Source of the DNA: Pseudogemmatithrix spongiicola
Lineage (GTDB): Bacteria; Gemmatimonadota; Gemmatimonadetes; Gemmatimonadales; Gemmatimonadaceae
Length of the DNA stretch: 64,000 nucleotides
Assembly (NCBI RefSeq): GCF_030623445.1
Contig: NZ_CP130613.1
Coordinates: 2,356,001-2,420,000, forward strand
Reading direction: 5' to 3'
Part shown: positions 1 through 64,000 of the stretch, one piece after another
Layout of the letters: each line of letters begins with the position of its first letter
Position numbering within the stretch: position 1 is the first letter of the stretch
Program-made: the position numbers and the translations under genes
The notes under the pieces: generated by a model
Told to the model about the DNA's origin: nothing
Seen by the model: only the letters and a program-made list of their open reading frames with translations
Databases searched by the model: none

Positions 1-51
1 GCTGCGCGGCCGCATCTTATGGAGTGGCCGCAGCAGAAGCCAACGTTAGGC
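1..51 (+). repeat. attC site, right part only (cut by window edge)
   Basis: Right half of an integron attC site. It shows the palindrome arm, the conserved ATCTTATGGAGTG segment, the CAGCAGAAGC arm and the terminal GTTAGGC box at 45-51. The left half lies before the window, so the array continues leftward. Confidence 0.85.
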
Positions 52-63
52 TGACCACCACGA

Positions 64-348
64 ATGGACCCTCACACCACTTACGCGTGGATCCTGCTCG
101 CAGTCCCGACGGCGGGCGCGCCGATCCAGACGGTCCGAGCGCGAGCGGAGATGCTGAACAAGTCGTCGCCCTCGGAGCGTGAGCTGCACGACAGCATTGC
201 GTGGCTATGCGAACACGGCTTCCTGGATGCGAGCGAAGATGGTGTGCGGTACACTGTCGCTGGTGCACAACTGGTAGCTGAAGCGTGGGCGAGCGATTCC
301 ATGTATGAGACGTGGAGTCGCGTCGCGCGGCGCCTGGCTCTGGTCTGA
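64..348 (+). CDS. Hypothetical cassette protein, winged-helix-like
   Basis: A 94-residue protein with ATG start 13 bp after the end of the preceding attC, as is usual for integron cassette genes. Residues about 37-75 (SERELHDSIAWLCEHGFL, then a beta-hairpin-like DGVRYTVAG) resemble the helix-helix-wing part of a winged-helix DNA-binding domain, but I recognise no named family. There is no signal peptide and no membrane segment. It is the only gene of its cassette; the stop lies 43 bp before the next attC. The function is unknown, and a small regulator is only a guess from the predicted fold. Confidence 0.6.
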   Translation: MDPHTTYAWILLAVPTAGAPIQTVRARAEMLNKSSPSERELHDSIAWLCEHGFLDASEDGVRYTVAGAQLVAEAWASDSMYETWSRVARRLALV

Positions 349-391
349 TAGTCCGCCCATATGACTGCCCGTTGACCTGCGGCGCGCGGCA

Positions 392-526
392 GCCTAACGA
401 CGCTTGCTGCCGACAAGCGCGGGTGCGGTAGCGGTTGTGGGGCCGCTGCTCCACTATATGTAAGGTCTGCAGCGGCCCCACAACCGCATTCTATTGGAGC
501 GCTTGCAGCAGAAGCACACGTTATCG
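392..526 (+). repeat. attC site 1, long class (135 bp)
   Basis: Left box GCCTAAC and right box GTTATCG. The outer arms CTTGCTGCCGAC and CAGCAGAAGC can pair imperfectly. The inner palindrome is GCGGTTGTGGGGCC...GGCCCCACAACCGC. This box/arm/palindrome order defines attC sites throughout the window. Confidence 0.93.
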
Positions 527-763
527 CGACTTGTGCCGGGGGACAGGCGATTCGCAGCATTCGCGTCGCGAGCAGTGCGTGGTGATCCGCGGGTTCAGCG
601 ATGGTGCGTTTGGGGTCCGCTCCGAACGGTGCTGCGCGTGGGTGTCCCGCCAGACTTCGCGACCTACGGTCGGATCCTGGCGGACGGCCCAGGCCGCTCG
701 ACGGGCATCGCCTACGCATCCCGCGCGGTTTGTGCGCTCCGCCGCGCGCGCCGACGCCGCGCG
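527..763 (+). other. Cassette without a convincing gene (diverged copy)
   Basis: A 237-bp cassette body between two attC sites. One frame is open across it, entering from the attC and ending at the TAA of the next attC (Arg-rich, about 78 residues from a GTG). The composition is unlike a real protein and no ribosome-binding site is evident. Two further copies at 26704-26940 and 45880-46116 are identical to each other and differ from this one at scattered bases. It could encode a small RNA or a short basic protein; I cannot decide. Confidence 0.5.
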
Positions 764-902
764 CGATAACGACGCTTGCTGCCGACAGCTGCGGCTAGGG
801 AAGCAGTTGTGGGGCGGCCACCCTGTAGGGCATGGGACGGCCTAGCGGCCGCCCCACAACTGCATCTTATTGAAGCAGCTGCAGCAGAAGCTCACGTTAT
901 AC
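764..902 (+). repeat. attC site 2, long class (139 bp)
   Basis: Left box CGATAAC, right box GTTATAC, inner palindrome GCAGTTGTGGGGCGGCC with its complement. One arm base differs from most sites (CAGAAGCTCAC). Confidence 0.93.
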
Positions 903-934
903 TGACCACGATTACTTGGTGACCCGCCCGGCTA

Positions 935-2164
935 ATGTCCCATGATGCACGCGACACCGAGGAGCGCCTCCGTAGTTGGCTGGATGGCAATCAGCCGGCC
1001 CGCGAGCGTCTTTGCCTCCACTTGCTTTCGCTCGATCGTCGGTTCACACAGATCAAGCCCGTTCAGCCAAAGGGCGGCCCTGATGGTGGGCGCGACCTCG
1101 AAGCGCGTTTCGACAATATCGGCCCCGCTCGCGGTGGGATCGGGTTTCGCAACTCGCCGAGCGATTCTTCGACAGATTTTCGTTGGGTGAAGTCGAAGCT
1201 TGCTGACGACCTCTCCAGCGCACTGACGAATGAACCGCGCTTAGTCGCCTTTGCGTTCTTCACGAACGTACGGCTGACGGTCGGTCAGAGACAGAAGCTC
1301 GAGGAACTCGCCAGGACGAAGACCACCGCACAGCTTGAGTTATATGACCGCGAGCGTATGCGGGTGCTTCTCGATGGCGTCGAAGGTTTAGCCGCGAGAT
1401 ACCAGTTCCTGCAGATTCCGCTGAGCGCACCCGAGCAGGCTGCATTCTTCTCACGCTGGGGATCAGACCTTGAGGCAATGGTCACGAGGTCGTTCACGAA
1501 GGTTGATGAGCGCCTGCGTCGTATTGAGTTCTTGCAGGAGTCACAGCGCCCACTGACGCAGTTGGCGTTCCACATCGTCCTTGCTTCCGCCACGCCCATA
1601 TCCGACCTGCCACATGTTCGGGCCATGCTGCACATCTCGCGCTTCACTGGCGACCTGCGCCGCAATCGGTGGAACCTCGCGGTGTGCAACAATTCACCAG
1701 ATCGCTCGCTGCCCAGCTGCGGTCAAGGTCCGTGCGTTGGCGGTGCGTTCTGGCATGAGGACGCCGCCACGCCGCTTGGCACCTTCGCCTCAACGTGGCC
1801 AGACCCGTTCCGAATCATCGCATCGCACGGCGGAGTAAGTGCGTGGCTCGACGACAGTCAGCTCTCTCGACTTGCTGATTTGGACGAAGCTTCATTTGCT
1901 TTCTTTATGAATCGCAAGCTTTGGGAACGCGTTGGTCGGATTGACATCTTTGCGAACGACTACTTAGTGTGGACGGCATCCGTTAGCGAGCTCAGTGACG
2001 ATCCTCCGAATGCTCAGCCAGAGCTGCCGTGGCAGTTCAGCGCGGATGAGCTTGCTGACGAGTGGGTGCGCGTTATGCCGCGAGGGTACACCGGCTCGCT
2101 AAACTTCACATCATCAACCCCGCTCCGGCTGATTGAAGCCGAGCAGATGAGACGCCGTGACTAG
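935..2164 (+). CDS. Hypothetical protein with PD-(D/E)XK-like N-terminus
   Basis: A 409-residue protein, alone in its cassette. Residues 47-56 read GGPDGGRDLE, typical of the PD-(D/E)XK nuclease core found in restriction and DNA-repair enzymes. The expected Q/E-x-K partner is less clear; the region VKSKL near residue 88 is the best candidate. Residues 105-150 (AFAFFTNVRLT..., ELYDRERMRVLLDG) look like the following strands and helices of the same fold. The C-terminal 200 residues have no recognised domain. No signal peptide or membrane segment is seen. Anti-phage or restriction activity is an inference from the motif and from the cassette setting. Confidence 0.7.
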   Translation: MSHDARDTEERLRSWLDGNQPARERLCLHLLSLDRRFTQIKPVQPKGGPDGGRDLEARFDNIGPARGGIGFRNSPSDSSTDFRWVKSKLADDLSSALTNEPRLVAFAFFTNVRLTVGQRQKLEELARTKTTAQLELYDRERMRVLLDGVEGLAARYQFLQIPLSAPEQAAFFSRWGSDLEAMVTRSFTKVDERLRRIEFLQESQRPLTQLAFHIVLASATPISDLPHVRAMLHISRFTGDLRRNRWNLAVCNNSPDRSLPSCGQGPCVGGAFWHEDAATPLGTFASTWPDPFRIIASHGGVSAWLDDSQLSRLADLDEASFAFFMNRKLWERVGRIDIFANDYLVWTASVSELSDDPPNAQPELPWQFSADELADEWVRVMPRGYTGSLNFTSSTPLRLIEAEQMRRRD

Positions 2165-2172
2165 CGCGCGCA

Positions 2173-2307
2173 GTATAACGACGCTTGCTGCCGATGAACG
2201 CGGTGCGGAGTGGGTTTGGCGGGGCCGCCGTGATGCCCTGGGCTGGTTGCGGCGGCCCCGCCAAACCCTTCTTATTGGAGCGTTCACAGCAGAAGCACAC
2301 GTTATGT
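2173..2307 (+). repeat. attC site 3, long class (135 bp)
   Basis: Left box GTATAAC, right box GTTATGT. The inner palindrome GGGTTTGGCGGGGCCGCC with its complement is a different palindrome family from the GTTGTGGGG sites. The loop CCCTGGGC corresponds to the place where an IS481 copy has entered attC site 22. Confidence 0.92.
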
Positions 2308-2342
2308 TGACCCGCGCGTTCATACGCATCGGAGATTCCTGA

Positions 2343-3068
2343 ATGCGACATGCTCTGGCCGCGCTCTTCGTGCTCGGACTCGTCAACGGCGCCGCGCACG
2401 CACAGCAGGCAGCCCGCCCGTACCCTGACTTGCTGCAGGCTGGCACCGACACCCTGTACCAGTACTTGGTGCAGGGCGCCGACACCACCTTCATCGGTAC
2501 CGTCGTGGATGTCATCGAACGCGTCTCCCTGAATGGGCGCGCGGTGATCCGACGGATCTACTCGAGCGACAGCCGCTTGAGCGGCGGCACCCGCGATACC
2601 ATCATCGACGACGCGGCAACGCTCCGACCGGTGCGTACCGCGAGCTACTCGACGCGCGCCATCGAGAAGGTCGAGTATGGACCGGATCGCGCGTCAGGGT
2701 GGATCCGGCAGCCGAACGGCGACTCGTTGCGCATCGACGTTGCGGTCCCTCCGCAGGTGTACGCCGCTTCGAGCTTCGACGTCGTGATTCGCGCCTCCGA
2801 GCTCGACGATGGTTGGAGCGCAACCGTTCCCGCCTTCGTCGCCTCGAGCCGCGTGGTCGTTCCGATGACCGCCCGCGTTGTGCGCGAAGAGCGGATCGAC
2901 GAGTGGGAGTGCTGGCGCGTAGACGCTGAGTACATGGGAATGCCGGTCACCTTCTGGGTTGAGCGCGAGACCCGAAGGCTTTGTCGGCAGGAAATGCGCC
3001 CGCGAGTGGGCCTCTCCCTGCTCTACACTCGCCGTGCCCCTCGCGCGCCACGCCGAGGGGCAACATAA
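2343..3068 (+). CDS. Exported hypothetical protein
   Basis: A 241-residue protein with a clear N-terminal signal peptide (charged start, hydrophobic ALAALFVLGLV, cleavage after AHA). The mature part is beta-rich and resembles the periplasmic proteins of DUF3108 type that bind or process surface lipids; that resemblance is weak. It is the sole gene of its cassette. The stop codon TAA (3066-3068) lies inside the left box of the next attC, the hallmark arrangement for cassette genes in this array. Secreted cassette proteins of this kind recur at 27859, 41550, 42575, 44153 and 49534. Confidence 0.7.
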   Translation: MRHALAALFVLGLVNGAAHAQQAARPYPDLLQAGTDTLYQYLVQGADTTFIGTVVDVIERVSLNGRAVIRRIYSSDSRLSGGTRDTIIDDAATLRPVRTASYSTRAIEKVEYGPDRASGWIRQPNGDSLRIDVAVPPQVYAASSFDVVIRASELDDGWSATVPAFVASSRVVVPMTARVVREERIDEWECWRVDAEYMGMPVTFWVERETRRLCRQEMRPRVGLSLLYTRRAPRAPRRGAT

Positions 3069-3200
3069 CGACGCTTGCTGCCGACAGCCGCGGCTAGTGA
3101 GGCAGTTGTGGGGCAGCCGCGTTATGATGCATGGGACAGCCTGCGGCTGCCCCACAACTGCTTTTTATGGAAGCGGCTGCAGCAGAAGCACACGTTATAC
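3063..3200 (+). repeat. attC site 4, long class (138 bp)
   Basis: Left box ACATAAC overlapping the stop codon of the preceding gene; right box GTTATAC; inner palindrome GCAGTTGTGGGGCAGCCGC with complement. Confidence 0.93.
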
Positions 3201-3265
3201 CGAGCCGTGCAAGCGGACAGCTATTGGGCTATCTTGATTCGACGCCTCGACACCGGACGAGACCT

Positions 3266-3502
3266 ATGGTGCGCTCCCCCGATACCCTAGAACGCGAACT
3301 CCTGCACCTGCCGAAGGCCGACCGTGCGCGGCTGGCACAGGTGCTGCTCGCGAGCCTCCACGCGGAAGAGGCCGCGGCCTCGCCTGCCGAGGTCGAGGCC
3401 GCTTGGGAAGCAGAGATCGCGCGCCGCGTGGACGAGTTGCGCAGCGGGACCGTGGCCGGCATCCCCGCGGAGCAAGTATTCGCGGAAGTACTCGACCGAT
3501 AA
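3266..3502 (+). CDS. Antitoxin, addiction-module component family
   Basis: A 78-residue protein. The N-terminus MVRSPDTLERELLHLPKADR, the RLAQVLLASL helix and the C-terminal segment VDELRSGTVAGIPAEQVFAEV match the addiction-module component family (TIGR02574-like), antitoxins paired with RelE/ParE toxins. The DNA-binding or dimer helix is N-terminal; the charged tail would cover the toxin. The toxin gene starts 8 bp after its stop, forming one operon. An almost identical copy (one silent difference) lies at 16723-16959. ATG 3266 was chosen over upstream in-frame starts because those lie inside the attC. Confidence 0.85.
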   Translation: MVRSPDTLERELLHLPKADRARLAQVLLASLHAEEAAASPAEVEAAWEAEIARRVDELRSGTVAGIPAEQVFAEVLDR

Positions 3503-3510
3503 GCCCGGCC

Positions 3511-3831
3511 GTGCTGCGGTCGGTCGTTTTCCATCCCGAAGCCCGAATCGAGTTCCGCGCCGCGGTCGCTGAGTACGAGGCAGAGCGCGACGGGCTGGGG
3601 CGCGCGATGGCCCGAGAGGTGCGCGAGCTGGTCGAGCTCGCGCGCGCGTTCCCCCAGATGGGATCGCCCTACTCCGTGCCAGGGGTTCGTCGGCTCTTCC
3701 CCCGCACGTTCCCGTACGCCCTCGCCTATCTCGTAGTGGACGACACCTTGTTCATCGTGGCCGTCGCGCACGGCCGGCGCGAGCCCGACTACTGGCACAA
3801 ACGGCTCTCGGCACCGACGGGGCCGGTATAA
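3511..3831 (+). CDS. Toxin, RelE/ParE superfamily
   Basis: A 106-residue protein beginning at GTG. The order is characteristic of RelE/ParE toxins: VVFHPEARIEFRAAVAEYEAE, a long helix with an Arg/Glu-rich face, the strand pair VRRLFPRTFPYALAYLVVDDTLFIVAVAHGRR, and a short tail. Known members either cleave mRNA at the ribosome or poison gyrase; the subtype cannot be told from sequence alone. It is the second gene of the operon with the antitoxin at 3266. The stop codon (3829-3831) is part of the next attC left box. The copy at 16968-17288 encodes an identical protein. Confidence 0.85.
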   Translation: MLRSVVFHPEARIEFRAAVAEYEAERDGLGRAMAREVRELVELARAFPQMGSPYSVPGVRRLFPRTFPYALAYLVVDDTLFIVAVAHGRREPDYWHKRLSAPTGPV

Positions 3832-3921
3832 CGACGCTTGCTGCCGACGGCCACTTTTCGGTAGCGCGGGCTGCGCCCGCGCGTTCTATTGGAGTGTCCG
3901 CAGCAGAAGCTCACGTTAGCC
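3826..3921 (+). repeat. attC site 5, short class (96 bp)
   Basis: Left box GTATAAC, right box GTTAGCC. The short central palindrome GCGCGGGCTGCGCCCGCGC replaces the long GTTGTGGGG type. The outer arms are the same as in the long class. Confidence 0.93.
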
Positions 3922-3926
3922 AGACA

Positions 3927-5805
<1,879 letters not shown>

Positions 5806-5817
5806 GGGGTTCTCCAC

Positions 5818-6195
5818 TCAGTAGAAGAAGGGGGCGACATACGGAAAGACGAGCGCAACACCGAGCAAGGCCACCACGGCCCAGAAGAGGACCTTGTACG
5901 TCCGGCTGACCGCCGGGACCGCGCAGATCTCTCCGGGCAAGCACTCGCCGGCGGGGGGGAAGATTCTACGGTGCGCAAAATACACGGCCAGAAGCGCGAC
6001 CCCGATGAAGACTGGCCGAAACGGTTCGAGCGCCGTGAGATTCCCGATCCAGGCGCCGCTGACACCGAGCATGAGTAGCACCAGCGGACCGAGGCAGCAG
6101 GCGGATGCGAGCAGGGCGGCGACTCCGCCCGCGAGGAGAGCGCCGCGTCCAGACGATGCAGTCCCGGTCGATTCTGGCTTTCCGAGGGTATCCAT
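5818..6195 (-). CDS. merT: Mercuric ion transporter, inner membrane
   Basis: A 125-residue membrane protein with three hydrophobic segments. The Hg2+-binding Cys-Cys is at 33-34 in the first ([16 protein letters not shown]) and a second pair (ECLPGEIC) lies in the cytoplasmic loop, the layout of MerT. It receives Hg2+ from MerP and delivers it to MerA. The start ATG 6195 lies just downstream of the mer promoter. An upstream in-frame ATG (6234) lies inside the -35 element and is rejected. Confidence 0.93.
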
Positions 6196-6203
6196 ACCTG
6201 TTA

Positions 6204-6234
6204 ACCTTACAACCGTACCGAAGTACGGAGTCAA
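6204..6234 (-). promoter_or_regulatory. mer operator-promoter (MerR-type)
   Basis: Leftward promoter with -35 TTGACT (6234-6229) and -10 TAAGGT (6209-6204), separated by an over-long 19-bp spacer. The spacer holds the dyad CCGTACTTCGGTACGG (6228-6213). This spacing and dyad are the classic signature of MerR-activated promoters, in which MerR untwists the DNA when Hg2+ binds. Confidence 0.9.
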
Positions 6235-6245
6235 GAGGAGGCCGT

Positions 6246-6704
6246 ATGCCCGTGCAGGAGTTCACCATCGGCGCCTTCGCGGCATCTGCCGGCGTAAGCG
6301 TGGAAACGATCCGGTTCTACCAACGCCGCGGACTCATTCGCGAGCCATCGCGATTGTTCGGGCGGATACGCCGCTACCACGCGGAGGACGTCTCTCGAGT
6401 GCGCTTCGTGAGGTCGGCGCAAGGCCTGGGCTTCAGTCTGGACGAGATCGCGGGCCTGCTCCGCTTGGAGGATGGAACGCACTGCAACGAAGCACGCACC
6501 GTCGCGGAAGAGAAGCTCGCCGGAGTGCGGACGAAGCTGGTCGACCTTCAGCGCATCGAGGCGGTGTTGGGCGAGCTCGTGGAAGAATGCTGCGAGGCCA
6601 CGGGCAACGTGCGATGTCCGCTTATCGACGCGCTGCAGCATGAGCGCGGAGATGAAACACAGACCCCGACGTCGACTCGTCGGCTGCGACGCGCCGCTGG
6701 CTAA
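6246..6704 (+). CDS. merR: Mercury-responsive transcription regulator
   Basis: A 152-residue MerR-family regulator. The winged HTH is at residues 6-50 ([39 protein letters not shown]), followed by the long dimerisation helix and three conserved Hg2+-ligand positions: Cys in GTHCNEA, in EECCEA and in NVRCPLI. It represses and activates the divergent merTPA promoter, whose dyad lies 18 bp upstream of its start. An AAGAGGAGG ribosome-binding site precedes ATG 6246. The stop codon TAA is fused to the left box of the following attC, exactly as for ordinary cassette genes. Confidence 0.95.
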
Positions 6705-6793
6705 CGAAAGTTGGTGCAGATGGCCGCGCTATTGATGGCGGCCGCTCCGCGGCCGCATTATTGGAGCGTCCACAGCACAACTCGACGTTATGC
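6699..6793 (+). repeat. attC site 6, degenerate short class (95 bp)
   Basis: Left box GGCTAAC overlaps the merR stop; right box GTTATGC; palindrome GCGGCCGCTCCGCGGCCGC. The arms have drifted (GAAAGTTGGTGCAGATGG and CAGCACAACTCGAC instead of CTTGCTGCCGACGG and CAGCAGAAGCACAC). Confidence 0.75.
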
Positions 6794-6977
6794 CGACCGA
6801 GCACCGCTCGCAGTTCGCGTTTCGAACGAATCATACGCGACTACGCAAAGTCCGTGGCGGGCGACTCACGGACCATCACACGATTGCCACTCTTGCTCGA
6901 CCGTCGCGCGTTCTGCCATCGACGGCTCACTGGGCAGGGCTAGCGCCACGGCCTCGGGTAACGTAGCTTACGGTTCG

Positions 6978-7394
6978 ATGCATCATTTTCGTCTCCGTAG
7001 TTTGCGCGGCCTTTCTGCGCTCGTGATCACCCTTTCCTTCGGTCTCCTCACGACCGAATCTATGCTTGCGGACGTCCACGACGGCGACGCGACGCACGAG
7101 GAGCTGACGCGAATCGAGGGTGCTGCGCGACACAACGCGACGCACGTTGCGCACGGAGATCGCGAGGGCGGCTCGATGAACCACGCGGACGATCATCCGG
7201 GCGAGCGTGCGCCTGATGACGCGGGACACGACCGGCACACGTGCCATCACGCGCACGTGCACAGCGGTTGGTTCCATAAGGACGAAGCGTTGAACGGCTG
7301 TGCCTCCGCAGAGCACGAATCGCCGATTGCGTTGCGAAAGCGTATTCCCGCGAGTTGGGACGCCCAACCGCAGCTCCGACCGCCCATCGGCTGA
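6978..7394 (+). CDS. Exported histidine-rich protein, putative metal binder
   Basis: A 138-residue protein with a signal-peptide-like N-terminus (LRGLSALVITLSFGLLTTESMLA). The mature region has many His and Asp residues (HNATHVAHGD, MNHADDHPGE, HDRHTCHHAHVH), typical of periplasmic metal buffers near Czc-type efflux genes (CzcI- or CzcE-like in role, not clearly homologous). It is the first gene of the rightward metal cluster, 124 bp before czcC. Binding of Zn, Co or Cd in the periplasm is inferred from composition and neighbours. Confidence 0.65.
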   Translation: MHHFRLRSLRGLSALVITLSFGLLTTESMLADVHDGDATHEELTRIEGAARHNATHVAHGDREGGSMNHADDHPGERAPDDAGHDRHTCHHAHVHSGWFHKDEALNGCASAEHESPIALRKRIPASWDAQPQLRPPIG

Positions 7395-7518
7395 GTCTCC
7401 CGCGGCGCTGACCCCCAGCCACGACGGCTGAGGCGTTCGAACTCGCGCTGCGTGCCCGCCATCGGCGGGCCCCAACAGATCTCGTCGGCCGACCCGTTCG
7501 ACACCGCGCTCAGGCGCG

Positions 7519-8991
7519 ATGGTGCCGCTCCGCATCGCGGAACGCGCGCCGTTGCGTCCGACGCACTCGAGCGTGGCGTGCGATGAGATCCTTCGGAGAC
7601 TCACGCACGTGTCCCGTGGAATCCCCTCGATCCCGTTCTTCTCAGCGTCTCTGACGCTGCTCTCCCTGCTTGGCGGAACGATCGTCACGCGGTCGGCGAA
7701 CGCACAGTCCCCCGCGGCGTCGGCGCGCGCCGACACACTCGTCCTCGCCCTCGACGATATCCAACGGCTCGCTATCGGACGAAGTCCCACACTCCTCGGC
7801 GTTCGCCAGGAGACGGCGATCGCGCGCGGCGCGCTGCGCCAGACGCGCGTGCTGCGATCGAATCCCGAGCTGGCGGTACAGTCCGCCGGAGGAGCGCTCG
7901 GGAGCGCCGCCGACCAACTGGAGTTGACGGTGCTGCAGGAGATCGAGTTCGCAGGGCAGCGCGGCTTGCGTATCGATGCCGCGCGGATCGGGCTCGGGCG
8001 CACCGCGTTCGACGTGCAGGATGCGGCCCGCCTCACGATCGCCGAGGCGAGCGCCGGTTTCTATCGCGCGGTCGCCGCCGATCGTCGGCTCGAGGTAGCA
8101 GCGGAGGCACTCGCGCTCGTGGAGCGATTGCTCGCCGCGGTGCGGATCCAGGTACGTGAAGGCGAGATCAGCCGACTCGAGGCGAATCTCGCCGAGATCG
8201 AGGCCGGACGCGCACGCGGCCGCGTGCTGAGCGCGCGCCGCGCCGCGGTGAGCGCCGAACTCGAGCTCCGTCTGCTCGTCGGGCTCGATGCCGACACACC
8301 GCTCCGCTTGGTGGCGGACTCGACCGCCGCGTTGCTCACGGACATCGACGCGCTGTCCGGCGACTCCCTCCTCGCGCTCGCGCTCGTCGGTCGTCCCGAT
8401 CTCGCCGCGACCGGAGAGGCGGTGCGGGAGGCGGAGACGCTGCGCGCACTCGGCCGGCGGGAGGCGTTCCCGAACTTGCGCATCGGCGTGGGAGGGATCC
8501 GGTCGCCGAACGACGGCTCGGTGCAGTTCGGTCCTGCCTTCGGACTGACCCTTCCGTTCTTCAATCGGAACCAAGGACTCGGCGACCAGCGCCGCGCACT
8601 CGTGGACCAAGCGCAGTTCGCGCGTCGCTCAGCGCTGCTGCGTGTCGAGACCGATGTGACCGTCGCCGAGCGGGCGTATCGCGCCGCGGCGGAAGAGGCG
8701 CGGGTCTATGAGTTCGAGGTCCTCGCGCGGGCGCATGAGAACGCCGCGCTCCTCGAGACCGCGTATGGCGCGGGCAAGATCGACCTCTCGACCCTCCTCC
8801 TCCTCCGCAACCAGCTGCTCGATGCCGAGTTCGGCTTCTGGGACGCTTGGCTCGCCCAGCGCGAGGCGCTCGTGCAACTCGATGCCGCGACCGGCCGGCT
8901 CACCCCGTCCGCCGCCTCACTCCAGCCCATCGATCCCGCGGCGATCCGCCGGCAGGACTCGACCACACCCATCGTCAGGAACACCCCGTGA
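7519..8991 (+). CDS. czcC: Outer-membrane efflux protein, CzcC/TolC family
   Basis: About 490 residues (or 460 from the in-frame GTG at 7609, which fits the signal peptide better: FFSASLTLLSLLGGTIV then SANAQ). Two TolC-type repeats follow, with helical segments such as LAIGRSPTLLGVRQETAIARGALRQ and FGPAFGLTLPFFNRNQG, the family's conserved central region. It forms the outer-membrane channel of a tripartite heavy-metal exporter with the two next genes. The stop overlaps the start of czcB (GTGA). Confidence 0.88.
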   Translation: MVPLRIAERAPLRPTHSSVACDEILRRLTHVSRGIPSIPFFSASLTLLSLLGGTIVTRSANAQSPAASARADTLVLALDDIQRLAIGRSPTLLGVRQETAIARGALRQTRVLRSNPELAVQSAGGALGSAADQLELTVLQEIEFAGQRGLRIDAARIGLGRTAFDVQDAARLTIAEASAGFYRAVAADRRLEVAAEALALVERLLAAVRIQVREGEISRLEANLAEIEAGRARGRVLSARRAAVSAELELRLLVGLDADTPLRLVADSTAALLTDIDALSGDSLLALALVGRPDLAATGEAVREAETLRALGRREAFPNLRIGVGGIRSPNDGSVQFGPAFGLTLPFFNRNQGLGDQRRALVDQAQFARRSALLRVETDVTVAERAYRAAAEEARVYEFEVLARAHENAALLETAYGAGKIDLSTLLLLRNQLLDAEFGFWDAWLAQREALVQLDAATGRLTPSAASLQPIDPAAIRRQDSTTPIVRNTP

Positions 8992-10175
8992 CCCAGCGTC
9001 TCAACCTCCAGCGACCGCGGCCGGTCGTGCTGCTCTTCGCCCTCGTCGTCGGCGTTGTCTCCCTTGCGTGCGGCGGTGGCGAGGCCACCGCGGACAGCGC
9101 GGCACCACTCGCGGCGGACTCGACGGCCGAGTCCGACGTGGTCGTACTCGACACGACGTCCATCCGACTAGGCGGCATTCGCGTCGCCGTCGTGGATTCG
9201 ATCACCACGAGCGGCCTCCAGGTCACTGGCGCCATCACGTATGATGCCAACCGCGTGAGCCACGTCGGCTCGCGTACCGAAGCGCGCGTGCTGGCGGTGC
9301 GCGCCGACCTCGGCGCGCGCGTCGGTGGCGACGCGGTGCTCGCGATGCTCGAGAGCGCGGACGTCGGACAGTTGCGCGCCGAGGAGCGCCAGGGCGAGGA
9401 GTTGGTCGCGATCGCAAAGGAGAACTTCGCGCGCGAACAGCGTCTCGAGTCCCAAGGCATCTCGAGCCGGAAGGAGTTGCTGCTCGCTGAAGCCGAGCTG
9501 CGTCGCAGCGAGGCGGCGCTTCGCAGCACGGAGGAACGGCTGGCCGTGCTCGGCGCTGCGCACGATCACGGGGCGGGAGCCGCCTACAGTCTGGTCGCGC
9601 CCTTCGCGGGCACCGTCGTCGCGCGCAACGTCAGTCTCGGTGAGGTCGTCGGGCCGACCGACGTGTTGTTCACGGTGGCCGATCTGTCCGTGGTCTGGAT
9701 CGAACTCGACATTTTCGAGCGGGACTTCGCGCGTGTGCGCGCGGGGCAGTCGGTCGTCGTGACCGTGAGCGCATACCCCGGGCGGCGCTTCATCGGGCGC
9801 CTCGCGTATGTGGGCGAGGTGTTGGACGAGACCAAGCGCACGGTGCGTGCGCGTGTGGAGATCCCGAACGGGAACGCCGCGCTCAAGCCGGGGATGTTCG
9901 CGACCGCGAGCATCCAGGTGGGCGGGGGTGGTCCCGCGATGCCCGTGGTGCCGCAAGCCGCGGTCCAGGAAGTGGAGGGACGCCAAGTGGTGTTCGTGCC
10001 CGGCGACGCGCCGGGTGAGTTCCGGCCCGTACCGGTCGTCGTGGGCGAGACGGTGGACGGGGATCGCGTGATCATCCTCAGTGGTCTGCGACCGGGAAGT
10101 CGCGTGGTCATCGCTGGCGCGTTCGCGCTTCGGTCCGAACTCGCCAAGGGCGAGATCGGCGAGCACGGCCACTGA
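8988..10175 (+). CDS. czcB: Membrane-fusion protein of heavy-metal efflux, CzcB type
   Basis: A 395-residue periplasmic adaptor lipoprotein. A hydrophobic stretch ends in the lipobox VSLACG, giving a lipidated Cys near residue 25. A biotinyl-lipoyl half (VLAVRADLGARVGGDAVLAMLESADVGQLR), a coiled-coil hairpin with EERQGEELVAIAKENF, the second lipoyl half (SLVAPFAGTVVARNVSLGEVVG) and beta-barrel and membrane-proximal domains follow. It links CzcA to the outer-membrane CzcC. The GTG start is fixed by its overlap with the czcC stop and by the lipobox. Confidence 0.9.
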   Translation: MTQRLNLQRPRPVVLLFALVVGVVSLACGGGEATADSAAPLAADSTAESDVVVLDTTSIRLGGIRVAVVDSITTSGLQVTGAITYDANRVSHVGSRTEARVLAVRADLGARVGGDAVLAMLESADVGQLRAEERQGEELVAIAKENFAREQRLESQGISSRKELLLAEAELRRSEAALRSTEERLAVLGAAHDHGAGAAYSLVAPFAGTVVARNVSLGEVVGPTDVLFTVADLSVVWIELDIFERDFARVRAGQSVVVTVSAYPGRRFIGRLAYVGEVLDETKRTVRARVEIPNGNAALKPGMFATASIQVGGGGPAMPVVPQAAVQEVEGRQVVFVPGDAPGEFRPVPVVVGETVDGDRVIILSGLRPGSRVVIAGAFALRSELAKGEIGEHGH

Positions 10176-10192
10176 CCGCCAGAGGATCCCTC

Positions 10193-13100
10193 ATGCGCTC
10201 CCTCATCGGCTTCGTCCTGAATCAACGCCTCCTCGTGCTCGCGATGACCTTGCTGCTGGTCGGCGTGGGTATCTGGAGCGCGTTGGCGCTCCCGATCGAC
10301 GCGGTACCGGACGTGACCAACGTCCAAGTCCAGATCAATACCAACGCGGCCGCACTGCCGCCGTCGGAGGTGGAGCGTCAGGTGACGCTCCCGGTCGAGC
10401 TCGCGATGTTCGGTCTCCCCGACCTCGAGGAGATTCGATCGATCTCCAAGTTCGGGCTCTCGCAGGTCACGGTCGTGTTCGCCGAGGGCACCGACATCTA
10501 CTTCGCGCGACAGCAGGTGCAGGAGCGACTGCAACTGGCGCGCGAGGAGATCCCACCGGGATACGGCACGCCCGAGATGGGGCCCATCTCGACCGGGCTC
10601 GGCGAGATCTTCCAGTACACCGTCTCGGCGGACTCGGGCACCGGCATCGACGCCACTGAGCTGCGCACGCTGCAGGACTGGGTCGTCGCGCCGCAGTTGC
10701 GCGCCGTGTCCGGCGTGGCGGAGGTGAACGCGTTCGGTGGGTTCGAGAAGCAATATCAGGTGTTGGTGCGGCCGGAGGCGCTCGTGCAGTACGACCTCAC
10801 GCTGCCGCAAGTGCTTGAAGCGATCGCCGCGAACAACCAGAACGCGGGCGGCGGCTACATCACGCGCGGTGCCGAGCAGCTCGTCATCCGCGGCGTGGGT
10901 CAGGTGCAGGACCTCGACCAGATCCGCAACATCGTGGTCGCGAGCCGCGGCGGGACACCGGTACGGGTGGGCGACCTCGCGGAGGTCGTGATCGGGTCGA
11001 CCATCCGGCAGGGCGCGGTCACCAAGGACGGGACCGGAGAGGTCGTCACCGGCATCGTGATGATGCGGATGGGACAGAACTCGCGCACGGTCGTCAACGC
11101 GGTCAAGGAGAAGTTCGAGGTCGCGGCGCGCACGTTGCCGCCCGGCGTTCGCCTTCAACCCTTCTACGATCGAACCGACTTGATCGGTCGCACGATCAAG
11201 ACGGTCGAGAAGAACCTCGTCGAGGGTGCCATCCTCGTCATCGTCGTGCTCTTCGTCCTGCTCGGGAACTTCCGCGCGGCCCTGATCGTCGCGGCGGCCA
11301 TCCCGCTCTCGATGTTCTTCGCCCTCAGCATGATGGTCAAGGTCGGGATCGCCGGGAGCCTGATGAGCCTCGGCGCAATCGACTTCGGGCTCGTCGTCGA
11401 CGGATCGGTCGTGATGGTCGAGAACGCGATGCGTCGACTCGGCCATCGCAAGCCGGGCGACAACTTCCTGCACACGGTGCTCGAATCGTGCGCCGAGGTG
11501 GGCCGCCCGATCCTCTTCGGTATCGGGATCATCATCGTGGTCTACCTGCCGATCCTCACACTGCAAGGCGTCGAAGGGAAGATGTTCCGCCCGATGGCGC
11601 TGACGGTGGTGTTCGCGTTGGTCGGATCGCTATTGCTCACGTTCCTGCTCACGCCGGTGCTGATCTCGATCTTCCTCAAGGGCAAGGTGACCGAGGAGGA
11701 CGTCTGGCTGGTCAAGCGCGCGAAGGCCATCTATCGACCGGCGCTCGAATGGACACTCGCCAACACGCGGCGGGTGCTCATCGGGTCGGGCGCGGCGGTC
11801 GTGCTCGCGCTCGCCGCGGTGCCGTTCCTCGGTTCCGAGTTCATCCCGCGACTGGACGAAGGGTCGTTCGCCCTGCAAGTGCTGCGCCTGCCAAGCATAT
11901 CGCTCGAGGAGTCGGTCCGGCAGACGACGCAGTTGGAGGCGATCCTGCTCGAGGAGTTCCCCGACGAGGTGATCGACGTGGTCGCCAAGACGGGCCGCGC
12001 GGAGATCGCGACCGACCCGATGGGCGTGAACATCAGCGACATCCTCGTGCGGCTCGCGCCGCCGGAACAGTGGACGAAGGCGACCGACAAGGGCGAACTC
12101 GAAGCCGTGATGACCGAGGCGCTCGCGCGGATCCCTGGCTTGGTGGTGAGCTTCAGCCAGCCGATCGAGCTGCGCGTGAACGAACTCATCGCCGGGGTGC
12201 GGAGCGACCTCGCGATCAAGATCTACGGCGATGATCTCGGCCAGCTCAGCACGACCGCGGAGCAGATCGTCGCGGCGGTGGCCGGGCTGCCCGGCGCCAC
12301 CGGGTTCAAGGCGCAGCAACTCGAGGGGCTGCCGCAACTGCAGATCGCGGTCCTTCCGGAGCAGCTCGCGCGCTACGGCATCAACTCCGCCGATGTGATG
12401 CAGGTGGTCGAGGCGCTCGGGGGTGTGCAGGTGTCGCAGGTGCTCGAGGGGCAGCGACGGTTCGCGCTGACCGTGCGCTTCCCTGCGTCGGTGCGCGCGA
12501 ACGCTGCGTCGATCAGTCGCATCCTGGTGAGTGCCCCGAACGGGGAACGCGTGCCCCTCGGGACGCTGGCCAAGGTGGAGGAGGTCGGCGGGCCCGCCGA
12601 GGTGAGTCACGAGAACGGGTCGCGATTGGTGATCGTGGAGGGGAACGTCCGTGGGCGCGACATCGGCAGTTTCGTGGCCGATGTGCGTGCGCTGTTCGAC
12701 AATGGCACGATCACCCTCCCTCCCGGCTACCGGCCCGAGTTCGGCGGTCAGTTCGAGAATCTGGAGCGCGCGAGCAAGCGCCTCTTGCTCGTGGTGCCGA
12801 TCTCGCTTCTGCTGATCTTCCTGCTGCTCTTCGCGACCTTCAACTCCTTGCGACAGGCGGCACTCGTGTTCACCGGCATCCCGTTGGCGACCGTCGGCGG
12901 CGTGCTCGCGCTCTTCGCGCGCGGGATGCCATTCAGCATCTCGGCGGGCGTCGGGTTCATCGCGCTGTTCGGCATCGCAGTGCTGAACGGGGTGGTGATG
13001 GTCTCCTACATCAATGAACTGCGCCAGCACGGCCGTCCGCTCGACGAGGCCGTGCGCGAGGGCGGGATGACCAGGCTGCGTCCCGTGCTCATGACCGCGC

Positions 13101-13276
13101 TGGTCGCGAGTCTCGGCTTCCTGCCCATGGCGCTCTCGAGCAGCGCTGGCGCGGAGGTGCAGCGGCCGCTCGCGACGGTGGTCATCGGCGGACTCATCAC
13201 CGCCACGCTGCTCACGCTGCTCGTGCTGCCCCTCTTGTATCTCCTTTTCGAACGTCGACCGGAGACTGCCCCATGA
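10193..13276 (+). CDS. czcA: Heavy-metal RND efflux pump, CzcA/CusA family
   Basis: A 1027-residue inner-membrane proton antiporter of the HME-RND class. It shows TM1 near residues 11-30, the class signature DFGLVVDGSVVMVEN in the TM4 region, two large periplasmic domains and a second transmembrane block (VGFIALFGIAVLNGVVMVSYINELR). The length matches the family (about 1040). DFG-x-x-VDG with Glu in VEN is typical of divalent-cation exporters (Zn/Co/Cd) as well as Cu/Ag pumps; the substrate is not decided by sequence. The final ATGA overlaps the start of the PII-like gene. Confidence 0.93.
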   Translation: MRSLIGFVLNQRLLVLAMTLLLVGVGIWSALALPIDAVPDVTNVQVQINTNAAALPPSEVERQVTLPVELAMFGLPDLEEIRSISKFGLSQVTVVFAEGTDIYFARQQVQERLQLAREEIPPGYGTPEMGPISTGLGEIFQYTVSADSGTGIDATELRTLQDWVVAPQLRAVSGVAEVNAFGGFEKQYQVLVRPEALVQYDLTLPQVLEAIAANNQNAGGGYITRGAEQLVIRGVGQVQDLDQIRNIVVASRGGTPVRVGDLAEVVIGSTIRQGAVTKDGTGEVVTGIVMMRMGQNSRTVVNAVKEKFEVAARTLPPGVRLQPFYDRTDLIGRTIKTVEKNLVEGAILVIVVLFVLLGNFRAALIVAAAIPLSMFFALSMMVKVGIAGSLMSLGAIDFGLVVDGSVVMVENAMRRLGHRKPGDNFLHTVLESCAEVGRPILFGIGIIIVVYLPILTLQGVEGKMFRPMALTVVFALVGSLLLTFLLTPVLISIFLKGKVTEEDVWLVKRAKAIYRPALEWTLANTRRVLIGSGAAVVLALAAVPFLGSEFIPRLDEGSFALQVLRLPSISLEESVRQTTQLEAILLEEFPDEVIDVVAKTGRAEIATDPMGVNISDILVRLAPPEQWTKATDKGELEAVMTEALARIPGLVVSFSQPIELRVNELIAGVRSDLAIKIYGDDLGQLSTTAEQIVAAVAGLPGATGFKAQQLEGLPQLQIAVLPEQLARYGINSADVMQVVEALGGVQVSQVLEGQRRFALTVRFPASVRANAASISRILVSAPNGERVPLGTLAKVEEVGGPAEVSHENGSRLVIVEGNVRGRDIGSFVADVRALFDNGTITLPPGYRPEFGGQFENLERASKRLLLVVPISLLLIFLLLFATFNSLRQAALVFTGIPLATVGGVLALFARGMPFSISAGVGFIALFGIAVLNGVVMVSYINELRQHGRPLDEAVREGGMTRLRPVLMTALVASLGFLPMALSSSAGAEVQRPLATVVIGGLITATLLTLLVLPLLYLLFERRPETAP

Positions 13277-13608
13277 AGATGGTGATCGCATACATCCAAC
13301 CGTTTATGTCCGATGCGGTGGAGGCAGCGCTGCATCGCATCGGCGAGCTCTCGGGCGCCACGTTCACGGACGTCCGCGGCTTCGGACGCGGCGGTCACGC
13401 CGACGCGCCGGCGTCCGAGGGCGTGCTCGGTACGGTGCCCAAGGTGCGCGTGGAGGTGGTCGTGCCCGCTGCGCTCGAGGACGAGGTGGTGCGCGCGATC
13501 GAGCACGCCGCGCGCACGGGCAATCGCGGCGATGGGAAGGTCGTCGTGGTCGCGGTGTCGCGCGCGCTGCGGATCGCGACGGGCGATGAGGGCGAGACCG
13601 CGGTCTGA
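13273..13608 (+). CDS. PII-like protein linked to metal efflux
   Basis: A 111-residue protein of the PII/GlnB-like alpha-beta fold (MKMVIAYIQPFMSDAVEAALHRIGELSGATFTDVRGFGR, then VRVEVVVPAALEDEVVRAI, GNRGDGKVVVVAV). The T-loop is short and lacks the uridylylated Tyr context of GlnB. PII-like genes placed directly after czcA are recurrent in HME-RND operons and are thought to bind nucleotide or metal and tune the pump. Its start overlaps the czcA stop, so the two are translated together. Confidence 0.85.
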   Translation: MKMVIAYIQPFMSDAVEAALHRIGELSGATFTDVRGFGRGGHADAPASEGVLGTVPKVRVEVVVPAALEDEVVRAIEHAARTGNRGDGKVVVVAVSRALRIATGDEGETAV

Positions 13609-13682
13609 AGGAGCTGAACCACCCGGCGACACGCTCGAGCACCCTCGCGCCGGGTCAACCTGTTGGATACTCCGGAGTCACG

Positions 13683-16172
13683 ATGCGACGTGCTGCGCGG
13701 CTCGACCTGCCCCTGCTGCTCCCCGAAGTGAAGGACCTCCGCGACGCGTGCGTGGCGCGACTCATGCGATTGCTTGAACGCCAAGAGGGCGTCGAGAGCG
13801 TGCACGTGGTCGAGGCGAGTGCGGAGCCGGACGGTGAGCCGCCGCACGCGGACGGCGCGACCCGGACGGCGCCGTCAGGGCCGCAGCTCTGCCTGCACTA
13901 CGATCCCGACCGACTCACGCTGACCCAAGTTGAAGCGTTTGCCCACGCGGCCGGTGCGGGGGTGACCGATCGATTCGCGCATATGGTCATCCCGTTCCGT
14001 GCGGTCGGCGCGGAGGATGAGGGGCGACGCATCGAGGACGCGCTCCGTGAACTTCGCGGCGTGAGCGCGGCCGTCGTCAACTTCGCTGGCCAGGTCGTGC
14101 GCGTGGAGTTCGACCGCCGACGCGTCGATCGGGCGCTGATCGAGGCGCGACTGCGCGAGGTCGGCGCAGTGCCGGTCGCGGAGACCGTGGGACAGGAAGG
14201 CGCTCCGGCGTCCGCGGCGGCCGTAGAGGCGGGGGCGAGCGCGGGGGTGACGAGTCCTGCTGCTCCGATGTCGAAGAGTTGGTCTGCCCGCAACCGCACG
14301 CTCGCGTGGAGCATCAGCTCGGGCGCGCTGCTCGTCGTCGGCTGGGCCTTGGGACGATTCACCGAGGCGCCTTCGGCGCTCGCGCTCGCGTCCTTCGCCG
14401 CGGCGTACTTCTTCGGCGCGCGCGACCTCGTGGGCCACTTCATCGCCGACCTGCGTCGGGGGAAGTTCCGCTTCAACATCGACCTGCTCATGGTGGTCGC
14501 GGCGGCCGGAGCGGCTGTGCTCGACGCCTGGCTCGAAGGGGCGTTGCTGCTCTTCCTCTTTAGTCTCGGTCACTCGCTCGAGAAGTACGCGCTCGGCCGA
14601 GCACGCCGCGCCATCGCCGCGTTGGCCGAGCTCGCCCCACAGTCGGCGACGGTGATCCGCGATGGGAAGGAATTGTCGGTGCCCATCAGCGAGGTGGTCC
14701 GCGGCGACCGCGTGGTCATCAAGCCCGCCGAGCGCATCCCGGTGGACGGGGCGGTGCGTGAGGGAAACTCGGCGGTGAATCAGGCGCCGATCACCGGCGA
14801 GAGCGTGCCGGTCGACAAGGCACCGGGCAAGCCGGTGTTCGCCGGAACGGTGAACGGCGAAGGGGCGCTCGTCGTCGAGGTCACCGCCGCGATCGGTGAC
14901 CGGACACTCGACCGCGTCATCAAGCTGGTCTCGGAGGCGCAGACACAGAAGGCGCCGACGCAGCGGTTCACGGACCGCTTCGCGCGGATCTTCGTGCCGA
15001 TCGTACTCGTCGCCGATGTGTTGCTGATCGCCATCCCACCACTGCTCGGCGTCTGGACGCTCGAGGAGTCGTTCTACCGCGCCATGGCGCTGCTCGTCGC
15101 GGCCTCGCCCTGCGCGCTCGCGCTCGGCACACCGGCCGCCGTGCTCTCGGGCATCGCGCAGGCGGCGCGAAAGGGTGTGCTGATCAAGGGTGGAGCGCAC
15201 CTGGAGTCGCTCGGCGCGATCACGGTGCTGGCACTGGACAAGACCGGGACGATCACGGTCGGGGAGCCGTCGGTCACGGACCTGCGGCCGACGACCGGTG
15301 TGAGCACCGACGCCTTGCTCGCGACGGCGGCTGCAGTCGAGCAGCGCTCGCAGCATCCACTCGCGCACGCGATCATCGGTGCGGCCACGAGCGCCGGCGT
15401 CGCGGTGCCGGCAGCTCGTGATCTCGAGTCGGTGACGGGGCGCGGGATCCGTTCGACGATCGCCGGCGTGCGCGTGGAAGTGGGGCGACTGCTGATGTTC
15501 GAGGAGCGTGGCGCGGCGGTGCCGGCGGCGGTGCGCACCGAGGTCGAGGAGTTGGAGAGGGCGGGGCGCAGCACCGTGGCGGTGCTTCGCGGTGACGAGT
15601 GGCTCGGCGTGATCGGCATCGCCGACGAGCCGCGTGCCGATGTACGGCAGACGCTCGACCGGTTGCGTGCGACGGGGATCCGTCGGATCGTGATGCTCAC
15701 GGGCGACAACGCCGGCGTGGGCAACGCGGTGGGGATGGAGGTGGGCGTGGACGATGTGCGCGCGGGGCTCCTCCCCGAGGACAAGGTCGCGGCGATCAAG
15801 GAACTCGAACGCGAGGGGCGCGTGGCGATGGTCGGCGACGGCGTCAATGATGCCCCGGCGCTCGCGCATGCGACAGTCGGAATCGCAATGGGCGGCGCGG
15901 GGACCGCGGCGGCGCTCGAGACGGCGGACGTGGCGCTCATGGGCGACGATCTCGGCCGTTTGCCGTTCGCGATCGGACTCAGTCGACAGGCGCGTGCGAT
16001 CATCCGGCAGAACCTGATCGTGTCGCTCGCCGTGATCGCGTTGTTGATCGTGGCCACGACGACCGGAGTGATCGGGATCGGTCCGGCGGTCGTGGTGCAT
16101 GAGGGGAGCACTCTAGTGGTGGTTGGAAACGCGCTGCGGCTTCTGGTGTATCGGCACGCCAGTACGGGCTGA
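13683..16172 (+). CDS. Heavy-metal P1B-type ATPase (SPC/HEGST, P1B-4-like)
   Basis: 829 residues. Two HMA-like N-terminal domains (about 1-80 and 95-165) lack the usual CxxC. The transmembrane ion site is AASPCALALGTP, giving SPC rather than CPC, and the last helix carries HEGSTLVVVGNALRLL. SPC plus HEG is the signature of subgroup P1B-4 (CoaT/CtpD/CzcP type: Co2+, Zn2+, Cd2+ or Fe2+). Catalytic motifs are intact: TGES, DKTGTIT, SQHPLA, MLTGDNAG and VGDGVNDAPAL. It ends the rightward cluster 74 bp after the PII-like gene and would complete cytoplasmic export upstream of the RND pump. Confidence 0.9.
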   Translation: MRRAARLDLPLLLPEVKDLRDACVARLMRLLERQEGVESVHVVEASAEPDGEPPHADGATRTAPSGPQLCLHYDPDRLTLTQVEAFAHAAGAGVTDRFAHMVIPFRAVGAEDEGRRIEDALRELRGVSAAVVNFAGQVVRVEFDRRRVDRALIEARLREVGAVPVAETVGQEGAPASAAAVEAGASAGVTSPAAPMSKSWSARNRTLAWSISSGALLVVGWALGRFTEAPSALALASFAAAYFFGARDLVGHFIADLRRGKFRFNIDLLMVVAAAGAAVLDAWLEGALLLFLFSLGHSLEKYALGRARRAIAALAELAPQSATVIRDGKELSVPISEVVRGDRVVIKPAERIPVDGAVREGNSAVNQAPITGESVPVDKAPGKPVFAGTVNGEGALVVEVTAAIGDRTLDRVIKLVSEAQTQKAPTQRFTDRFARIFVPIVLVADVLLIAIPPLLGVWTLEESFYRAMALLVAASPCALALGTPAAVLSGIAQAARKGVLIKGGAHLESLGAITVLALDKTGTITVGEPSVTDLRPTTGVSTDALLATAAAVEQRSQHPLAHAIIGAATSAGVAVPAARDLESVTGRGIRSTIAGVRVEVGRLLMFEERGAAVPAAVRTEVEELERAGRSTVAVLRGDEWLGVIGIADEPRADVRQTLDRLRATGIRRIVMLTGDNAGVGNAVGMEVGVDDVRAGLLPEDKVAAIKELEREGRVAMVGDGVNDAPALAHATVGIAMGGAGTAAALETADVALMGDDLGRLPFAIGLSRQARAIIRQNLIVSLAVIALLIVATTTGVIGIGPAVVVHEGSTLVVVGNALRLLVYRHASTG

Positions 16173-16562
16173 GTTCCGTTGTTATGGCGCGCGAGCCTGC
16201 TACACTCTCGGGCGAGTCTCTGGCGCAGAGGTGCCGACCCGTGCGCGGTGCAGCGCGCATAGCGCAGGGCGATGATGATGCGTTGGCTCAAAGCGCGCGC
16301 GATCTCGCCCCGAACGCCCCTCGTCCGCCGGTCCGGTGAGTGCTTCCGCACGGTCCGGACACAATCCGCTTTGTCGCTCGCAACAGACACGAATATCTCA
16401 ATGCTTCCGCTGGCACTGGGGGCGCCTGCCATGACATCGTGCGCTCCGTCGCGTCGCTTCGAGTGCACCGACCAGATCTTGATGCGGGTGAATGGAGTTC
16501 TGTCGCCGTGCGACCGACGAAGCAGGTTGGCGAAAGGTTGATGGCTACTCGGTCGCGCCGCG
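16173..16562. other. Gene-poor stretch after the metal cluster
   Basis: 390 bp between the ATPase and attC site 7. A 90-codon frame from ATG 16272 and a longer overlapping one exist but show no family resemblance, no ribosome-binding site and poor composition. I see no promoter or RNA gene that I can defend. Confidence 0.5.
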
Positions 16563-16657
16563 GCATAACGAAGCTTGCTGCTGACGGCCACGCTATTGTA
16601 GCGCCCGCTTCGCGGGCGCATCTTATGGAGTGTCCGCAGCAGAAGCACACGTTATAC
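16563..16657 (+). repeat. attC site 7, short class (95 bp)
   Basis: Left box GCATAAC, right box GTTATAC, palindrome GCGCCCGCTTCGCGGGCGC. Confidence 0.93.
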
Positions 16658-16722
16658 CGAGCCGTGCAAGCGGACAGCTATTGGGCTATCTTGATTCGAC
16701 GCCTCGACACCGGACGAGACCT

Positions 16723-16959
16723 ATGGTGCGCTCCCCCGATACCCTAGAACGCGAACTCCTGCACCTGCCAAAGGCCGACCGTGCGCGGCTGGCACAGGTG
16801 CTGCTCGCGAGCCTCCACGCGGAAGAGGCCGCGGCCTCGCCTGCCGAGGTCGAGGCCGCTTGGGAAGCAGAGATCGCGCGCCGCGTGGACGAGTTGCGCA
16901 GCGGGACCGTGGCCGGCATCCCCGCGGAGCAAGTATTCGCGGAAGTACTCGACCGATAA
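16723..16959 (+). CDS. Antitoxin, addiction-module component family (second copy)
   Basis: Encodes the same 78-residue protein as 3266-3502; the only base difference in the gene is a silent CCG to CCA in Pro. The whole cassette body from just after the preceding attC to the following attC is duplicated, indicating a recent cassette duplication through excision and re-insertion or recombination. It pairs with the toxin 8 bp downstream. Confidence 0.85.
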   Translation: MVRSPDTLERELLHLPKADRARLAQVLLASLHAEEAAASPAEVEAAWEAEIARRVDELRSGTVAGIPAEQVFAEVLDR

Positions 16960-16967
16960 GCCCGGCC

Positions 16968-17288
16968 GTGCTGCGGTCGGTCGTTTTCCATCCCGAAGCC
17001 CGAATCGAGTTCCGCGCCGCGGTCGCTGAGTACGAGGCAGAGCGCGACGGGCTGGGGCGCGCGATGGCCCGAGAGGTGCGCGAGCTGGTCGAGCTCGCGC
17101 GCGCGTTCCCCCAGATGGGATCGCCCTACTCCGTGCCAGGGGTTCGTCGGCTCTTCCCCCGCACGTTCCCGTACGCCCTCGCCTATCTCGTAGTGGACGA
17201 CACCTTGTTCATCGTGGCCGTCGCGCACGGCCGGCGCGAGCCCGACTACTGGCACAAACGGCTCTCGGCACCGACGGGGCCGGTATAA
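16968..17288 (+). CDS. Toxin, RelE/ParE superfamily (second copy)
   Basis: A 106-residue protein identical to that of 3511-3831, again from a GTG start and again with its stop codon inside the next attC. Two identical toxins in one array mean either antitoxin can neutralise both, so loss of a single copy would not be lethal. Confidence 0.85.
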   Translation: MLRSVVFHPEARIEFRAAVAEYEAERDGLGRAMAREVRELVELARAFPQMGSPYSVPGVRRLFPRTFPYALAYLVVDDTLFIVAVAHGRREPDYWHKRLSAPTGPV

Positions 17289-17378
17289 CGACGCTTGCTG
17301 CCGACGGCCACTTTTCGGTAGCGCGGGCTGCGCCCGCGCGTTCTATTGGAGTGTCCGCAGCAGAAGCACACGTTATCC
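17283..17378 (+). repeat. attC site 8, short class (96 bp)
   Basis: Left box GTATAAC, right box GTTATCC. Almost identical to attC site 5; the right end differs (CAGAAGCACACGTTATCC against CAGAAGCTCACGTTAGCC), as expected because that end belongs to the next cassette junction. Confidence 0.93.
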
Positions 17379-17430
17379 GGATGCGGACGCCCACGTGCGC
17401 GGGAGAGTTTTCCCGCGCATTTTCTCGCTC

Positions 17431-17459
17431 TTTCGGCTTTCCTTCGGACCCTGTAGATT
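17431..17459 (+). promoter_or_regulatory. Putative leaderless promoter of the methyltransferase gene
   Basis: -10-like TAGATT (17454-17459) ends 7 nt before the ATG at 17467; a weak -35-like TTTCGG (17431-17436) lies 17 bp upstream. The spacing matches a transcript starting at or next to the start codon. Confidence 0.4.
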
Positions 17460-17466
17460 GGGCCGT

Positions 17467-18453
17467 ATGACTGAGAGACTCACTTCACTCGAAATCTGCG
17501 CTGGGGCCGGTGGCCAAGCGCTGGGCTTAGAGCGCGCGGGGTTTAGTCACGCCGCCGCCGTCGAGCTGGATGCGCACGCGGCGAATACGCTTCGTGCCAA
17601 TCGGCCCGAGTGGCGCGTTATGAACGAGGATGTGCGCAATCTCGAGGGCCGCGAGTTCCGCGGCATTGACCTCTTTGCTGGTGGCGTCCCTTGTCCGCCG
17701 TTTTCCGTCGCTGGCAAACAGCTCGGTCCGGATGACCAACGCGATCTGTTCCCCACCGCTCTGAGGCTAGTTGCTGAGTCTAAGCCAGCAGCGGTGATGC
17801 TAGAGAACGTTCAGGGACTCGCAACAGCGAAGTTCAAGAGTTACCGCGCCTCAATCGCGTTGCAGCTTGAGAAGTTGGGATACCGCGTCGACTGGCAGGT
17901 GTTGAATGCGTGCAACTTTGGAGTACCTCAGCTCCGGCCACGCTTCATTCTAGTTGCACTGAAGCCAAAGGCGTTTCGTAACTTCGCGTGGCCGAGTCCT
18001 GTGTCCTCGCCGCCCACTGTCGGCGGGACGCTTCGTGACCTCATGGCATCGCGCGGGTGGCCAGGCGCATTTGCGTGGGCGCAAGCGGCAAACGGAATTG
18101 GCCCCACGCTTGTCGGAGGATCTAAGTTGCACGGTGGACCCGATCTCGGACCGACTCGTGCACGCGAGGCCTGGAAGTTGTTGAATGTGGACGGGCGCGG
18201 ACTTGCGAATGAAGCTCCCGACGCGGACTTCCCCATCGATGGAATGCCGAAGCTGACCGTGCGCATGACCGCGCGCATCCAGGGATTCCCTGACTCTTGG
18301 AAGTTTGAAGGTCGGAAGACTGCTTCGTATCGTCAGGTGGGCAACGCATTTCCTCCTCCAGTGGCCGCAGCCGTTGGAGCTGCCATCAGAGACGCGCTCG
18401 CGGGCCGCGCCTCGAAGCACCTTCCTGAGCAAATCGCGCTCCACGTCGGATAG
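17467..18453 (+). CDS. DNA (cytosine-5) methyltransferase
   Basis: 328 residues. C5-methyltransferase motifs occur in order: I, SLEICAGAGGQALGLERAGF (S-adenosylmethionine site); IV, GGVPCPPFSVAGKQLG with catalytic Cys in PCPPFS; VI, MLENV; VIII, PQLRPRF; IX and X, LTVRMTARIQGFPDSW and YRQVGNAFPPPVA. It protects host DNA from the partner HNH nuclease encoded 2 bp downstream. ATG 17467 was chosen because the catalytic fold begins there; the upstream extension from 17395 is not conserved in type. The two genes together fill one 1.7-kb cassette. Confidence 0.93.
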   Translation: MTERLTSLEICAGAGGQALGLERAGFSHAAAVELDAHAANTLRANRPEWRVMNEDVRNLEGREFRGIDLFAGGVPCPPFSVAGKQLGPDDQRDLFPTALRLVAESKPAAVMLENVQGLATAKFKSYRASIALQLEKLGYRVDWQVLNACNFGVPQLRPRFILVALKPKAFRNFAWPSPVSSPPTVGGTLRDLMASRGWPGAFAWAQAANGIGPTLVGGSKLHGGPDLGPTRAREAWKLLNVDGRGLANEAPDADFPIDGMPKLTVRMTARIQGFPDSWKFEGRKTASYRQVGNAFPPPVAAAVGAAIRDALAGRASKHLPEQIALHVG

Positions 18454-18455
18454 AT

Positions 18456-19076
18456 ATGCCATCAAAGAAGCGTAAGAAGCCCGCGCCGCGCGGCGGCGCA
18501 CGAGCAAAGCTCCGTGAGTATTTCCTTGCTCATGTCGGCGAGGTGGTCGAGTGGAGAACGCTTCGGAAGGTCGCGGGTGGCATCACGGAGTGGGCCCGAC
18601 GCGTGCGCGAGCTGCGACAGCTTGAAGGGATGAACATCGAGACGGACAAGGACAACAGCGCGCTGAAGCCAGGGCAGTACCGTCTCGTCAACACGAAGCC
18701 GCTTCCGGTGTTCTCGTCCGGAATCTCCAAGGAGACGCGCGCGTTCGTGCTGGATCGCAACGGATTCACCTGTCAAATGTGCGGCGCAGTCGCTGGTGAG
18801 CCGCATCCATCAGACCCTTCGCGCAAGACTCGCCTTCACCTCGGTCACATCATCGACCTAAGTCACGGCGGAACGGACGACGCGCAGAATCTCCGAGCTC
18901 TCTGCTCCGTGTGCAACGAGGGCGCCCAGAACATCACGCTGCCGCGTCCGAAGGCGACTCAGCTTCTGACGCAGATTCGACGCGCAGCGGGAGACGAACA
19001 AGTCGAAGTCTTAAAGTGGCTCGTTCGGAAGTATCCAAAGCAAGCTCAGTCGCTCACCGAGAATTCTGCGGACTGA
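18456..19076 (+). CDS. HNH restriction endonuclease
   Basis: A 206-residue protein. N-terminal basic region; residues about 20-70 may be a winged helix (REYFLAHVGEVVEWRTLRKVAGG, ARRVRELRQLEG), a target-recognition fold seen in several type II enzymes. The C-terminal HNH nuclease has two zinc-binding pairs (CQMCG, CSVCN) around HLGHIIDLSHGGTDDAQNLRAL. Its place 2 bp after the methyltransferase stop makes it the endonuclease of a type II restriction-modification system. The recognition sequence cannot be read from the protein. Confidence 0.88.
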   Translation: MPSKKRKKPAPRGGARAKLREYFLAHVGEVVEWRTLRKVAGGITEWARRVRELRQLEGMNIETDKDNSALKPGQYRLVNTKPLPVFSSGISKETRAFVLDRNGFTCQMCGAVAGEPHPSDPSRKTRLHLGHIIDLSHGGTDDAQNLRALCSVCNEGAQNITLPRPKATQLLTQIRRAAGDEQVEVLKWLVRKYPKQAQSLTENSAD

Positions 19077-19117
19077 CGCAGTCGCTGGTCGCGTCGGCGA
19101 CACTCGACGCGGGCACC

Positions 19118-19212
19118 GGATAACGATGCTTGCTGCTGACGGCCACGGTATGGAAGCGGGCGCTTCGCGCCCGCATTTTATGGAGTGTCCGCAGCAGAAG
19201 CAAACGTTAGGT
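19118..19212 (+). repeat. attC site 9, short class (95 bp)
   Basis: Left box GGATAAC, right box GTTAGGT, palindrome GCGGGCGCTTCGCGCCCGC; carries the GCATTTTATGG segment that the IS1111-like elements recognise. Confidence 0.93.
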
Positions 19213-19321
19213 GGACCATTTAGAAGAGGCGCATGCCCGACCCACGTTCAACAATCCTCGTCAGCTTCCCCCTGAGGTAGACAGTCGGAGTTAGACTTGG
19301 GACGGTGCCTATGGAGGAGCC

Positions 19322-19588
19322 ATGCGCCGTTCGAAGTTCACCGAGTCCCAGATCGTGGCCGCCCTGCAGGAAGTCGAAGGCGGGGTGCCCATCGCCGAGG
19401 TGATCCGGAAGCACGGGATCAGCCGGGCGACCTTCTTCACTTGGAAGTCGAAGTACGGCGGGGCGACCGTCGCCGAGCTCAAGCGGCTGCGGGAACTCGA
19501 GGCCGAGAACGTGAAGCTCAAGCGGATGTACGCGGAGCTCGCGCTCGAGAATGCGGCCATCAAGGACGTCCTCAGTCGCAAGCTGTAG
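19322..19588 (+). CDS. IS3-family transposase OrfA
   Basis: An 88-residue DNA-binding subunit. The helix-turn-helix is at residues 3-45 (KFTESQIVAALQEVEGGVPIAEVIRKHGISRATFFTWKSKYGG), followed by a leucine-zipper-like segment (LKRLRELEAENVKLKRMYAELALENAAIK). It overlaps the OrfB frame, which is in the -1 frame, so a fused transposase can arise by programmed -1 frameshifting; no canonical slippery heptamer is obvious. Confidence 0.9.
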   Translation: MRRSKFTESQIVAALQEVEGGVPIAEVIRKHGISRATFFTWKSKYGGATVAELKRLRELEAENVKLKRMYAELALENAAIKDVLSRKL

Positions 19589-19608
19589 CGCCGCCCGCGA
19601 AGCGGCAG

Positions 19609-20442
19609 GTGATCGCGATCTTGGTGGAGGAGCACGGGCTGTCCGTGCGGCATGCCTGCCAGGTCGTGTCCCTCTCGCGGGCGGCGTACTACCGACCGCC
19701 GCCGGACCGGCTGGACCGCGACGCCGACGTGATCGCGGCGCTCACCGCGCTCGTGACCGAGACGCCGCAGTGGGGCTTCTGGATGTGCTTCGATGCGCTG
19801 CGCCTCGCCGGGCATCGCTGGAACTGGAAGCGCGTGTATCGCGTGTACTGCGCGCTGAAGCTCAACCTCAAGCGACGGACGAAACGCCGGATCCCGCCGC
19901 GCGAGCGGCAGCCGCTCGACGCGCCCGCGGTCCTCAACGGGATGTGGGCCGTCGACTTCATGAGCGACATGCTCTACAGCGGGACGCGTTTCCGCACGCT
20001 GAACGTGCTCGACGAAGGCAATCGGGAGGCCCTCGCGGTCGAGGTGGCGCTGTCGCTGCCGGCCGCGCGGGTGACGCAGGTGCTCGACCAGCTCGTCGCG
20101 CTGCACGGGGCGCCGAGCGCGCTCCGCTGTGACAATGGGCCCGAGTTCGTCTCGGTCGAACTCACCACGTGGTGCCGGCGCCATGGCGTGCGGCTGCTGC
20201 ACATCCAACCGGGCAAGCCCAACCAGAACGCCTACATCGAACGCTTCAACGGGAGCTACCGCAAGGAAGTCCTCGACGCGTACCTTTTCGGCTCCCTTGA
20301 CGACGTCCGCGCCGAGACCGAACGCTGGCTCACGATCTACAACACGCGGCGGCCGCACGACAGCCTCGGCCGGGTCCCGCCGCTCACCTTCCTGCCGAGG
20401 TCACCCGCGCCGCTCCAGTCTAGTTACGAACGGTCTGCCTGA
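19609..20442 (+). CDS. IS3-family transposase OrfB (DDE integrase core)
   Basis: A 277-residue catalytic part. An N-terminal HTH_21-like region (VRHACQVVSLSRAAYYRPP) is followed by the rve integrase core with the DDE triad: Asp in WAVDFMSD, Asp in LRCDNGPEF and Glu in AYIERFNGSYRKE. The frame is open well upstream of GTG 19609; expression is more likely by frameshift from OrfA than from this codon. Confidence 0.88.
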   Translation: MIAILVEEHGLSVRHACQVVSLSRAAYYRPPPDRLDRDADVIAALTALVTETPQWGFWMCFDALRLAGHRWNWKRVYRVYCALKLNLKRRTKRRIPPRERQPLDAPAVLNGMWAVDFMSDMLYSGTRFRTLNVLDEGNREALAVEVALSLPAARVTQVLDQLVALHGAPSALRCDNGPEFVSVELTTWCRRHGVRLLHIQPGKPNQNAYIERFNGSYRKEVLDAYLFGSLDDVRAETERWLTIYNTRRPHDSLGRVPPLTFLPRSPAPLQSSYERSA

Positions 20443-21355
20443 CGGGGAAGCTGACGTCCTCACGACGCTCTTCGCTGGACTGGCCGCGAGAAGGCCGCCA
20501 GGAGTGCTATTCCACTATACCTCGCAGCTAGGACTGGTCGGCATCCTTGAATCGCGGTCGTTCTGGGCGACGAACATTCGCTTCCTAAACGACTCGACTG
20601 AGTTTGCTCTTGCACTCTCGTTGTTGGCTGAGTTGCTGCAGACTAAGTCTGAGAGCACCAGAAACAAGTTCGAGCGGGCACTATTCGGGATGCTTCTGGA
20701 AAGTCTCCGAAATGCATCCGAAGCAGATGTATTCGTGACTTTATTTTCCGAGGTCGGAGATCAACTCAGTCAGTGGAGAGCGTACAGTCCGACTGGCTCG
20801 GGATACGCAATCGGACTTGCTCCGCGTACACTCCGTCAAGCACACGGTAACTCTGATCGACTTCATCTTCTTCGTTGCCTGTATCAGCCTTCGGAGCACA
20901 TTGCTGCGCTAGAGCGGCTCATTGGGCTCGCTGAGGACTACATAGACGAACACAAGGTCGCGCAGAGCGACGATCCAGATCGCGTGTATCGAGAGGCATT
21001 CAAGCTTTTCGCGATTTGGCTGCCAATGGTTGCAGCAGTCATCAAGCACTCTTCATTCTCAGAGGAGCGCGAGTGGCGCCTAATCGCGCCCGCTACATTT
21101 TTTGACGAGCAGTCCGTTCGCGTTCGCCCTGGGATGTCGACCCTAGTTCCGTTCAAGCGTTTTGTTCTTGGCGAGAACGATGTGGCTATCGCAGTTGACG
21201 AAATCGTTGTCGGTCCAACACCGCACCCAAGCTTAGCCGTCGAAGCAGTGGCGGCTCTTTGCGAATCGACTGCTCTGCGCAACACTCGTGTCTACTCGTC
21301 CAGAATACCATTTCGGGCATGGTAATGCCGACGGACAACAATGTTCGCAGATGCC

Positions 21356-21403
21356 GATATCCGACGCTTGATTGCTAGGAGCGCGGGTGCGGTGGAGTTT
21401 GTG
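21356..21403 (+). repeat. Left half of an attC site (remnant)
   Basis: GATATCCGACGCTTG, then a degenerate arm and GAGCGCGGGTGCGGT, align with the left half of long-class sites such as attC sites 1 and 14. The palindrome's second half and the right boxes are missing. It lies 30 bp after the DUF2971 stop, where an attC is expected, and 6 bp before the GHKL-ATPase stop. Confidence 0.65.
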
Positions 21404-21408
21404 CGAAC

Positions 21409-23055
21409 TTAGCGGTACAGCGCTGCGGCTGCGTTTGAGATTCGGTTGAGGGAATGACGAACTTCATAGAGCAAGTCGTCGGCCGGCATATCCGGATCCT
21501 TTTTTGCCATCTCGTAGCCCAACGCGAGCGAGTACTCAGAAAATGCGACCTCATACGACAGCCGCCTGAAGGTCTGCTCTTCGACGCCCCCTTCTCCCAG
21601 TGCAGCCGCGAGCACTGGATTGTCCAAGTTGATCAGAATAGCGAGCGCGTTCGGGTCGTACACGGACCGCATTTCATCCGGCCCAAGATTTCGGTAAGCG
21701 ACCTTGAAGCCTCCGCGGGGCCGAGAGCGTGACCCACCATTGCCGCCACTCGGATCCAGCGCAGAACTGCCGTCTGGATTCGGCGTGCCTGAAGCCGCAA
21801 CCGTCGGTGCCTTCCTGCCACGCGTGCCGTTCCCAGGTTTCCGTGCCGTGCTCTCTTCAACATCACCTGGCACGGCTATTCCCTCGACCCACTCATCAGT
21901 TTCCGAGCCGGCTGCCTGACCATTTCCGAACGCAGATCGTGCGCTTCCGCTCTTGGAGGCTGCCGATCGGATATCGTCTAGTCGCTGCCGCACGTGTTCG
22001 AAGTCCGCGTTCAGGATCTCGGCTATCCTATCAGCTTCCTTGGCGAGGCGAAGTGACTGCACGGACTTTCTCGCCTCTCGCTCCCGCTGAACCAGCCGCG
22101 CCCTGACCTCGTCGAGCTTGGCGCCAATAAACGAAATAAGCACCGCCGCCACGGGGTGAGCAGTGTTGAGGCTCAGGGATCGTGAGGAGTCGTAAGGCTC
22201 AATCAGTGACGAGTGACTTTCGAGCAACGGCGCATCAACAGTTCCGAACAAGTAGTTGCCGAACTCCTTTCGTTCGATTCCAGCTCGCTCGACGGCTACT
22301 AGGTTGCCCGGTCCCGCGGTTATCGCGACCCCCTGCTCAGCTTCTGGCAAGGGAGCCTGAGCCACCTTCACAACCAGCTTTATCGATCCCACGGTCTTGG
22401 ACTGTTCTGCACTCGGGGTGAACTCGAACGTTTCTGCAATGGCCGGCTCACGGTACTCGCAGAGGTGGTCATTGATTGCCACTTGCGGATTGACATTCCG
22501 AAACGCTTGGAGGTGTCGCTCGACATACTCAATGATCGTCGGAACCGCGATACGAGCAAGGGCAACGTCGCTGATGGTGATTGTGGTGCCGTTCGCAAGA
22601 GTAGTCGCCGCGTTGCGCGTAACCCAATTCAGCGGAATCGCGTCACCAGATGATTGAGAGATCATCTGACGTGTGAGCTCGACGGCGTTCAACAGACCAT
22701 CACGCCGAGACTCTACACGAAGGCGGGCCGCTATGCCAAAGGCGGCGGACTTACCTGTGCCGAACTTTCCTCGACCGGGACGACCTGCTTTGCGTTCGAG
22801 GTTCTCACCGTGCATTCGAAAGAAGTGTGAGAGATCATCAGCGTCCATTCCACGCCCGTTATCGCTGATCTCGATCTCTTTGGCTCGCGGCCTTACGGTC
22901 ACCTGAATGCGCGGTGAAATCCCACGATCCACATATTGTAGGCCGTTGACCACGTACTCCCAGACCACCGCGGCCTCTGTCTTGAACGCAGCCGCCGAAG
23001 CTAGGAGGTCGCGCCGTACGTCTGATGTGACTTTCAAGCTCGCGTCCTTGGCCAT
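21409..23055 (-). CDS. GHKL-type ATPase, putative defence or regulatory module
   Basis: A 548-residue cytosolic protein. The N-terminal Bergerat (GHKL) ATP-binding fold has all boxes: N-box with E33 and N37 (EYVVN), G1 D65-N-G-R-G69, and G2 GRGKFGTGK (94-102). The middle region resembles the transducer part of Hsp90/MORC/MutL-like ATPases; a long charged helix (about 320-370) follows, then a low-complexity linker (390-450) and a C-terminal helical domain. I know no named family for the whole protein. It is encoded 1 bp after the small gene at 23057 and back to back with the sigma-like gene, so the three probably act together. Confidence 0.75.
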   Translation of the reverse strand: MAKDASLKVTSDVRRDLLASAAAFKTEAAVVWEYVVNGLQYVDRGISPRIQVTVRPRAKEIEISDNGRGMDADDLSHFFRMHGENLERKAGRPGRGKFGTGKSAAFGIAARLRVESRRDGLLNAVELTRQMISQSSGDAIPLNWVTRNAATTLANGTTITISDVALARIAVPTIIEYVERHLQAFRNVNPQVAINDHLCEYREPAIAETFEFTPSAEQSKTVGSIKLVVKVAQAPLPEAEQGVAITAGPGNLVAVERAGIERKEFGNYLFGTVDAPLLESHSSLIEPYDSSRSLSLNTAHPVAAVLISFIGAKLDEVRARLVQREREARKSVQSLRLAKEADRIAEILNADFEHVRQRLDDIRSAASKSGSARSAFGNGQAAGSETDEWVEGIAVPGDVEESTARKPGNGTRGRKAPTVAASGTPNPDGSSALDPSGGNGGSRSRPRGGFKVAYRNLGPDEMRSVYDPNALAILINLDNPVLAAALGEGGVEEQTFRRLSYEVAFSEYSLALGYEMAKKDPDMPADDLLYEVRHSLNRISNAAAALYR

Positions 23056-23056
23056 T

Positions 23057-23641
23057 TCAACTCTCTTGGGCTACGAGCCCAGTGGTCGCGTACTCGAGAA
23101 AGGAAAGCACTTCTTGATCTGCCTCAAAAAGCTTTCGCAGCCGCTCGATCTTCAGCTGTCGCATTCTGCCGACAGCATAGCTGTCGATTCTGAACACCGC
23201 TTCGGCATCGCGAAGGCCAATTCGCCGCTCGCCAGCGACCCAACTCTGCCAAGCTTCTGTACCGAGAATTCGTTCTCGCTCGCGTCGCCACCTCTGCTCA
23301 TTCAACGGACCTCCACGCGCTTGTTCCCGCGGGCGATCTAGCTGCGCGACACTCATAACTCGCTGTTGCTCTCGCGCCCATCTCACGCCGTGTGGAGTTA
23401 GCGTCCAGCCAGACTTCCCCGACCCGTCCGTGTACCCGCCCTTCTTCGGATTCTTCGCGTCGGACAGATACACGCGAACTAGCTCGAGGTTTATCTGGTT
23501 CGGGTACTTCCGCCACGCGAATCGCGTCGGAGCCAGCTCGTGAGCCTTGATCGCCACATCCTCGGTATCAACCGGACGCTCTGCCGCACCAACGAGGTAG
23601 GCGGCAAGGGAGACTAACTGAGCGTTTGAGAGTTTTGTCAA
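23057..23641 (-). CDS. Small partner protein of the GHKL ATPase, HTH-like
   Basis: A 194-residue protein from a TTG start; no upstream ATG is available and the next in-frame Met is at about 95. The first 90 residues (LSNAQLVSLAAYLVGAAERPVDTEDVAIKAHEL, FAWRKYPNQINLELVRVYLSDAK, GWTLTPHGVRWA) look like a winged-helix domain with a C-terminal wing. The rest is helical and basic. It probably binds DNA or the ATPase. Its stop is 1 bp from the ATPase start, showing tight translational coupling. Function unknown. Confidence 0.65.
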   Translation of the reverse strand: MTKLSNAQLVSLAAYLVGAAERPVDTEDVAIKAHELAPTRFAWRKYPNQINLELVRVYLSDAKNPKKGGYTDGSGKSGWTLTPHGVRWAREQQRVMSVAQLDRPREQARGGPLNEQRWRRERERILGTEAWQSWVAGERRIGLRDAEAVFRIDSYAVGRMRQLKIERLRKLFEADQEVLSFLEYATTGLVAQES

Positions 23642-23646
23642 GAGAT

Positions 23647-23675
23647 TTGTTGATTTGAAATGTCTTGCGTAGTAT
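23647..23675 (+). promoter_or_regulatory. Putative leaderless promoter of the sigma-like gene
   Basis: -35-like TTGTTG (23647-23652), 17-bp spacer and -10-like TAGTAT (23670-23675) end 6 nt before ATG 23682. It lies in the only AT-rich stretch of the 40-bp divergent intergenic region. Confidence 0.5.
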
Positions 23676-23681
23676 TGTAGG

Positions 23682-25883
23682 ATGACGAGTCCTGTTTCCG
23701 CAAGCCTTCAACGGGCTATGCCCTTTCTTGCATGGGGTGAAGCCGGAGCTCCGCTGGTTCCGCGGTCGCTGCGACTTCGATGGTCAAATGAGAAGTTGCC
23801 GGCATGGGTTTGCGATGACCTTGGACTGCTGAGCGGCAGTACGATTTCCTCGCTTGACTCGGGACCGCTTCCCGCAGAGCTAAATCGTGCAGCCAGGGTG
23901 CAAGCGTACCTTGCGCAGCTCATCGACGGTCGGCGCTCCGAGATCGATGGAATCGAGTCCATAGGGTTGCCCTTGCCACCTTCAATAGAAGTGGCGGAGC
24001 TGCCGTTGAAATCGCGGACCAGATTTGCAATCTCAAAGCACCCGGTTTTCCGTCGACCATCCGAGTTGCCGTATCTGACATTCGGGCAGTTGCTGGGTAT
24101 TCCTGGAATGGGCGCGCATTCAGTCCTAGATCTGACCTGCACCATCGAGGCCGCGATGCAAAAGGCAGCGGACGCCGACGCGCCCAACACGCGGCCGGAC
24201 GATTCAGCCGCGATGAGCGAGTTGCTCCTGGACGCACTATCCCAACCTTGGGCAGCAATGGTCAGCGGCTCGGACAGACGCTTCCAGAATTGGCTTCCAG
24301 CCGGCTCACCTCCGGTGGCGGAGCAAATTGACATCCTCACCGCGTCACCAGAATCTCGGGAGAGCGACTTCTCAGCACTTGCGGAAACGCTCAAGGCACT
24401 CCGCCCCGAGCTTGAGCGGGTCACGTCTCTACGACTCGAAGTCGGGTTGGCGGAGTATGTCGCAGTGACCGCCGGAGTTCGGGACAAGCGCCTCGCAGCC
24501 CTCCTTGCGCGCCTTCATCTCGCTGGACAGCCAACGCAAATCACGCTCGAGGAAGCAGGGACCCGCGCAGGTGTAACTCGAGAGCGTATGCGCCAGATTC
24601 AAGTACGCTTCTCCGATCGGCAACCAAAGCACCAAGTCTTTATTCCCGCCCTCGACCGCGCCCTCGGGTGGTTAAGCGAGAACGCTCCAATCGCAGCAAC
24701 CGAAGCAGCTCAGGCGCTAGCCGAGCACAACATCAGCGAGAGACCGTTCCATCCTGCAAGCATTCTGGCCGCAGCGAGGCTCCTCGGGCACGCGACTGGA
24801 GTAAGCATTGAAAGCATCCGGGACATTCCAACTGTAGTCGGATCGCAGTCTGGCCCGCACGTACGCTTCATCGTCCGCGAGGCTCAAAGGCAGCTCTCCG
24901 GCTCCGGAGTCTCGAACGTGCTTGAGGTCGCTGCAGCCGTTCGCATGAATCACGAACAAGATCACGACGAAGTACTCGTCCGCGAAGTGCTTCAAACTTA
25001 CGCATCATTCGAGTTCCTTCATGGTGACTGGTTTTGGGATCCCAGTCGACCGTCGGATCCGCTCCGCTTGATTGCTCGACGCGTTCTCTCTCTCGTGTCG
25101 GAGATCGACGTGGAAAGGCTGAGAGAGGGCATCCGCCGCCAGTTTCGTTTTCGCGAGAGCCTTGCACGGAGAATGGGGCGGCCGTTACTCGTCCCGCCGC
25201 GCGCCGTTCTCGCAGCGTACCTAGCCGCGCATCCAGAATTTGTACTGCAGCCGGATTCTACAGTGCGGTCGGTACGACCGCTCGACTACCGTTCAGAGCT
25301 TGGCCCGATCGAGCGGACAGTCGTAGAAGTGATTCGGTCTTCTCCGAGCAGCGTTCTCGACCGATCCTCAGTACTTCAGCGGACCGGCGCACTTGGTGTG
25401 AATGCAAACTCGGCGTCAATCGCGCTCACTTACAGTTCTACCATCGAGCATCTCGGTACAGACCTGTGGACAGTTCGCGGTGCGATCGTGGATCCCGTCG
25501 TCGTGGAGTCGGTGCGCCGCTCCAAGGCTCTCAGAGTCCGCGAGCGACGCGTCCTCGATTACGGCTGGTCTAACGACGGTCGCCTGTGGGTCGCCGCGCG
25601 CATTCCAGACTCGATAGAAGCCTTTGTCTTTGGCGTCCCCAGTCCAGTCAGCCGATACTTGGCCGGCCGTGACTTCGACGCTTCTGACATGGACGGCAAT
25701 CCGTCTGGCCGAATCCGCGTCTACGACTATGGCGCCGCGACTGGGTTTGTTCCGTTCCTTCGGCGCGCGGGGGCAGATGAAGGAGACTTGCTGTTGATGA
25801 GATTCGATCTAGGAGCTTCGACTGCCATTCTTTCTGTAATCGGCAATGACGATCTGGACACGCTTAGTCCCGAGGAAGACTGA
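23682..25883 (+). CDS. Sigma-region-4-like and alpha-CTD-like DNA-binding protein
   Basis: A 733-residue cytosolic protein. Residues 131-150 (YLTFGQLLGIPGMGAHSVLD) form a helix-hairpin-helix like that of the RNA polymerase alpha C-terminal domain. Residues 287-310 (ITLEEAGTRAGVTRERMRQI and onward) form a helix-turn-helix of sigma-70 region 4 type. Several further helical repeats follow, and the C-terminal 130 residues form an unrecognised beta-rich domain. It is transcribed away from the ATPase pair across a 40-bp gap. The combination suggests promoter or foreign-DNA recognition coupled to the GHKL ATPase; the biological role is not known. Confidence 0.72.
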   Translation: MTSPVSASLQRAMPFLAWGEAGAPLVPRSLRLRWSNEKLPAWVCDDLGLLSGSTISSLDSGPLPAELNRAARVQAYLAQLIDGRRSEIDGIESIGLPLPPSIEVAELPLKSRTRFAISKHPVFRRPSELPYLTFGQLLGIPGMGAHSVLDLTCTIEAAMQKAADADAPNTRPDDSAAMSELLLDALSQPWAAMVSGSDRRFQNWLPAGSPPVAEQIDILTASPESRESDFSALAETLKALRPELERVTSLRLEVGLAEYVAVTAGVRDKRLAALLARLHLAGQPTQITLEEAGTRAGVTRERMRQIQVRFSDRQPKHQVFIPALDRALGWLSENAPIAATEAAQALAEHNISERPFHPASILAAARLLGHATGVSIESIRDIPTVVGSQSGPHVRFIVREAQRQLSGSGVSNVLEVAAAVRMNHEQDHDEVLVREVLQTYASFEFLHGDWFWDPSRPSDPLRLIARRVLSLVSEIDVERLREGIRRQFRFRESLARRMGRPLLVPPRAVLAAYLAAHPEFVLQPDSTVRSVRPLDYRSELGPIERTVVEVIRSSPSSVLDRSSVLQRTGALGVNANSASIALTYSSTIEHLGTDLWTVRGAIVDPVVVESVRRSKALRVRERRVLDYGWSNDGRLWVAARIPDSIEAFVFGVPSPVSRYLAGRDFDASDMDGNPSGRIRVYDYGAATGFVPFLRRAGADEGDLLLMRFDLGASTAILSVIGNDDLDTLSPEED

Positions 25884-25941
25884 CCATCCAGCTGAGACCA
25901 CGGTCCAGCTCGATCGCAATCGACGCCGCGGCGCGCGCGCC

Positions 25942-26036
25942 ACCTAACGAAGCTTGCTGCTGTCAGCCACGCTATTGAAGCGCCCGCTGCGCGGTCGCAT
26001 TTTATGGAGTGTCTGCAGCAGAAGCACACGTTATGG
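25942..26036 (+). repeat. attC site 10, short class (95 bp)
   Basis: Left box ACCTAAC (a perfect RYYYAAC), right box GTTATGG, palindrome GCGCCCGCTGCGCGGTCGC with one mismatch; contains GCATTTTATGG. Confidence 0.92.
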
Positions 26037-26054
26037 CGACTACCTGACGAATAG

Positions 26055-26570
26055 ATGAAGTTCACTCCAGCGCAGGTAGCCAAGACATGGAATCGCGTCA
26101 TGGAGAGTTCGCCGAAGGAGTGGGCGAAGCTTGAGGCGCGCTCCGGCCCGTTCCAGGATGAGCTGACGGGCTTCGTGTTGGGGTTCACGTATCAGCTCAG
26201 CGATGACGCACAGGAGCTGGCGCGAGACTGCATGGTCGCGTGCTACGAGATCTACCGCGAGCACTTCCCCGTCATCCGCAAGGCGACGGATGAGCAGATC
26301 ATGGCGCACTGGCAACGGTGTCGCGCACGCATCGCGGACGCGGAGGCGCTGACCGATGCGGGGGCGCCGCTGCAGCAAATGTACGGCGGCTCGCCCCAGC
26401 CCCTCCTGTTCGAGGCGGTAATCGATGGCCTCCTCCCGCCCGATCCCGATGAATTGGACGCGGAGGAGGCGTACGCGCTCGACGATGAGGAGTTCTGGGA
26501 CGTGCTCGCCGTGCTCGACACCGTCATTGCCGTCCTCGATGAGTGCGCCCAGACGGCTCCTGCGCCATAA
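26055..26570 (+). CDS. Hypothetical acidic protein (paralogue of 43316)
   Basis: A 171-residue, strongly acidic, mostly helical protein without signal peptide. It has a paralogue of equal length at 43316-43831; both begin MKFTPAQVA-TWNRVM and end CAQTAPAP, with variable middle parts. I recognise no family. It is the single gene of its cassette and its stop codon is fused to the next attC. The gene pair shows that cassettes in this array diverge after duplication. Confidence 0.7.
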   Translation: MKFTPAQVAKTWNRVMESSPKEWAKLEARSGPFQDELTGFVLGFTYQLSDDAQELARDCMVACYEIYREHFPVIRKATDEQIMAHWQRCRARIADAEALTDAGAPLQQMYGGSPQPLLFEAVIDGLLPPDPDELDAEEAYALDDEEFWDVLAVLDTVIAVLDECAQTAPAP

Positions 26571-26703
26571 CGACGCTTGCTGCCGACAGCTGCGGGTGCG
26601 GAAGCAGTTGTGGGGCGGCCGCCCTGTAGGGCATGGGACGGCCTAGCGGCCGCCCCACAACTGCGTCTTATTGGAGCAGCTGCAGCAGAAGCACACGTTA
26701 TCG
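26565..26703 (+). repeat. attC site 11, long class (139 bp)
   Basis: Left box CCATAAC, right box GTTATCG, palindrome GCAGTTGTGGGGCGGCCGCC with complement. Nearly base-for-base the same as attC site 28 at 52985. Confidence 0.93.
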
Positions 26704-26940
26704 CGACTTGTGCCGGGGGACAGGCGATCTGCGGCATTCGCGTCGCGGGAAGTGCGTCGTGATCCGCAAGTTCGTCGCCAGTGCTTTGGGGGTCCGCGCC
26801 GAACGGTTCTGCGTGTGAGTGTCCCGCGAGACTCCGCGACCTACGGTCGGATCCTGGCGGACGGCCCAGGCCGCTCGACGGGCATCGCCTACGCATCCCG
26901 CGCGGTTAGTGCGCTCCGCCGCGCGCGCCGACGACGCGCG
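26704..26940 (+). other. Cassette without a convincing gene (copy 2)
   Basis: Body identical to 45880-46116, including the attC that follows each. See 527-763 for the diverged relative. One Arg-rich frame is open throughout and ends in the attC stop; a 20-codon frame (MIRKFVASALGVRAERFCV) also exists but is not kept in the diverged copy. Confidence 0.5.
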
Positions 26941-27079
26941 CGATAACGACGCTTGCTGCCGACAGCTGCGGCTAGGGAAGCAGTTGTGGGGCGGCCGCCC
27001 TGTGGGGCGTGGGACGGCCTAGCGGCCGCCCCACAACTGCGTCTTATTGAAGCAGCTGCAGCAGAAGCACACGTTATAT
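26941..27079 (+). repeat. attC site 12, long class (139 bp)
   Basis: Left box CGATAAC, right box GTTATAT. Identical to attC site 23 except in the last bases after GTTAT, which belong to the neighbouring cassette. Confidence 0.93.
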
Positions 27080-27097
27080 CGACACCGCAACCTTTCG

Positions 27098-27712
27098 ATG
27101 CCAACGCCCAAGAAGCGCACGCTGACGCTCCACTCGCGCCCCGCGTCGACGCTCGGCGTCATCGTCTTGCGCGTCAGCATTCGCGGCATCGAACCGCCCA
27201 TCTGGCGGGAGATTTCAGTGCCAGAGACCTACACGCTCGCGCAGTTGCATCGCGTGCTGCAGTGCGTGTTCGCGTGGTTGGACTATCACCTCTACGACTT
27301 TCGCATCGGCCGCAAGCGCTTCGTGCCGGTCGTCAACAAGATGCCGGGCATCGACACGGCGGTCACGACCCTGGCTTCGCTTAAACTGAAGCGTGGCGCG
27401 CGACTCATCTATACGTACGATTACGGCGACGATTGGGAGCACGACCTCGAAGTCGTGCACGTCGCGCGTGAGCCGATGAACCCGCGCGCAATTCCGATGC
27501 CTCGAGTGCTCGACGGACAACGCGCCGCGCCGCCCGAGGATTGCGGTGGGCCGCTCGGGTACGCGAGACTCCTCGAGGCGCTCGCGGATTCGCGGAATCC
27601 TGATCACGACCAGGCGCACTACTGGGTTCCGCGCGGCTTCGATCCCGCCGTCTTCGACCGGCCCGCTGCAGACCATGCAGTCGTGCTGGCTTGCGCTTGG
27701 GGTGCGATATAA
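27098..27712 (+). CDS. Plasmid pRiA4b ORF-3-like family protein
   Basis: A 204-residue protein. LRVSIRGIEPPIWREISVPETYTLAQLHRVLQCVFAW, DYHLYDFRIG, YTYDYGDDWEHDLEV and a C-terminal PPEDCGGPLGYARLLEAL match the pRiA4b ORF-3-like family (PF07929), common on plasmids and in cassette arrays. Its molecular function is unknown. ATG 27098 was preferred because an upstream in-frame Met lies inside the attC. The stop lies in the next attC box. Confidence 0.88.
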   Translation: MPTPKKRTLTLHSRPASTLGVIVLRVSIRGIEPPIWREISVPETYTLAQLHRVLQCVFAWLDYHLYDFRIGRKRFVPVVNKMPGIDTAVTTLASLKLKRGARLIYTYDYGDDWEHDLEVVHVAREPMNPRAIPMPRVLDGQRAAPPEDCGGPLGYARLLEALADSRNPDHDQAHYWVPRGFDPAVFDRPAADHAVVLACAWGAI

Positions 27713-27842
27713 CGACGCTTGCTGCCGACAGCCGCGGGTAAGGATGCAGTTGTGGGGCGCCCGCGCTATTCTATGGGACGTCCTGCGGCCGCCCCACAAC
27801 TGCTTTTTATGGAAGCGGCTGCAGCAGAAGCACACGTTATAC
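27707..27842 (+). repeat. attC site 13, long class (136 bp)
   Basis: Left box ATATAAC, right box GTTATAC. The palindrome has an unpaired change (GGGGCGCCCGC against GCGGCCGCCCC). Confidence 0.92.
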
Positions 27843-27858
27843 CGACCACCGCTCACTG

Positions 27859-29061
27859 GTGGTGCCGACACCTCTCGCACGAGAAAGCTTGACGCGGAGC
27901 CCAGCATTTCAGCGCGCCCGACCAGCCCTCGGTCCGACATTCGGCGTAGCCGTCGCCATGTGCTCGCTCATCGTCGAGGCGCTTCCAGCGCAGACTGCTC
28001 CTCCGCGCGTCGTGGCGCTACCCGGTCCTGCCATCGAGCTCGGCGAGCCGGTGAGCAACGTTGGTGAGTTCCTAGAGCTCGCAGACGGTAGGGTGCTCAT
28101 CAGTGATTTCCGTGAGCGCCGACTATTGATCGGCGATCTTCGACGGCACACGCTGGTCGATGCCGCACGCACCGGTAGCGGCCCTCGTGAGTTCCAGGGT
28201 GCCTCCCCAATCATTCGTGGTGCGAATGGCGAAGTCCTGGTCTGGGATGTTGCGCAGGATCGCGTACTCGTGCTGAGCCCGCTTGGAGTACCGCAGCGCA
28301 CACGCGCGGCCGACAGCCAAGGCGCATTCGCCATCCTTCCGCGTGCAGCCGATGCGTCGGGCCGCCTCTATGGAGAGTTCCGAGACTGGGTGCGCGCCGA
28401 TCGGGGGCTGGTGCAGGCGGAGTCCGCGGCTGTCATCAGAATCTCCGGGCGTCGGCGCGACACCCTCGCGCTTATCCAGCCGCTGATGCGCCCGCATCGC
28501 ACCGCGCGCGACCGCTTCACGCTGCGTGCCTCTGGCTTCGCCACGCAGGACGCATGGGGCGTCTTCCCCGATGGCCGGCTCATCGTCGTGCGAGGAGCCA
28601 CGTATCTTCCCGAGCTCGTGCTGCCCGATGGCTCGCGTCGAGCCGCTGCCGCCATCTCCTTCAGGCCGCTTCCCGTCACCGCGCGCGACCGGCAGGATCA
28701 CATGGCCGAAGCGCAGCGCGCACTCGCGGAAACGCGGCGGAATGCCCGGTCTGCGGCCGCCGTTCAGCACGCCAACGCCCTTCGCGTCGCGGAGCCAGAG
28801 CGCTGGCCGCAGTTCAAGCCACCGCTCCGAGACGCCGTCATCCTCATAGACGCCAAGCAGCGCGCATGGATCTCGGTCTACGATGCGGACGAGAGTTCGG
28901 GATTGCGGTACGATCTGCTCGATCGGAACGGCGTTCGCGTCGGCGCGGTGCGTCTGCCGCGTGGAGAACGCCTGATCGGGTTCGGGAATGGCACGGTCTA
29001 CACGGTGCGCATCGACGAGGATGACCTCTCCTTCGTGCGGCGGTATAGTCTGCCGCAGTGA
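27859..29061 (+). CDS. Exported beta-propeller-like protein
   Basis: A 400-residue protein from GTG 27859. The hydrophobic segment FGVAVAMCSLIVEALPAQ forms a signal peptide. Repeating units of about 45 residues (FLELADGRVLISDFRERRLLIGDL, GANGEVLVWDVAQDRVLVLSPLG, DAWGVFPDGRLIVVRG, IDAKQRAWISVYDADE) suggest a six-bladed propeller of NHL type, frequent among secreted proteins of Gemmatimonadota. The ligand is unknown. Sole gene of its cassette; 15 bp separate its stop from the next attC. Confidence 0.72.
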   Translation: MVPTPLARESLTRSPAFQRARPALGPTFGVAVAMCSLIVEALPAQTAPPRVVALPGPAIELGEPVSNVGEFLELADGRVLISDFRERRLLIGDLRRHTLVDAARTGSGPREFQGASPIIRGANGEVLVWDVAQDRVLVLSPLGVPQRTRAADSQGAFAILPRAADASGRLYGEFRDWVRADRGLVQAESAAVIRISGRRRDTLALIQPLMRPHRTARDRFTLRASGFATQDAWGVFPDGRLIVVRGATYLPELVLPDGSRRAAAAISFRPLPVTARDRQDHMAEAQRALAETRRNARSAAAVQHANALRVAEPERWPQFKPPLRDAVILIDAKQRAWISVYDADESSGLRYDLLDRNGVRVGAVRLPRGERLIGFGNGTVYTVRIDEDDLSFVRRYSLPQ

Positions 29062-29076
29062 ATGTCGGCGCGCGCG

Positions 29077-29211
29077 GTATAACGACGCTTGCTGCCGACG
29101 AGCGCAGGTGCGGTAGCGGTTGTGGGGCCTCGGCTCCATTTTCCGGAAGGTTGGCCGAGGCCCCACAACCGCATTTTATGGGAGCGCTCGCAGCAGAAGC
29201 ACACGTTAGCT
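29077..29211 (+). repeat. attC site 14, long class (135 bp)
   Basis: Left box GTATAAC, right box GTTAGCT, palindrome GCGGTTGTGGGGCCTCGGC with complement. It contains GCATTTTATGGGAGCG, the uninterrupted version of the target used by both IS1111-like copies. Confidence 0.93.
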
Positions 29212-29754
29212 GGACGAAACGGCGCTCTCAGTGAGGTAAAGTTCTTCACTCTTGGAGTATGCCGTGAAGTCGCTCGCACAGCGCGCACATCGTTGCGCCT
29301 CGAACCGTGAGCCCGCCTTCCTGATGTGAGATTTGACGTTTCGCAGGAGCAATGGCCTTTGGCTCTACGCGTTTGACCTGATGCCACTGCCGTTGTTCGC
29401 GAGGCCACCGAGAACGCGCCTCATCTTCATTGGAGGTTGGGCACCGGGCACGGCGGCCGTCGCAGCGGTACGACCCAGCTCCTCAGCAGGGCAAGTAGTC
29501 CGTGCGTTCGAGGGGCCGCAGGCTGACTGCGGTTGGCGCAGACGGACTTCGTCCGGGAAGCAGGTGGGCGGGCGCTTGATTCTGGGCCCACATCTCGATG
29601 AACTCGACGAGCCGGTCGAGGGAACTCTTTCTGGCGTGGACGGCTCGTTACGCACCTCCTTCAAATGCGCCGGTTGATGATGGCGCAGATGACTTGGCGA
29701 GGCGCGCGCGCTTCTTTGGTGCACGAGTCTGGTGCGCAGCACGAAATCATCTGC
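29212..29754. other. Stretch without a recognisable gene
   Basis: 543 bp between attC site 14 and the IS481-family element. Open frames on both strands (29333-29677 +, 29365-29742 -) lack any recognisable domain or ribosome-binding site. It may hold the decayed original content of this cassette. Confidence 0.5.
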
Positions 29755-29760
29755 CCTAGG

Positions 29761-30776
29761 TCTTATTGCTCAGGAGGTTGTTCACAGGGCGTAGCCTCAC
29801 CAAGCTGGGGTTGTCGAGACACGCAACCGGCAACGCCAGAGGCCCTGTGAACACCCACAAGAATGCACGACTCACCCCGTACGCGCGACGGGAGGCCTGC
29901 CGCCGCGTGTGGGCCGGTACGCCCGTCGCCCAGGTCGCCCGCGCCTTCGGTGTGTCGCGGCAGACCATCTACAAGTGGCTGCGCCGCCGCGCGGAGGTCG
30001 AGACGCGCTCGTCGCGGCCGCATCACTCGCCGACGCGCCTGAAGCGCCGCTACCGCCGGCAGATCCTCAAGCGGCGGCGGCAGCGGTGGTCGAGCCGCCG
30101 CATCGCGCAGCACACGGGCCTGCCACTCTCGAGCGTCGGCCGCGAGCTGCGCCGCCTGGGGCTCGGGCGCCTGCCGCGTGTCGAGCCCCCGCGGCGCCTC
30201 GTGCGCTACGAACGGGCGCGGCCCGGCGAGCTCGTGCACCTCGACGTCAAGAAGCTCGGGCGCATCGGCGTCGTCGGGCACCGCATCCACGGGGACCGCA
30301 CCCGCCGCACGCGCGGACGCGGCTGGGAGTTCGTGCACGTCGCCATCGACGACCACACGCGCATCGCGTACGTCGAGGTCTTGCCTGACGAGACGGCACC
30401 GACCGCGGCGGCCTTCCTCGCGCGCGCGGTCGCCTGGTACGCGGCGCTCGGCATCGTCGTCGAGCGCATCCTCACCGACAACGGCAGCTGCTACCGCGCG
30501 CTCCCCTTCGCGGAGCAGGCGCTCACGCTCGGCGTCGGCCAGCGCTTCACGCGCCCGTATCGGCCGCAGACGAACGGCAAGGCGGAGCGCTTCATCCGCA
30601 CGCTGCTCGCGGAGTGGGCCTATGAACGCCCGTACGGCCGCTCCGGCTGGCGGACCCGCGCGCTCCCGCACTATCTCTCCTTCTACAACACCGAGCGCCG
30701 CCACAGCGCGCTCGGCGATCGCACCCCGGCCCAGCGACTCGCCCTCTACCTGTCAACAACGTGCTAGGTCATTACA
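29761..30776 (+). mobile_element. IS481-family insertion sequence, copy 1 (1016 bp)
   Basis: Terminal inverted repeats: left TCTTATTGCTCAGGAGGTTG, right reading inward TGTAATGACCTAGCACGTTG. Flanked by CCTAGG at 29755-29760 and 30777-30782, a 6-bp target duplication of the CTAG-containing kind preferred by IS481. The right end sits 12 bp before the P1B-ATPase stop codon. Confidence 0.88.
29847..30767 (+). CDS. IS481-family transposase (copy 1)
   Basis: A 306-residue protein from GTG. An N-terminal helix-turn-helix pair (YARREACRRVWAGTPVAQVARAFGVSRQTIYKWLRR and RRIAQHTGLPLSSVGRELRRLGL) precedes the rve integrase core with Asp in LVHLDVKKLG, Asp in ILTDNGSCYR and Glu in TNGKAERFIRTL (DDE). The copy at 44879 is clearly related but diverged at many residues, so the two came from separate transpositions. 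Confidence 0.93.
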   Translation: MNTHKNARLTPYARREACRRVWAGTPVAQVARAFGVSRQTIYKWLRRRAEVETRSSRPHHSPTRLKRRYRRQILKRRRQRWSSRRIAQHTGLPLSSVGRELRRLGLGRLPRVEPPRRLVRYERARPGELVHLDVKKLGRIGVVGHRIHGDRTRRTRGRGWEFVHVAIDDHTRIAYVEVLPDETAPTAAAFLARAVAWYAALGIVVERILTDNGSCYRALPFAEQALTLGVGQRFTRPYRPQTNGKAERFIRTLLAEWAYERPYGRSGWRTRALPHYLSFYNTERRHSALGDRTPAQRLALYLSTTC

Positions 30777-30788
30777 CCTAGGCTCCGC

Positions 30789-32966
30789 CTATCCGCGCAG
30801 CATGCGGAGTCCGCTCGCAATCACCACGAACTCACTCATCTCGTGGCCGATCACTGCCAAGGGCAGCGTAAGCTGGCCGAGCACCGCGCCCACCACCAGC
30901 ACCGTGATCACGATGACGGAGAGTGCGAGGTTCTGCCGCACGACGCGCTCGTGGCGTCGGGCGAGGCGAAGCGCGTATACGAGCTTGTCGAGATCGTCCG
31001 CCATCAGCGCCACGTCGGCAGTCTCGAGTGCGACGTCCGTTCCCGCGGCGCCCATCGCCACGCCAACAGTCGCTTCTGCCAAAGCGGGCGCGTCGTTCAC
31101 CCCGTCACCGACCATTGCTACGTGCCCGTCGCGTGCCGTGAGATTGCGGACAATGCCCGCCTTGTCCTCGGGTGTCAGGTCGGCGTATACCTCGTCGATG
31201 CCGACTTCGCGAGCGATCGCCCTGGCCGTTCGCTCGTTATCGCCAGTCAACATCGCGACGGTGCGGACGCCGGACGCGTGGAGCGCACGAATGGCCGACG
31301 CCGCGTTGGGACGCACGTTGTCACGAATGGCGAGAATGGACCAGGCCGAACCCGCGTCGCCAACCACGATCACGGTCTTGCCTTCCATTTGAAATCGAGA
31401 GACGTCCGCGGCCACTTCACCGAGCGACACGCGGAGCTCGCGCTCGAATAGCGCGGGACTCCCGACAAGCACCTCCTGTCCTCCGTTTGCTGAATCCAGA
31501 CGCGCCGCGGCACCGGCCCCCGTGAGCGAGCGAAAGTCCGTGATCGACGCCGGTGTCACACCACGCGACTTCGCGTATCGAAGGATGGCTCGCGCCAGCG
31601 GATGTTGACTTCGCGACTCGATACCTGCGGCCGCGGCGAGCACACGTTCGGCGGCGAGCGGTGAGCCAGCGAGCAATATCATGTCGGTGACCTCAGGCGC
31701 GCCGTGCGTGATCGTGCCCGTCTTGTCGAGCGCGACAACCCGCACTTTCGCCAGATCCTCTACGAACACTCCTCCTTTGATCAGCACGCCGCGTCGTGCC
31801 GCAGTGCCTAGCGTCGCCACGAGCGCGATAGGAATCGAGATCACGAGCGCGCATGGCGCGGCCGCGACGATGAACACCGTTGCTCGGGCGATCCACTCTC
31901 GCCACGCGGCATCGGTCAGCAGCGGCGGGAGGATGGCGATGAGGATTCCGATGGCCAGAACGGCCGGGCTGTAGCGTTTGCCAAAGCGCTCGATGAAACG
32001 CTCACTGTTACCCTTCCGCTCCTGCGCCTCCTCGACCATGTGAATGATGCGCGCGATGGTGTTGTCTGCGAACGCCTTCGTCGCGCGCACCTCCAGCGCG
32101 CCTTCGCCGTTGATCGTGCCGGCAAAGACGGTATCGCCGACGTTCTTCTCCACTGGCACGCTTTCGCCCGTGACCGGTGCCTGGTCGACGCTGGATTGGC
32201 CGATCACTACTTCGCCATCCGTCGGCATGGACTGCCCTGGCAGCACGACGAAGACGTCGCCGGCCTTGACCTCCTCGGCGGGAATGTCGACCTCGCCCCC
32301 GTCCCGACGTACGCGCGCGGTCCTCGGCGCGAGGTTCATCAGCGCCTTGACGGCAGCGCGAGTCTTCTCGCCGGTGTACCCCTCCGCCGCCTCGGACATT
32401 GAGTAGAGGAAAGCGAGCATCGCCCCTTCGAATGGCTCGCCCATCAGCGTCGCGACCACAGCCGCCGTGGCCATGAGCAACTCGATGCCGACCTCGCGTT
32501 CGAGGAGCAGTTCCTCGATCGCTTCGCGGCCGAAGTAATAGCCGCCGATGATGAGCGAAGCGATGAAGACGGCCGTCGCAGCGACTTCAGGCGCGCCGCC
32601 ACGCGAGAGAAGCCAACCAGTAAGGAGGAGAACTCCCGACAGCGCCGACGTGACGACCCTTGGATTCCTCCATGGACGGGGCCGCGCAACCATGGTCGTC
32701 GGTCCCTGTGCCGGGAAGCCGAGATCGCGGAGTTGATTCTTGAGGGAGTCCGCGGACGTGGTGCCGGCCGCGAAGCGGACCGAGACGCGTGCCGCCTTCG
32801 GGTATACGGTGATCTTTGAGACTCCGGGCGCGCCACCGAGCGCCCGCTGGATCTTTGCGGCGTCGTTCTCACAGTCGAGGTTCGCGACCCGGACATCGAG
32901 CGTCGCCTCCGCGTCGCCCGAGACAGCCACGAATTGCTCGTCGGATGTGTTCCTCACGTCGCGCAC
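30789..32966 (-). CDS. Heavy-metal P1B-type ATPase (APC motif)
   Basis: About 725 residues. One HMA-like domain with LDCENDAAK instead of CxxC is followed by six core transmembrane segments, TGES, the ion-site motif AAAPCALVI (APC), DKTGTIT, SQHPLA, MLTGDNER and VGDGVNDAPAL. The last helix carries GHEMSEFVVIASGLRML. APC plus His-Glu in the last helix is close to the P1B-4 group, suggesting divalent Co/Zn/Cd export. GTG 32966 follows a GAGG; TTG 32969 is the alternative. It is cotranscribed with the repressor gene at 33041 (leftward) and divergent from czcCBA. Confidence 0.88.
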   Translation of the reverse strand: MRDVRNTSDEQFVAVSGDAEATLDVRVANLDCENDAAKIQRALGGAPGVSKITVYPKAARVSVRFAAGTTSADSLKNQLRDLGFPAQGPTTMVARPRPWRNPRVVTSALSGVLLLTGWLLSRGGAPEVAATAVFIASLIIGGYYFGREAIEELLLEREVGIELLMATAAVVATLMGEPFEGAMLAFLYSMSEAAEGYTGEKTRAAVKALMNLAPRTARVRRDGGEVDIPAEEVKAGDVFVVLPGQSMPTDGEVVIGQSSVDQAPVTGESVPVEKNVGDTVFAGTINGEGALEVRATKAFADNTIARIIHMVEEAQERKGNSERFIERFGKRYSPAVLAIGILIAILPPLLTDAAWREWIARATVFIVAAAPCALVISIPIALVATLGTAARRGVLIKGGVFVEDLAKVRVVALDKTGTITHGAPEVTDMILLAGSPLAAERVLAAAAGIESRSQHPLARAILRYAKSRGVTPASITDFRSLTGAGAAARLDSANGGQEVLVGSPALFERELRVSLGEVAADVSRFQMEGKTVIVVGDAGSAWSILAIRDNVRPNAASAIRALHASGVRTVAMLTGDNERTARAIAREVGIDEVYADLTPEDKAGIVRNLTARDGHVAMVGDGVNDAPALAEATVGVAMGAAGTDVALETADVALMADDLDKLVYALRLARRHERVVRQNLALSVIVITVLVVGAVLGQLTLPLAVIGHEMSEFVVIASGLRMLRG

Positions 32967-33040
32967 CAATCATTTCCTCTCATGTACGGTGTGAAGCGGA
33001 TCAACCCTTCGTTCTGCCGACGCCACTCACGGAACCACCC

Positions 33041-33502
33041 CTACCCGTTTCGCTCCAGATGGCGAATGCCCTCTCGCACCAGCTCGCCGACGTGGGCATC
33101 GTCCAGCGAGTAGTACGCGATCTTCCCAACCTTGCGGTATCGCACCAGGGCGAGCTGCCGGAGCGTGCGTAGCGAATGTGATACTCCGGATTCGGAGACG
33201 CCTATGAGCGTCGCCAGATCGCAGACGCAAAGCTCGTCGACACCTTCGGTCGCGAGCGCGCAGACGATCTGCAGCCGCGTCCGGTCGCCGAGGGCTCGAA
33301 GGGTTTCAGCCAACGCCGCTAGGGTTCGCAACTCGGGCAGGGAGGCGCCTGCCAGTGCGACTTTCTCCTTGTCGACCCACTGCACCTCACAGAGGTCAGC
33401 GCGATCGCCAGGTGCTGCTGCGCGCTTCACCGCGTGCGCGGTCCGACGCACGCGATTGCCGGTGCCTCGGCTGGGGGATTGCGGACCAGAAGGGGACGTC
33501 AT
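33041..33502 (-). CDS. ArsR/SmtB-family metal repressor, CadC-like
   Basis: A 153-residue winged-helix repressor. An N-terminal extension with DLCEVQWVD and the helix motif DELCVCDLATLIGVSESGVSHSLRTLRQLALV supply Cys ligands like CadC (Cys in the N-terminal arm, C-x-C in the alpha-3 region). Metal binding (Cd/Pb/Zn type) would release it from DNA. It lies upstream of the P1B ATPase on the same strand and faces the divergent czcCBA operon; a matching dyad lies directly before its start. Confidence 0.9.
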   Translation of the reverse strand: MTSPSGPQSPSRGTGNRVRRTAHAVKRAAAPGDRADLCEVQWVDKEKVALAGASLPELRTLAALAETLRALGDRTRLQIVCALATEGVDELCVCDLATLIGVSESGVSHSLRTLRQLALVRYRKVGKIAYYSLDDAHVGELVREGIRHLERNG

Positions 33503-33509
33503 ACGTTAG

Positions 33510-33531
33510 TGAATACCTGAGCAGATGTTCA
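33510..33531. promoter_or_regulatory. Putative ArsR/CadC operator
   Basis: Imperfect 22-bp dyad with half-sites TGAATACCTGAG and (opposite strand) TGAACATCTGCT, the length and TGAA..TTCA ends typical of ArsR/SmtB operators. It lies 8 bp before the repressor start and could control both directions. Confidence 0.6.
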
Positions 33532-33653
33532 TACAATATACCAGCGCCAAGTAAGCGACGCAACATCTCGTGGGCGCATTCTCATCTCTGGACTCGCCGC
33601 CCGGCTCGTCATCGACGCTCCTTAGTCGCGGGCGTCCGGTCGCACACCACCAC

Positions 33654-35105
33654 ATGATACGTCACACCTTGAACCTACCCATCCCCCAACGCGGCTGGCA
33701 CCGCGCACGACGTGTCGGCCGGTGGTCCAAGACAATTGTGGTGATCGGGGCGATCTCGTTCTTATGCGTCGGGACGCCAGAGCTTCTCGCGCAAACGCAC
33801 TCTCCGGCAACCCCCGTCCACGCAGTGGACTCACTGCTCGCGTCGCTGCTCCCGCCACGGCTTCGAACAGCGGTGCTCGCGGCATCGCGCGAGCTATCGT
33901 TGCGTCGCGCCGAGATCACGGCTGCGGAAGCCAGGCGAGACGCGAGCGGTTTCGCCTCACCGGGGTTGCTGGTTTCCGAGGTGGATGACGCGAGAAACGG
34001 ACGTCTCGATCGGGGGAGCGTTCGCGTGGAGATCTCCCGTGCGTTCCTATCCTCAGCTCGTACGCAAGGTGAACGTGCCGTCGGTGATATGGAAGTGCAG
34101 GCGGCGCGCGTCGCGCTAGGCGCCACCGAACGACGAGTCCTGGCTGAGGCCACACGGGCGCTTTACACCGCCGTCGGCTGGCGCGCCATCGTGCGGCGCC
34201 TCGCGGCTCAAGACTCTCTTCTCGCGTCCGCCGAGGCGTCGGTGCGGGCCCGCTTGAGCGTCGGCGAAGCGCGCTACGTCGATGTGCTGCGTCTGCGAAC
34301 AGAACGCCTTCGCGTAAATGGAGATCGGGTCGCCGCCGAAAGCGAGATCGAGGTCGCGGCGGTCACGCTCGTGGGACTCATCGGGGGCGACTCTGCCGCT
34401 GCCGGAATCGCTGCGGCATCCTTCGACAGCCTCGACCGTGGTGAGGGGCTTGGGGCTCTCCTCACCGTGGCGGCGCGATTGCCCGAGGCGCCATCAGTCG
34501 AGTCGCTCGTCGCTACGGCCGCCGATGTGCGGCTGGCGGATGCTCGAATAGCCCTGACCGCAGCACAGCGGCAACTCCTGCTCGCCGAGCAACGGCCTTC
34601 GTTCGCGGGTTCGCTGGGCCTCCAGCGCATCGGCCAGGACAGTAATTCCCCTCCGGGGCTTGGGCCCGTGCTTTCAGTCGGTATGACGCTGCCGTTTACC
34701 GCTGGCCGCGCCAACCGCGCGTCCCTCGAGGCGGCCGATCGGCAAACTGCAGTCGCGTTGGCGGAGCGCAGCGCGGCTTCCGTCGCCGTCCGCGCCGCGC
34801 TCGGTGTCGCTCGCGCACGGTATGAGGCCGCACGACGACGCGCCACCTCTTACGACGCAGCGCTGCTTCGCGCCGCCCGCGAGGAGCGTGAGAGCGCCCT
34901 CGCGGCGTACCGAATCACCGACATCTCCCTTCTCGATCTTCTCGATTTCGAGCGCGCCCTGACGCGGGTCGAGATCGAACGTGCTCGCGCGTCGATTGAC
35001 GCGCTGGCGTCGCTCGCCGAGCTGCTCTCCGGCGCGCCGTCCTCAGCGATGATGTCTCCCTCGACCGCTGGGTCTGGCGCTGACCGGGGCCGCGATGACC
35101 GCTAA
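33654..35105 (+). CDS. czcC: Outer-membrane efflux protein, CzcC/TolC family
   Basis: 483 residues from ATG 33654, with a signal peptide (TIVVIGAISFLCVGTPELLAQ) that fixes the start. TolC-like alpha-helical repeats follow; the second contains LGPVLSVGMTLPFTAGRANRASLEAADRQ. It is the first gene of the second czcCBA operon, diverged from the copy at 7519. The end overlaps the next gene by 11 bp. Confidence 0.85.
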   Translation: MIRHTLNLPIPQRGWHRARRVGRWSKTIVVIGAISFLCVGTPELLAQTHSPATPVHAVDSLLASLLPPRLRTAVLAASRELSLRRAEITAAEARRDASGFASPGLLVSEVDDARNGRLDRGSVRVEISRAFLSSARTQGERAVGDMEVQAARVALGATERRVLAEATRALYTAVGWRAIVRRLAAQDSLLASAEASVRARLSVGEARYVDVLRLRTERLRVNGDRVAAESEIEVAAVTLVGLIGGDSAAAGIAAASFDSLDRGEGLGALLTVAARLPEAPSVESLVATAADVRLADARIALTAAQRQLLLAEQRPSFAGSLGLQRIGQDSNSPPGLGPVLSVGMTLPFTAGRANRASLEAADRQTAVALAERSAASVAVRAALGVARARYEAARRRATSYDAALLRAAREERESALAAYRITDISLLDLLDFERALTRVEIERARASIDALASLAELLSGAPSSAMMSPSTAGSGADRGRDDR

Positions 35106-36348
35106 CACGGATACCCCGATGCTCGACTTCATCAGAACGAAGCAGAAACGCCGCGCCGTCACCATCGCAGTAGTCCTTGGACTCACCGTCGCCGCCTGTT
35201 CCGGAGAGAGCCCAAGACCGGAAATGGCAGCCGAAAGGCCGGAGGACGCGGCCCGTGCCGAAACCGACGGTGCATCGGGGAATCAGGAGGCTTCGAACGA
35301 AGGCGCCGGAGAGGGCAAGAATTCGAACCGCGTGACGCTCACCGAGGCGGCCTTCCGCACCGCGCGGATTCTCGTCGAAGTTCCGGGCCTCGACCAAATG
35401 AGCGCCGCTGCCGGTGGCCTCCAAGTGCCCGGGCAGGTCGAGTTCGATCCGGCGCGCGTGGCCTATATTTCGCCGCGTACCGGTGGACGGATCGAGCGGC
35501 TGCTAGCCGTGCCAGGAGACCGGGTCGAGCAGGGCGAGCAGGTGGCGTTCATTCAGAGCCCCGCCTTCACGATCGCCCAAAACGACCTCCTCCAGGCATT
35601 GCGTCGCATCGAAGCGCTCCGCGGAACCGCCGACGCCGAGGGTGCGCAGGCTCTTCTCGACGCGGCGAAACGCCGGCTCGCGCTCCTTGGCGCGAGCGAT
35701 GTGGCCATGCAGCGGCTCGAGTCCGGTGGTGCGCCCGAAGCGATGCTTGCGATATCGGCACCATTCACCGGAAGCATTGTGGAGTCTGGCGCGCTCGCCG
35801 GGCAGGCCGTCGAGTCGGGGACGCCACTCTACAAGATTGCTGACCTCTCGGTCGTGAACATCGCGGCAGACGTTCCCGAACGCCTGCTCCCCGCCGTTCG
35901 TGTGGGTCAGGCCGCCATGATCATCGCGGTGGGCGCGTCACAGACCGCGTTCGCCGGGCGCGTGACGCGCGTCAGCGATGTGCTTGATCCTGAACGGCGC
36001 ACCGCAAAGGCTCTTATTGCCGTGACGAACGCCGAGCAAAGGCTCAAGCCTGGAATGTTCGCCAGCGTGAGCCTCCGAGGAGGAGGCGCGCCAGCCGCTC
36101 GCGTCCTGACCGTTCCTTCGAGCGCTGTCGTCACCGACGGCGCGACGCGATACGTCTTCGTCGAGTTAGAGCCGCGGACGTACGAGCGCCGGACGATCGA
36201 GATCGCGTCCGGCCTGTCGGGCACCGGGCCGGCGAGCGGACGCGTCAACGTCATCAGCGGCCTCAATGCCGACGATCGCGTGGTCGTTCGGGGAGCCTTC
36301 ACGCTCAAGTCCGAGCTCGCGAAGGCGTCGCTTGTGGAAGATGAGTAG
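35095..36348 (+). CDS. czcB: Membrane-fusion lipoprotein, CzcB type
   Basis: 417 residues. The N-terminus KRRAVTIAVVLGLTVAACS carries a lipobox (VAAC) for lipid attachment. An acidic linker, lipoyl half-motifs (VAYISPRTGGRIERLLAVPGDRVEQGEQVAFI and ISAPFTGSIVESGALAGQAVESG), a coiled-coil hairpin and beta-barrel domains follow. It bridges CzcA and CzcC of the same operon. An internal ATG at 35119 is an alternative start that keeps the full signal. Confidence 0.88.
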   Translation: MTANTDTPMLDFIRTKQKRRAVTIAVVLGLTVAACSGESPRPEMAAERPEDAARAETDGASGNQEASNEGAGEGKNSNRVTLTEAAFRTARILVEVPGLDQMSAAAGGLQVPGQVEFDPARVAYISPRTGGRIERLLAVPGDRVEQGEQVAFIQSPAFTIAQNDLLQALRRIEALRGTADAEGAQALLDAAKRRLALLGASDVAMQRLESGGAPEAMLAISAPFTGSIVESGALAGQAVESGTPLYKIADLSVVNIAADVPERLLPAVRVGQAAMIIAVGASQTAFAGRVTRVSDVLDPERRTAKALIAVTNAEQRLKPGMFASVSLRGGGAPAARVLTVPSSAVVTDGATRYVFVELEPRTYERRTIEIASGLSGTGPASGRVNVISGLNADDRVVVRGAFTLKSELAKASLVEDE

Positions 36349-36356
36349 AGCCCCGA

Positions 36357-39300
36357 ATGATTGATAAACTCATCGAGTGGGCAGTCCGCGCCCGCGTTCT
36401 GATCGTCATTGCCCTCGTCGCGCTCGTCGGTGCCGGAACGTGGGCCTTTCGGACGCTGCGCGTCGATGCATTTCCTGACCTGACCAACGTTCAGGTCGCC
36501 GTCCTTGCGGAGGCACCCGGTCTCTCGCCGATCGAAGTGGAGCGGCTCCTCACGTTTCCCATCGAAGTCGCGGTGAATGGCGTGGCGCGAGTGGAGCAGG
36601 TGCGCTCGATCTCGAAGTACGGATTCGCTCAGGTCACCGTCGTGTTCGAGGACGGCACCGACGTCTTCTTCGCTCGCTCGCTCGTGAATGAGCGCCTGCA
36701 GTCGATGCGCGATCAACTTCCTGAGGGGACAGAGGCGACGCTCGGGCCAATGGCTGGCGCGACGAGTGAGATCTATCTCTACACGCTCGAGGACACGCTG
36801 CATCCGAACGCAGCACGATCCGACAGTGCGCTGATGGCGCTCCGGACGCTGCACGACCGCGTCGTGCGGCCGCAACTCCGCAGCGTGCCTGGTGTCGTCG
36901 AGGTCAATACGTTTGGCGGATTGGTGCGCCAGGCGCAGGTCGTCGTCTCGCCCGACAAGCTCGCGGGTTACGGTCTCTCGATCGGTGACGTCGTGGAAGC
37001 CGTCGAGGCGAACAGCCAAGTGCCCGCCGGCGCGTATGTCGAGCATCAGACCGAGCAATACATCCTGCGCGGTCTTGGACAGGCCGCGAGCCTCGACGAC
37101 ATCCGTCAGTCCGTGATCCGATCCCAGGGCGGTGTCCCGGTCCTGGTCGGCGACGTGGCTGACGTGCGCTACGGGCCCGAGGTGCGTCAAGGCGCCGTGT
37201 CGCGCGACGGTGAAGGTGAGGTGATGAGTGGAATCGTGATGATGCTCCGCGGCGCCAATAGCCGGGAGGTCGTCCAGCGAGTCCGGGAGCGCGTTGCCGC
37301 GATCAACCAGTCGCTCCCGCCGGGTCTCGTGGTTGTGCCCTATTACGATCAGACGGACCTCGTGGAGGGCACGCTGACGACGGTCGAGCGCAACCTGCTC
37401 GAGGGCGGCTTTCTCGTGATCGCCGTGCTGCTGCTCTTTCTTGGGAACGTGCGCGCGGCGTTGCTCGTCGCCGCGACCATCCCACTCTCCTTGTTCTTTG
37501 CGTTTATCGGGATGCGGTGGCTGGGGCTCTCCGCCAACCTGATGAGCCTCGGCGCGATCGACTTCGGCATGATCGTGGACGGCGCTGTCGTGATGGCGGA
37601 AAACTTCGTCCGGCGGATGCAGGCAGATCCGGTGCGCAACACGCACCCGCACGAGGAGGCGGGCCCGTACCCAGCTGCGCCTCGCATTGACCGGGAGATG
37701 TCTCGCGAAGAGACAAACGCGCGAATCGTCGCCGCAGCGAAAGACGTCGGCCGACCGATCGTGTTCGGCGTACTCATCATCATGCTCGTGTATGTGCCGA
37801 TCATGACTCTGCAGGGGCTCGAGGGGCGCATGTTCCAGCCGATGGCGATCACGGTAGCGATCGCCCTCTTCGGCAGTCTCCTGCTTGCGTTGATCGCAGT
37901 GCCGGCAGTGGCGACATGGCTGTTCCGGCGTGGCGCCCGAGAGGCGCAATATGCCGTGGTACTGGAGCACTGGATGGACCGCCGCTACGCGCAGTTGCTG
38001 CGAGCGACGATGCGTCGGCCGGCACTCGTCATCGGTGCGGCGGTGGCGCTCTTCGGCGCGAGCATGATGCTCGTGCCGCGCCTCGGCACCGAGTTCCTGC
38101 CCGAGCTGGATGAGGGGTCGATTCTGTTGCAGGCGACCAAAGACCCCAGCATCTCGCTGTCGCATGCGGGTGAAGTGCACCGCGCGATTGAACGCGTCGT
38201 GCGGCAGACGCCCGAGGTCACGACGGTCGTGAGCCGTATGGGACGCGCCGAGGTCGGTAGCGATCCAATGGGAACGAACCAGAGCGATGTATTCGTGATG
38301 CTCAAGCCGCGCCACGAGTGGCGGGAAGACGTCGAGAAGCAGGACCTCATCGAGGAGCTGGAGCAGAACCTCAATGAGCAAGTTCCGGGTGTCGGCTTCG
38401 GGTTCACGCAGCCGGTGAAGATGCGTCTCGATGAGCTGATTTCGGGCGTGCGCAGCGACCTCGCCGTGAAGGTCTTCGGTGACGATCCCGAGGTGAACCG
38501 GGAGACAGCGGAACGTGTCGCGGCGGCAATCCGAAAAGTATCGGGAACTGCCGAGGTCTCCGTCGAGACTACAACGGGTCAAGGGTACCTAGCGGTGCGC
38601 ATGGACCGCGTCGCGATGGCGCGCTACGGGATTCCGGTCGAGGAGGTGCGTCAGGCGCTCGCGGTTGCGGTCGGCGCGCAACCGGTTGCACCGATCACGG
38701 ATGGCCCTGCGGGCACGTATACGCTCGATGCGGTCGTGCTCGTGCCCCCGGGCTACCGCAATACTCCTGAAGGAATCGGCAGTATCACCGTGCCGTCGTC
38801 GTCAGGCGCGCGAGTGGCGCTGGCGGAGTTGGCCGATATCAGCATGGAGTCGGGCCCGGTGCAGATCAGTCGTGAGAGCGCGCAGCGCCTGGTCATCGTT
38901 CAAGCGAACGTCCGAGGGCGTGATCTGGGTGGCTACGTCGGTGACGTACAGGCCCAGATCGCAAATGACGTGAACGTCCCGCCGGGGGTGTTTCTGACCT
39001 ACGGTGGGCAGTTTGAGAATCAGCAGCGCGCCATGGGACGCCTACGCTTCGTCGTTCCGGTATCGATCGCGCTTATCGCACTGCTCCTCTACGCGTCCCT
39101 CCAGAGCTGGACGCTCGCGGGTCTGGTGCTGGTGAATCTCCCGTTCGCTGCGGTGGGCGGCGTGTTCGCCCTCTGGCTGCGTGGTCTACACCTCAGCATC
39201 TCGGCATCAATCGGCTTCATCGCGCTCTTCGGCGTCGCTGTGCTCAACGGACTCGTACTGCTATCGACCGTCCAACGGCTGCGATCCGACGGCTCCGAAG

Positions 39301-39578
39301 GAGACGAAGCCGCCGTCGATGGCGCTCGGGCCCGGCTCCGGCCTGTGCTGATGACCGCGCTCGTCGCGTCGATCGGCTTCATACCTGTCGCAACATCTCA
39401 CGGAACGGGAGCGGAGGTCCAGCGTCCTCTCGCAACAGTAGTGATCGGCGGGCTCATCACTTCGACGCTGTTGACACTGCTGGTCATACCCACGCTCTAC
39501 GCGGCGATCGAACGACGGCGCGGACGGCAGGCGAGAGCGGCGCAAGTGTCTGTCGAAGCGGAATCACCAGTGGTTTAA
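36357..39578 (+). CDS. czcA: Heavy-metal RND efflux pump, CzcA/CusA family
   Basis: 1073 residues. TM1 lies near 14-34, the class motif is DFGMIVDGAVVMAEN, and the second transmembrane block has IGFIALFGVAVLNGLVLLSTVQRL. It is longer than the copy at 10193 because of an insertion of about 30 residues after the VVMAEN helix (PVRNTHPHEEAGPYPAAPR), a cytoplasmic loop with His residues. Substrate probably Zn/Co/Cd, judged from the CadC-like repressor and ATPase next to it. Confidence 0.92.
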   Translation: MIDKLIEWAVRARVLIVIALVALVGAGTWAFRTLRVDAFPDLTNVQVAVLAEAPGLSPIEVERLLTFPIEVAVNGVARVEQVRSISKYGFAQVTVVFEDGTDVFFARSLVNERLQSMRDQLPEGTEATLGPMAGATSEIYLYTLEDTLHPNAARSDSALMALRTLHDRVVRPQLRSVPGVVEVNTFGGLVRQAQVVVSPDKLAGYGLSIGDVVEAVEANSQVPAGAYVEHQTEQYILRGLGQAASLDDIRQSVIRSQGGVPVLVGDVADVRYGPEVRQGAVSRDGEGEVMSGIVMMLRGANSREVVQRVRERVAAINQSLPPGLVVVPYYDQTDLVEGTLTTVERNLLEGGFLVIAVLLLFLGNVRAALLVAATIPLSLFFAFIGMRWLGLSANLMSLGAIDFGMIVDGAVVMAENFVRRMQADPVRNTHPHEEAGPYPAAPRIDREMSREETNARIVAAAKDVGRPIVFGVLIIMLVYVPIMTLQGLEGRMFQPMAITVAIALFGSLLLALIAVPAVATWLFRRGAREAQYAVVLEHWMDRRYAQLLRATMRRPALVIGAAVALFGASMMLVPRLGTEFLPELDEGSILLQATKDPSISLSHAGEVHRAIERVVRQTPEVTTVVSRMGRAEVGSDPMGTNQSDVFVMLKPRHEWREDVEKQDLIEELEQNLNEQVPGVGFGFTQPVKMRLDELISGVRSDLAVKVFGDDPEVNRETAERVAAAIRKVSGTAEVSVETTTGQGYLAVRMDRVAMARYGIPVEEVRQALAVAVGAQPVAPITDGPAGTYTLDAVVLVPPGYRNTPEGIGSITVPSSSGARVALAELADISMESGPVQISRESAQRLVIVQANVRGRDLGGYVGDVQAQIANDVNVPPGVFLTYGGQFENQQRAMGRLRFVVPVSIALIALLLYASLQSWTLAGLVLVNLPFAAVGGVFALWLRGLHLSISASIGFIALFGVAVLNGLVLLSTVQRLRSDGSEGDEAAVDGARARLRPVLMTALVASIGFIPVATSHGTGAEVQRPLATVVIGGLITSTLLTLLVIPTLYAAIERRRGRQARAAQVSVEAESPVV

Positions 39579-39946
39579 GCTACGTGCTCTCGTGCTCGAC
39601 GTGTTGTGTGCACCACCACGCGCCCTTCGGGGTGAGCGAGTTCATCCTGATCGCGAACGACCTTCGAATGTTGCGACACTCAGGCTGAAGCGACTCGTGC
39701 AAGACACGGCATCCGTTTACAGGCTCGGTCATTGCGGCCTGTTAAGGGAGATCCGGCGGACCCGTATCTTGAATAGAAGCGCGCCGATGACGATGAGTCT
39801 GCAGCTATATGTGGCAGCCCAGCTGGGCAGTCCGGTAATCGTCAGCACCGGAGGTCATAGGCTGAATTGCGGCGGCAACACCGATTGTGATACCGCGTCA
39901 CACGCTCTGCCTAGGGCCAAAGGGCAATTGGCATCATCCCGCCGCC
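39579..39946. other. Stretch without a recognisable gene
   Basis: 368 bp after the second czcA. A 150-codon frame starting at 39592 runs into the attC and has no recognisable domain. I see no promoter or RNA gene here. Confidence 0.5.
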
Positions 39947-40041
39947 AGCTAACGAAGCTTGCTGCCGACGGCCACGGTATTGTAGCGCCCGCTACGCGGG
40001 CGCATTTTATGGAGTGTCCGCAGCAGAAGCAAACGTTAGCG
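39947..40041 (+). repeat. attC site 15, short class (95 bp)
   Basis: Left box AGCTAAC, right box GTTAGCG, palindrome GCGCCCGCTACGCGGGCGC; contains GCATTTTATGG. Confidence 0.93.
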
Positions 40042-40108
40042 TGACCTAACCGACTTCCGCGCGGCCGCTAGCGTGATTACATTGTGGGTACTGCCTCTTG
40101 GAGCCCCA

Positions 40109-40348
40109 ATGAAGACCCGCCTCGTACGCATCGGCAACTCCCGCGGCCTCCGCCTACCCAAGCCCCTGCTCGAGCAGGCCGGCCTCGAGGATGAGGTCGA
40201 GATTCGGGTCGAGGCCGGTGCCCTCGTCATCGCGCCCGCGGCTACCGCGCGCGCCGGGTGGGCGGAAGCGGCTGCCAAGTTCGGGCCGACTGGCCTCGTG
40301 GACGCCCCATCGGCCACGCGCTTCGACGACGAGGAGTGGGCGTGGTAG
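40109..40348 (+). CDS. mazE: MazE-type antitoxin (AbrB fold)
   Basis: 79 residues. The N-terminal swapped-hairpin AbrB/MazE DNA-binding domain (MKTRLVRIGNSRGLRLPKPLLEQAGLEDEVEIRVEAGALVI) is followed by an acidic tail (ATRFDDEEW) that would insert into the toxin. The last codons overlap the GTG start of the toxin gene, so the pair is translationally coupled. Confidence 0.92.
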   Translation: MKTRLVRIGNSRGLRLPKPLLEQAGLEDEVEIRVEAGALVIAPAATARAGWAEAAAKFGPTGLVDAPSATRFDDEEWAW

Positions 40349-40674
40349 ACGTCCCCGTCCGCCGCGGCGACGTCTGGCTCGTCCAGCTCAACCCCACCCG
40401 CGGCCGCGAGATCCGGAAGACGCGGCCCTGCGTCGTGGTCTCGCCCGACGAGCTCAACGCGCACATGGGCACCTTCATCGTCGCGCCGCTGACCACCGGT
40501 AGCCACCCGTACCCGTTCCGCATTCCCGTGCGCTTCAGCGGCAAGGACGGCCACGTCGTCCTCGACCAGCTCCGCACCGTCGACCGTGAGCGCCTGGTCA
40601 AGCGCCTCGGCGCCCTCACTACCCCGACCCTCGCGAAGGCCCTCGGTGTGCTCGGCGAGATGTTCCGCGCGTGA
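40342..40674 (+). CDS. mazF: MazF-type toxin, endoribonuclease
   Basis: 110 residues with the PemK/MazF fold: VRRGDVWLVQLNPTRGREIRKTRPCVVVSPDELN, MGTFIVAPLTTGSHPYPFRI and HVVLDQLRTVDRERL. The catalytic Arg and Thr/Ser positions (TRPCVVVS, PLTT) are present. It cleaves single-stranded RNA at short sequences and is neutralised by the overlapping mazE product. The stop is 5 bp before the next attC. Confidence 0.94.
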   Translation: MVDVPVRRGDVWLVQLNPTRGREIRKTRPCVVVSPDELNAHMGTFIVAPLTTGSHPYPFRIPVRFSGKDGHVVLDQLRTVDRERLVKRLGALTTPTLAKALGVLGEMFRA

Positions 40675-40679
40675 CGGCA

Positions 40680-40775
40680 CGCTAACGCCGCTTGCTGCTG
40701 ACGGTCACGCTTCGGTAGCGCGGGCTGCGCCCGCGCATTCTATTGGAGTGTCCGCAGCAGAAGCACACGTTATCG
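40680..40775 (+). repeat. attC site 16, short class (96 bp)
   Basis: Left box CGCTAAC, right box GTTATCG, palindrome GCGCGGGCTGCGCCCGCGC. Confidence 0.93.
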
Positions 40776-40787
40776 CGACGGGGCGCG

Positions 40788-40816
40788 TGGCAGAATTGCA
40801 GGCTCCGGGGTATCTT
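40788..40816 (+). promoter_or_regulatory. Putative leaderless promoter of the toxin-antitoxin pair
   Basis: -35-like TGGCAG (40788-40793), 17-bp spacer and -10-like TATCTT (40811-40816), ending 5 nt before ATG 40822. Confidence 0.5.
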
Positions 40817-40821
40817 CAATC

Positions 40822-41016
40822 ATGCGCCTGTCCTTCGAGCTCTCTGAGGCCCAGCAGGGCCGGCTCAACGCCATCGCCCAGCGGCTGAACGTGCCCGCGG
40901 ATGCGCTGGCGGCCGCGGCCTTGCGCGACCTCCTCGATCGCCGCGAAGCCGCCTATGAGGCTGCCGCCGCGCACGTGGTCGAGAAGAACGCCGAGTTGTA
41001 TCGCCGGCTCGCGTGA
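40822..41016 (+). CDS. Antitoxin of a Doc-type module
   Basis: A 64-residue helical protein (MRLSFELSEAQQGRLNAIAQ, RLNVPADALAAAALRDLLDR, then HVVEKNAELYRRLA) resembling ribbon-helix-helix CopG-like antitoxins with a C-terminal toxin-binding helix. The next gene, a Fic/Doc toxin, starts with the overlap GTGA. DNA binding and autoregulation are expected of the family. Confidence 0.8.
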   Translation: MRLSFELSEAQQGRLNAIAQRLNVPADALAAAALRDLLDRREAAYEAAAAHVVEKNAELYRRLA

Positions 41017-41426
41017 CCGGGTCGCCCGTGGCGGCGCGGTTCCTCTCCCTCGCTGAAGTTCTCGACCTCTACGGTCGCGTCCTTGTCGCGGGTGGTGGCT
41101 CGTCCGCCATCCGCGACCTTGGCGCGCTGGAGTCGGCGCTCGCACAGCCGCGAGCGACGTTCGACGACGCCGAGCTCTACCCGACGCTCGTTGAGAAGGC
41201 GGCAGCCCTCGGGTTCTCGCTCATCCGGAACCATCCCTTCGTCGACGGCAACAAGCGCATCGGCCACGCGGCGCTCGAAGTCTTTCTGGTGCTCAACGGG
41301 CACCAGCTTGAGGCCAGCGTCGACGACGCGGAGCGTGTCATCCTTGGGGTCGCGGCGGGAACCATCGACCGCGACGCATTCGCGGAGTGGATCCGCCAGC
41401 ACCTGGTGACCTACCGGCTCGGCTGA
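41013..41426 (+). CDS. doc: Doc-type toxin, Fic fold
   Basis: 137 residues with the Fic motif HPFVDGNKR and the preceding helix EKAAALGFSLIRN, as in death-on-curing proteins. N-terminal FLSLAEVLDLYGRVL and GALESALAQPRATF are typical of Doc. Doc phosphorylates elongation factor Tu and halts translation; the partner antitoxin at 40822 would block the active site. GTG start within the antitoxin stop codon. Confidence 0.93.
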   Translation: MTGSPVAARFLSLAEVLDLYGRVLVAGGGSSAIRDLGALESALAQPRATFDDAELYPTLVEKAAALGFSLIRNHPFVDGNKRIGHAALEVFLVLNGHQLEASVDDAERVILGVAAGTIDRDAFAEWIRQHLVTYRLG

Positions 41427-41443
41427 GCGCGCCGACAGCCGCG

Positions 41444-41539
41444 CGATAACGATGCTTGCTGCCGACGGCCACGGTATGGTAGCGCGGGCTACGCCCGCGC
41501 ATTCTATTGGGGTGTCCGCAGCAGAAGCAAACGTTATCC
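41444..41539 (+). repeat. attC site 17, short class (96 bp)
   Basis: Left box CGATAAC, right box GTTATCC, palindrome GCGCGGGCTACGCCCGCGC. Confidence 0.93.
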
Positions 41540-41549
41540 GGACAGGAGA

Positions 41550-42035
41550 GTGCGCGTCGTGCGTAGAGTGCTACTGCTCTCTTTTCTCGCGCTCCTCGCG
41601 GGATCCGCGCGGCCGCTGGCCTTCAATGACCCGCCCCGGCTCAGCGATCTTATCCGCTGTCCTGCGCGACTCACACCGCGTGACACGAGCGTCGCCATCA
41701 TCTTTGCTGGAAGCGGCGCGCCGCGCGACTCCATTCTCGTGCGCGTCTTCGGCGGCCATCGCGGCCTCAAGCTGCCGACCGTTGCCATGCTCACGTGGGA
41801 CTCGGTGCCTGGAGCGCTGCGCACGCATGGTCGCTCGAGCGGCGAAGACGGACTGGCGTGGATGCCTGTGCCGGCCGACAGCGTGCGCGCCTTCACCGTG
41901 CGCTCGATCGCGATGCTCAATCTCCGCGTCATGGTGCCCGCCGCACGCGCGATTGACAGCATCCACGCCATTCTGCAGCTCAACACGCCGCAGGCTTGCC
42001 TCCTCCAAGACGCTGTGTCGTACGCGGCCGGATAA
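41550..42035 (+). CDS. Exported hypothetical protein
   Basis: 161 residues from GTG 41550, preceded by ACAGGAGA as a ribosome-binding site and only 10 bp after the attC. Signal peptide RRVLLLSFLALLAGSARPLA. The mature part is beta-rich (VAIIFAGSGAPRDSILVRVFGG, GLAWMPVPADSVRAFTVRSIAML) and ends with a Cys-containing tail. No family recognised. The stop is fused to the next attC. Confidence 0.65.
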   Translation: MRVVRRVLLLSFLALLAGSARPLAFNDPPRLSDLIRCPARLTPRDTSVAIIFAGSGAPRDSILVRVFGGHRGLKLPTVAMLTWDSVPGALRTHGRSSGEDGLAWMPVPADSVRAFTVRSIAMLNLRVMVPAARAIDSIHAILQLNTPQACLLQDAVSYAAG

Positions 42036-42167
42036 CGACGCTTGCTGCCGACAGCCGCAGCCAATGATGCAGTTGTGGGGCCGCCGCGCTATTGTTTATG
42101 GGACAGCTTGCGGCTGCCCCACAACTGCTTTTTATGGAAGCGGCTGCAGCAGAAGCATACGTTATGC
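42030..42167 (+). repeat. attC site 18, long class (138 bp)
   Basis: Left box GGATAAC, right box GTTATGC, palindrome GCAGTTGTGGGGC with complement; the loop side carries mismatches. Confidence 0.92.
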
Positions 42168-42201
42168 GGATGCTCCCGCGCTCACGGTCACAGCTCCCCT
42201 C

Positions 42202-42363
42202 GTGAAGAAAGTCTTCGTGCTCGTGGGAACAACGCTCGGCAGCAGCCTGGGCTGGTGGCTCGGCTCTGCGAGCGGTCTCATGGGCAGCTTCATCGCCAGC
42301 ATGATCGGGTTCGGCGTCGGCATGTATTACGGCGCGCAGCTCGCGCGTCGGCTCGACGGTTAG
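42202..42363 (+). CDS. Small glycine-rich membrane protein (53 residues)
   Basis: GTG start 35 bp after the attC. The protein reads VKKVFVLVGTTLGSSLGWWL, then GSASGLMGSFIASMIGFGVG and MYYGAQLARRLDG. It has two short hydrophobic helices with Gly-zipper spacing, reminiscent of small inner-membrane proteins. It is the only plausible gene of this 230-bp cassette, 34 bp before the next attC. Function unknown; a small toxin is one possibility. Confidence 0.55.
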   Translation: MKKVFVLVGTTLGSSLGWWLGSASGLMGSFIASMIGFGVGMYYGAQLARRLDG

Positions 42364-42397
42364 CGTTGCCCTAGCTCGCGATGTGAGGACGGGCACC

Positions 42398-42534
42398 GCA
42401 TAACGACGCTTGCTGACTGACAGCCGCGGCTAAGGATGCAGTTGTGGGGCACCCGCACTATTCTATGGGACAGCCTGCGGCTGCCCCACAACTGCTTTTT
42501 ATGGAAGCGGCTGCAGCAGAAGCACACGTTATGT
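42398..42534 (+). repeat. attC site 19, long class (137 bp)
   Basis: Left box GCATAAC, right box GTTATGT. The left arm has a one-base change (TTGCTGACTGACAG instead of TTGCTGCCGACAG). Confidence 0.92.
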
Positions 42535-42574
42535 GGACACGTGACATTCTCTGAGATGCAAGGGTAACAGTGGT

Positions 42575-43135
42575 ATGAGACTTTCGAGTGTGCGTCCCGC
42601 GCCCCGTGCGCCTTGGTTCCGTTTGACGTGCGCGCTCTTGCTCTCCGTTGGCTGCGCTGGCTCACCGACCGAGCCTTCCGGCCCGCCCAGCGACGCACGT
42701 CTGGCCGGGCTCCTCGGCAGCGAACCGTTTCTCGCCCTGGCCGAGGCGCGCATCAAGCACACACCGGGCGCGCCCGACTCTCTTCATCTCTTCGCGCAGC
42801 GACGGATCCGCGCGCGCAACACCGTTGAGTATCTCAGCATTCGCATCGCGGTCGCCGGGCTCGGCACGTACAGCCTTGCCGAGTCGCAGGTCATCCTGAC
42901 GGAGGTCTCCGGCGGCGACATGGTTTACAGCGAACGCGAGGCGAGTTCCCTCGCGCCCGGCACCCTCACCCTCTCGGCACTCGGCACGACGGGCGAGCTT
43001 GTCGTAGGCACCGTGCAGTTCCTGCTGTCTCCGGCGGACGGCCGAACGCCGCACCCCGAGCCCGTGGCGTTCACGGACGGCGTGTTTGCCATTCGGCTCA
43101 GCGCGCCGCTCGGGACGCCCGCATCCATCCGCTGA
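42575..43135 (+). CDS. Lipoprotein of unknown function
   Basis: 186 residues. The hydrophobic segment LTCALLLSVGCAG contains a lipobox (SVGC), so the mature protein starts at Cys and is membrane-anchored. The low-complexity linker SPTEPSGPPSDAR is followed by a beta-sandwich-like domain (VEYLSIRIAVAGLGTYSL, TGELVVGTVQFLLS, EPVAFTDGVFAIRL). Similar lipoproteins are common in Gemmatimonadota. The single gene of its cassette. Confidence 0.65.
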   Translation: MRLSSVRPAPRAPWFRLTCALLLSVGCAGSPTEPSGPPSDARLAGLLGSEPFLALAEARIKHTPGAPDSLHLFAQRRIRARNTVEYLSIRIAVAGLGTYSLAESQVILTEVSGGDMVYSEREASSLAPGTLTLSALGTTGELVVGTVQFLLSPADGRTPHPEPVAFTDGVFAIRLSAPLGTPASIR

Positions 43136-43159
43136 ACCCGCGCGCGTCGGACGGGTGCC

Positions 43160-43297
43160 ACATAACGACGCTTGCTGCCGATGAACGCGGGTGCGGTGGC
43201 AGTTGCAGGGCGGCCGCCTATGGAGAACGCGAAGGGATAGCGGCCGCCCTGCAACTGCTTTCTATTGGAGCGTTCACAGCAGAAGCACACGTTATGG
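43160..43297 (+). repeat. attC site 20, long class (138 bp)
   Basis: Left box ACATAAC, right box GTTATGG. The palindrome is of GCAGTTGCAGGGCGGCCGC type, a variant of the GTTGTGGGG family with a matching change on the other arm. Confidence 0.92.
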
Positions 43298-43315
43298 CGA
43301 CTACCCAATGAATAG

Positions 43316-43831
43316 ATGAAGTTCACGCCTGCACAGGTGGCCACGACATGGAATCGCGTGATGCGAAGCTCGCCGAAGGAGTGGGCGACGCTTGAGGCGC
43401 GCTGCGGGCCCTTCCAGGATGAGCTGACGGGCTTCGTCCTCGGCTTCACGCACCACTTGAGCGACGACGCGCAGGAGATCGCCCGCGACTGCATGGTGGC
43501 TTGCTACGAGCTCTATCGCGAACACTTTGCAGCCGTCCGCGCCGCGACCGAAGACCAGATCACCGAGCAGTTCGAGCGCTCCGATAGGCGCATCGCGGAC
43601 GCGGCGGCTCTCGTCGACGCCGGCTACCCAGCCGAGCAGATGTTCAACGGCTCGCCGCAGCCACATCTGATGGCGGCCGTCTTCGAGGCGGTCATCGGCA
43701 GGGACGCCGAAGACCCCGAGGAGGACGACGATCCCACGCTCGATGATGATGAGCTGTGGGACGTCGTCGCCGTGCTCGACACGGTCATTGCCGTCCTCGA
43801 TGGGTGCGCGCAGACGGCTCCTGCGCCATAA
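43316..43831 (+). CDS. Hypothetical acidic protein (paralogue of 26055)
   Basis: 171 residues, same length, ends and start context as the protein at 26055-26570. Differences cluster in residues 90-150 (for example QFERSDRRIADAAALVDAGYPAEQMFNGSPQPHLMAAVFEAVIG). No known domain. The compensated variation in the acidic C-terminal half shows that both copies remained open reading frames under selection or diverged recently. Confidence 0.7.
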   Translation: MKFTPAQVATTWNRVMRSSPKEWATLEARCGPFQDELTGFVLGFTHHLSDDAQEIARDCMVACYELYREHFAAVRAATEDQITEQFERSDRRIADAAALVDAGYPAEQMFNGSPQPHLMAAVFEAVIGRDAEDPEEDDDPTLDDDELWDVVAVLDTVIAVLDGCAQTAPAP

Positions 43832-43964
43832 CGACGCTTGCTGCCGACAGCTGCGGCGAAGGAAGCAGTTGTGGGGCGGCCGCCTTGCGGAGCATGGGAC
43901 GGCCTAGCGGCCGCCCCACAACTGCATCTTATTGGAGCAGCTGCAGCAGAAGCACACGTTAGCC
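43826..43964 (+). repeat. attC site 21, long class (139 bp)
   Basis: Left box CCATAAC, right box GTTAGCC; same family as attC site 11, which also follows the paralogous gene. Confidence 0.93.
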
Positions 43965-44152
43965 GGACAAGGTGCGAACCTCCGGAGTGCACATCTCTGC
44001 CTCGCTCTCGAATCTACGTCGCGCCCGAGCTGTGTCGGCTTCACCGCGTTCTTCATGCTTACTCCGTGCCTAGGATGCTACTACGCCGGGGCTCCGGCAC
44101 GCACCATTCGCCCAGCGTCCGACAGCGACTGCAACAGCTACTCGAGGTTTCG

Positions 44153-44614
44153 ATGAAGATGTTCGTGCTGGTTTCCCTGCTGGCTCTTGCCAGCCTAGAC
44201 GCTCGCGCCCAGAGCGTGCAGCACGTCGAGAGGCGAGCGAGCGTCGAGCGCACCGAACGCCTCCTAGAGCTCCTCAGCTCTCGCGAGCAGTTCGCGGAGA
44301 CGAAAGCGCAGATGCTTCGGACCGTCGCCGCGAATCCACTGCTGGGACAGCACGTGGATTTGCTTCAGGACTTCTTGGATCGCGTCGCACCGTACGATTC
44401 GATACTTCCGTCCCTAGTCCACACATATCGGCTCCGCTTGAGTGAACGGCAGGCGGAGTCGCTCATCGCGTTCTACGAGCGACCGGAGAATGAGGGGCTC
44501 GCCCTGCTACTCGGACGTGTGAATCTCGAGGTCGGGCAACTCCTGAGCGACCGAGTCAACGCCCGGATGCCAGAGTTTACACAGGAGCTACTTGCTCGCT
44601 TGCAGCGTCCGTAA
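44153..44614 (+). CDS. Exported DUF2059-like protein
   Basis: 153 residues with signal peptide MKMFVLVSLLALASLDARAQ. The mature part is helical, with LLELLSSREQFAETKAQML near the start and VHTYRLRLSERQAESLIAFYERPEN later. The tail (LSERQAESLIAFYERPENEG) matches the DUF2059 core, a periplasmic family of unknown role. 189 bp of non-coding DNA separate it from the preceding attC. Confidence 0.75.
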   Translation: MKMFVLVSLLALASLDARAQSVQHVERRASVERTERLLELLSSREQFAETKAQMLRTVAANPLLGQHVDLLQDFLDRVAPYDSILPSLVHTYRLRLSERQAESLIAFYERPENEGLALLLGRVNLEVGQLLSDRVNARMPEFTQELLARLQRP

Positions 44615-44791
44615 GGCTAGGCGTTACCAGCCGCGACATAGCGACCACGGCCGCTCGCCGGCGTGCGCGAGTAGCGTTTCATTGCGCTCTGAACATTGAC
44701 TATCCGCGCAAGAAGGCTGCCGGCTAACGCAGCTTGCTGCCGATGGCCGCGGGTGCGGTTGGGTTGGGCGGGGCGTCCGTGATGACCTAGG

Positions 44792-45808
44792 TGTAGTGAC
44801 TCAGGAGGTTGTTCACAGGGCGTAGCCTCACCAAGCTGGGGTTGTCGAGTCCACTCAACCGGCAACGCCAGAGGCCCCATGAACACCCACAAGAATGCAC
44901 GCCTGACGCCCTATCTGCGACGGGAGGCCTGCCGCCGCGTCGCCGCCGGCGCGAAGGTGGCGCAGGTCGCCCGCGACCTCGCGGTCTCCCGCCAGACGAT
45001 CTACGCGTGGCTCGAGCGCCCCCACGACGTCGAGACCCGGTCGTCGCGCCCGCACCGGTCGCCGACGCGGATCCCGCGCCGCTGGCGGCGGCAGATCCGC
45101 AAGCGCCGCGGCCAGCGCTGGTCCAGCCGCCGCATCGCCCAGCACTACGGCATCCCGCTCTCGACCGTCGGCCGCGAGCTGCGCCGCCTCGGCCTGGGCC
45201 GCCTGCCGCGCGTCGACGGGCCGCGGCGCATCGTCCGCTACGAGCGGGACCGGCCCGGCGAGCTCGTGCACCTCGACATCAAGAAGCTTGCCCGCATCTC
45301 GCGCGTGGGGCACCGCATCCACGGTGACTACACCCGGCGGACGCACGGCCGCGGCTGGGAGTTCGTGCACGTCGCGATCGACGACCACACGCGCCTCGCG
45401 TACGTCGAGGTGCTGCCGGAGGAGACCGCGGAAGCCGCGGCCGGCTTCCTCGCGCGGGCGGTCGCGTGGTACGCGGCGCTCGGCATCACGGTCGAGCGCG
45501 TGCTCACCGACAACGGCAGCTGCTACCGCGCGCTGCCCTTCGGCGAGCAGGCCCTGGCCCTCGGCATCGGCCAGCGCTTCACGCGGCCCTACCGGCCGCA
45601 GACGAACGGGAAGGCGGAGCGCTTCATCCGCACGCTGATCACTGAATGGGCCTACAACCGGGCGTATGCGCGCTCAGGCTGGCGGACCCGGGCGCTCGCG
45701 CACTATCTCTCCTTCTACAACACCGAGCGGCGGCACAGCGCCCTCGGCAACACGACCCCGGCGATGCGGCTCGCCCAGCACCTGTCAACAACGTGCTGAG
45801 CCACTACA
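44792..45808 (+). mobile_element. IS481-family insertion sequence, copy 2 (1017 bp)
   Basis: Inverted repeats: left TGTAGTGACTCAGGAGGTTG, right reading inward TGTAGTGGCTCAGCACGTTG. Direct repeat CCTAGG at 44786-44791 and 45809-45814. Confidence 0.92.
44879..45799 (+). CDS. IS481-family transposase (copy 2)
   Basis: 306 residues from ATG. Same architecture as the copy at 29847: two helix-turn-helix units, then the integrase core with Asp in LVHLDIKKLA, Asp in VLTDNGSCYR and Glu in TNGKAERFIRTL. The many residue differences from the first copy (for example DLAVSRQTIYAWLERP against FGVSRQTIYKWLRRR) show that this is a related but distinct element. Confidence 0.93.
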   Translation: MNTHKNARLTPYLRREACRRVAAGAKVAQVARDLAVSRQTIYAWLERPHDVETRSSRPHRSPTRIPRRWRRQIRKRRGQRWSSRRIAQHYGIPLSTVGRELRRLGLGRLPRVDGPRRIVRYERDRPGELVHLDIKKLARISRVGHRIHGDYTRRTHGRGWEFVHVAIDDHTRLAYVEVLPEETAEAAAGFLARAVAWYAALGITVERVLTDNGSCYRALPFGEQALALGIGQRFTRPYRPQTNGKAERFIRTLITEWAYNRAYARSGWRTRALAHYLSFYNTERRHSALGNTTPAMRLAQHLSTTC

Positions 45809-45879
45809 CCTAGGCTTGGTTGCGGACGCCCCGCCCAACCCTCTTATTGGAGCGTCCACAGCAGAAGCACACGTTATCG

Positions 45880-46116
45880 CGACTTGTGCCGGGGGACAGG
45901 CGATCTGCGGCATTCGCGTCGCGGGAAGTGCGTCGTGATCCGCAAGTTCGTCGCCAGTGCTTTGGGGGTCCGCGCCGAACGGTTCTGCGTGTGAGTGTCC
46001 CGCGAGACTCCGCGACCTACGGTCGGATCCTGGCGGACGGCCCAGGCCGCTCGACGGGCATCGCCTACGCATCCCGCGCGGTTAGTGCGCTCCGCCGCGC
46101 GCGCCGACGACGCGCG
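45880..46116 (+). other. Cassette without a convincing gene (copy 3)
   Basis: Identical to 26704-26940. The preceding attC is of a different family here (site 22 against site 11), so the cassette moved as a body-plus-following-attC unit, as integron recombination predicts. Confidence 0.5.
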
Positions 46117-46255
46117 CGATAACGACGCTTGCTGCCGACAGCTGCGGCTAGGGAAGCAGTTGTGGGGCGGCCGCCCTGTGGGGCGTGGGACGGCCTAGCG
46201 GCCGCCCCACAACTGCGTCTTATTGAAGCAGCTGCAGCAGAAGCACACGTTATGC
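46117..46255 (+). repeat. attC site 23, long class (139 bp)
   Basis: Left box CGATAAC, right box GTTATGC; same as attC site 12 up to GTTAT. Confidence 0.93.
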
Positions 46256-46271
46256 CAAGACAGACTCAGCA

Positions 46272-46697
46272 ATGATATCAGAGAATGACCTGGCTGCCTT
46301 CGAGCTTGCAATCGCGATTGCTTGTGCCCACAAGAGCCCAAGCCCGTTCCGAGGCGCTCCCCCACCGATTGCCGAAGGAACTTCGCTATCGCTCCCCGAC
46401 CGCTTCCGGGATGCCTCTGGTGCGATTGTAGTGTCCTTCGATGCGCGGTGGGAGCCATTCTTGAACAATGGCATTGGTCACCACATCGGCGACGCCCCCC
46501 GGTGGTATGTTCCAAAGAATCCCATTCTGGATGCCGTTTGTAGCGCCCTGAGGAATCCGGACGAGTTGAGACGCGCTGGTGCATCAGGCGGGCGTGTGTT
46601 TCTCCATGCCGGTGGTGCTCGGCGGCGCCTCGCGGGAGAGGTGGAGCGCGAGGTCGTGTCGTGGCAGCTTCCCCGTCACTCTGTCCTGCTAAGGTAG
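46272..46697 (+). CDS. Hypothetical protein upstream of HNH nuclease
   Basis: A 141-residue protein from ATG 46272, 16 bp after the attC. No signal peptide or known domain. It contains LAIAIACAHKSPSPFRGAPP and the segment DARWEPFLNNGIGHHIGDAPRW. It lies 3 bp before the HNH gene in a two-gene cassette, so the products probably act together, perhaps as an immunity, specificity or regulatory subunit; that is inference from the arrangement. Confidence 0.55.
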   Translation: MISENDLAAFELAIAIACAHKSPSPFRGAPPPIAEGTSLSLPDRFRDASGAIVVSFDARWEPFLNNGIGHHIGDAPRWYVPKNPILDAVCSALRNPDELRRAGASGGRVFLHAGGARRRLAGEVEREVVSWQLPRHSVLLR

Positions 46698-46700
46698 ATC

Positions 46701-47405
46701 ATGCACCCGTGGACGCGAGACGAGGTTGTCCTAGCGCTCGACCTCTACCTAGCGAATGGCGGCCGGACCCCTCCCACCTCTGACGAGAGAATCCTGCGGC
46801 TTTCGCGTGTACTCCGAGCCATGCCCGGAAATCAGGCGGCGTCCAATGATCCCCGATTCCGCAACCCCAACGGGGTATCGCTAAAGCTGCGCAACCTACA
46901 TGCCGTGGCGACCGGCGGCGGAATGGCCAACGGTTCGCGAGTGGACCTTCAGGTCTGGAGGGAGCTAGGCGCTAGCCCAGCGGCAGCGAGAGCAGAGGCC
47001 CAACGCATTCTTGAAGGCATCCCCGGCACCGTCGAGAATCGTGCGCAGATGCGATCGACGGGGTTTGCTGAAGGAAGTCCTGTCCTAGAAGCGCACTACC
47101 GCCGGGAGCGCAGCCCTGAGCTTCGAAGCAACTTCATCACCGCGCGTAGAGCCGAAGGTCCCCTTGCGTGCGAGATCTGCTCGCTCGCTGCGATCCCTCA
47201 GCATGCTGCACTGAGCGAGGGGCGTTTCGAGGTTCACCATATCGTTCCGCTAGGTTCGGGGGAACGCCGCGAAACCACACTGGCAGACCTCGCGCTCCTC
47301 TGTGCCAACTGTCACCGGCTCATTCACAGGGCGATGCAGATGGAACAGCGCTGGCTCTCTATTGCGGAGGCCCGGAACTATCTGCGTCAGCGCGCCTTGG
47401 CATAA
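46701..47405 (+). CDS. HNH endonuclease, McrA-like
   Basis: 234 residues. The first 120 residues are helical (WTRDEVVLALDLYLANGGRTP, DERILRLSRVLRAMPGN, GVSLKLRNLHAV), similar to the N-terminal domain preceding HNH modules in some modified-cytosine restriction enzymes. The C-terminal HNH carries CEIC, FEVHHIVPLGSGERRETTLADLALLCANCHRLIH, with the catalytic HH and a zinc pair of Cys. There is no methyltransferase in the cassette, which fits a type IV (modification-dependent) nuclease. The stop is fused to the next attC. Confidence 0.85.
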   Translation: MHPWTRDEVVLALDLYLANGGRTPPTSDERILRLSRVLRAMPGNQAASNDPRFRNPNGVSLKLRNLHAVATGGGMANGSRVDLQVWRELGASPAAARAEAQRILEGIPGTVENRAQMRSTGFAEGSPVLEAHYRRERSPELRSNFITARRAEGPLACEICSLAAIPQHAALSEGRFEVHHIVPLGSGERRETTLADLALLCANCHRLIHRAMQMEQRWLSIAEARNYLRQRALA

Positions 47406-47495
47406 CGACGCTTGCTGCCGACGGCCACGCTTCGGTAGCGCGGGCTGCGCCCGCGCGTTCTATTGGAGTGTCCGCAGCAGAAGCACACGTTATCG
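47400..47495 (+). repeat. attC site 24, short class (96 bp)
   Basis: Left box GCATAAC, right box GTTATCG, palindrome GCGCGGGCTGCGCCCGCGC. Confidence 0.93.
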
Positions 47496-47509
47496 GGACC
47501 GCCGCGTTC

Positions 47510-47538
47510 TTGCCGAGAGCACGCCTTTCCAGCAGATT
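47510..47538 (+). promoter_or_regulatory. Putative leaderless promoter of the toxin-antitoxin pair
   Basis: -35-like TTGCCG (47510-47515), 17-bp spacer, -10-like CAGATT (47533-47538), 6 nt before ATG 47545. Confidence 0.45.
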
Positions 47539-47544
47539 GGAACC

Positions 47545-47790
47545 ATGAACCCGCCCGCCGTCGACCTCGAAGCGCTCCGCCGCCTCCCGGTGGCTGAGCG
47601 GCTGCTCCTCGTCGAAGACCTGTGGGACTCGATCGCCACGGATACGCCGGCTGCCGACATCCCGATGACCCCGGAGCTCATTGCCGAGCTCGACCGGCGC
47701 GTCGAGGATCTCAAGAGCGGCCGGGAGCGCGCCATTCCGTGGGAAGAAGTCCGCGAGAGCATCCTGAAGGACAAGCTCCACGGCCCCTGA
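47545..47790 (+). CDS. Antitoxin, addiction-module component family
   Basis: 81 residues. LEALRRLPVAERLLLVEDLWDSIA and the tail LDRRVEDLKSGRERAIPWEEVRESIL match the TIGR02574-like addiction-module family, as does the protein at 3266, from which it is clearly diverged. The toxin gene begins directly after the stop codon. Confidence 0.88.
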   Translation: MNPPAVDLEALRRLPVAERLLLVEDLWDSIATDTPAADIPMTPELIAELDRRVEDLKSGRERAIPWEEVRESILKDKLHGP

Positions 47791-48096
47791 GTGGATTTCG
47801 TCGCCCGCCGCATTGACGTGCTGTTCTCCGCCGCGTTCGAAATGGACGCGGCGTTTGCTTGGTACGAGAACCGGCAACCCGGCCTCGGCACGGAGTTCCT
47901 GCGTGCCTGCGAGGCCACGTTCACAACCGTCGCGCGCCTGCCGCAAGCGTACCGCCTCGTCCGACCTGGCGTGCACCGCGCATTGCTCCGACGCTTCCCG
48001 TACATGGTTTTCTTCCAGGCGTTCGAGGACCGCATTGTCGTGATCGGCGTCGTGCACGTGCGACAGTCTCCCGACGTTTGGCCGTTCGCCCGATAA
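47791..48096 (+). CDS. Toxin, RelE/ParE superfamily
   Basis: 101 residues from GTG adjoining the antitoxin stop. RIDVLFSAAFEMDAAFAWYENRQPGLGTEFLRACEATFTTVARLPQAYRLVRPGVHRALLRRFPYMVFFQAFEDRIVVIGVVHVRQSPDVW covers the full RelE/ParE fold. Partner of the antitoxin at 47545; the stop TAA is inside the next attC box. Confidence 0.88.
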   Translation: MDFVARRIDVLFSAAFEMDAAFAWYENRQPGLGTEFLRACEATFTTVARLPQAYRLVRPGVHRALLRRFPYMVFFQAFEDRIVVIGVVHVRQSPDVWPFAR

Positions 48097-48226
48097 CGAC
48101 GCTTGCTGCCGACGAGCGCAGCTAGTGTAGCGGTTGTGGGGCCCCAGCCTCATCTTTTCACAAGGTCTGCTGGGGCCCCACAACCGCATTTCATGGAAGC
48201 GCTCGCAGCAGAAGCACACGTTATGG
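48091..48226 (+). repeat. attC site 25, long class (136 bp)
   Basis: Left box CGATAAC, right box GTTATGG, palindrome GCGGTTGTGGGGCCCCAGC with complement. Confidence 0.93.
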
Positions 48227-48230
48227 GGAC

Positions 48231-49455
48231 TGGATTCAGAGGGTCGATGCAACACCTTCCATAGTTCCTTCTATATGGAGGTTGTCGCGATGTTCATCCC
48301 CAGCCCGCACGGCTACACGTGGCAGCAGCGCGCTGAACTCTGGGCGCGCTATCGCGCCGGTGACTCGGTCCGCGAGATCGCCCGCGACCTCGCCAAGGAT
48401 CCCGGCGCACTTCACGGCGTGATTCGCAAGCAAGGGGGCATCTCGCCGCGCCTGCGTGCACGATCGGCGTTGGCGCTGTCGCTCGACGAACGGGAGCGCA
48501 TCTCGCGCGGGCTCGCCGCCGGCGAATCCTACCGAGCGATCGGCCGCGCCCTGGGCCGTGCCGCATCGACCATCAGTCGTGAGGTCGCACGTCATGGGGG
48601 CCCGACGAAGTATCGGGCCGTCCGCGCCGACGCGGTCGCGTGGAAGTCCGCGCGTCGGCCGAAGGCCTGCCGCCTCGCGTCCCGGCCGCGCCTGCGCTAT
48701 CTCATTGCAGCGAAGCTGAAGCTGCGCTGGTCACCGGAGCAGATCAGCGCGTGGCTCCGCCGCACCTACCCGCACGAGCCGGAGTTGCACGTGTCGCACG
48801 AGACGATCTACCGCTCGCTGTACGTCCAGGCGCGCGGCGTGCTCAAGAAGGAACTGCTGAGGCACCTGCGCACGGGACGCGTGGTGCGGCGCGCCCGCGC
48901 CTCGACGCGCAAGGGCCAGGGGCGCGGGCAGATCGTCGATGCCATTCCCATCAGCGCGCGCCCGGCCGAGGTCGAGGACCGCGCCGTGCCCGGCCACTGG
49001 GAGGGCGACCTCCTCGCCGGCGGCGGCAACACGCACATCGCCACGCTCGTGGAGCGCACGTCGCGCTTCACGATCCTCGTGAAGGTCGAGAGCAAGGAGC
49101 CGGGCCGCGTCGTGCCCGCGCTCATCCGCCAGATCCGGCGGCTGCCGGCGCACGTCGCGCGCTCGCTCACCTGGGACCGCGGCAAGGAACTCGCGCACCA
49201 CCAGCGCTTCACCGTCGCCACCGGCGTGCAGGTCTACTTCTGCGATCCGTACAGTCCGTGGCAGCGCGGCACCAACGAGAACACGAACGGCCTCCTGCGG
49301 CAGTACTTCCCCACGGGCACGAGCCTCGCCAACGTTACGCAGCGGCAGCTCGATGCCGTCGCGGCTCAGCTCAATGGACGGCCCCGCAAGACGCTCGACT
49401 TCCGCACCCCGGCAGAAGTCTTCGACGAAGCTGTTGCATTGATTGCTTGAATTCA
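48231..49455 (+). mobile_element. IS30-family insertion sequence (about 1225 bp)
   Basis: Terminal inverted repeats: left TGGATTCAGAGGGTCGATGC, right reading inward TGAATTCAAGCAATCAATGC, both followed by AACA.CTTC. The left end is 4 bp after the right box of attC site 25. No clear short direct repeat is visible, so the ends may be off by a base or two. Confidence 0.82.
48275..49450 (+). CDS. IS30-family transposase
   Basis: About 391 residues. The N-terminal helix-turn-helix pair includes the IS30 signature region (LSLDERERISRGLAAGESYRAIGRALGRAASTISREVARHGG), followed by the DDE domain: Asp in GHWEGDLLAG, Asp in LTWDRGKEL and Glu in RGTNENTNGLLRQYFPTGT. ATG 48275 or 48290 may be the start. 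It is complete and shows no frameshift. Confidence 0.92.
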   Translation: MEVVAMFIPSPHGYTWQQRAELWARYRAGDSVREIARDLAKDPGALHGVIRKQGGISPRLRARSALALSLDERERISRGLAAGESYRAIGRALGRAASTISREVARHGGPTKYRAVRADAVAWKSARRPKACRLASRPRLRYLIAAKLKLRWSPEQISAWLRRTYPHEPELHVSHETIYRSLYVQARGVLKKELLRHLRTGRVVRRARASTRKGQGRGQIVDAIPISARPAEVEDRAVPGHWEGDLLAGGGNTHIATLVERTSRFTILVKVESKEPGRVVPALIRQIRRLPAHVARSLTWDRGKELAHHQRFTVATGVQVYFCDPYSPWQRGTNENTNGLLRQYFPTGTSLANVTQRQLDAVAAQLNGRPRKTLDFRTPAEVFDEAVALIA

Positions 49456-49533
49456 TCCGACAGCCACACTCAGTGACCGCACGCGTGCTCGCGGGGTAGG
49501 TGGAGTATCCGTCATCCAAGCTCGATTCAACTC

Positions 49534-50043
49534 ATGCGCATTCTCCGCTCTCCGTTACTGGTCGTCGCGAGCCTCGCGCTACTAGCATCCGCATGCGTCT
49601 CTCCCACCGAAGCGCTCCCCGGCGTGGTAGTTGAGACAGACGCGACGAGTTACGTTGCAGAGGCTCTGCCCGGTACCCCTCCACGGACGCAGTATGCATT
49701 TCGGGTCATTGTGCGCACGACAAACGGCTCCCAAGAGCCGGTCCGCCTCGGCCGCTGCAACCCGGAAAGTGCAGGCCCGATCTTCGGGGTTGAGCTGCAC
49801 GCAGAGACAGCAGGCACACGCTCCGCCTTCAACCCCGCCTGGGGATGCGTTGGCGGCGTGGAGCCCATCGAGATCCGGCCGGGCGCTGCGAGAGTCGACA
49901 CCTTGATCATTCACGGGCCCACTGTCTTCAACGGAGCTACCGGGGAGCCCGTTGGCATCGCCGAGGGCACCATGGTGCTACGCCTCGCGAGTGAGAACCG
50001 TCGGCTCGTGAGCAATCGCTTCTCGGTCTCCCTCGCTCCGTGA
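49534..50043 (+). CDS. Lipoprotein of unknown function
   Basis: 169 residues. Signal SPLLVVASLALLASACVSPTE gives a lipobox (ASAC). The mature part is a beta-sandwich with two further Cys (GRCNPES, AWGCVGG) that may form a disulfide, with RTTNGSQEPVRLGRC typical of extracellular Ig-like domains. Before the IS30 insertion it was the gene of the cassette following attC site 25. Its stop lies 21 bp before the next attC. Confidence 0.65.
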   Translation: MRILRSPLLVVASLALLASACVSPTEALPGVVVETDATSYVAEALPGTPPRTQYAFRVIVRTTNGSQEPVRLGRCNPESAGPIFGVELHAETAGTRSAFNPAWGCVGGVEPIEIRPGAARVDTLIIHGPTVFNGATGEPVGIAEGTMVLRLASENRRLVSNRFSVSLAP

Positions 50044-50182
50044 GCGGAGATTGGCGCGCCTGCGCCATAACGCAGCTTGCTGCCGACGAGCGCAGCTAGC
50101 GTAGCGGTTGTGGGGCCCCAGCCTCATCTTAGGACAAGGTCTGCTGGGGCCCCACAACCGCATTTTTCTGTGAAGCGGCGGC

Positions 50183-50428
50183 CCGCGTCAAGCCCCAGAT
50201 GTGCTGACGCTGTTGCAACTCTCGATTGTGCCCGCGCGGCTCGAGGTGCTGCTCATCCTTCTGTTCGCGCTCACTCGTGAGGCCCGCGGCCTCGGCGCAT
50301 TGGGGTCTGCGAAGGAGTGGTGGCGCCAACTATGGGTCGGCTCTCACCAGCGGCCATAAAATGCGTCGCGCTCACCACGCCCGATTCAGTCATCTCGATC
50401 CTACGCAGGTCCTGCATGCCCGCGGTGC
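50183..50428 (-). ncRNA. Candidate guide (seek/bridge) RNA region of the IS1111-like element
   Basis: About 246 bp of non-coding DNA downstream of the transposase, where IS1111 elements encode their guide RNA. It contains CCAACTATGGG (50326-50336), identical to the element-attC junction at 51582-51592, and CCATAAAATGC (50354-50364), the reverse complement of the uninterrupted attC target GCATTTTATGG. These behave as expected of the two recognition segments. The RNA's exact ends are not visible from sequence. Confidence 0.65.
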
Positions 50429-51472
50429 TTACGCGGCGTGCACCGGCTCGCTCGGCGGCATCCGCAGCTGGCCCGCGTCATACGCCCGCTGATCCCGCCA
50501 CATCGCATACAGGATGCCCGCGAGCCGCCGCGCCAGCGCGACCGCCGCGATCTTCTTGCCCCGCCGATGCAGGATGCGCTGCGCCCACGCGCGCAGCACC
50601 GCGGTGTCGGCCGCCTTCGAGCGGAGGATGCGCCACGCCGCCTCGACCAGGAGATAGCGCGCGCGGCGGTTGCCCGCCTTCGTGATGTGCCCGACCCGGC
50701 GCTTCTCGCCTGAGCTCCGCTCCCCGGGCACCAGCCCGAGGAAGGCCTCGAACTGGTGCGCCGACGGGAACCGGCCGACGTCATCCGCAATCGCGACGAG
50801 GCCGCTCGAGGTCACCGGCCCGATGGAGGGGGCCGTCTGCAGCAGCGCCACGATCGGGTCCGTGCGCCCCAGTGCCGCGATGCGCGCGTCCGCGGCCTCG
50901 ATCTGGACGTTCAGCGGGCCGAGGACCGCGATCAACGGCGCGAGCTCGGCCGCCAGCGTCGACCCGAGGGGGAGCGCCGTGAGTCGCTCGACGAAGTTCG
51001 CGGCCGTGCTGCTCGGCACGCGCAGGCCGTCGCGGCGCACGAGCGCCTTGGCGAGCGCGATGCACCGCGTGCGCGTGCGGACCAGCGCCTCGCGCACCGC
51101 CAGCTCGGCGCGCACGTGGCGGCGCGCGGCCGACACGCGGTGCGCTGGCCGATAGGCGCCGAGCCGGAGCGCGTCGGCGAGGGTGCGCGCATCGCGCCTG
51201 TCCGTCTTCACGCGCCGACTCCGCGTGGCGTACATCGGCGCGAAGTTCGGGTCGGCGACAATCACCGCGTGGCCGAGCGCCTCCAGGTGACACGCGACCC
51301 ATTCGCTCTCGGTCGACGCCTCGACGAGGATCCGCGCGGGCGGACGCGACCCCAGCACCGCCGTGAAGCGGTCACGGCTCGTGACGATGCGCCGCTCCGT
51401 CGCGTGCCCCTCCGCGTCGAGGATGCAGAGTTGGCTCTCGCGCTTGTGGAGATCAATCCCTATCATATCCAT
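50429..51472 (-). CDS. IS110-family (IS1111-like) transposase/recombinase
   Basis: 347 residues. The N-terminal RuvC-like DEDD catalytic domain shows Asp in MIGIDLHK, Glu in LVEASTESEW, and Asp-Arg-Arg-Asp in VKTDRRDA. The C-terminal transposase_20 domain has LLQTAPSIGPVTSSGLVAI, then GEKRRVGHITKAGNRRARYLLVEAAW with a Ser likely acting in recombination. ATG 51472 (MDMIGIDLHKRESQ) was chosen because it begins the catalytic fold; the frame extends upstream to the element end. It is transcribed against the attC polarity. Confidence 0.93.
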   Translation of the reverse strand: MDMIGIDLHKRESQLCILDAEGHATERRIVTSRDRFTAVLGSRPPARILVEASTESEWVACHLEALGHAVIVADPNFAPMYATRSRRVKTDRRDARTLADALRLGAYRPAHRVSAARRHVRAELAVREALVRTRTRCIALAKALVRRDGLRVPSSTAANFVERLTALPLGSTLAAELAPLIAVLGPLNVQIEAADARIAALGRTDPIVALLQTAPSIGPVTSSGLVAIADDVGRFPSAHQFEAFLGLVPGERSSGEKRRVGHITKAGNRRARYLLVEAAWRILRSKAADTAVLRAWAQRILHRRGKKIAAVALARRLAGILYAMWRDQRAYDAGQLRMPPSEPVHAA

Positions 51473-51632
51473 GGCGGCTGGCCTCCGCAGTGTGCCCCGT
51501 CGCGAGACGGTGAGCACGGTAGATGGTATGGGGCAGAACCTTGCACCCCGCGATGGGCGGAGGTCCAGCCGCCGCTTCATACCAACTATGGGAGCGCTCG
51601 CAGCAGAAGCATACGTTATAGCGACCGGGACG

Positions 51633-52028
51633 CTACAGCTTTAGTCGAACGAGGCGCTCGCGCATCCACGTGGCCAGCGCAGCCTCGGTGAGTGAGCCGG
51701 CCGCCAGCGCCGTCATCACCTGCACCACCTCCGCCTCCGTCGCGTCGAGGTCCTTGCCGTTCAAGCCGAGGAAGATCATCGCCGCAAGGAACGCAGCCCG
51801 CTTGTTCCCGTCGTTGAACGGATGCGCTTTGGCGAGTCCAAACGCATACGCCGCCGCCAACGTCGCGAGGTCCGAATCCGGCTCGTAGTTGTGCTTCTGC
51901 TGCGGGCGCGCCAAGGCGGCCTCCAGCGCATTCTCGTCCCGAATGCCCGGAAGCCCCCCGTGCTCGCGCAGCTGGTCTAGGTGCGCGGCGTCCAGCACCA
52001 GCCGCGGCACCCAGCGAGGCGTCGCCAT
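51633..52028 (-). CDS. doc: Doc-type toxin, Fic fold (reverse orientation)
   Basis: 131 residues with the Fic motif HPFNDGNKR, the helix YAFGLAKA before it and the N-terminal RLVLDAAHLDQLREHGG, GIRDENALEAALARP. The gene is encoded leftward, opposite to all other cassette genes, 3 bp after its antitoxin gene. Translation arrest through EF-Tu modification is the known role of Doc. The opposite orientation means it cannot be read from the array promoter and needs its own. Confidence 0.9.
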   Translation of the reverse strand: MATPRWVPRLVLDAAHLDQLREHGGLPGIRDENALEAALARPQQKHNYEPDSDLATLAAAYAFGLAKAHPFNDGNKRAAFLAAMIFLGLNGKDLDATEAEVVQVMTALAAGSLTEAALATWMRERLVRLKL

Positions 52029-52031
52029 CGG

Positions 52032-52259
52032 CTACTTCGCCAGTTCGCGTAGCGCGTTCCGGAATTTTTTGGCCGCGTGCGCCGCGACCGCGAGTCCCGC
52101 CTCGACGTCGGGATCGTAGGGCGTGAGCAGAATCCCCCGGTCCGTCTCCACGGCCAGCACACGGTCGCCGGCCTCGAGGTGCAGGCGCTCGGCCATGTCC
52201 TTCGGAATCGTGGCGCCGATCGAGCCGCCGACCTGGCGCAGCGTGAGTTCGCGAACCAT
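52032..52259 (-). CDS. AbrB/MazE-type antitoxin (reverse orientation)
   Basis: 75 residues. The swapped-hairpin domain LTLRQVGGSIGATIPKDMAERLHLEAGDRVLAVETDRGILLTPYD is typical of AbrB-fold antitoxins; a short C-terminal helix (AHAAKKFRNALRELAK) would contact the toxin. First gene of the leftward pair, preceded by repeated GTAGCA-type motifs likely to be its operator. Confidence 0.88.
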   Translation of the reverse strand: MVRELTLRQVGGSIGATIPKDMAERLHLEAGDRVLAVETDRGILLTPYDPDVEAGLAVAAHAAKKFRNALRELAK

Positions 52260-52267
52260 CCCGGTCT

Positions 52268-52310
52268 CCGTAGCACGGGTATGCTACAAAGGTAGCACAT
52301 TGGTACTACC
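52268..52310 (-). promoter_or_regulatory. Putative promoter/operator of the reverse toxin-antitoxin pair
   Basis: The 43 bp upstream of the leftward antitoxin contain four related blocks on alternating strands: GTAGCAC, TGCTAC, GTAGCAC and GTACTAC. They form two inverted repeats and one direct repeat, as expected of an autoregulated AbrB-type operator. Confidence 0.5.
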
Positions 52311-52327
52311 GCGCAAGGGTGCGCGCG

Positions 52328-52422
52328 CTATCACGACGCTTGCTGCCGACAGCCACGCTATTGAAGCGGCCGCTACGCGGCCGCATCTTATGGAGTGGCT
52401 GCAGCAGAAGCACGCGTTATCG
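52328..52422 (+). repeat. attC site 27, short class with altered left box (95 bp)
   Basis: Left box CTATCAC in place of the usual -TATAAC; right box GTTATCG; palindrome GCGGCCGCTACGCGGCCGC. The A-to-C change hits the AAC at the cleavage side, so recombination may be weakened. Confidence 0.85.
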
Positions 52423-52444
52423 CGACTCATACACATCGGACCGG

Positions 52445-52660
52445 ATGAGAGCTATGTCTGAGGAAATGCTCGCTCGGGATGGATACGCGGCGCGTCCGCC
52501 GCTGTTCCGTGCGCTCGCGCTGTCCCTGATCAGCTTGGTCGTGGCGCTCATCGAGGGGCCGCGCTACATGGTCGTCCTGCTCGCGGCCGCCGCCGGGCTC
52601 GAGTCCCTGCGCTACGCCCATCGGCGGCGCGATGCCCTCACCTCGCCCGACGCACGCTAG
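52445..52660 (+). CDS. Small membrane protein
   Basis: 71 residues. LFRALALSLISLVVALIEG and YMVVLLAAAAGLESLRYAH are two hydrophobic helices with a charged C-terminus. No known family. It is followed 28 bp later by another membrane protein gene in the same cassette; both may form one operon. Confidence 0.55.
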   Translation: MRAMSEEMLARDGYAARPPLFRALALSLISLVVALIEGPRYMVVLLAAAAGLESLRYAHRRRDALTSPDAR

Positions 52661-52688
52661 CCGCTTTCGGTCCCAGAGGATTTCGCCG

Positions 52689-52976
52689 ATGAAGAGTCGC
52701 CTCGCACAGCGCAGTGAGCGCGCGCAGCAAGCGCGCCGGATGCGCGCGAGCCTGACGGAGATGACGGGTGACAGCATCGCCGCTGAGGATCAGATGGTCG
52801 CGAGCGTCCTGCACCAGTTCATCCTCGGGCCGTTCCTCGTCGCCGGCCTGGCCGCCGTCTACTTCTGGTGGCGCGGCGACGAGATGACGCTCGGACACTT
52901 TATTGCCATGGGCGCCGCCGGTGCGATCCTCGGCTTCCGGTTCTGGCCCCGACGCAATCGACGCGCGGCGCGATAA
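52689..52976 (+). CDS. Small membrane protein
   Basis: 95 residues from ATG 52689 with AGAGGAT upstream. An N-terminal basic helix (KSRLAQRSERAQQARRMRAS) precedes two transmembrane helices (LHQFILGPFLVAGLAAVYFW and LGHFIAMGAAGAILGFRFW) and a basic tail. Unknown function. The stop is in the first of two tandem copies of a 14-bp sequence GGCGCGATAACGCC, the second of which begins the next attC. Confidence 0.6.
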   Translation: MKSRLAQRSERAQQARRMRASLTEMTGDSIAAEDQMVASVLHQFILGPFLVAGLAAVYFWWRGDEMTLGHFIAMGAAGAILGFRFWPRRNRRAAR

Positions 52977-52984
52977 CGCCGGCG

Positions 52985-53123
52985 CGATAACGCCGCTTGC
53001 TGCCGACAGCTGCGGGTGCGGAAGCAGTTGTGGGGCGGCCGCCCTGTAGGGCATGGGACGGCCTAGCGGCCGCCCCACAACTGCGTCTTATTGGAGCAGC
53101 TGCAGCAGAAGCAGACGTTATAC
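52985..53123 (+). repeat. attC site 28, long class (139 bp)
   Basis: Left box CGATAAC (duplicated 14 bp upstream), right box GTTATAC, palindrome GCAGTTGTGGGGCGGCCGCC with complement. Confidence 0.93.
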
Positions 53124-53148
53124 GCATCCGGGACGGTCGCGCGTGTGC

Positions 53149-53177
53149 TTGCGGTCTGTATATGTTCGCCATATACT
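53149..53177 (+). promoter_or_regulatory. Leaderless promoter and operator of brnT
   Basis: -35 TTGCGG (53149-53154), 17-bp spacer and -10 TATACT (53172-53177) end 6 nt before ATG 53184. The perfect inverted repeat GTATATG-TTCGC-CATATAC (53158-53176) overlaps the spacer and the -10, a likely binding site for the BrnA antitoxin. Confidence 0.75.
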
Positions 53178-53183
53178 TAGACT

Positions 53184-53492
53184 ATGCTGGATCTCGCCGC
53201 GCTCCTGGCCAACGTCGACGGCTTCGAGTGGGACGCCGGGAACACCGAGAAGAACGTCCTCGGCCACGGTGTCTCCCAGGGCGAGGCCGAAGAGATGTTC
53301 TTCGTCGCCCCGCTGGTCCTGCTGGAGGACGAGATGCACTCCGCCAGTGAACGGCGCTTTCTCATCTTCGGCCCCACCGGCTCGGGGCGCCTCCTCACCG
53401 CCGCCTTCACTGTCCGCCGCAAGCTCATCCGCATCATCTCCGTCCGCGACATGAGTCGCCTGGAGCGTCGCCGCTATGTCCAAGCCCGCTAA
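53184..53492 (+). CDS. brnT: BrnT-type toxin, ribonuclease
   Basis: 102 residues. FEWDAGNTEKNVLGHGVSQGEAEEMFF and the strand block ERRFLIFGPTGSGRLLTAAFTVRRKLIRIISVRDMSRLERRRY match BrnT, a RelE-like ribonuclease toxin. It precedes its antitoxin, the reverse of most modules but usual for brnTA. The end overlaps the brnA start by 17 bp. Confidence 0.93.
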   Translation: MLDLAALLANVDGFEWDAGNTEKNVLGHGVSQGEAEEMFFVAPLVLLEDEMHSASERRFLIFGPTGSGRLLTAAFTVRRKLIRIISVRDMSRLERRRYVQAR

Positions 53493-53787
53493 GAAGCTCA
53501 AGGCCGTCCCCAAGTTCCGCTCCGACGAGGAAGCGGGCGCGTTCTGGATGTCCCATGACGCCGCGGAGTACCTCGACCTGAGCAAGGCGCAGCCCGTGCG
53601 TTTCGCCAAGCTCCGCCCGTCGACCGCGACGATCTCGCTCCGGCTCCCGCAGGCCATGCTCGAGGAGCTGCGCGTGCTCGCGAACGAGAAGGACGTGCCC
53701 TACCAGAGCTTGCTCAAGGTCTATCTTGCGGAACGCATTGCGCAGGAGCGGAAGCCAGCTCGTCAACGTCGGCGCGCGAGCGTATAA
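53476..53787 (+). CDS. brnA: BrnA-type antitoxin
   Basis: 103 residues. N-terminal toxin-binding segment VPKFRSDEEAGAFWMSHDAAEYLD; C-terminal ribbon-helix-helix DNA-binding domain ATISLRLPQAMLEELRVLANEKDVPYQSLLKVYLAERI. BrnA covers BrnT and represses the operon together with it. The stop codon is in the next attC box. Confidence 0.92.
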   Translation: MSKPAKKLKAVPKFRSDEEAGAFWMSHDAAEYLDLSKAQPVRFAKLRPSTATISLRLPQAMLEELRVLANEKDVPYQSLLKVYLAERIAQERKPARQRRRASV

Positions 53788-53917
53788 CGCAGCTTGCTGC
53801 CGACGAAGGCAGGGGCGATAGCGGTTGGGGGGCCACGGCTTCACTTTATGTGAAGGACCGCCGCGGCCCCCCAACCGCATCTTACGGGAGCGCTCGCAGC
53901 AGAAGCACACGTTATCT
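53782..53917 (+). repeat. attC site 29, long class (136 bp)
   Basis: Left box GTATAAC, right box GTTATCT, palindrome GCGGTTGGGGGGCCACGGC with complement. Confidence 0.93.
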
Positions 53918-53939
53918 GGACCTCGATTAGATTGGCTGT

Positions 53940-54392
53940 ATGCCAAATCGTGATTTCCACGTAGTCTCGAGCGGGGTCGCAGGCGCCTTGTTTGCGCTCA
54001 AGCGCGCCGAGTCGCAGCCGGACGCCCATCGGCTCATCGAAGCACTTGGTGGAATCGCGGGCGGTGCGTTTGGTGGTCGTGCGCCTGACTTGCTCGACCC
54101 TCCGACGTCGCCGAATCATCGTGGCAGCGCTCACTCCGTTGCTGCCGCAGCCGCAGTCTACTCCGTCTCCGGATCCGTCCTCATTTCGTGGCAGGAGTGG
54201 CTTCGCAGCAAGGCTGATCAGCTTCGGCACGAACGCGAGTTGCTTCCTCAGGATTCACTCCTGAGAGCCGTGTATGCCTTTGCTGAGTTCCTGTGCCGCT
54301 TGCTATCGGGCATCATTGCCGGCTTGTTGGCTGGATATACCACGCACTTGGGCTTCGACGCGCTGACTCCGCGGTCCCTTAGCCTGGTTTAG
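53940..54392 (+). CDS. YdjM-like membrane-bound metal-dependent hydrolase
   Basis: 150 residues. RAPDLLDPPTSPNHRGSAHS and the C-terminal GYTTHLGFDALTPRSLSLV contain the conserved His and Asp of the YdjM/DUF457 family (HRGxxHS and HLxxDxxTP), thought to bind a metal in the membrane. Hydrophobic segments flank them (AAAAAVYSVSGSVLISW, LLSGIIAGLLAGYT). The physiological substrate is unknown. A -10-like TAGATT (53928-53933) 6 nt before the ATG suggests a leaderless transcript. Confidence 0.82.
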   Translation: MPNRDFHVVSSGVAGALFALKRAESQPDAHRLIEALGGIAGGAFGGRAPDLLDPPTSPNHRGSAHSVAAAAAVYSVSGSVLISWQEWLRSKADQLRHERELLPQDSLLRAVYAFAEFLCRLLSGIIAGLLAGYTTHLGFDALTPRSLSLV

Positions 54393-54522
54393 CGCGCACC
54401 GGCCAGATAACGACGCTTGCTGCCGACAAGCGCAGGGGCGGTAGCGGTTGGGGGGCCACGGCTTCACTTTACGTGAACGATTGCCGCGGCCCCCCAACCG
54501 CATTTTTCTGTGAAGCGGCGGC

Positions 54523-54768
54523 CCGCGTCAAGCCCCAGATGTGCTGACGCTGTTGCAACTCTCGATTGTGCCCGCGCGGCTCGAGGTGCTGCTCATCCTT
54601 CTGTTCGCGCTCACTCGTGAGGCCCGCGGCCTCGGCGCATTGGGGTCTGCGAAGGAGTGGTGGCGCCAACTATGGGTCGGCTCTCACCAGCGGCCATAAA
54701 ATGCGTCGCGCTCACCACGCCCGATTCAGTCATCTCGATCCTACGCAGGTCCTGCATGCCCGCGGTGC
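54523..54768 (-). ncRNA. Candidate guide RNA region of the second IS1111-like copy
   Basis: Same as 50183-50428. The junction-like segment CCAACTATGGG lies at 54666-54676 and the complement of the target at 54694-54704. Confidence 0.62.
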
Positions 54769-55812
54769 TTACGCGGCGTGCACCGGCTCGCTCGGCGGCA
54801 TCCGCAGCTGGCCCGCGTCATACGCCCGCTGATCCCGCCACATCGCATACAGGATGCCCGCGAGCCGCCGCGCCAGCGCGACCGCCGCGATCTTCTTGCC
54901 CCGCCGATGCAGGATGCGCTGCGCCCACGCGCGCAGCACCGCGGTGTCGGCCGCCTTCGAGCGGAGGATGCGCCACGCCGCCTCGACCAGGAGATAGCGC
55001 GCGCGGCGGTTGCCCGCCTTCGTGATGTGCCCGACCCGGCGCTTCTCGCCTGAGCTCCGCTCCCCGGGCACCAGCCCGAGGAAGGCCTCGAACTGGTGCG
55101 CCGACGGGAACCGGCCGACGTCATCCGCAATCGCGACGAGGCCGCTCGAGGTCACCGGCCCGATGGAGGGGGCCGTCTGCAGCAGCGCCACGATCGGGTC
55201 CGTGCGCCCCAGTGCCGCGATGCGCGCGTCCGCGGCCTCGATCTGGACGTTCAGCGGGCCGAGGACCGCGATCAACGGCGCGAGCTCGGCCGCCAGCGTC
55301 GACCCGAGGGGGAGCGCCGTGAGTCGCTCGACGAAGTTCGCGGCCGTGCTGCTCGGCACGCGCAGGCCGTCGCGGCGCACGAGCGCCTTGGCGAGCGCGA
55401 TGCACCGCGTGCGCGTGCGGACCAGCGCCTCGCGCACCGCCAGCTCGGCGCGCACGTGGCGGCGCGCGGCCGACACGCGGTGCGCTGGCCGATAGGCGCC
55501 GAGCCGGAGCGCGTCGGCGAGGGTGCGCGCATCGCGCCTGTCCGTCTTCACGCGCCGACTCCGCGTGGCGTACATCGGCGCGAAGTTCGGGTCGGCGACA
55601 ATCACCGCGTGGCCGAGCGCCTCCAGGTGACACGCGACCCATTCGCTCTCGGTCGACGCCTCGACGAGGATCCGCGCGGGCGGACGCGACCCCAGCACCG
55701 CCGTGAAGCGGTCACGGCTCGTGACGATGCGCCGCTCCGTCGCGTGCCCCTCCGCGTCGAGGATGCAGAGTTGGCTCTCGCGCTTGTGGAGATCAATCCC
55801 TATCATATCCAT
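54769..55812 (-). CDS. IS110-family (IS1111-like) transposase, copy 2
   Basis: A 347-residue protein identical to that at 50429-51472, with the same ATG (55812). Because of the different right flank, the open frame upstream extends through the element end, but the catalytic fold starts at MDMIGIDLHK. Confidence 0.93.
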   Translation of the reverse strand: MDMIGIDLHKRESQLCILDAEGHATERRIVTSRDRFTAVLGSRPPARILVEASTESEWVACHLEALGHAVIVADPNFAPMYATRSRRVKTDRRDARTLADALRLGAYRPAHRVSAARRHVRAELAVREALVRTRTRCIALAKALVRRDGLRVPSSTAANFVERLTALPLGSTLAAELAPLIAVLGPLNVQIEAADARIAALGRTDPIVALLQTAPSIGPVTSSGLVAIADDVGRFPSAHQFEAFLGLVPGERSSGEKRRVGHITKAGNRRARYLLVEAAWRILRSKAADTAVLRAWAQRILHRRGKKIAAVALARRLAGILYAMWRDQRAYDAGQLRMPPSEPVHAA

Positions 55813-55975
55813 GGCGGCTGGCCTCCGCAGTGTGCCCCGTCGCGAGACGGTGAGCACGGTAGATGGTATGGGGCAGAACCTTGCACCCCGCGATGGGCGG
55901 AGGTCCAGCCGCCGCTTCATACCAACTATGGGAGCGCTTGCAGCAGAAGCATACGTTATGCGAACACCGCCGACC

Positions 55976-56003
55976 TTGACGCGTGTCACGTGACGCGTTA
56001 CAT
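55976..56003 (+). promoter_or_regulatory. Leaderless promoter and operator of higB
   Basis: -35 TTGACG (55976-55981), 16-bp spacer and -10 TTACAT (55998-56003), 6 nt before GTG 56010. The spacer holds the perfect palindrome GTCACGTGAC (55985-55994), a probable HigA operator. Confidence 0.72.
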
Positions 56004-56009
56004 TTCAGC

Positions 56010-56291
56010 GTGATCAAGACCTTCGCGGACCGGCAAACCGAGGAGCTGTTCCGCACCGGCAAGGCGAAACGCGTGCCCGCCGACGTCGCCCGCCGCGCCC
56101 TGCGCAAGCTCGCCGCCGTAGACGCCGCCACCCAGGTCTCCGATCTCAAGGTGCCGCCCGGCAATCGCTTGCACGCCCTCAAGGGTGATCGCGCCGGACA
56201 GCACGCCATATCCGTGAACGACCAATGGCGCATCTGCTTCCGGTTCGCGGACGGGGATGCGTTCGACGTGGAGTTCTGCGATTACCACTAG
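56010..56291 (+). CDS. higB: HigB-type toxin, RelE superfamily
   Basis: 93 residues from GTG. The start IKTFADRQTEELFRTGKAKRVPADVARRALRKLAAVDAA, then LKVPPGNRLHALKGDRAGQHAISVNDQWRICFRFADGDAFDVEFCDYH, is the HigB signature. It cleaves mRNA on the ribosome. It precedes higA, the usual inverted order of this family. The stop lies 12 bp before the higA start, with CTGGAG between. Confidence 0.95.
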   Translation: MIKTFADRQTEELFRTGKAKRVPADVARRALRKLAAVDAATQVSDLKVPPGNRLHALKGDRAGQHAISVNDQWRICFRFADGDAFDVEFCDYH

Positions 56292-56303
56292 CTGGAGTGT
56301 CTC

Positions 56304-56618
56304 ATGAGCATTGCCAACACCAAGCCGCTTGAGCGGCGCCCCATTCATCCGGGGGAGATTCTCCGCGAGGACTTCCTCCCGGAGTATGAGCTCTCGGTCA
56401 CGGCGCTCGCCGAGGCCCTCGGCGTCTCGCGGCAGTCCGTCAACGAGTTGCTGCGCGAGCGGCGTGCGGTCAGCCCCGAGATGGCGCTGCGGCTCGGCAA
56501 GCTCTTCGGGACGTCGCCGGAGTTCTGGCTGAATCTCCAGCGGAACATCGACCTCTGGGACGCGGCGAAGGGGCTCAAGCGCGAAATCGCGCACATTCAC
56601 CCCCTGCAAGTCGCATAA
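56304..56618 (+). CDS. higA: HigA-type antitoxin, XRE family
   Basis: 104 residues. RRPIHPGEILREDFLPEYELSVTALAEALGVSRQSVNELLRERRAVSPEMALRLGKLFGTSPEFWLNLQ is the HigA helix-turn-helix domain. It binds HigB and represses the promoter at 55976. The stop is fused to the next attC box. Confidence 0.95.
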   Translation: MSIANTKPLERRPIHPGEILREDFLPEYELSVTALAEALGVSRQSVNELLRERRAVSPEMALRLGKLFGTSPEFWLNLQRNIDLWDAAKGLKREIAHIHPLQVA

Positions 56619-56738
56619 CGCAGCTTGCTGCCGACGAGCGCGGGGGCGGTAGCGGTTGGGGGGCCACGGCTTCACTTTTTCCCGTGGCCCCCCAACCGCA
56701 TCCTATGGGAGCACTCGAAGCAGAAGCACACGTTAGTG
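56613..56738 (+). repeat. attC site 31, long class, shortened (126 bp)
   Basis: Left box GCATAAC, right box GTTAGTG, palindrome GCGGTTGGGGGGCCACGG with complement; the loop is about 10 bp shorter than in related sites and the right arm reads TCGAAGCAGAAGC. Confidence 0.9.
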
Positions 56739-56759
56739 CGAGCAAAGACGAGATCGTGA

Positions 56760-57230
56760 ATGCCGACGCCTTTTGTAATCGAAGTCTCGCTACCTCCTGC
56801 CCAGGTCCGCGCGCGAATAGCGGCGGCATTGAAGCCTGTCCCGCTTCTCGCGGCCGTGAGGCCTCCGGCCGACAGCACGCAGTTCTGGGGACGCGTTGAC
56901 GCTCGTCAATTGGAGGTGCGGCTACCTCATTCAGGTCGCAACTCGTTTCGCGCAACGCTCACGGGATCACTCGCACCCATCGCCGGCGGCACACGTCTCA
57001 CGATTCGTCCGACTGGGTTCGCGTTTGCGCCCGTGATCTTCGTTGTATGGTTGTCGACTGTGGTGTCGTGGGGCATCGCCGCGTTCCGTCGAGGTGACGG
57101 GCAGTCCTTACTCATACTCGGGGGAATGGCTGCCTTCGGCGTCTGGATCCTGAGAATGGGCTGGCGCATTTACGACGAGCAAGCGAAAGAGCTCGAAAGG
57201 CGACTCCGCGCGGCGCTCGAAGCACCGTAA
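56760..57230 (+). CDS. Hypothetical membrane protein
   Basis: 156 residues. An N-terminal soluble beta-rich part (FVIEVSLPPAQVRARIAAAL, FWGRVDARQLEVRLPHSGRNSFRATLTGSL) precedes two transmembrane helices (FAPVIFVVWLSTVVSWGIAAF and LLILGGMAAFGVWILRMGW) and a basic C-terminal helix. No named family. ATG 56760 lies 21 bp after the attC. Confidence 0.6.
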   Translation: MPTPFVIEVSLPPAQVRARIAAALKPVPLLAAVRPPADSTQFWGRVDARQLEVRLPHSGRNSFRATLTGSLAPIAGGTRLTIRPTGFAFAPVIFVVWLSTVVSWGIAAFRRGDGQSLLILGGMAAFGVWILRMGWRIYDEQAKELERRLRAALEAP

Positions 57231-57245
57231 GTTCGGAGCGCGCCG

Positions 57246-57380
57246 CACCACCGACGCTTGCCGCCGATGGCCACCGCTAGGGATGGGTTTGGCGGGGCGT
57301 CCGTGATGGCCTGGGTTGGTTGCGCACGCCCCGCCAAACCCTCCTCATTGGAGCGTCCACAGCAGAAGCACACGTCATGT
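57246..57380 (+). repeat. attC site 32, degenerate (135 bp)
   Basis: Left box CACCACC and right box GTCATGT both deviate from consensus. The arms (CTTGCCGCCGATGG, CAGCAGAAGCACAC) and the palindrome GGGTTTGGCGGGGCGTCC, with a nearly complete complement, are still clear. The boxes have lost AAC/GTT, so the site is probably inactive. Confidence 0.8.
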
Positions 57381-57436
57381 TGATGCACGCGATCGACTAG
57401 CTTTCCAGAGCACGGCGCGCTCCTCGCGCCCGCCGC

Positions 57437-57483
57437 CCGCGAGGACGACCCCGCGGAGTCCATGCCGCCCCGGGACGACCCGG
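57437..57483 (+). promoter_or_regulatory. Guanidine-II riboswitch (mini-ykkC)
   Basis: Two hairpins, each with an ACGA loop: CCGCGAGG-ACGA-CCCCGCGG (57437-57456, one A-C mismatch) and CCGGG-ACGA-CCCGG (57470-57483), 13 nt apart. Paired ACGR-loop hairpins define the guanidine-II class. The gene 21 bp downstream is a guanidinium exporter, the family's standard target. Confidence 0.88.
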
Positions 57484-57504
57484 ACTGTCGCGAGCATTCT
57501 GAAC

Positions 57505-57831
57505 ATGAACTGGTTCCTCCTCACCCTGGCGGGCCTTCTCGAGGTCGGCTGGGCCATCGGCTTGAAGAAGTCCGAAGGCTTCGCTCACCTCGGACCCTCA
57601 CTCGCCACCCTCGGCGCGATGGCGCTGAGCTTCTGGCTCTTGAGCATCGCGATGCGCTCGCTTCCGCTCGGCACTGCCTATCCGGTCTGGGTCGGCATCG
57701 GCGCGGTGGGATCGGTGGTCGCCGGGAGCTGGCTCTTCGGCGAGTCACTCACGGTGCTGCGCGTCGTCAGCGTCCTGCTCATCATCGTTGGCATCATCGG
57801 TCTCAAGCTCGCCACGCCCGTACCGGGGTGA
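57505..57831 (+). CDS. gdx: Guanidinium exporter, SMR family (Gdx/SugE type)
   Basis: 108 residues with four transmembrane helices. WFLLTLAGLLEVGWAIGLKKSEGF holds the essential Glu in the first helix (LLEVGWA) and the KKSEGF loop typical of Gdx rather than EmrE. AMALSFWLLSIAMRSLPLGTAYPVWVGIGAVGSVV and LTVLRVVSVLLIIVGIIGLKLAT complete the fold. It exports guanidinium in exchange for protons as an antiparallel dimer. The riboswitch upstream supports this assignment over a drug exporter. Confidence 0.93.
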   Translation: MNWFLLTLAGLLEVGWAIGLKKSEGFAHLGPSLATLGAMALSFWLLSIAMRSLPLGTAYPVWVGIGAVGSVVAGSWLFGESLTVLRVVSVLLIIVGIIGLKLATPVPG

Positions 57832-57837
57832 CGGCCC

Positions 57838-57916
57838 GATGGAGCATTGCACGGCCTAGCGGCCGCCACACAACTGCATCTTATTGGAGCAACCGCAACA
57901 GATGCACTCGTTGCTC
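57838..57916 (+). repeat. Right half of an attC site (remnant)
   Basis: GCACGGCCTAGCGGCCGCCA, then ACTGCATCTTATTGGAGCA, a drifted arm CAACAGATGCACTC and box GTTGCTC align with the right half of GTTGTGGGG-type sites. The left half is gone. Confidence 0.75.
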
Positions 57917-57949
57917 GGACCCGCAGTGGTAGAAGGCCACGCTCCCACC

Positions 57950-58339
57950 ATGTCGCACGCATTCAGCGCGAACCTCTTCACCCTCTGCGCGGGCACCGTG
58001 ACGCTCTTCCAGCTCGCGCTCGTCGCCGGCGCGCCGTGGGGACAGCTCACGCAGGGCGGACGCGTCGGTGGTGCCCTGCCACTCGCCGGTCGTCTCGTCG
58101 CCTTGGCATCGGCCCTCCTCCTGGTCGCGTTCATCGTCGCCGTGCGCGCCCGTGCCCGCACCGATCGATTCCGCCGCATGGCCTGGGTCGTCGTGGCCTA
58201 CTGCGCCCTCGGCATCGTCGCCAACGCCGCCACGCCGAGCGCCCCCGAGCGCGCCCTCTGGCTCCCGGTCGTCACCCTGATGTTCGGCGCGAGTCTCCAC
58301 GTCGCGCGTCGGCGCGCGCCGACGCGCGACGTTCCATGA
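57950..58339 (+). CDS. Hypothetical integral membrane protein
   Basis: 129 residues, four hydrophobic helices (NLFTLCAGTVTLFQLALVAG, GRLVALASALLLVAFIVAV, MAWVVVAYCALGIVANAA, LWLPVVTLMFGASLHVA). No named family. It follows the attC remnant, so it was probably a cassette gene now fixed in the decayed end of the array. Confidence 0.62.
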   Translation: MSHAFSANLFTLCAGTVTLFQLALVAGAPWGQLTQGGRVGGALPLAGRLVALASALLLVAFIVAVRARARTDRFRRMAWVVVAYCALGIVANAATPSAPERALWLPVVTLMFGASLHVARRRAPTRDVP

Positions 58340-58444
58340 GAAGCGCCTCACACGAACGGCATCCGTGTAGGATCCGGGAAACCTGTCGGATCTCACGCCA
58401 GCCGCCGAAGCATCGCCTCGGCGGGTCTTCACGCTCCGCAGGCG

Positions 58445-58714
58445 CTACGGCTGCCAGCGCTTGAGCTTTGGGATCTCACGGGCCGCCCAGCGCGCCAGAA
58501 AGCGCGGCCAGTGCTGCTTGGTGGTCAGGATGTTCACGACGAAGTCCTTCATCTGTTCAGCCGTGTCATCCGGCCGGAAGAACCTACCGTTGGCGTAGCA
58601 GAGCCCGCAGTACATCGGCGACGGCGAGCCGTCAGCCTCGGTCCCCCGCTTCTCGGGACCCTTGCCCATCGGCATTCCGCAGCTCTGGCAGCGTTGGTAG
58701 ATGGTCCTGTCCAT
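58445..58714 (-). CDS. Putative zinc-ribbon protein
   Basis: 89 residues. The N-terminal zinc ribbon CQSCGMPM...GTEADGSPSPMYCGLCYANGRFF matches the putative zinc-ribbon domain family (PF12674). The helical tail EQMKDFVVNILTTKQHWPRFLARWAAREIPKLKRW is typical of it. Cys pairs bind zinc; function unknown. Encoded leftward, unlike cassette genes. Confidence 0.85.
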   Translation of the reverse strand: MDRTIYQRCQSCGMPMGKGPEKRGTEADGSPSPMYCGLCYANGRFFRPDDTAEQMKDFVVNILTTKQHWPRFLARWAAREIPKLKRWQP

Positions 58715-58763
58715 GACAGCAGTTTACGCCCCACCAACCGCCGTAGCAAACCGGGTTGAGGGC

Positions 58764-58857
58764 GGAAGCGTCGCGTGCTGCCGACGGCCAGCCCACGGTA
58801 GCGCGGGCTGCGCCCGCACGGTCCATTGGAGGGCCCGAGCAGACGCATACGTTACGT
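58764..58857 (+). repeat. Degenerate attC remnant, short class
   Basis: Arm GTGCTGCCGACGGCC, palindrome GCGCGGGCTGCGCCCGC, then TCCATTGGAGGGCCCGAGCA and box GTTACGT. The left box is absent. Confidence 0.72.
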
Positions 58858-59013
58858 GGACACACCCAGTCGAACGCCGCGCTGTTCACCGCGCCGCACT
58901 TTCTCTCGAAGCGTCCGCTCCAGTTGCAGGCGCTCGACCGAGGCAAGACTCGCAGCCGTGGGGGACAACGCTGCACGACTCCGACCGGTGAGGTGCTGTA
59001 CACGCTCGTGTAG

Positions 59014-59187
59014 GCATGCTTCGCCGCGTGCGGCTTCGGCATCCTCATCGCAGCCGCCCGGCACCGGCTCGTCGCCGCCACCGTGATCATCGCCGCGGTC
59101 GCACTCGACACGCCGGTCCTGGCGTTCACTCGCTCGCGGTGCCCGCGCACGGATGTCGCCGCTTGCCGCGAGTACACGTGCGAGTGA
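59014..59187 (+). pseudogene. 3-prime fragment of a cassette gene
   Basis: 57 codons without start, in one frame after a TAG: CFAACGFGILIAAARHRLVA, then ATVIIAAVALDTPVLAFTRS and RCPRTDVAACREYTCE. The hydrophobic composition suggests part of a membrane protein. The stop is directly followed by an attC remnant, as in intact cassettes. Confidence 0.5.
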
Positions 59188-59252
59188 CGACCTAGCGGCC
59201 GCCGCACCACTGCTTTCTATTGAGATGTTCAGAGTAGAAGCACACGTTCTTC
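59187..59252 (+). repeat. Right half of an attC site (remnant)
   Basis: CGACCTAGCGGCCGCCGCAC, then CTGCTTTCTATTGAGATGTTC, arm AGAGTAGAAGCACAC and box GTTCTTC. The left half is lost. Confidence 0.7.
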
Positions 59253-59277
59253 TGACCGCCTCTCCTGAGGCTTTTCG

Positions 59278-59760
59278 ATGGGCTTGTTCGGACCGGATCC
59301 ATACACCGATGCGCACTTCGGAGTGTTTACCCGTCGCAGGGGAGTGTGGATTGCCCGCACCGCATTGCCCGGGCTCGGGACGGTTGAGCTCTGTGTCGCT
59401 GGCGATCGCAAGGCCCCGAATCAGCCAAGCCTCGCCCTCGCGCATGAGGCGGCGTTGCAGTACCGCGCGCTCCGGGAGGAGATCGGCCGCTTGCTCTTTG
59501 AACACCTTGAGCCCTATGCGGACGCCGTACGCGAGGGCGAACTCGAGGCCGATGCATTCAATCCCGCGGCATTGCGTGGCCCTGACGACGTATGGTCGCA
59601 CGTTGAGGTGCTGGCCGTACACGTGGACACCGCGCGCCAGTCGTTCCCGATCGAGGTCCAGGTGCAGGTGGCTTGGGACGAGGAGCATACACTTGGCCTG
59701 CGCATCCGCGACGGGCGGCTGGTCGAACTCTGTGGCAGCGTTTTGCCGCCGTCCGCCTGA
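59278..59760 (+). CDS. Hypothetical protein
   Basis: 160 residues. It begins MGLFGPDPYTDAHFGVFTRR and alternates strands (GVWIARTALPGLGTVELCVAG) with a long helix (LALAHEAALQYRALREEIGRLLFEHLEPYADAVREGE), then VEVLAVHVDT and FPIEVQVQVAWDEEHTLGLRIRDGRLVELCGSV. It resembles immunity-like or DUF-type small soluble proteins but I cannot name the family. It lies between two attC remnants. Confidence 0.65.
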   Translation: MGLFGPDPYTDAHFGVFTRRRGVWIARTALPGLGTVELCVAGDRKAPNQPSLALAHEAALQYRALREEIGRLLFEHLEPYADAVREGELEADAFNPAALRGPDDVWSHVEVLAVHVDTARQSFPIEVQVQVAWDEEHTLGLRIRDGRLVELCGSVLPPSA

Positions 59761-59794
59761 CGACGCTCGCTACGGGCAGAAGCACGCGTTACGC
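59755..59794 (+). repeat. attC remnant without palindrome
   Basis: TGACGACGCTCGCT followed directly by GGGCAGAAGCACGC and box GTTACGC. The central hairpin has been deleted. Confidence 0.55.
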
Positions 59795-59861
59795 AGACCT
59801 GAACTGATTTTCGAGTTGCTCTCGTGCAACCCGTTCCCGCTGCTAACGTGCTGGATCCGCC

Positions 59862-60014
59862 ATGGGCTGGGCACTCTGGCTCGTCGGCGTCTTCATCCTC
59901 TGCTTCGCCGGCGCCGCAATGCGGAGCCACGTCCAGCGGCTCACCGCGCCTTCCCGCACCTCACGCGCCGAGACGCTCGGACAGGCGGAGCTGTCGAAGA
60001 GGACTATCTGTTGA
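59862..60014 (+). CDS. Small membrane protein (50 residues)
   Basis: ATG 59862, MGWALWLVGVFILCFAGAAM, then RSHVQRLTAPSRTSRAETLG and QAELSKRTIC. One transmembrane helix and a basic tail. It lies between two attC remnants, consistent with a relic cassette. Low confidence because of the small size. Confidence 0.35.
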   Translation: MGWALWLVGVFILCFAGAAMRSHVQRLTAPSRTSRAETLGQAELSKRTIC

Positions 60015-60058
60015 TGCGTAGGGTGGGCGAGGCGTCCACGGCAGAAACACAGACTCCT
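60011..60058 (+). repeat. attC remnant, right arm only
   Basis: GAGGCGTCCACGGCAGAAAC, then ACAGACTCCTGAC, aligns with the GAGCGTCCACAGCAGAAGC arm and end of long-class sites. The right box is eroded (CAGACTC). Confidence 0.45.
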
Positions 60059-60084
60059 GACAACTTTCCCATCGACACGTCACC

Positions 60085-60291
60085 ATGAAGCCCTCTGCGA
60101 CCCCCGTATCGTCTGCCCGGCGGCGCTTCGCCATCGGGTTCATCGCTGCGCTCAGCGTTGCGTTCACCGGGCTTGCCGTTTGGCGGGCAGTCTTGGCGCT
60201 GCGCGGTGAGCGGGAGTTCCCCATCCTGGGCGCGCTCGGAGGCACCGCCGCCATCATCGGCCTGTGGCGCGCGCTTCGAGATGAAGCCTGA
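60085..60291 (+). CDS. Small membrane protein
   Basis: 68 residues. Two hydrophobic helices (FAIGFIAALSVAFTGLAVW and FPILGALGGTAAIIGLW) with a basic N-terminus. No known family. The end overlaps the start of a 36-codon frame (60281-60391) that leads into the cation-transporter remnant. Confidence 0.5.
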   Translation: MKPSATPVSSARRRFAIGFIAALSVAFTGLAVWRAVLALRGEREFPILGALGGTAAIIGLWRALRDEA

Positions 60292-60387
60292 CGCCACCCA
60301 CCCCAACGCCTCCGCGTTTCCCGCCGGCCTCTCCGGCCCGGCGCTGCGGGCGCTCGCCGCGGAGGCCATCCGGCGTGAGAGGCAGCG

Positions 60388-60763
60388 GTGAGTGACGAGC
60401 ATCTCGGGCGCCGCGCACTGACCACGCTGTTGGCACTGAACGGCGCGATGTTCGTCGTGGAACTCGCCAGTGGCTGGCATGCGGAGTCCATGGGCCTCGT
60501 CGCGGACGGCCTCGATATGGGCGCCGATGCCGCCGTCTATCTCCTTGCCCTGCTCGCCATGGCACGGGGAGGTCCATCTCCAAGCCGCGTGGATCCTTTC
60601 GGCCACCGACGTGCAGGCGAACCTCAGCGTCCTGCTGGCCGCTGCGCTCGTGGCGCTGCTCGACTCCGCGATTCCCGACCTCGTCATCGGAGCGGTCGTC
60701 TGCGGTCTGGTGTTCCGCGGCGCCATCCGCATCAACCGGCGGGTTCGTGCCGCAAGTCGGTCC
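60388..60763 (+). pseudogene. Broken cation diffusion facilitator gene
   Basis: Frame 1 (from GTG 60388) encodes LGRRALTTLLALNGAMFVVELASGWHAESMGLVADGLDMGADAAVYLLALLAMARGG, the first helices of a CDF-family cation/proton antiporter. At about 60570 the reading shifts to another frame, VHLQAAWILSATDVQANLSVLLAAALVALLDSAIPDLVIGAVVCGLVF, matching later helices. The middle of the protein is missing, so a deletion removed several helices and the gene is non-functional. Confidence 0.7.
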
Positions 60764-60783
60764 TGATTTGCGGTGCGCGCCGA

Positions 60784-60960
60784 ACGCCGCCGGATCGCCT
60801 GGTCCTTGACCTCGTCGGCGATGTGCCCATCGGCTGCGCCGCCGTCTGGGCGCGACCGCCGGGCTGGTTCCCGCTGGGCTTGGCCGCCGCGTGCTTCGCC
60901 GGCTACGGGGCCCGGGCCCTAGTGGCTCGCCGCGTCGCGCTCGGTCCCATCAAGTCCTAA
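60784..60960 (+). pseudogene. C-terminal gene fragment, membrane protein
   Basis: 59 codons: RTPPDRLVLDLVGDVPIGCA, then WFPLGLAAACFAGYGARALV and ARRVALGPIKS, a transmembrane-like tail without a start. It is in the same frame as the start of the CDF remnant. Its origin is unclear. It ends 4 bp inside the convergent peptidase gene. Confidence 0.4.
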
Positions 60961-62951
60961 GGCCGCGGGCGCGCCGCCGGCGTGTGCTTTTCGAGCCAGT
61001 CGATCCATCGCGTGACGCGATCGACCGCAAAGCTGGGCCGCCGGATCCCGTGGTTCTCGCCGGGATACACGACGAGCTGCGTCGGCACGTTCTGCGTGCG
61101 CAGCGCGAGGTACATCTGCTCGCTGCCGGCGATCGGCACGTTGAAGTCGTCGGCGCCGCCCATGAACAGCGTCGGCGTCTTGATGCGTTCGGCGCGCCAG
61201 AAGGCGTACGAGACCTTCTCCCAGAGCCGCGGGTTCTTCCACGGCGGCCCGAGCTCGGCGTCGTACTGCGACGGATACTGGTCGCTGCCGTACATCGACG
61301 TGAACAGTGAGCTGCCCGCCCCACTGATCGCCGCCTTGAAGCGCGTCGTGGTGGCGATGAGGCAGTCGGTGAGAATTCCTCCGTAGCTCCAGCCCCCCAC
61401 ACCGAGGCGCGCGGAATCGGCGATGCCGCGGCGCACGGCTTCATCGACCGCGGCCATGAGATCCTCGACTTCCTTGCCACACCAGTCGGCGTAGATGGCG
61501 CGCTGGAACGCCTCGCCGCGTCCGCTGGACCCGCGATAGTTCATCTGCAGCACGTTCCACCCCGCCGCGGCCAACGCCTCCTTCTCGAGCCAGAACGACC
61601 AATCGTTCTGCGCCACGGGGCCGCCGTGGATCCAAAGCACCGTGCGCTGCGGGCGTGAGGCATCGGCGCCGAGCGCGCGCGTGAGGATGCCGTGCACCAT
61701 GGTGCCGTCGCGGCTGCGGGCGGCGAACTCTTCCGCCTCGGCCGTGCGCACCTCGGCGCGCCAGGCATCGTTCTCGCGCGTCAGGCGGCGCAGCGAATCG
61801 CCGTCGAGCGCGAAGAGCTCCGCCGGCGTCGCCACGTCGGACACGCGCAGCGCGATGCGGTCGTGGGCCTGATGCACCGCGTCGACGGCGCGTCGGCCAT
61901 CGATGAGGCGCGTGATGGCGCCATCGGCGACGGCGATGCGCACGAGTGGGGCACGGCGGTCGTCATCGAGGATGGTGAGTACGGCGGCGCCGTCCGCGGT
62001 CCACACGGGATCGGACTGCGGGCGGTCGAGCGCGGGCGCGAGGACGCGCGGCGTTCCGCCGGCCGCCGGCATCACGGCGATGCGCGGCGTCCCGTACATG
62101 GGGACCGGGGTGAAGGTGCCCTGGATGAACGCGATCCACTGACCGTCGGGGCTAAACGTCGCCGAGCGTTCGTAGGCGGGACTCGACGTCAGGCGCTGCG
62201 GCTCCGCGCCGGCGCGCGCGTCAACCACATACAGATCTGACTCGTCGCTGCGGTCCTCGTCCGTGTGCCGCGCGCTGGTGAAGACGATGCGCCGGCCGTC
62301 GGGCGACCACGCGGGCTCGCGGTCGTCCGCATCGCCGCGCGTGAGCTGCGCGAGTGTCTTGCTCGCGACCTCGAACAGGTACAGGTGCGTACGCCGACGG
62401 TCGAGCCAGCCGTCGCCGTCGCGCTTGGCCAGGTAGCGGTCGATGACGATCGGGCGCGGGCGCGTGGTATCGGCCTTGGCGAGCGAGTCGACGTCCTTGG
62501 AGACGATCACGATACGGCTGCCGTCGGGCGACCAGGCGTAATCATCCACGCCTTCGTCGAGCTCGGTGACACGCTGCGCCTCACCGCCGGCGCGCTCGAG
62601 CAGCCAGAGCTGCGAGGCATCGCTGCCTTGGCGCGAAGAGACAAAGCTCAAGTAGCGGCCGTCAGGACTCCAGCGCGGATCGGATTCGCTCTCGCTGCTG
62701 GAGGTCAGCCGCAGCCTGCGCGTGCCGTCCCACCGTACCATGTAGATGTCGGAGTCGCGCTTGTCCTTCGTGGAATCCACGCGCGAGACCGTGAAGACGA
62801 CCCACTCGCCGTCGGGTGAGACGCGCGGTTCCCCGACGGCGCGGAGACGCAGCAGGTCGGCGGGGACGATGGCCCGGGCGGATTGGGCGGTGAGCGGCGC
62901 GGCGCTCAGGACGGCGAGGGCCGCAGCGGCGGCAATCGGACGGAATTCCAT
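60957..62951 (-). CDS. Exported S9-family prolyl oligopeptidase
   Basis: 664 residues. Signal peptide IAAAAALAVLSAAPLTAQ. The N-terminal beta-propeller has repeated WSPDG units (DPRWSPDGRYLSFVSSRQG, DDYAWSPDGSRIVIVSKD, EPAWSPDGRRIVFTS, SATFSPDGQWIAFIQG). The C-terminal alpha/beta hydrolase has the nucleophile in GVGGWSYGGI and a catalytic His in YPGENHGI. It cleaves short peptides outside the cytoplasm (dipeptidyl or acylaminoacyl type). ATG 62951 begins the signal peptide; the frame extends further but without one. It belongs to the ordinary chromosome beyond the array. Confidence 0.92.
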   Translation of the reverse strand: MEFRPIAAAAALAVLSAAPLTAQSARAIVPADLLRLRAVGEPRVSPDGEWVVFTVSRVDSTKDKRDSDIYMVRWDGTRRLRLTSSSESESDPRWSPDGRYLSFVSSRQGSDASQLWLLERAGGEAQRVTELDEGVDDYAWSPDGSRIVIVSKDVDSLAKADTTRPRPIVIDRYLAKRDGDGWLDRRRTHLYLFEVASKTLAQLTRGDADDREPAWSPDGRRIVFTSARHTDEDRSDESDLYVVDARAGAEPQRLTSSPAYERSATFSPDGQWIAFIQGTFTPVPMYGTPRIAVMPAAGGTPRVLAPALDRPQSDPVWTADGAAVLTILDDDRRAPLVRIAVADGAITRLIDGRRAVDAVHQAHDRIALRVSDVATPAELFALDGDSLRRLTRENDAWRAEVRTAEAEEFAARSRDGTMVHGILTRALGADASRPQRTVLWIHGGPVAQNDWSFWLEKEALAAAGWNVLQMNYRGSSGRGEAFQRAIYADWCGKEVEDLMAAVDEAVRRGIADSARLGVGGWSYGGILTDCLIATTTRFKAAISGAGSSLFTSMYGSDQYPSQYDAELGPPWKNPRLWEKVSYAFWRAERIKTPTLFMGGADDFNVPIAGSEQMYLALRTQNVPTQLVVYPGENHGIRRPSFAVDRVTRWIDWLEKHTPAARPRP

Positions 62952-63118
62952 GCGGAGAGTATGCGCAGTCCGCGCCCTTGCCGCCACGGCTGGCGGTGGT
63001 TCCGCGACGGGTGAGCGATTCCCTTCCACAGCTTCGGTGATTCTCCGGATGTCGGCGTGCCCTCCGGCGCCGCAAGGTGCAGGCAGCATCCCCGCTCTCC
63101 CCGCTCCGGAGGTTCCCC

Positions 63119-63718
63119 ATGCGTCACTCGCTGCTTGGTCGCGCGGCGCTCGTCGCGCTCACGACGTTCGTCTTGCCGACGCCGTCCCTGGCACAGAACG
63201 ACCTGGTTGCACTCGATCGCGTGCACGAACTCTACGTGAGCGGGCGGTCTCGCGAGGCGGCGATGGCGCTGGCCGGCGTCTCCGCCGCGTTCCGGCAGGA
63301 GATTGGCCGCTGCAAAGACCCGGAGATCGGCGCCAAGCTGCTGGACCTCGAGCCGCGCACCGACGCATTGGTTTCGCGCCTTGGCAATGGTCGCGTCTCG
63401 AACGCGCAGGAGCTGACGCAGGAGTTCGTGCTCTTCGATCGCGCCCTCGCGGAGAATCACCTGCAGCTCGCCGAGCTGGGCTGGAGCCAGCGTCGCAACG
63501 GCCGTCTCGACGCCGTGGGACGCGATCTCGACCTCGCGGTGCGGTACGCGGAGCGCAGCGTGCGCTGGACGCAGCGTACGCCGGATGCCGGCACCCGTGC
63601 GGCCCTGGATGCAGCGCGGGGCACGGCGGCGCAGCTGATCGCGACGCCCGCGCAACCGCCGGTGGACGCCGAGCGCAGCTTGGCCGCGCTGGCGACGGTC
63701 GTGAAGGGGAATCCGTAG
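63119..63718 (+). CDS. Exported hypothetical protein
   Basis: 199 residues. Signal peptide RAALVALTTFVLPTPSLAQ. The mature protein is helical with repeats (LDRVHELYVSGRSREAAMALAGVSAAFRQEIGRC, VSNAQELTQEFVLFDRALAENHLQLAELGW) resembling periplasmic helical-repeat proteins. Function unknown. Divergent from the S9 peptidase with a 167-bp gap that must hold both promoters. Confidence 0.65.
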   Translation: MRHSLLGRAALVALTTFVLPTPSLAQNDLVALDRVHELYVSGRSREAAMALAGVSAAFRQEIGRCKDPEIGAKLLDLEPRTDALVSRLGNGRVSNAQELTQEFVLFDRALAENHLQLAELGWSQRRNGRLDAVGRDLDLAVRYAERSVRWTQRTPDAGTRAALDAARGTAAQLIATPAQPPVDAERSLAALATVVKGNP

Positions 63719-63810
63719 GCGGCAACGCGCGCAACGGCGTTAGAATTGGGGCGTGATTCCCTCCGACGCACGCCCCATGCGCTTGATGACCGCCCAGCAC
63801 GATTTCCGTG

Positions 63811-64000
63811 ATGCGTAGAGTGCTGCTGGTCGGCGCGACAGGCAGCATCGGACGCGCGACGGCGCAGGCGCTGGTCGATGCCGGCTGTGCCCCGGTCGCC
63901 ATCGTGCGTCCGGGGCGCGAGGTGCAGATGCCTGCCGGTGTCGAAGTTCGCCAAGCCAACGTGCGCGACGCCGCCTCACTCGCCGGCGACGCGTTCCGCG
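63811..64000 (+). CDS. NAD(P)-binding protein, 5-prime part (cut by window edge)
   Basis: 63 codons visible from ATG 63811: VLLVGATGSIGRATAQALVDAG is the Rossmann GxTGxxG motif of atypical short-chain dehydrogenases (NmrA-like or NAD(P)H-binding family), followed by VAIVRPGREV and VRQANVRDAASLAG, where the second base-binding strand and Asp lie. The rest is outside the window, so the reaction cannot be judged. Confidence 0.8.
   Translation, partial: MRRVLLVGATGSIGRATAQALVDAGCAPVAIVRPGREVQMPAGVEVRQANVRDAASLAGDAFR

Follow-up and report, generated by a model that had tools for sequence, protein, structure and literature searches.

GHKL ATPases of the MutL/MORC/Hsp90 type are ATP-driven dimeric clamps, and bacterial GHKL/MORC-type members are, to our knowledge, known mainly as partners of nucleases. 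One of the described systems, the MZA anti-phage system, consists of a sigma-type protein (MzaA), a MutL-like ATPase (MzaB) and further genes (Z1-domain, AIPR-type). As described by Iyer et al. (2008, PMC2292703), the paraMORC/prokaryotic MORC ATPases of restriction-modification (R-M) systems share their operons with SF2 helicases, nucleases or methylases, while VcSduA, a GHKL-Shedu protein of the paraMORC3 type, is a single-gene defence protein with a fused PD-(D/E)xK (DUF4263) nuclease, and its defence activity was shown by experiment (PMC12137116). In databases and literature, with preprints and most subscription papers outside the scope of the search, we found neither a described system with the three genes reported here nor any literature on proteins combining sigma4 and alpha-CTD in defence. 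An earlier note on this DNA likewise named no known system with the trio.

The trio lies in the window, that is, the whole stretch of 64,000 nucleotides that was analysed. All three open reading frames are present with the sizes and strands proposed earlier, as is the 40-bp divergent spacing:

21409–23055, minus strand: GHKL ATPase gene (548 aa)
23057–23641, minus strand: winged-helix (HTH) gene (194 aa), with a TTG start; a single nucleotide separates it from the start codon of the ATPase
23642–23681: 40-bp intergenic gap between the divergent HTH and sigma-like starts
23682–25883, plus strand: gene of the sigma-like, putatively DNA-reading multi-domain protein (733 aa)
23973–24179, plus strand: alpha-CTD-like helix-hairpin-helix (HhH) of the sigma-like protein (residues ~98–166)
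24435–24617, plus strand: its sigma-70 region 4 (residues ~252–312), with recognition helix TRERxRQI
24645–25487, plus strand: four predicted winged-helix domains (residues ~322–602)
25572–25850, plus strand: predicted B3-like barrel domain (residues ~631–723)

A promoter scan of the 40-bp gap returned a single weak plus-strand match (23655–23683), and shuffled sequences scored as well.

Judged from its N-box E/N, DxGxG and G2 motifs and a Pfam HATPase_c_3 match above the cut-off (E = 3.2e-14, 53.6 bits; cut-off 25), the 548-residue protein belongs to the GHKL ATPase superfamily, as the earlier note had it. HATPase_c_3 makes up the N-terminal half, where the motifs are the N-box (E33/N37), DNGRGM and GRGKFGTGKSAAFG, all of them intact (WEYVVN, DNGRGM, GRGKFGTGKS); a low-complexity linker (residues ~370–445) and a conserved C-terminal domain (residues 448–548) follow. 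This ATPase is more similar to MutL/HtpG/ParE and to GHKL proteins linked with restriction than to the small anti-sigma kinases. The 194-residue protein, previously described as winged-helix-like, is predicted at pLDDT 89.7 to have a winged-helix fold similar to AF1382 (Z 9.4); its wHTH domain spans residues 1–108 and precedes a helical C-terminal domain.

Sigma region 4 reads the promoter −35 element and alpha-CTD reads the UP element, and the 733-residue protein carries both, as had been proposed from the window alone. Its sigma-4 HTH is sub-threshold in this single protein (E = 0.005), but Sigma70_r4 was matched in 19/19 family members, all of which share a [TS]RERxRQ motif with R-E-R-x-R-Q invariant, and the family profile matched solved sigma-4 structures (E = 1.8e-14). 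RNA_pol_A_CTD was matched in 13 of the 19 members (best E = 2e-28), with the equivalents of R265 and G296 retained where aligned; the domain is absent from one member (L015) and degenerate in others. The structure model contains the alpha-CTD, sigma4, the four winged helices and the B3-like barrel, the last with a Z of about 8, near the ambiguous level of the tool, and with many B3 domains in agreement. In none of the 19 members did Sigma70_r2 match, even at E values as high as 1, and without region 2 the sigma-like protein is unable to open promoters in the way a sigma factor does. Sigma4 and alpha-CTD are true homologues of the corresponding domains in the sigma-70 family and the alpha subunit of RNA polymerase. 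Unlike sigma-70 factors, the protein as a whole lacks sigma-2/core-binding regions and carries a B3-like domain and winged helices besides. When the sigma-like profile was used to search for the whole family, mostly housekeeping sigma factors came back, the only full-length matches being the two copies of this genome. The conserved residues suggest that the protein reads promoters; its bound partner could instead be RNA polymerase or another target.

What the trio has in common with MZA is the combination of a GHKL ATPase and a protein bearing sigma-4. However, the NCBIfam MzaA model, which describes a near full-length sigma-70 and is matched by RpoD-type sigma factors at its positions ~230–716, aligned with only ~25 HTH residues of the 733-residue protein (0.0018, 17.2 bits; cut-off 800 bits), and MzaB matched the ATPase at 2.4e-4 (19.6 bits; cut-off 850 bits). 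The 733-residue protein lacks sigma-2 and the trio has no additional conserved gene, so that the similarity is one of domains only and membership in MZA was rejected. The N-terminal GHKL module, mobility, patchy occurrence and nearby restriction genes recall the paraMORC systems, but the operon partners differ: the sole constant partners are two DNA-binding proteins, and no conserved SF2 helicase, nuclease or methylase was found beside the trio across the loci. The best NCBIfam match of the ATPase was the BbrUII/HgiDII restriction enzyme family (4.8e-14, 51.8 bits; cut-off 550 bits), restricted to residues 28–217; the restriction-enzyme C-terminal part is missing and the partners are others. 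GHKL-Shedu also has a GHKL ATPase, yet it is one gene rather than three, and no protein of the trio matched DUF4263.

With the ATPase as its sole seed, a scan recovered 19 loci belonging to seven or more phyla. Counting the loci where the contig permits the test, the HTH gene is present next to the ATPase gene in 15/15, the sigma-like gene is adjacent in 18/18, and no fourth conserved gene was found across the scanned loci. The co-occurrence check suggested by the earlier note therefore shows a trio that keeps together across phyla; neither scattered homologues nor a match to a housekeeping pathway, the two outcomes it had set against its own reading, was obtained, and the trio is rare and patchy, with defence genes adjacent in several genomes. 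It is a stand-alone conserved module that has spread horizontally. Within its own phylum (Gemmatimonadota) it was present in 2 of 150 genomes. Its two layouts, divergent and co-directional, correspond to two ATPase clades (support 100/100), each with several phyla. A second, diverged trio with the same divergent layout lies elsewhere in the genome, at a site that is empty (121 bp) in a congener and holds different inserts in others.

Immediate neighbours of the trio include PARIS-like AriAB (2e-50), Lamassu LmuA/B/C with a Schlafen helicase, a DRT-associated PD-DExK nuclease, an Mrr_N protein, an Eco57I-type methyltransferase (L012), and a C5 methyltransferase with an Eco29kI-like restriction enzyme (L022). 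Among nine loci with scanned neighbours, PADLOC models matched immediate neighbours at five foreign ones (L009, L010, L012, L015, L022), a raw count. The neighbours vary by locus (Lamassu, PARIS or none); an evident defence neighbour is lacking at roughly half of the loci, and several are surrounded by housekeeping genes (L006, L017/L024, L020, L026).

The window copy is located within a chromosomal integron, with 32 attC sites in the window and with intI lying 23 kb upstream of the point where the window begins. Its surroundings are as follows:

17395–18453, plus strand: C5 cytosine methyltransferase (preceding cassette)
18456–19076, plus strand: HNH protein (preceding cassette)
19119–19210, plus strand: intact attC of 92 bp before the module, forming the composite cassette's left border
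19256–20456, plus strand: IS of 1.2 kb, within this composite cassette but not part of the module
20457–21325, plus strand: DUF2971 gene directly 3' of the IS (PF11185, E = 1.2e-9), probably truncated by the IS at its 5' end
21362–21399, plus strand: attC left-half remnant between DUF2971 and the ATPase (gapped alignment)
25943–26034, plus strand: intact attC (92 bp) closing the cassette

The restriction and DUF2971 genes reported beside the module were thus recovered. Aligned with gaps to the left halves of intact attC sites, the remnant scored 41 against a shuffle maximum of 35 (n = 1000), while an ungapped matrix did not separate it from background; the remnant noted earlier stands at about this position, and the replacement of its right half by the module is presumed.

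We consider it about evenly balanced whether the trio is a self-contained, mobile module for targeting DNA, with phages or plasmids as its most likely opponents, that silences or occludes through a reader and an ATPase clamp. The 733-residue protein would read DNA through its stacked DNA-binding domains, including the −35 and UP-element readers, and mark promoter complexes or (foreign) DNA that is competent for transcription; between reader and ATPase, the winged-helix protein would serve as an adaptor. The ATPase may then close on the marked DNA as a dimeric, ATP-driven clamp like those of the MutL/MORC/Hsp90 type and compact it or stop its transcription. We infer the physical complex, its target, clamp loading, silencing and phage or plasmid protection, and the clamp action is suggested by knowledge of the GHKL family. 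Silencing or occlusion is preferred to cutting because no nuclease was recognised in the trio: the three proteins gave no Pfam or fold match to a nuclease domain (the ATPase by sequence only), and no recognisable nuclease motif emerges from the residues that are invariant in the three families. Catalytic activity could be hidden in some unrecognised domain. The anti-phage profile drawn earlier holds as regards a conserved, patchy trio with defence neighbours; protection itself is presumptive, no catalytic effector having been recognised. A conserved module with DNA readers as its only partners, one of them with promoter-recognition domains of RNA polymerase, suggests promoter-sensing immunity and DNA silencing. 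Tentatively, this may be a nuclease-free immunity that senses foreign DNA by its promoters, a MORC-like clamp silencing or compacting the invader as a bacterial counterpart of MORC-based silencing. If so, the trio would be a compact bacterial model of MORC-type silencing. It is also tractable: it comprises three genes, occurs as two independent copies within one genome and has relatives in other phyla.

An alternative explanation is defence by killing or cleaving, in which the ATPase C-terminal domain, the C-terminal barrel or the helical domain of the HTH protein is a nuclease or toxin that escaped recognition and that the ATPase and the reader trigger. Most described prokaryotic GHKL/paraMORC proteins do act with nucleases (PMC2292703; GHKL-Shedu VcSduA, PMC12137116), and the N-terminal half of the ATPase matches a restriction enzyme family, but the missing nuclease motifs and matches make this unlikely. 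The two promoter-reading domains within one protein would also fit a mobile reprogrammer of transcription, acting on RNA polymerase or host promoters and altering host expression, with the GHKL protein as an anti-sigma-like ATP switch; this we regard as rather doubtful, since region 2 occurs in 0/19 members, the ATPase is not of the anti-sigma kinase kind, and the trio is rare, horizontally spread and often adjoins defence genes.

The methyltransferase, HNH and restriction enzyme genes near the window copy, L022 and L012, together with the paraMORC context in the literature (PMC2292703), would suit an accessory of neighbouring R-M genes (a paraMORC-type R-M component). This is improbable, as the neighbours change between loci, no methyltransferase or helicase is kept with the trio, and the second, chromosomal copy has no such genes. 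Integron arrays gather unrelated genes, and the window is rich in attC, but the trio is adjacent in all testable genomes, also outside integrons; these counts refute a chance cluster of unrelated cassette genes, which is hardly credible. The preferred reading thus remains the DNA-targeting module that silences or occludes.

As to the origin of the trio, viral contigs held no relatives of the ATPase or HTH protein, phage records none of the ATPase, and the viral structure library gave no match below E 0.001; the single viral sigma-like match (L036) is an ordinary phage sigma factor, and a phage origin was rejected. Carriage by plasmids was likewise rejected: on plasmids, one distant ATPase relative (Rhizobium, 28%) has no trio, and one distant sigma-like relative (Diaphorobacter, 26%) adjoins a trypsin-like gene, with neither ATPase nor trio. 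Duplication of the trio by the IS was rejected because the IS copies are 99.9% identical whereas the two trios share 55/43/33% identity. All three genes are under purifying selection (dN/dS 0.03–0.19 where dS was measurable).

Across the loci compared, the GHKL ATPase, the HTH protein and the sigma-like protein are encoded together. In a scan of ~85,000 species genomes seeded with the ATPase alone, with the other two genes sought afterwards, the HTH gene adjoined the ATPase in 15/15 loci having DNA upstream of it, and the sigma-like gene adjoined in all 18 testable loci, the remaining locus ending at a contig edge; these counts supply the co-occurrence that the earlier note had asked for. No fourth conserved gene was found across the trio loci. 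Purifying selection has acted on all three genes (dN/dS 0.03-0.19 for pairs with measurable dS). In the ATPase tree, two clades with full support coincide exactly with the gene layouts, the divergent one (7 rows) covering the window's own genome, Acidobacteriota, Pseudomonadota and Actinomycetota and the co-directional one (10 rows) Verrucomicrobiota, Myxococcota, Bacillota, Actinomycetota and Pseudomonadota.

Re-reading the sequence confirmed the three ORFs in size and orientation, their 1-nt coupling and the 40-bp gap between the divergent genes. They lie in a composite cassette of a chromosomal integron, partly covered by the window, in a host genome of 3.26 Mb; the integrase is at contig position 2,333,039, ~23 kb ahead of the window start, and the window contains 32 right ends of attC sites, each on the + strand, compared with 0 expected.

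Features of the trio's composite cassette and its borders
19119-19210, intact attC left of the trio
19256-20456, 1.2-kb IS
~21362-21399, left half of a broken attC
within the cassette, DUF2971 gene
21409-23055, - strand, ATPase
23057-23641, - strand, HTH protein
23682-25883, + strand, sigma-like protein
25943-26034, intact attC right of the trio

The suspected attC remnant is genuine in that its left half outscores all 1000 shuffles, with the right half absent. Restriction and DUF2971 genes were likewise found nearby, the former as a C5 cytosine methyltransferase and an HNH protein filling the preceding cassette (17395-19076, flanked by the attC at 17284 and the one at 19119). The HNH protein weakly matches type II REase models, and the two are probably a type II R-M pair. 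Elsewhere in the array, two long stretches (3920-16564 and 29210-39948) lack attC end-pattern matches, and degenerate matches resembling attC, near 6700-6773 and 57247-59774, point to sites in decay.

The module is rare and has been transferred. The ATPase occurs in 2/150 genomes of its own phylum and, among the 398 Pseudomonadota and 289 Verrucomicrobiota genomes sampled, in seed genomes only, while the only full-length sigma-like genes in 179 own-family genomes are the genome's own two. A second trio in the window's own genome, at 672-676 kb and also divergent, shares 55% (ATPase), 43% (HTH) and 33% (sigma-like) identity with the first. An acidobacterial protein (62%) resembles the window ATPase more than this paralogue does, and the copies were therefore probably acquired independently. 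Between a VanZ-like gene and ccmE lie 121 bp in a close congener, compared with 6.3 kb, containing trio and IS, in the window's genome (~7983-14329 of the second-copy locus, L006), and three other congeners (sites compared in L073-L076) carry differing inserts; so the second copy was gained by insertion at a site that varies within the genus. One congener's insert comprises an IS and genes reading like an ImmA/HTH-type regulator and a PIN-type protein.

The genome holds just three copies of the IS whose ends read CGTCAGCTTCCCC/GGGGAAGCTGACG (window 19256-20456; L006 12823-14023; a further locus, L048, 7652-8849). Post hoc, two of them were seen to be 99.9% identical, each within ~1 kb of one trio copy on opposite sides; an IS-mediated duplication of the trio was ruled out, since the trios are far more diverged than these IS copies.

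Defence genes adjoin the trio at several scanned loci, and other loci are surrounded by housekeeping genes. This neighbourhood supports, without proving, a defence role.

Scanned neighbours of the trio at individual loci
L009, PARIS-type AriAB-like protein
L015, Lamassu LmuA, LmuB and LmuC on one side, Schlafen-group helicase on the other
L012, Eco57I-type methyltransferase
L022, C5 methyltransferase with Eco29kI-like endonuclease
L010, DRT-associated PD-DExK protein
L014, Mrr_N protein
L021, PIN protein
L008, NYN protein

The ATPase has intact GHKL motifs and ends in a conserved domain of unassigned fold; in profile searches its nearest matches are restriction-linked BbrUII/HgiDII, MutL, HtpG and ParE. 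The HTH protein, for which no Pfam family matched, has a winged helix at residues 1-108 followed by a helical domain. Sigma70_r4 was found in 19/19 sigma-like members (family profile against solved sigma-4 structures, 1.8e-14), all sharing the -35 recognition helix [TS]RERxRQ, and RNA_pol_A_CTD in 13/19, with equivalents of alpha R265 and G296 conserved wherever alpha-CTD aligns. In the AlphaFold2 model (pLDDT 88.7), sigma-4 is followed by four predicted winged helices and a C-terminal barrel resembling plant B3 domains (Foldseek probability 1.00; VIA Z ~8 over ~90 residues), a fold that EcoRII and BfiI also use to recognise DNA.

MutL-, MORC- and Hsp90-type GHKL proteins act as dimeric clamps, and by this likeness the ATPase may do the same. 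The three proteins would form one complex, with the sigma4/alpha-CTD protein recognising promoter-like DNA or promoter complexes, and foreign DNA would be silenced or occluded. The further reading, of a nuclease-free immune system that senses promoters, is tentative and we consider it rather unlikely. An alternative explanation is a hidden nuclease or toxin, for which the unassigned ATPase domain could offer room; none of the three proteins showed a nuclease signature. The sigma-4 and alpha-CTD parts could also suit a reprogrammer of host transcription, a less likely alternative, and sigma region 2 is absent from the family. An R-M accessory would fit the methyltransferase neighbours and sits less easily with neighbourhoods that vary between loci.

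The earlier note knew of no system with this trio, and among the papers we searched none described it. The nearest described system, MZA, also has a GHKL ATPase alongside a sigma-type protein, but the trio stays below the cut-offs of the models that define it. ParaMORC shares the ATPase type, but its operons differ in containing helicases, nucleases or methylases (PMC2292703). We rate the trio among GHKL-ATPase-based mobile DNA-targeting modules, a known kind. Distant relatives occur on plasmids: a Rhizobium plasmid (L027, 5941-7485) encodes an ATPase relative (28%) with no HTH or sigma-like gene nearby, and a Diaphorobacter plasmid (L028, 6542-9504) a sigma-4 protein of comparable size (724 aa; 26% identity) that adjoins a trypsin-like peptidase gene, without a GHKL ATPase, hinting that this reader-type protein is reused with other partners.
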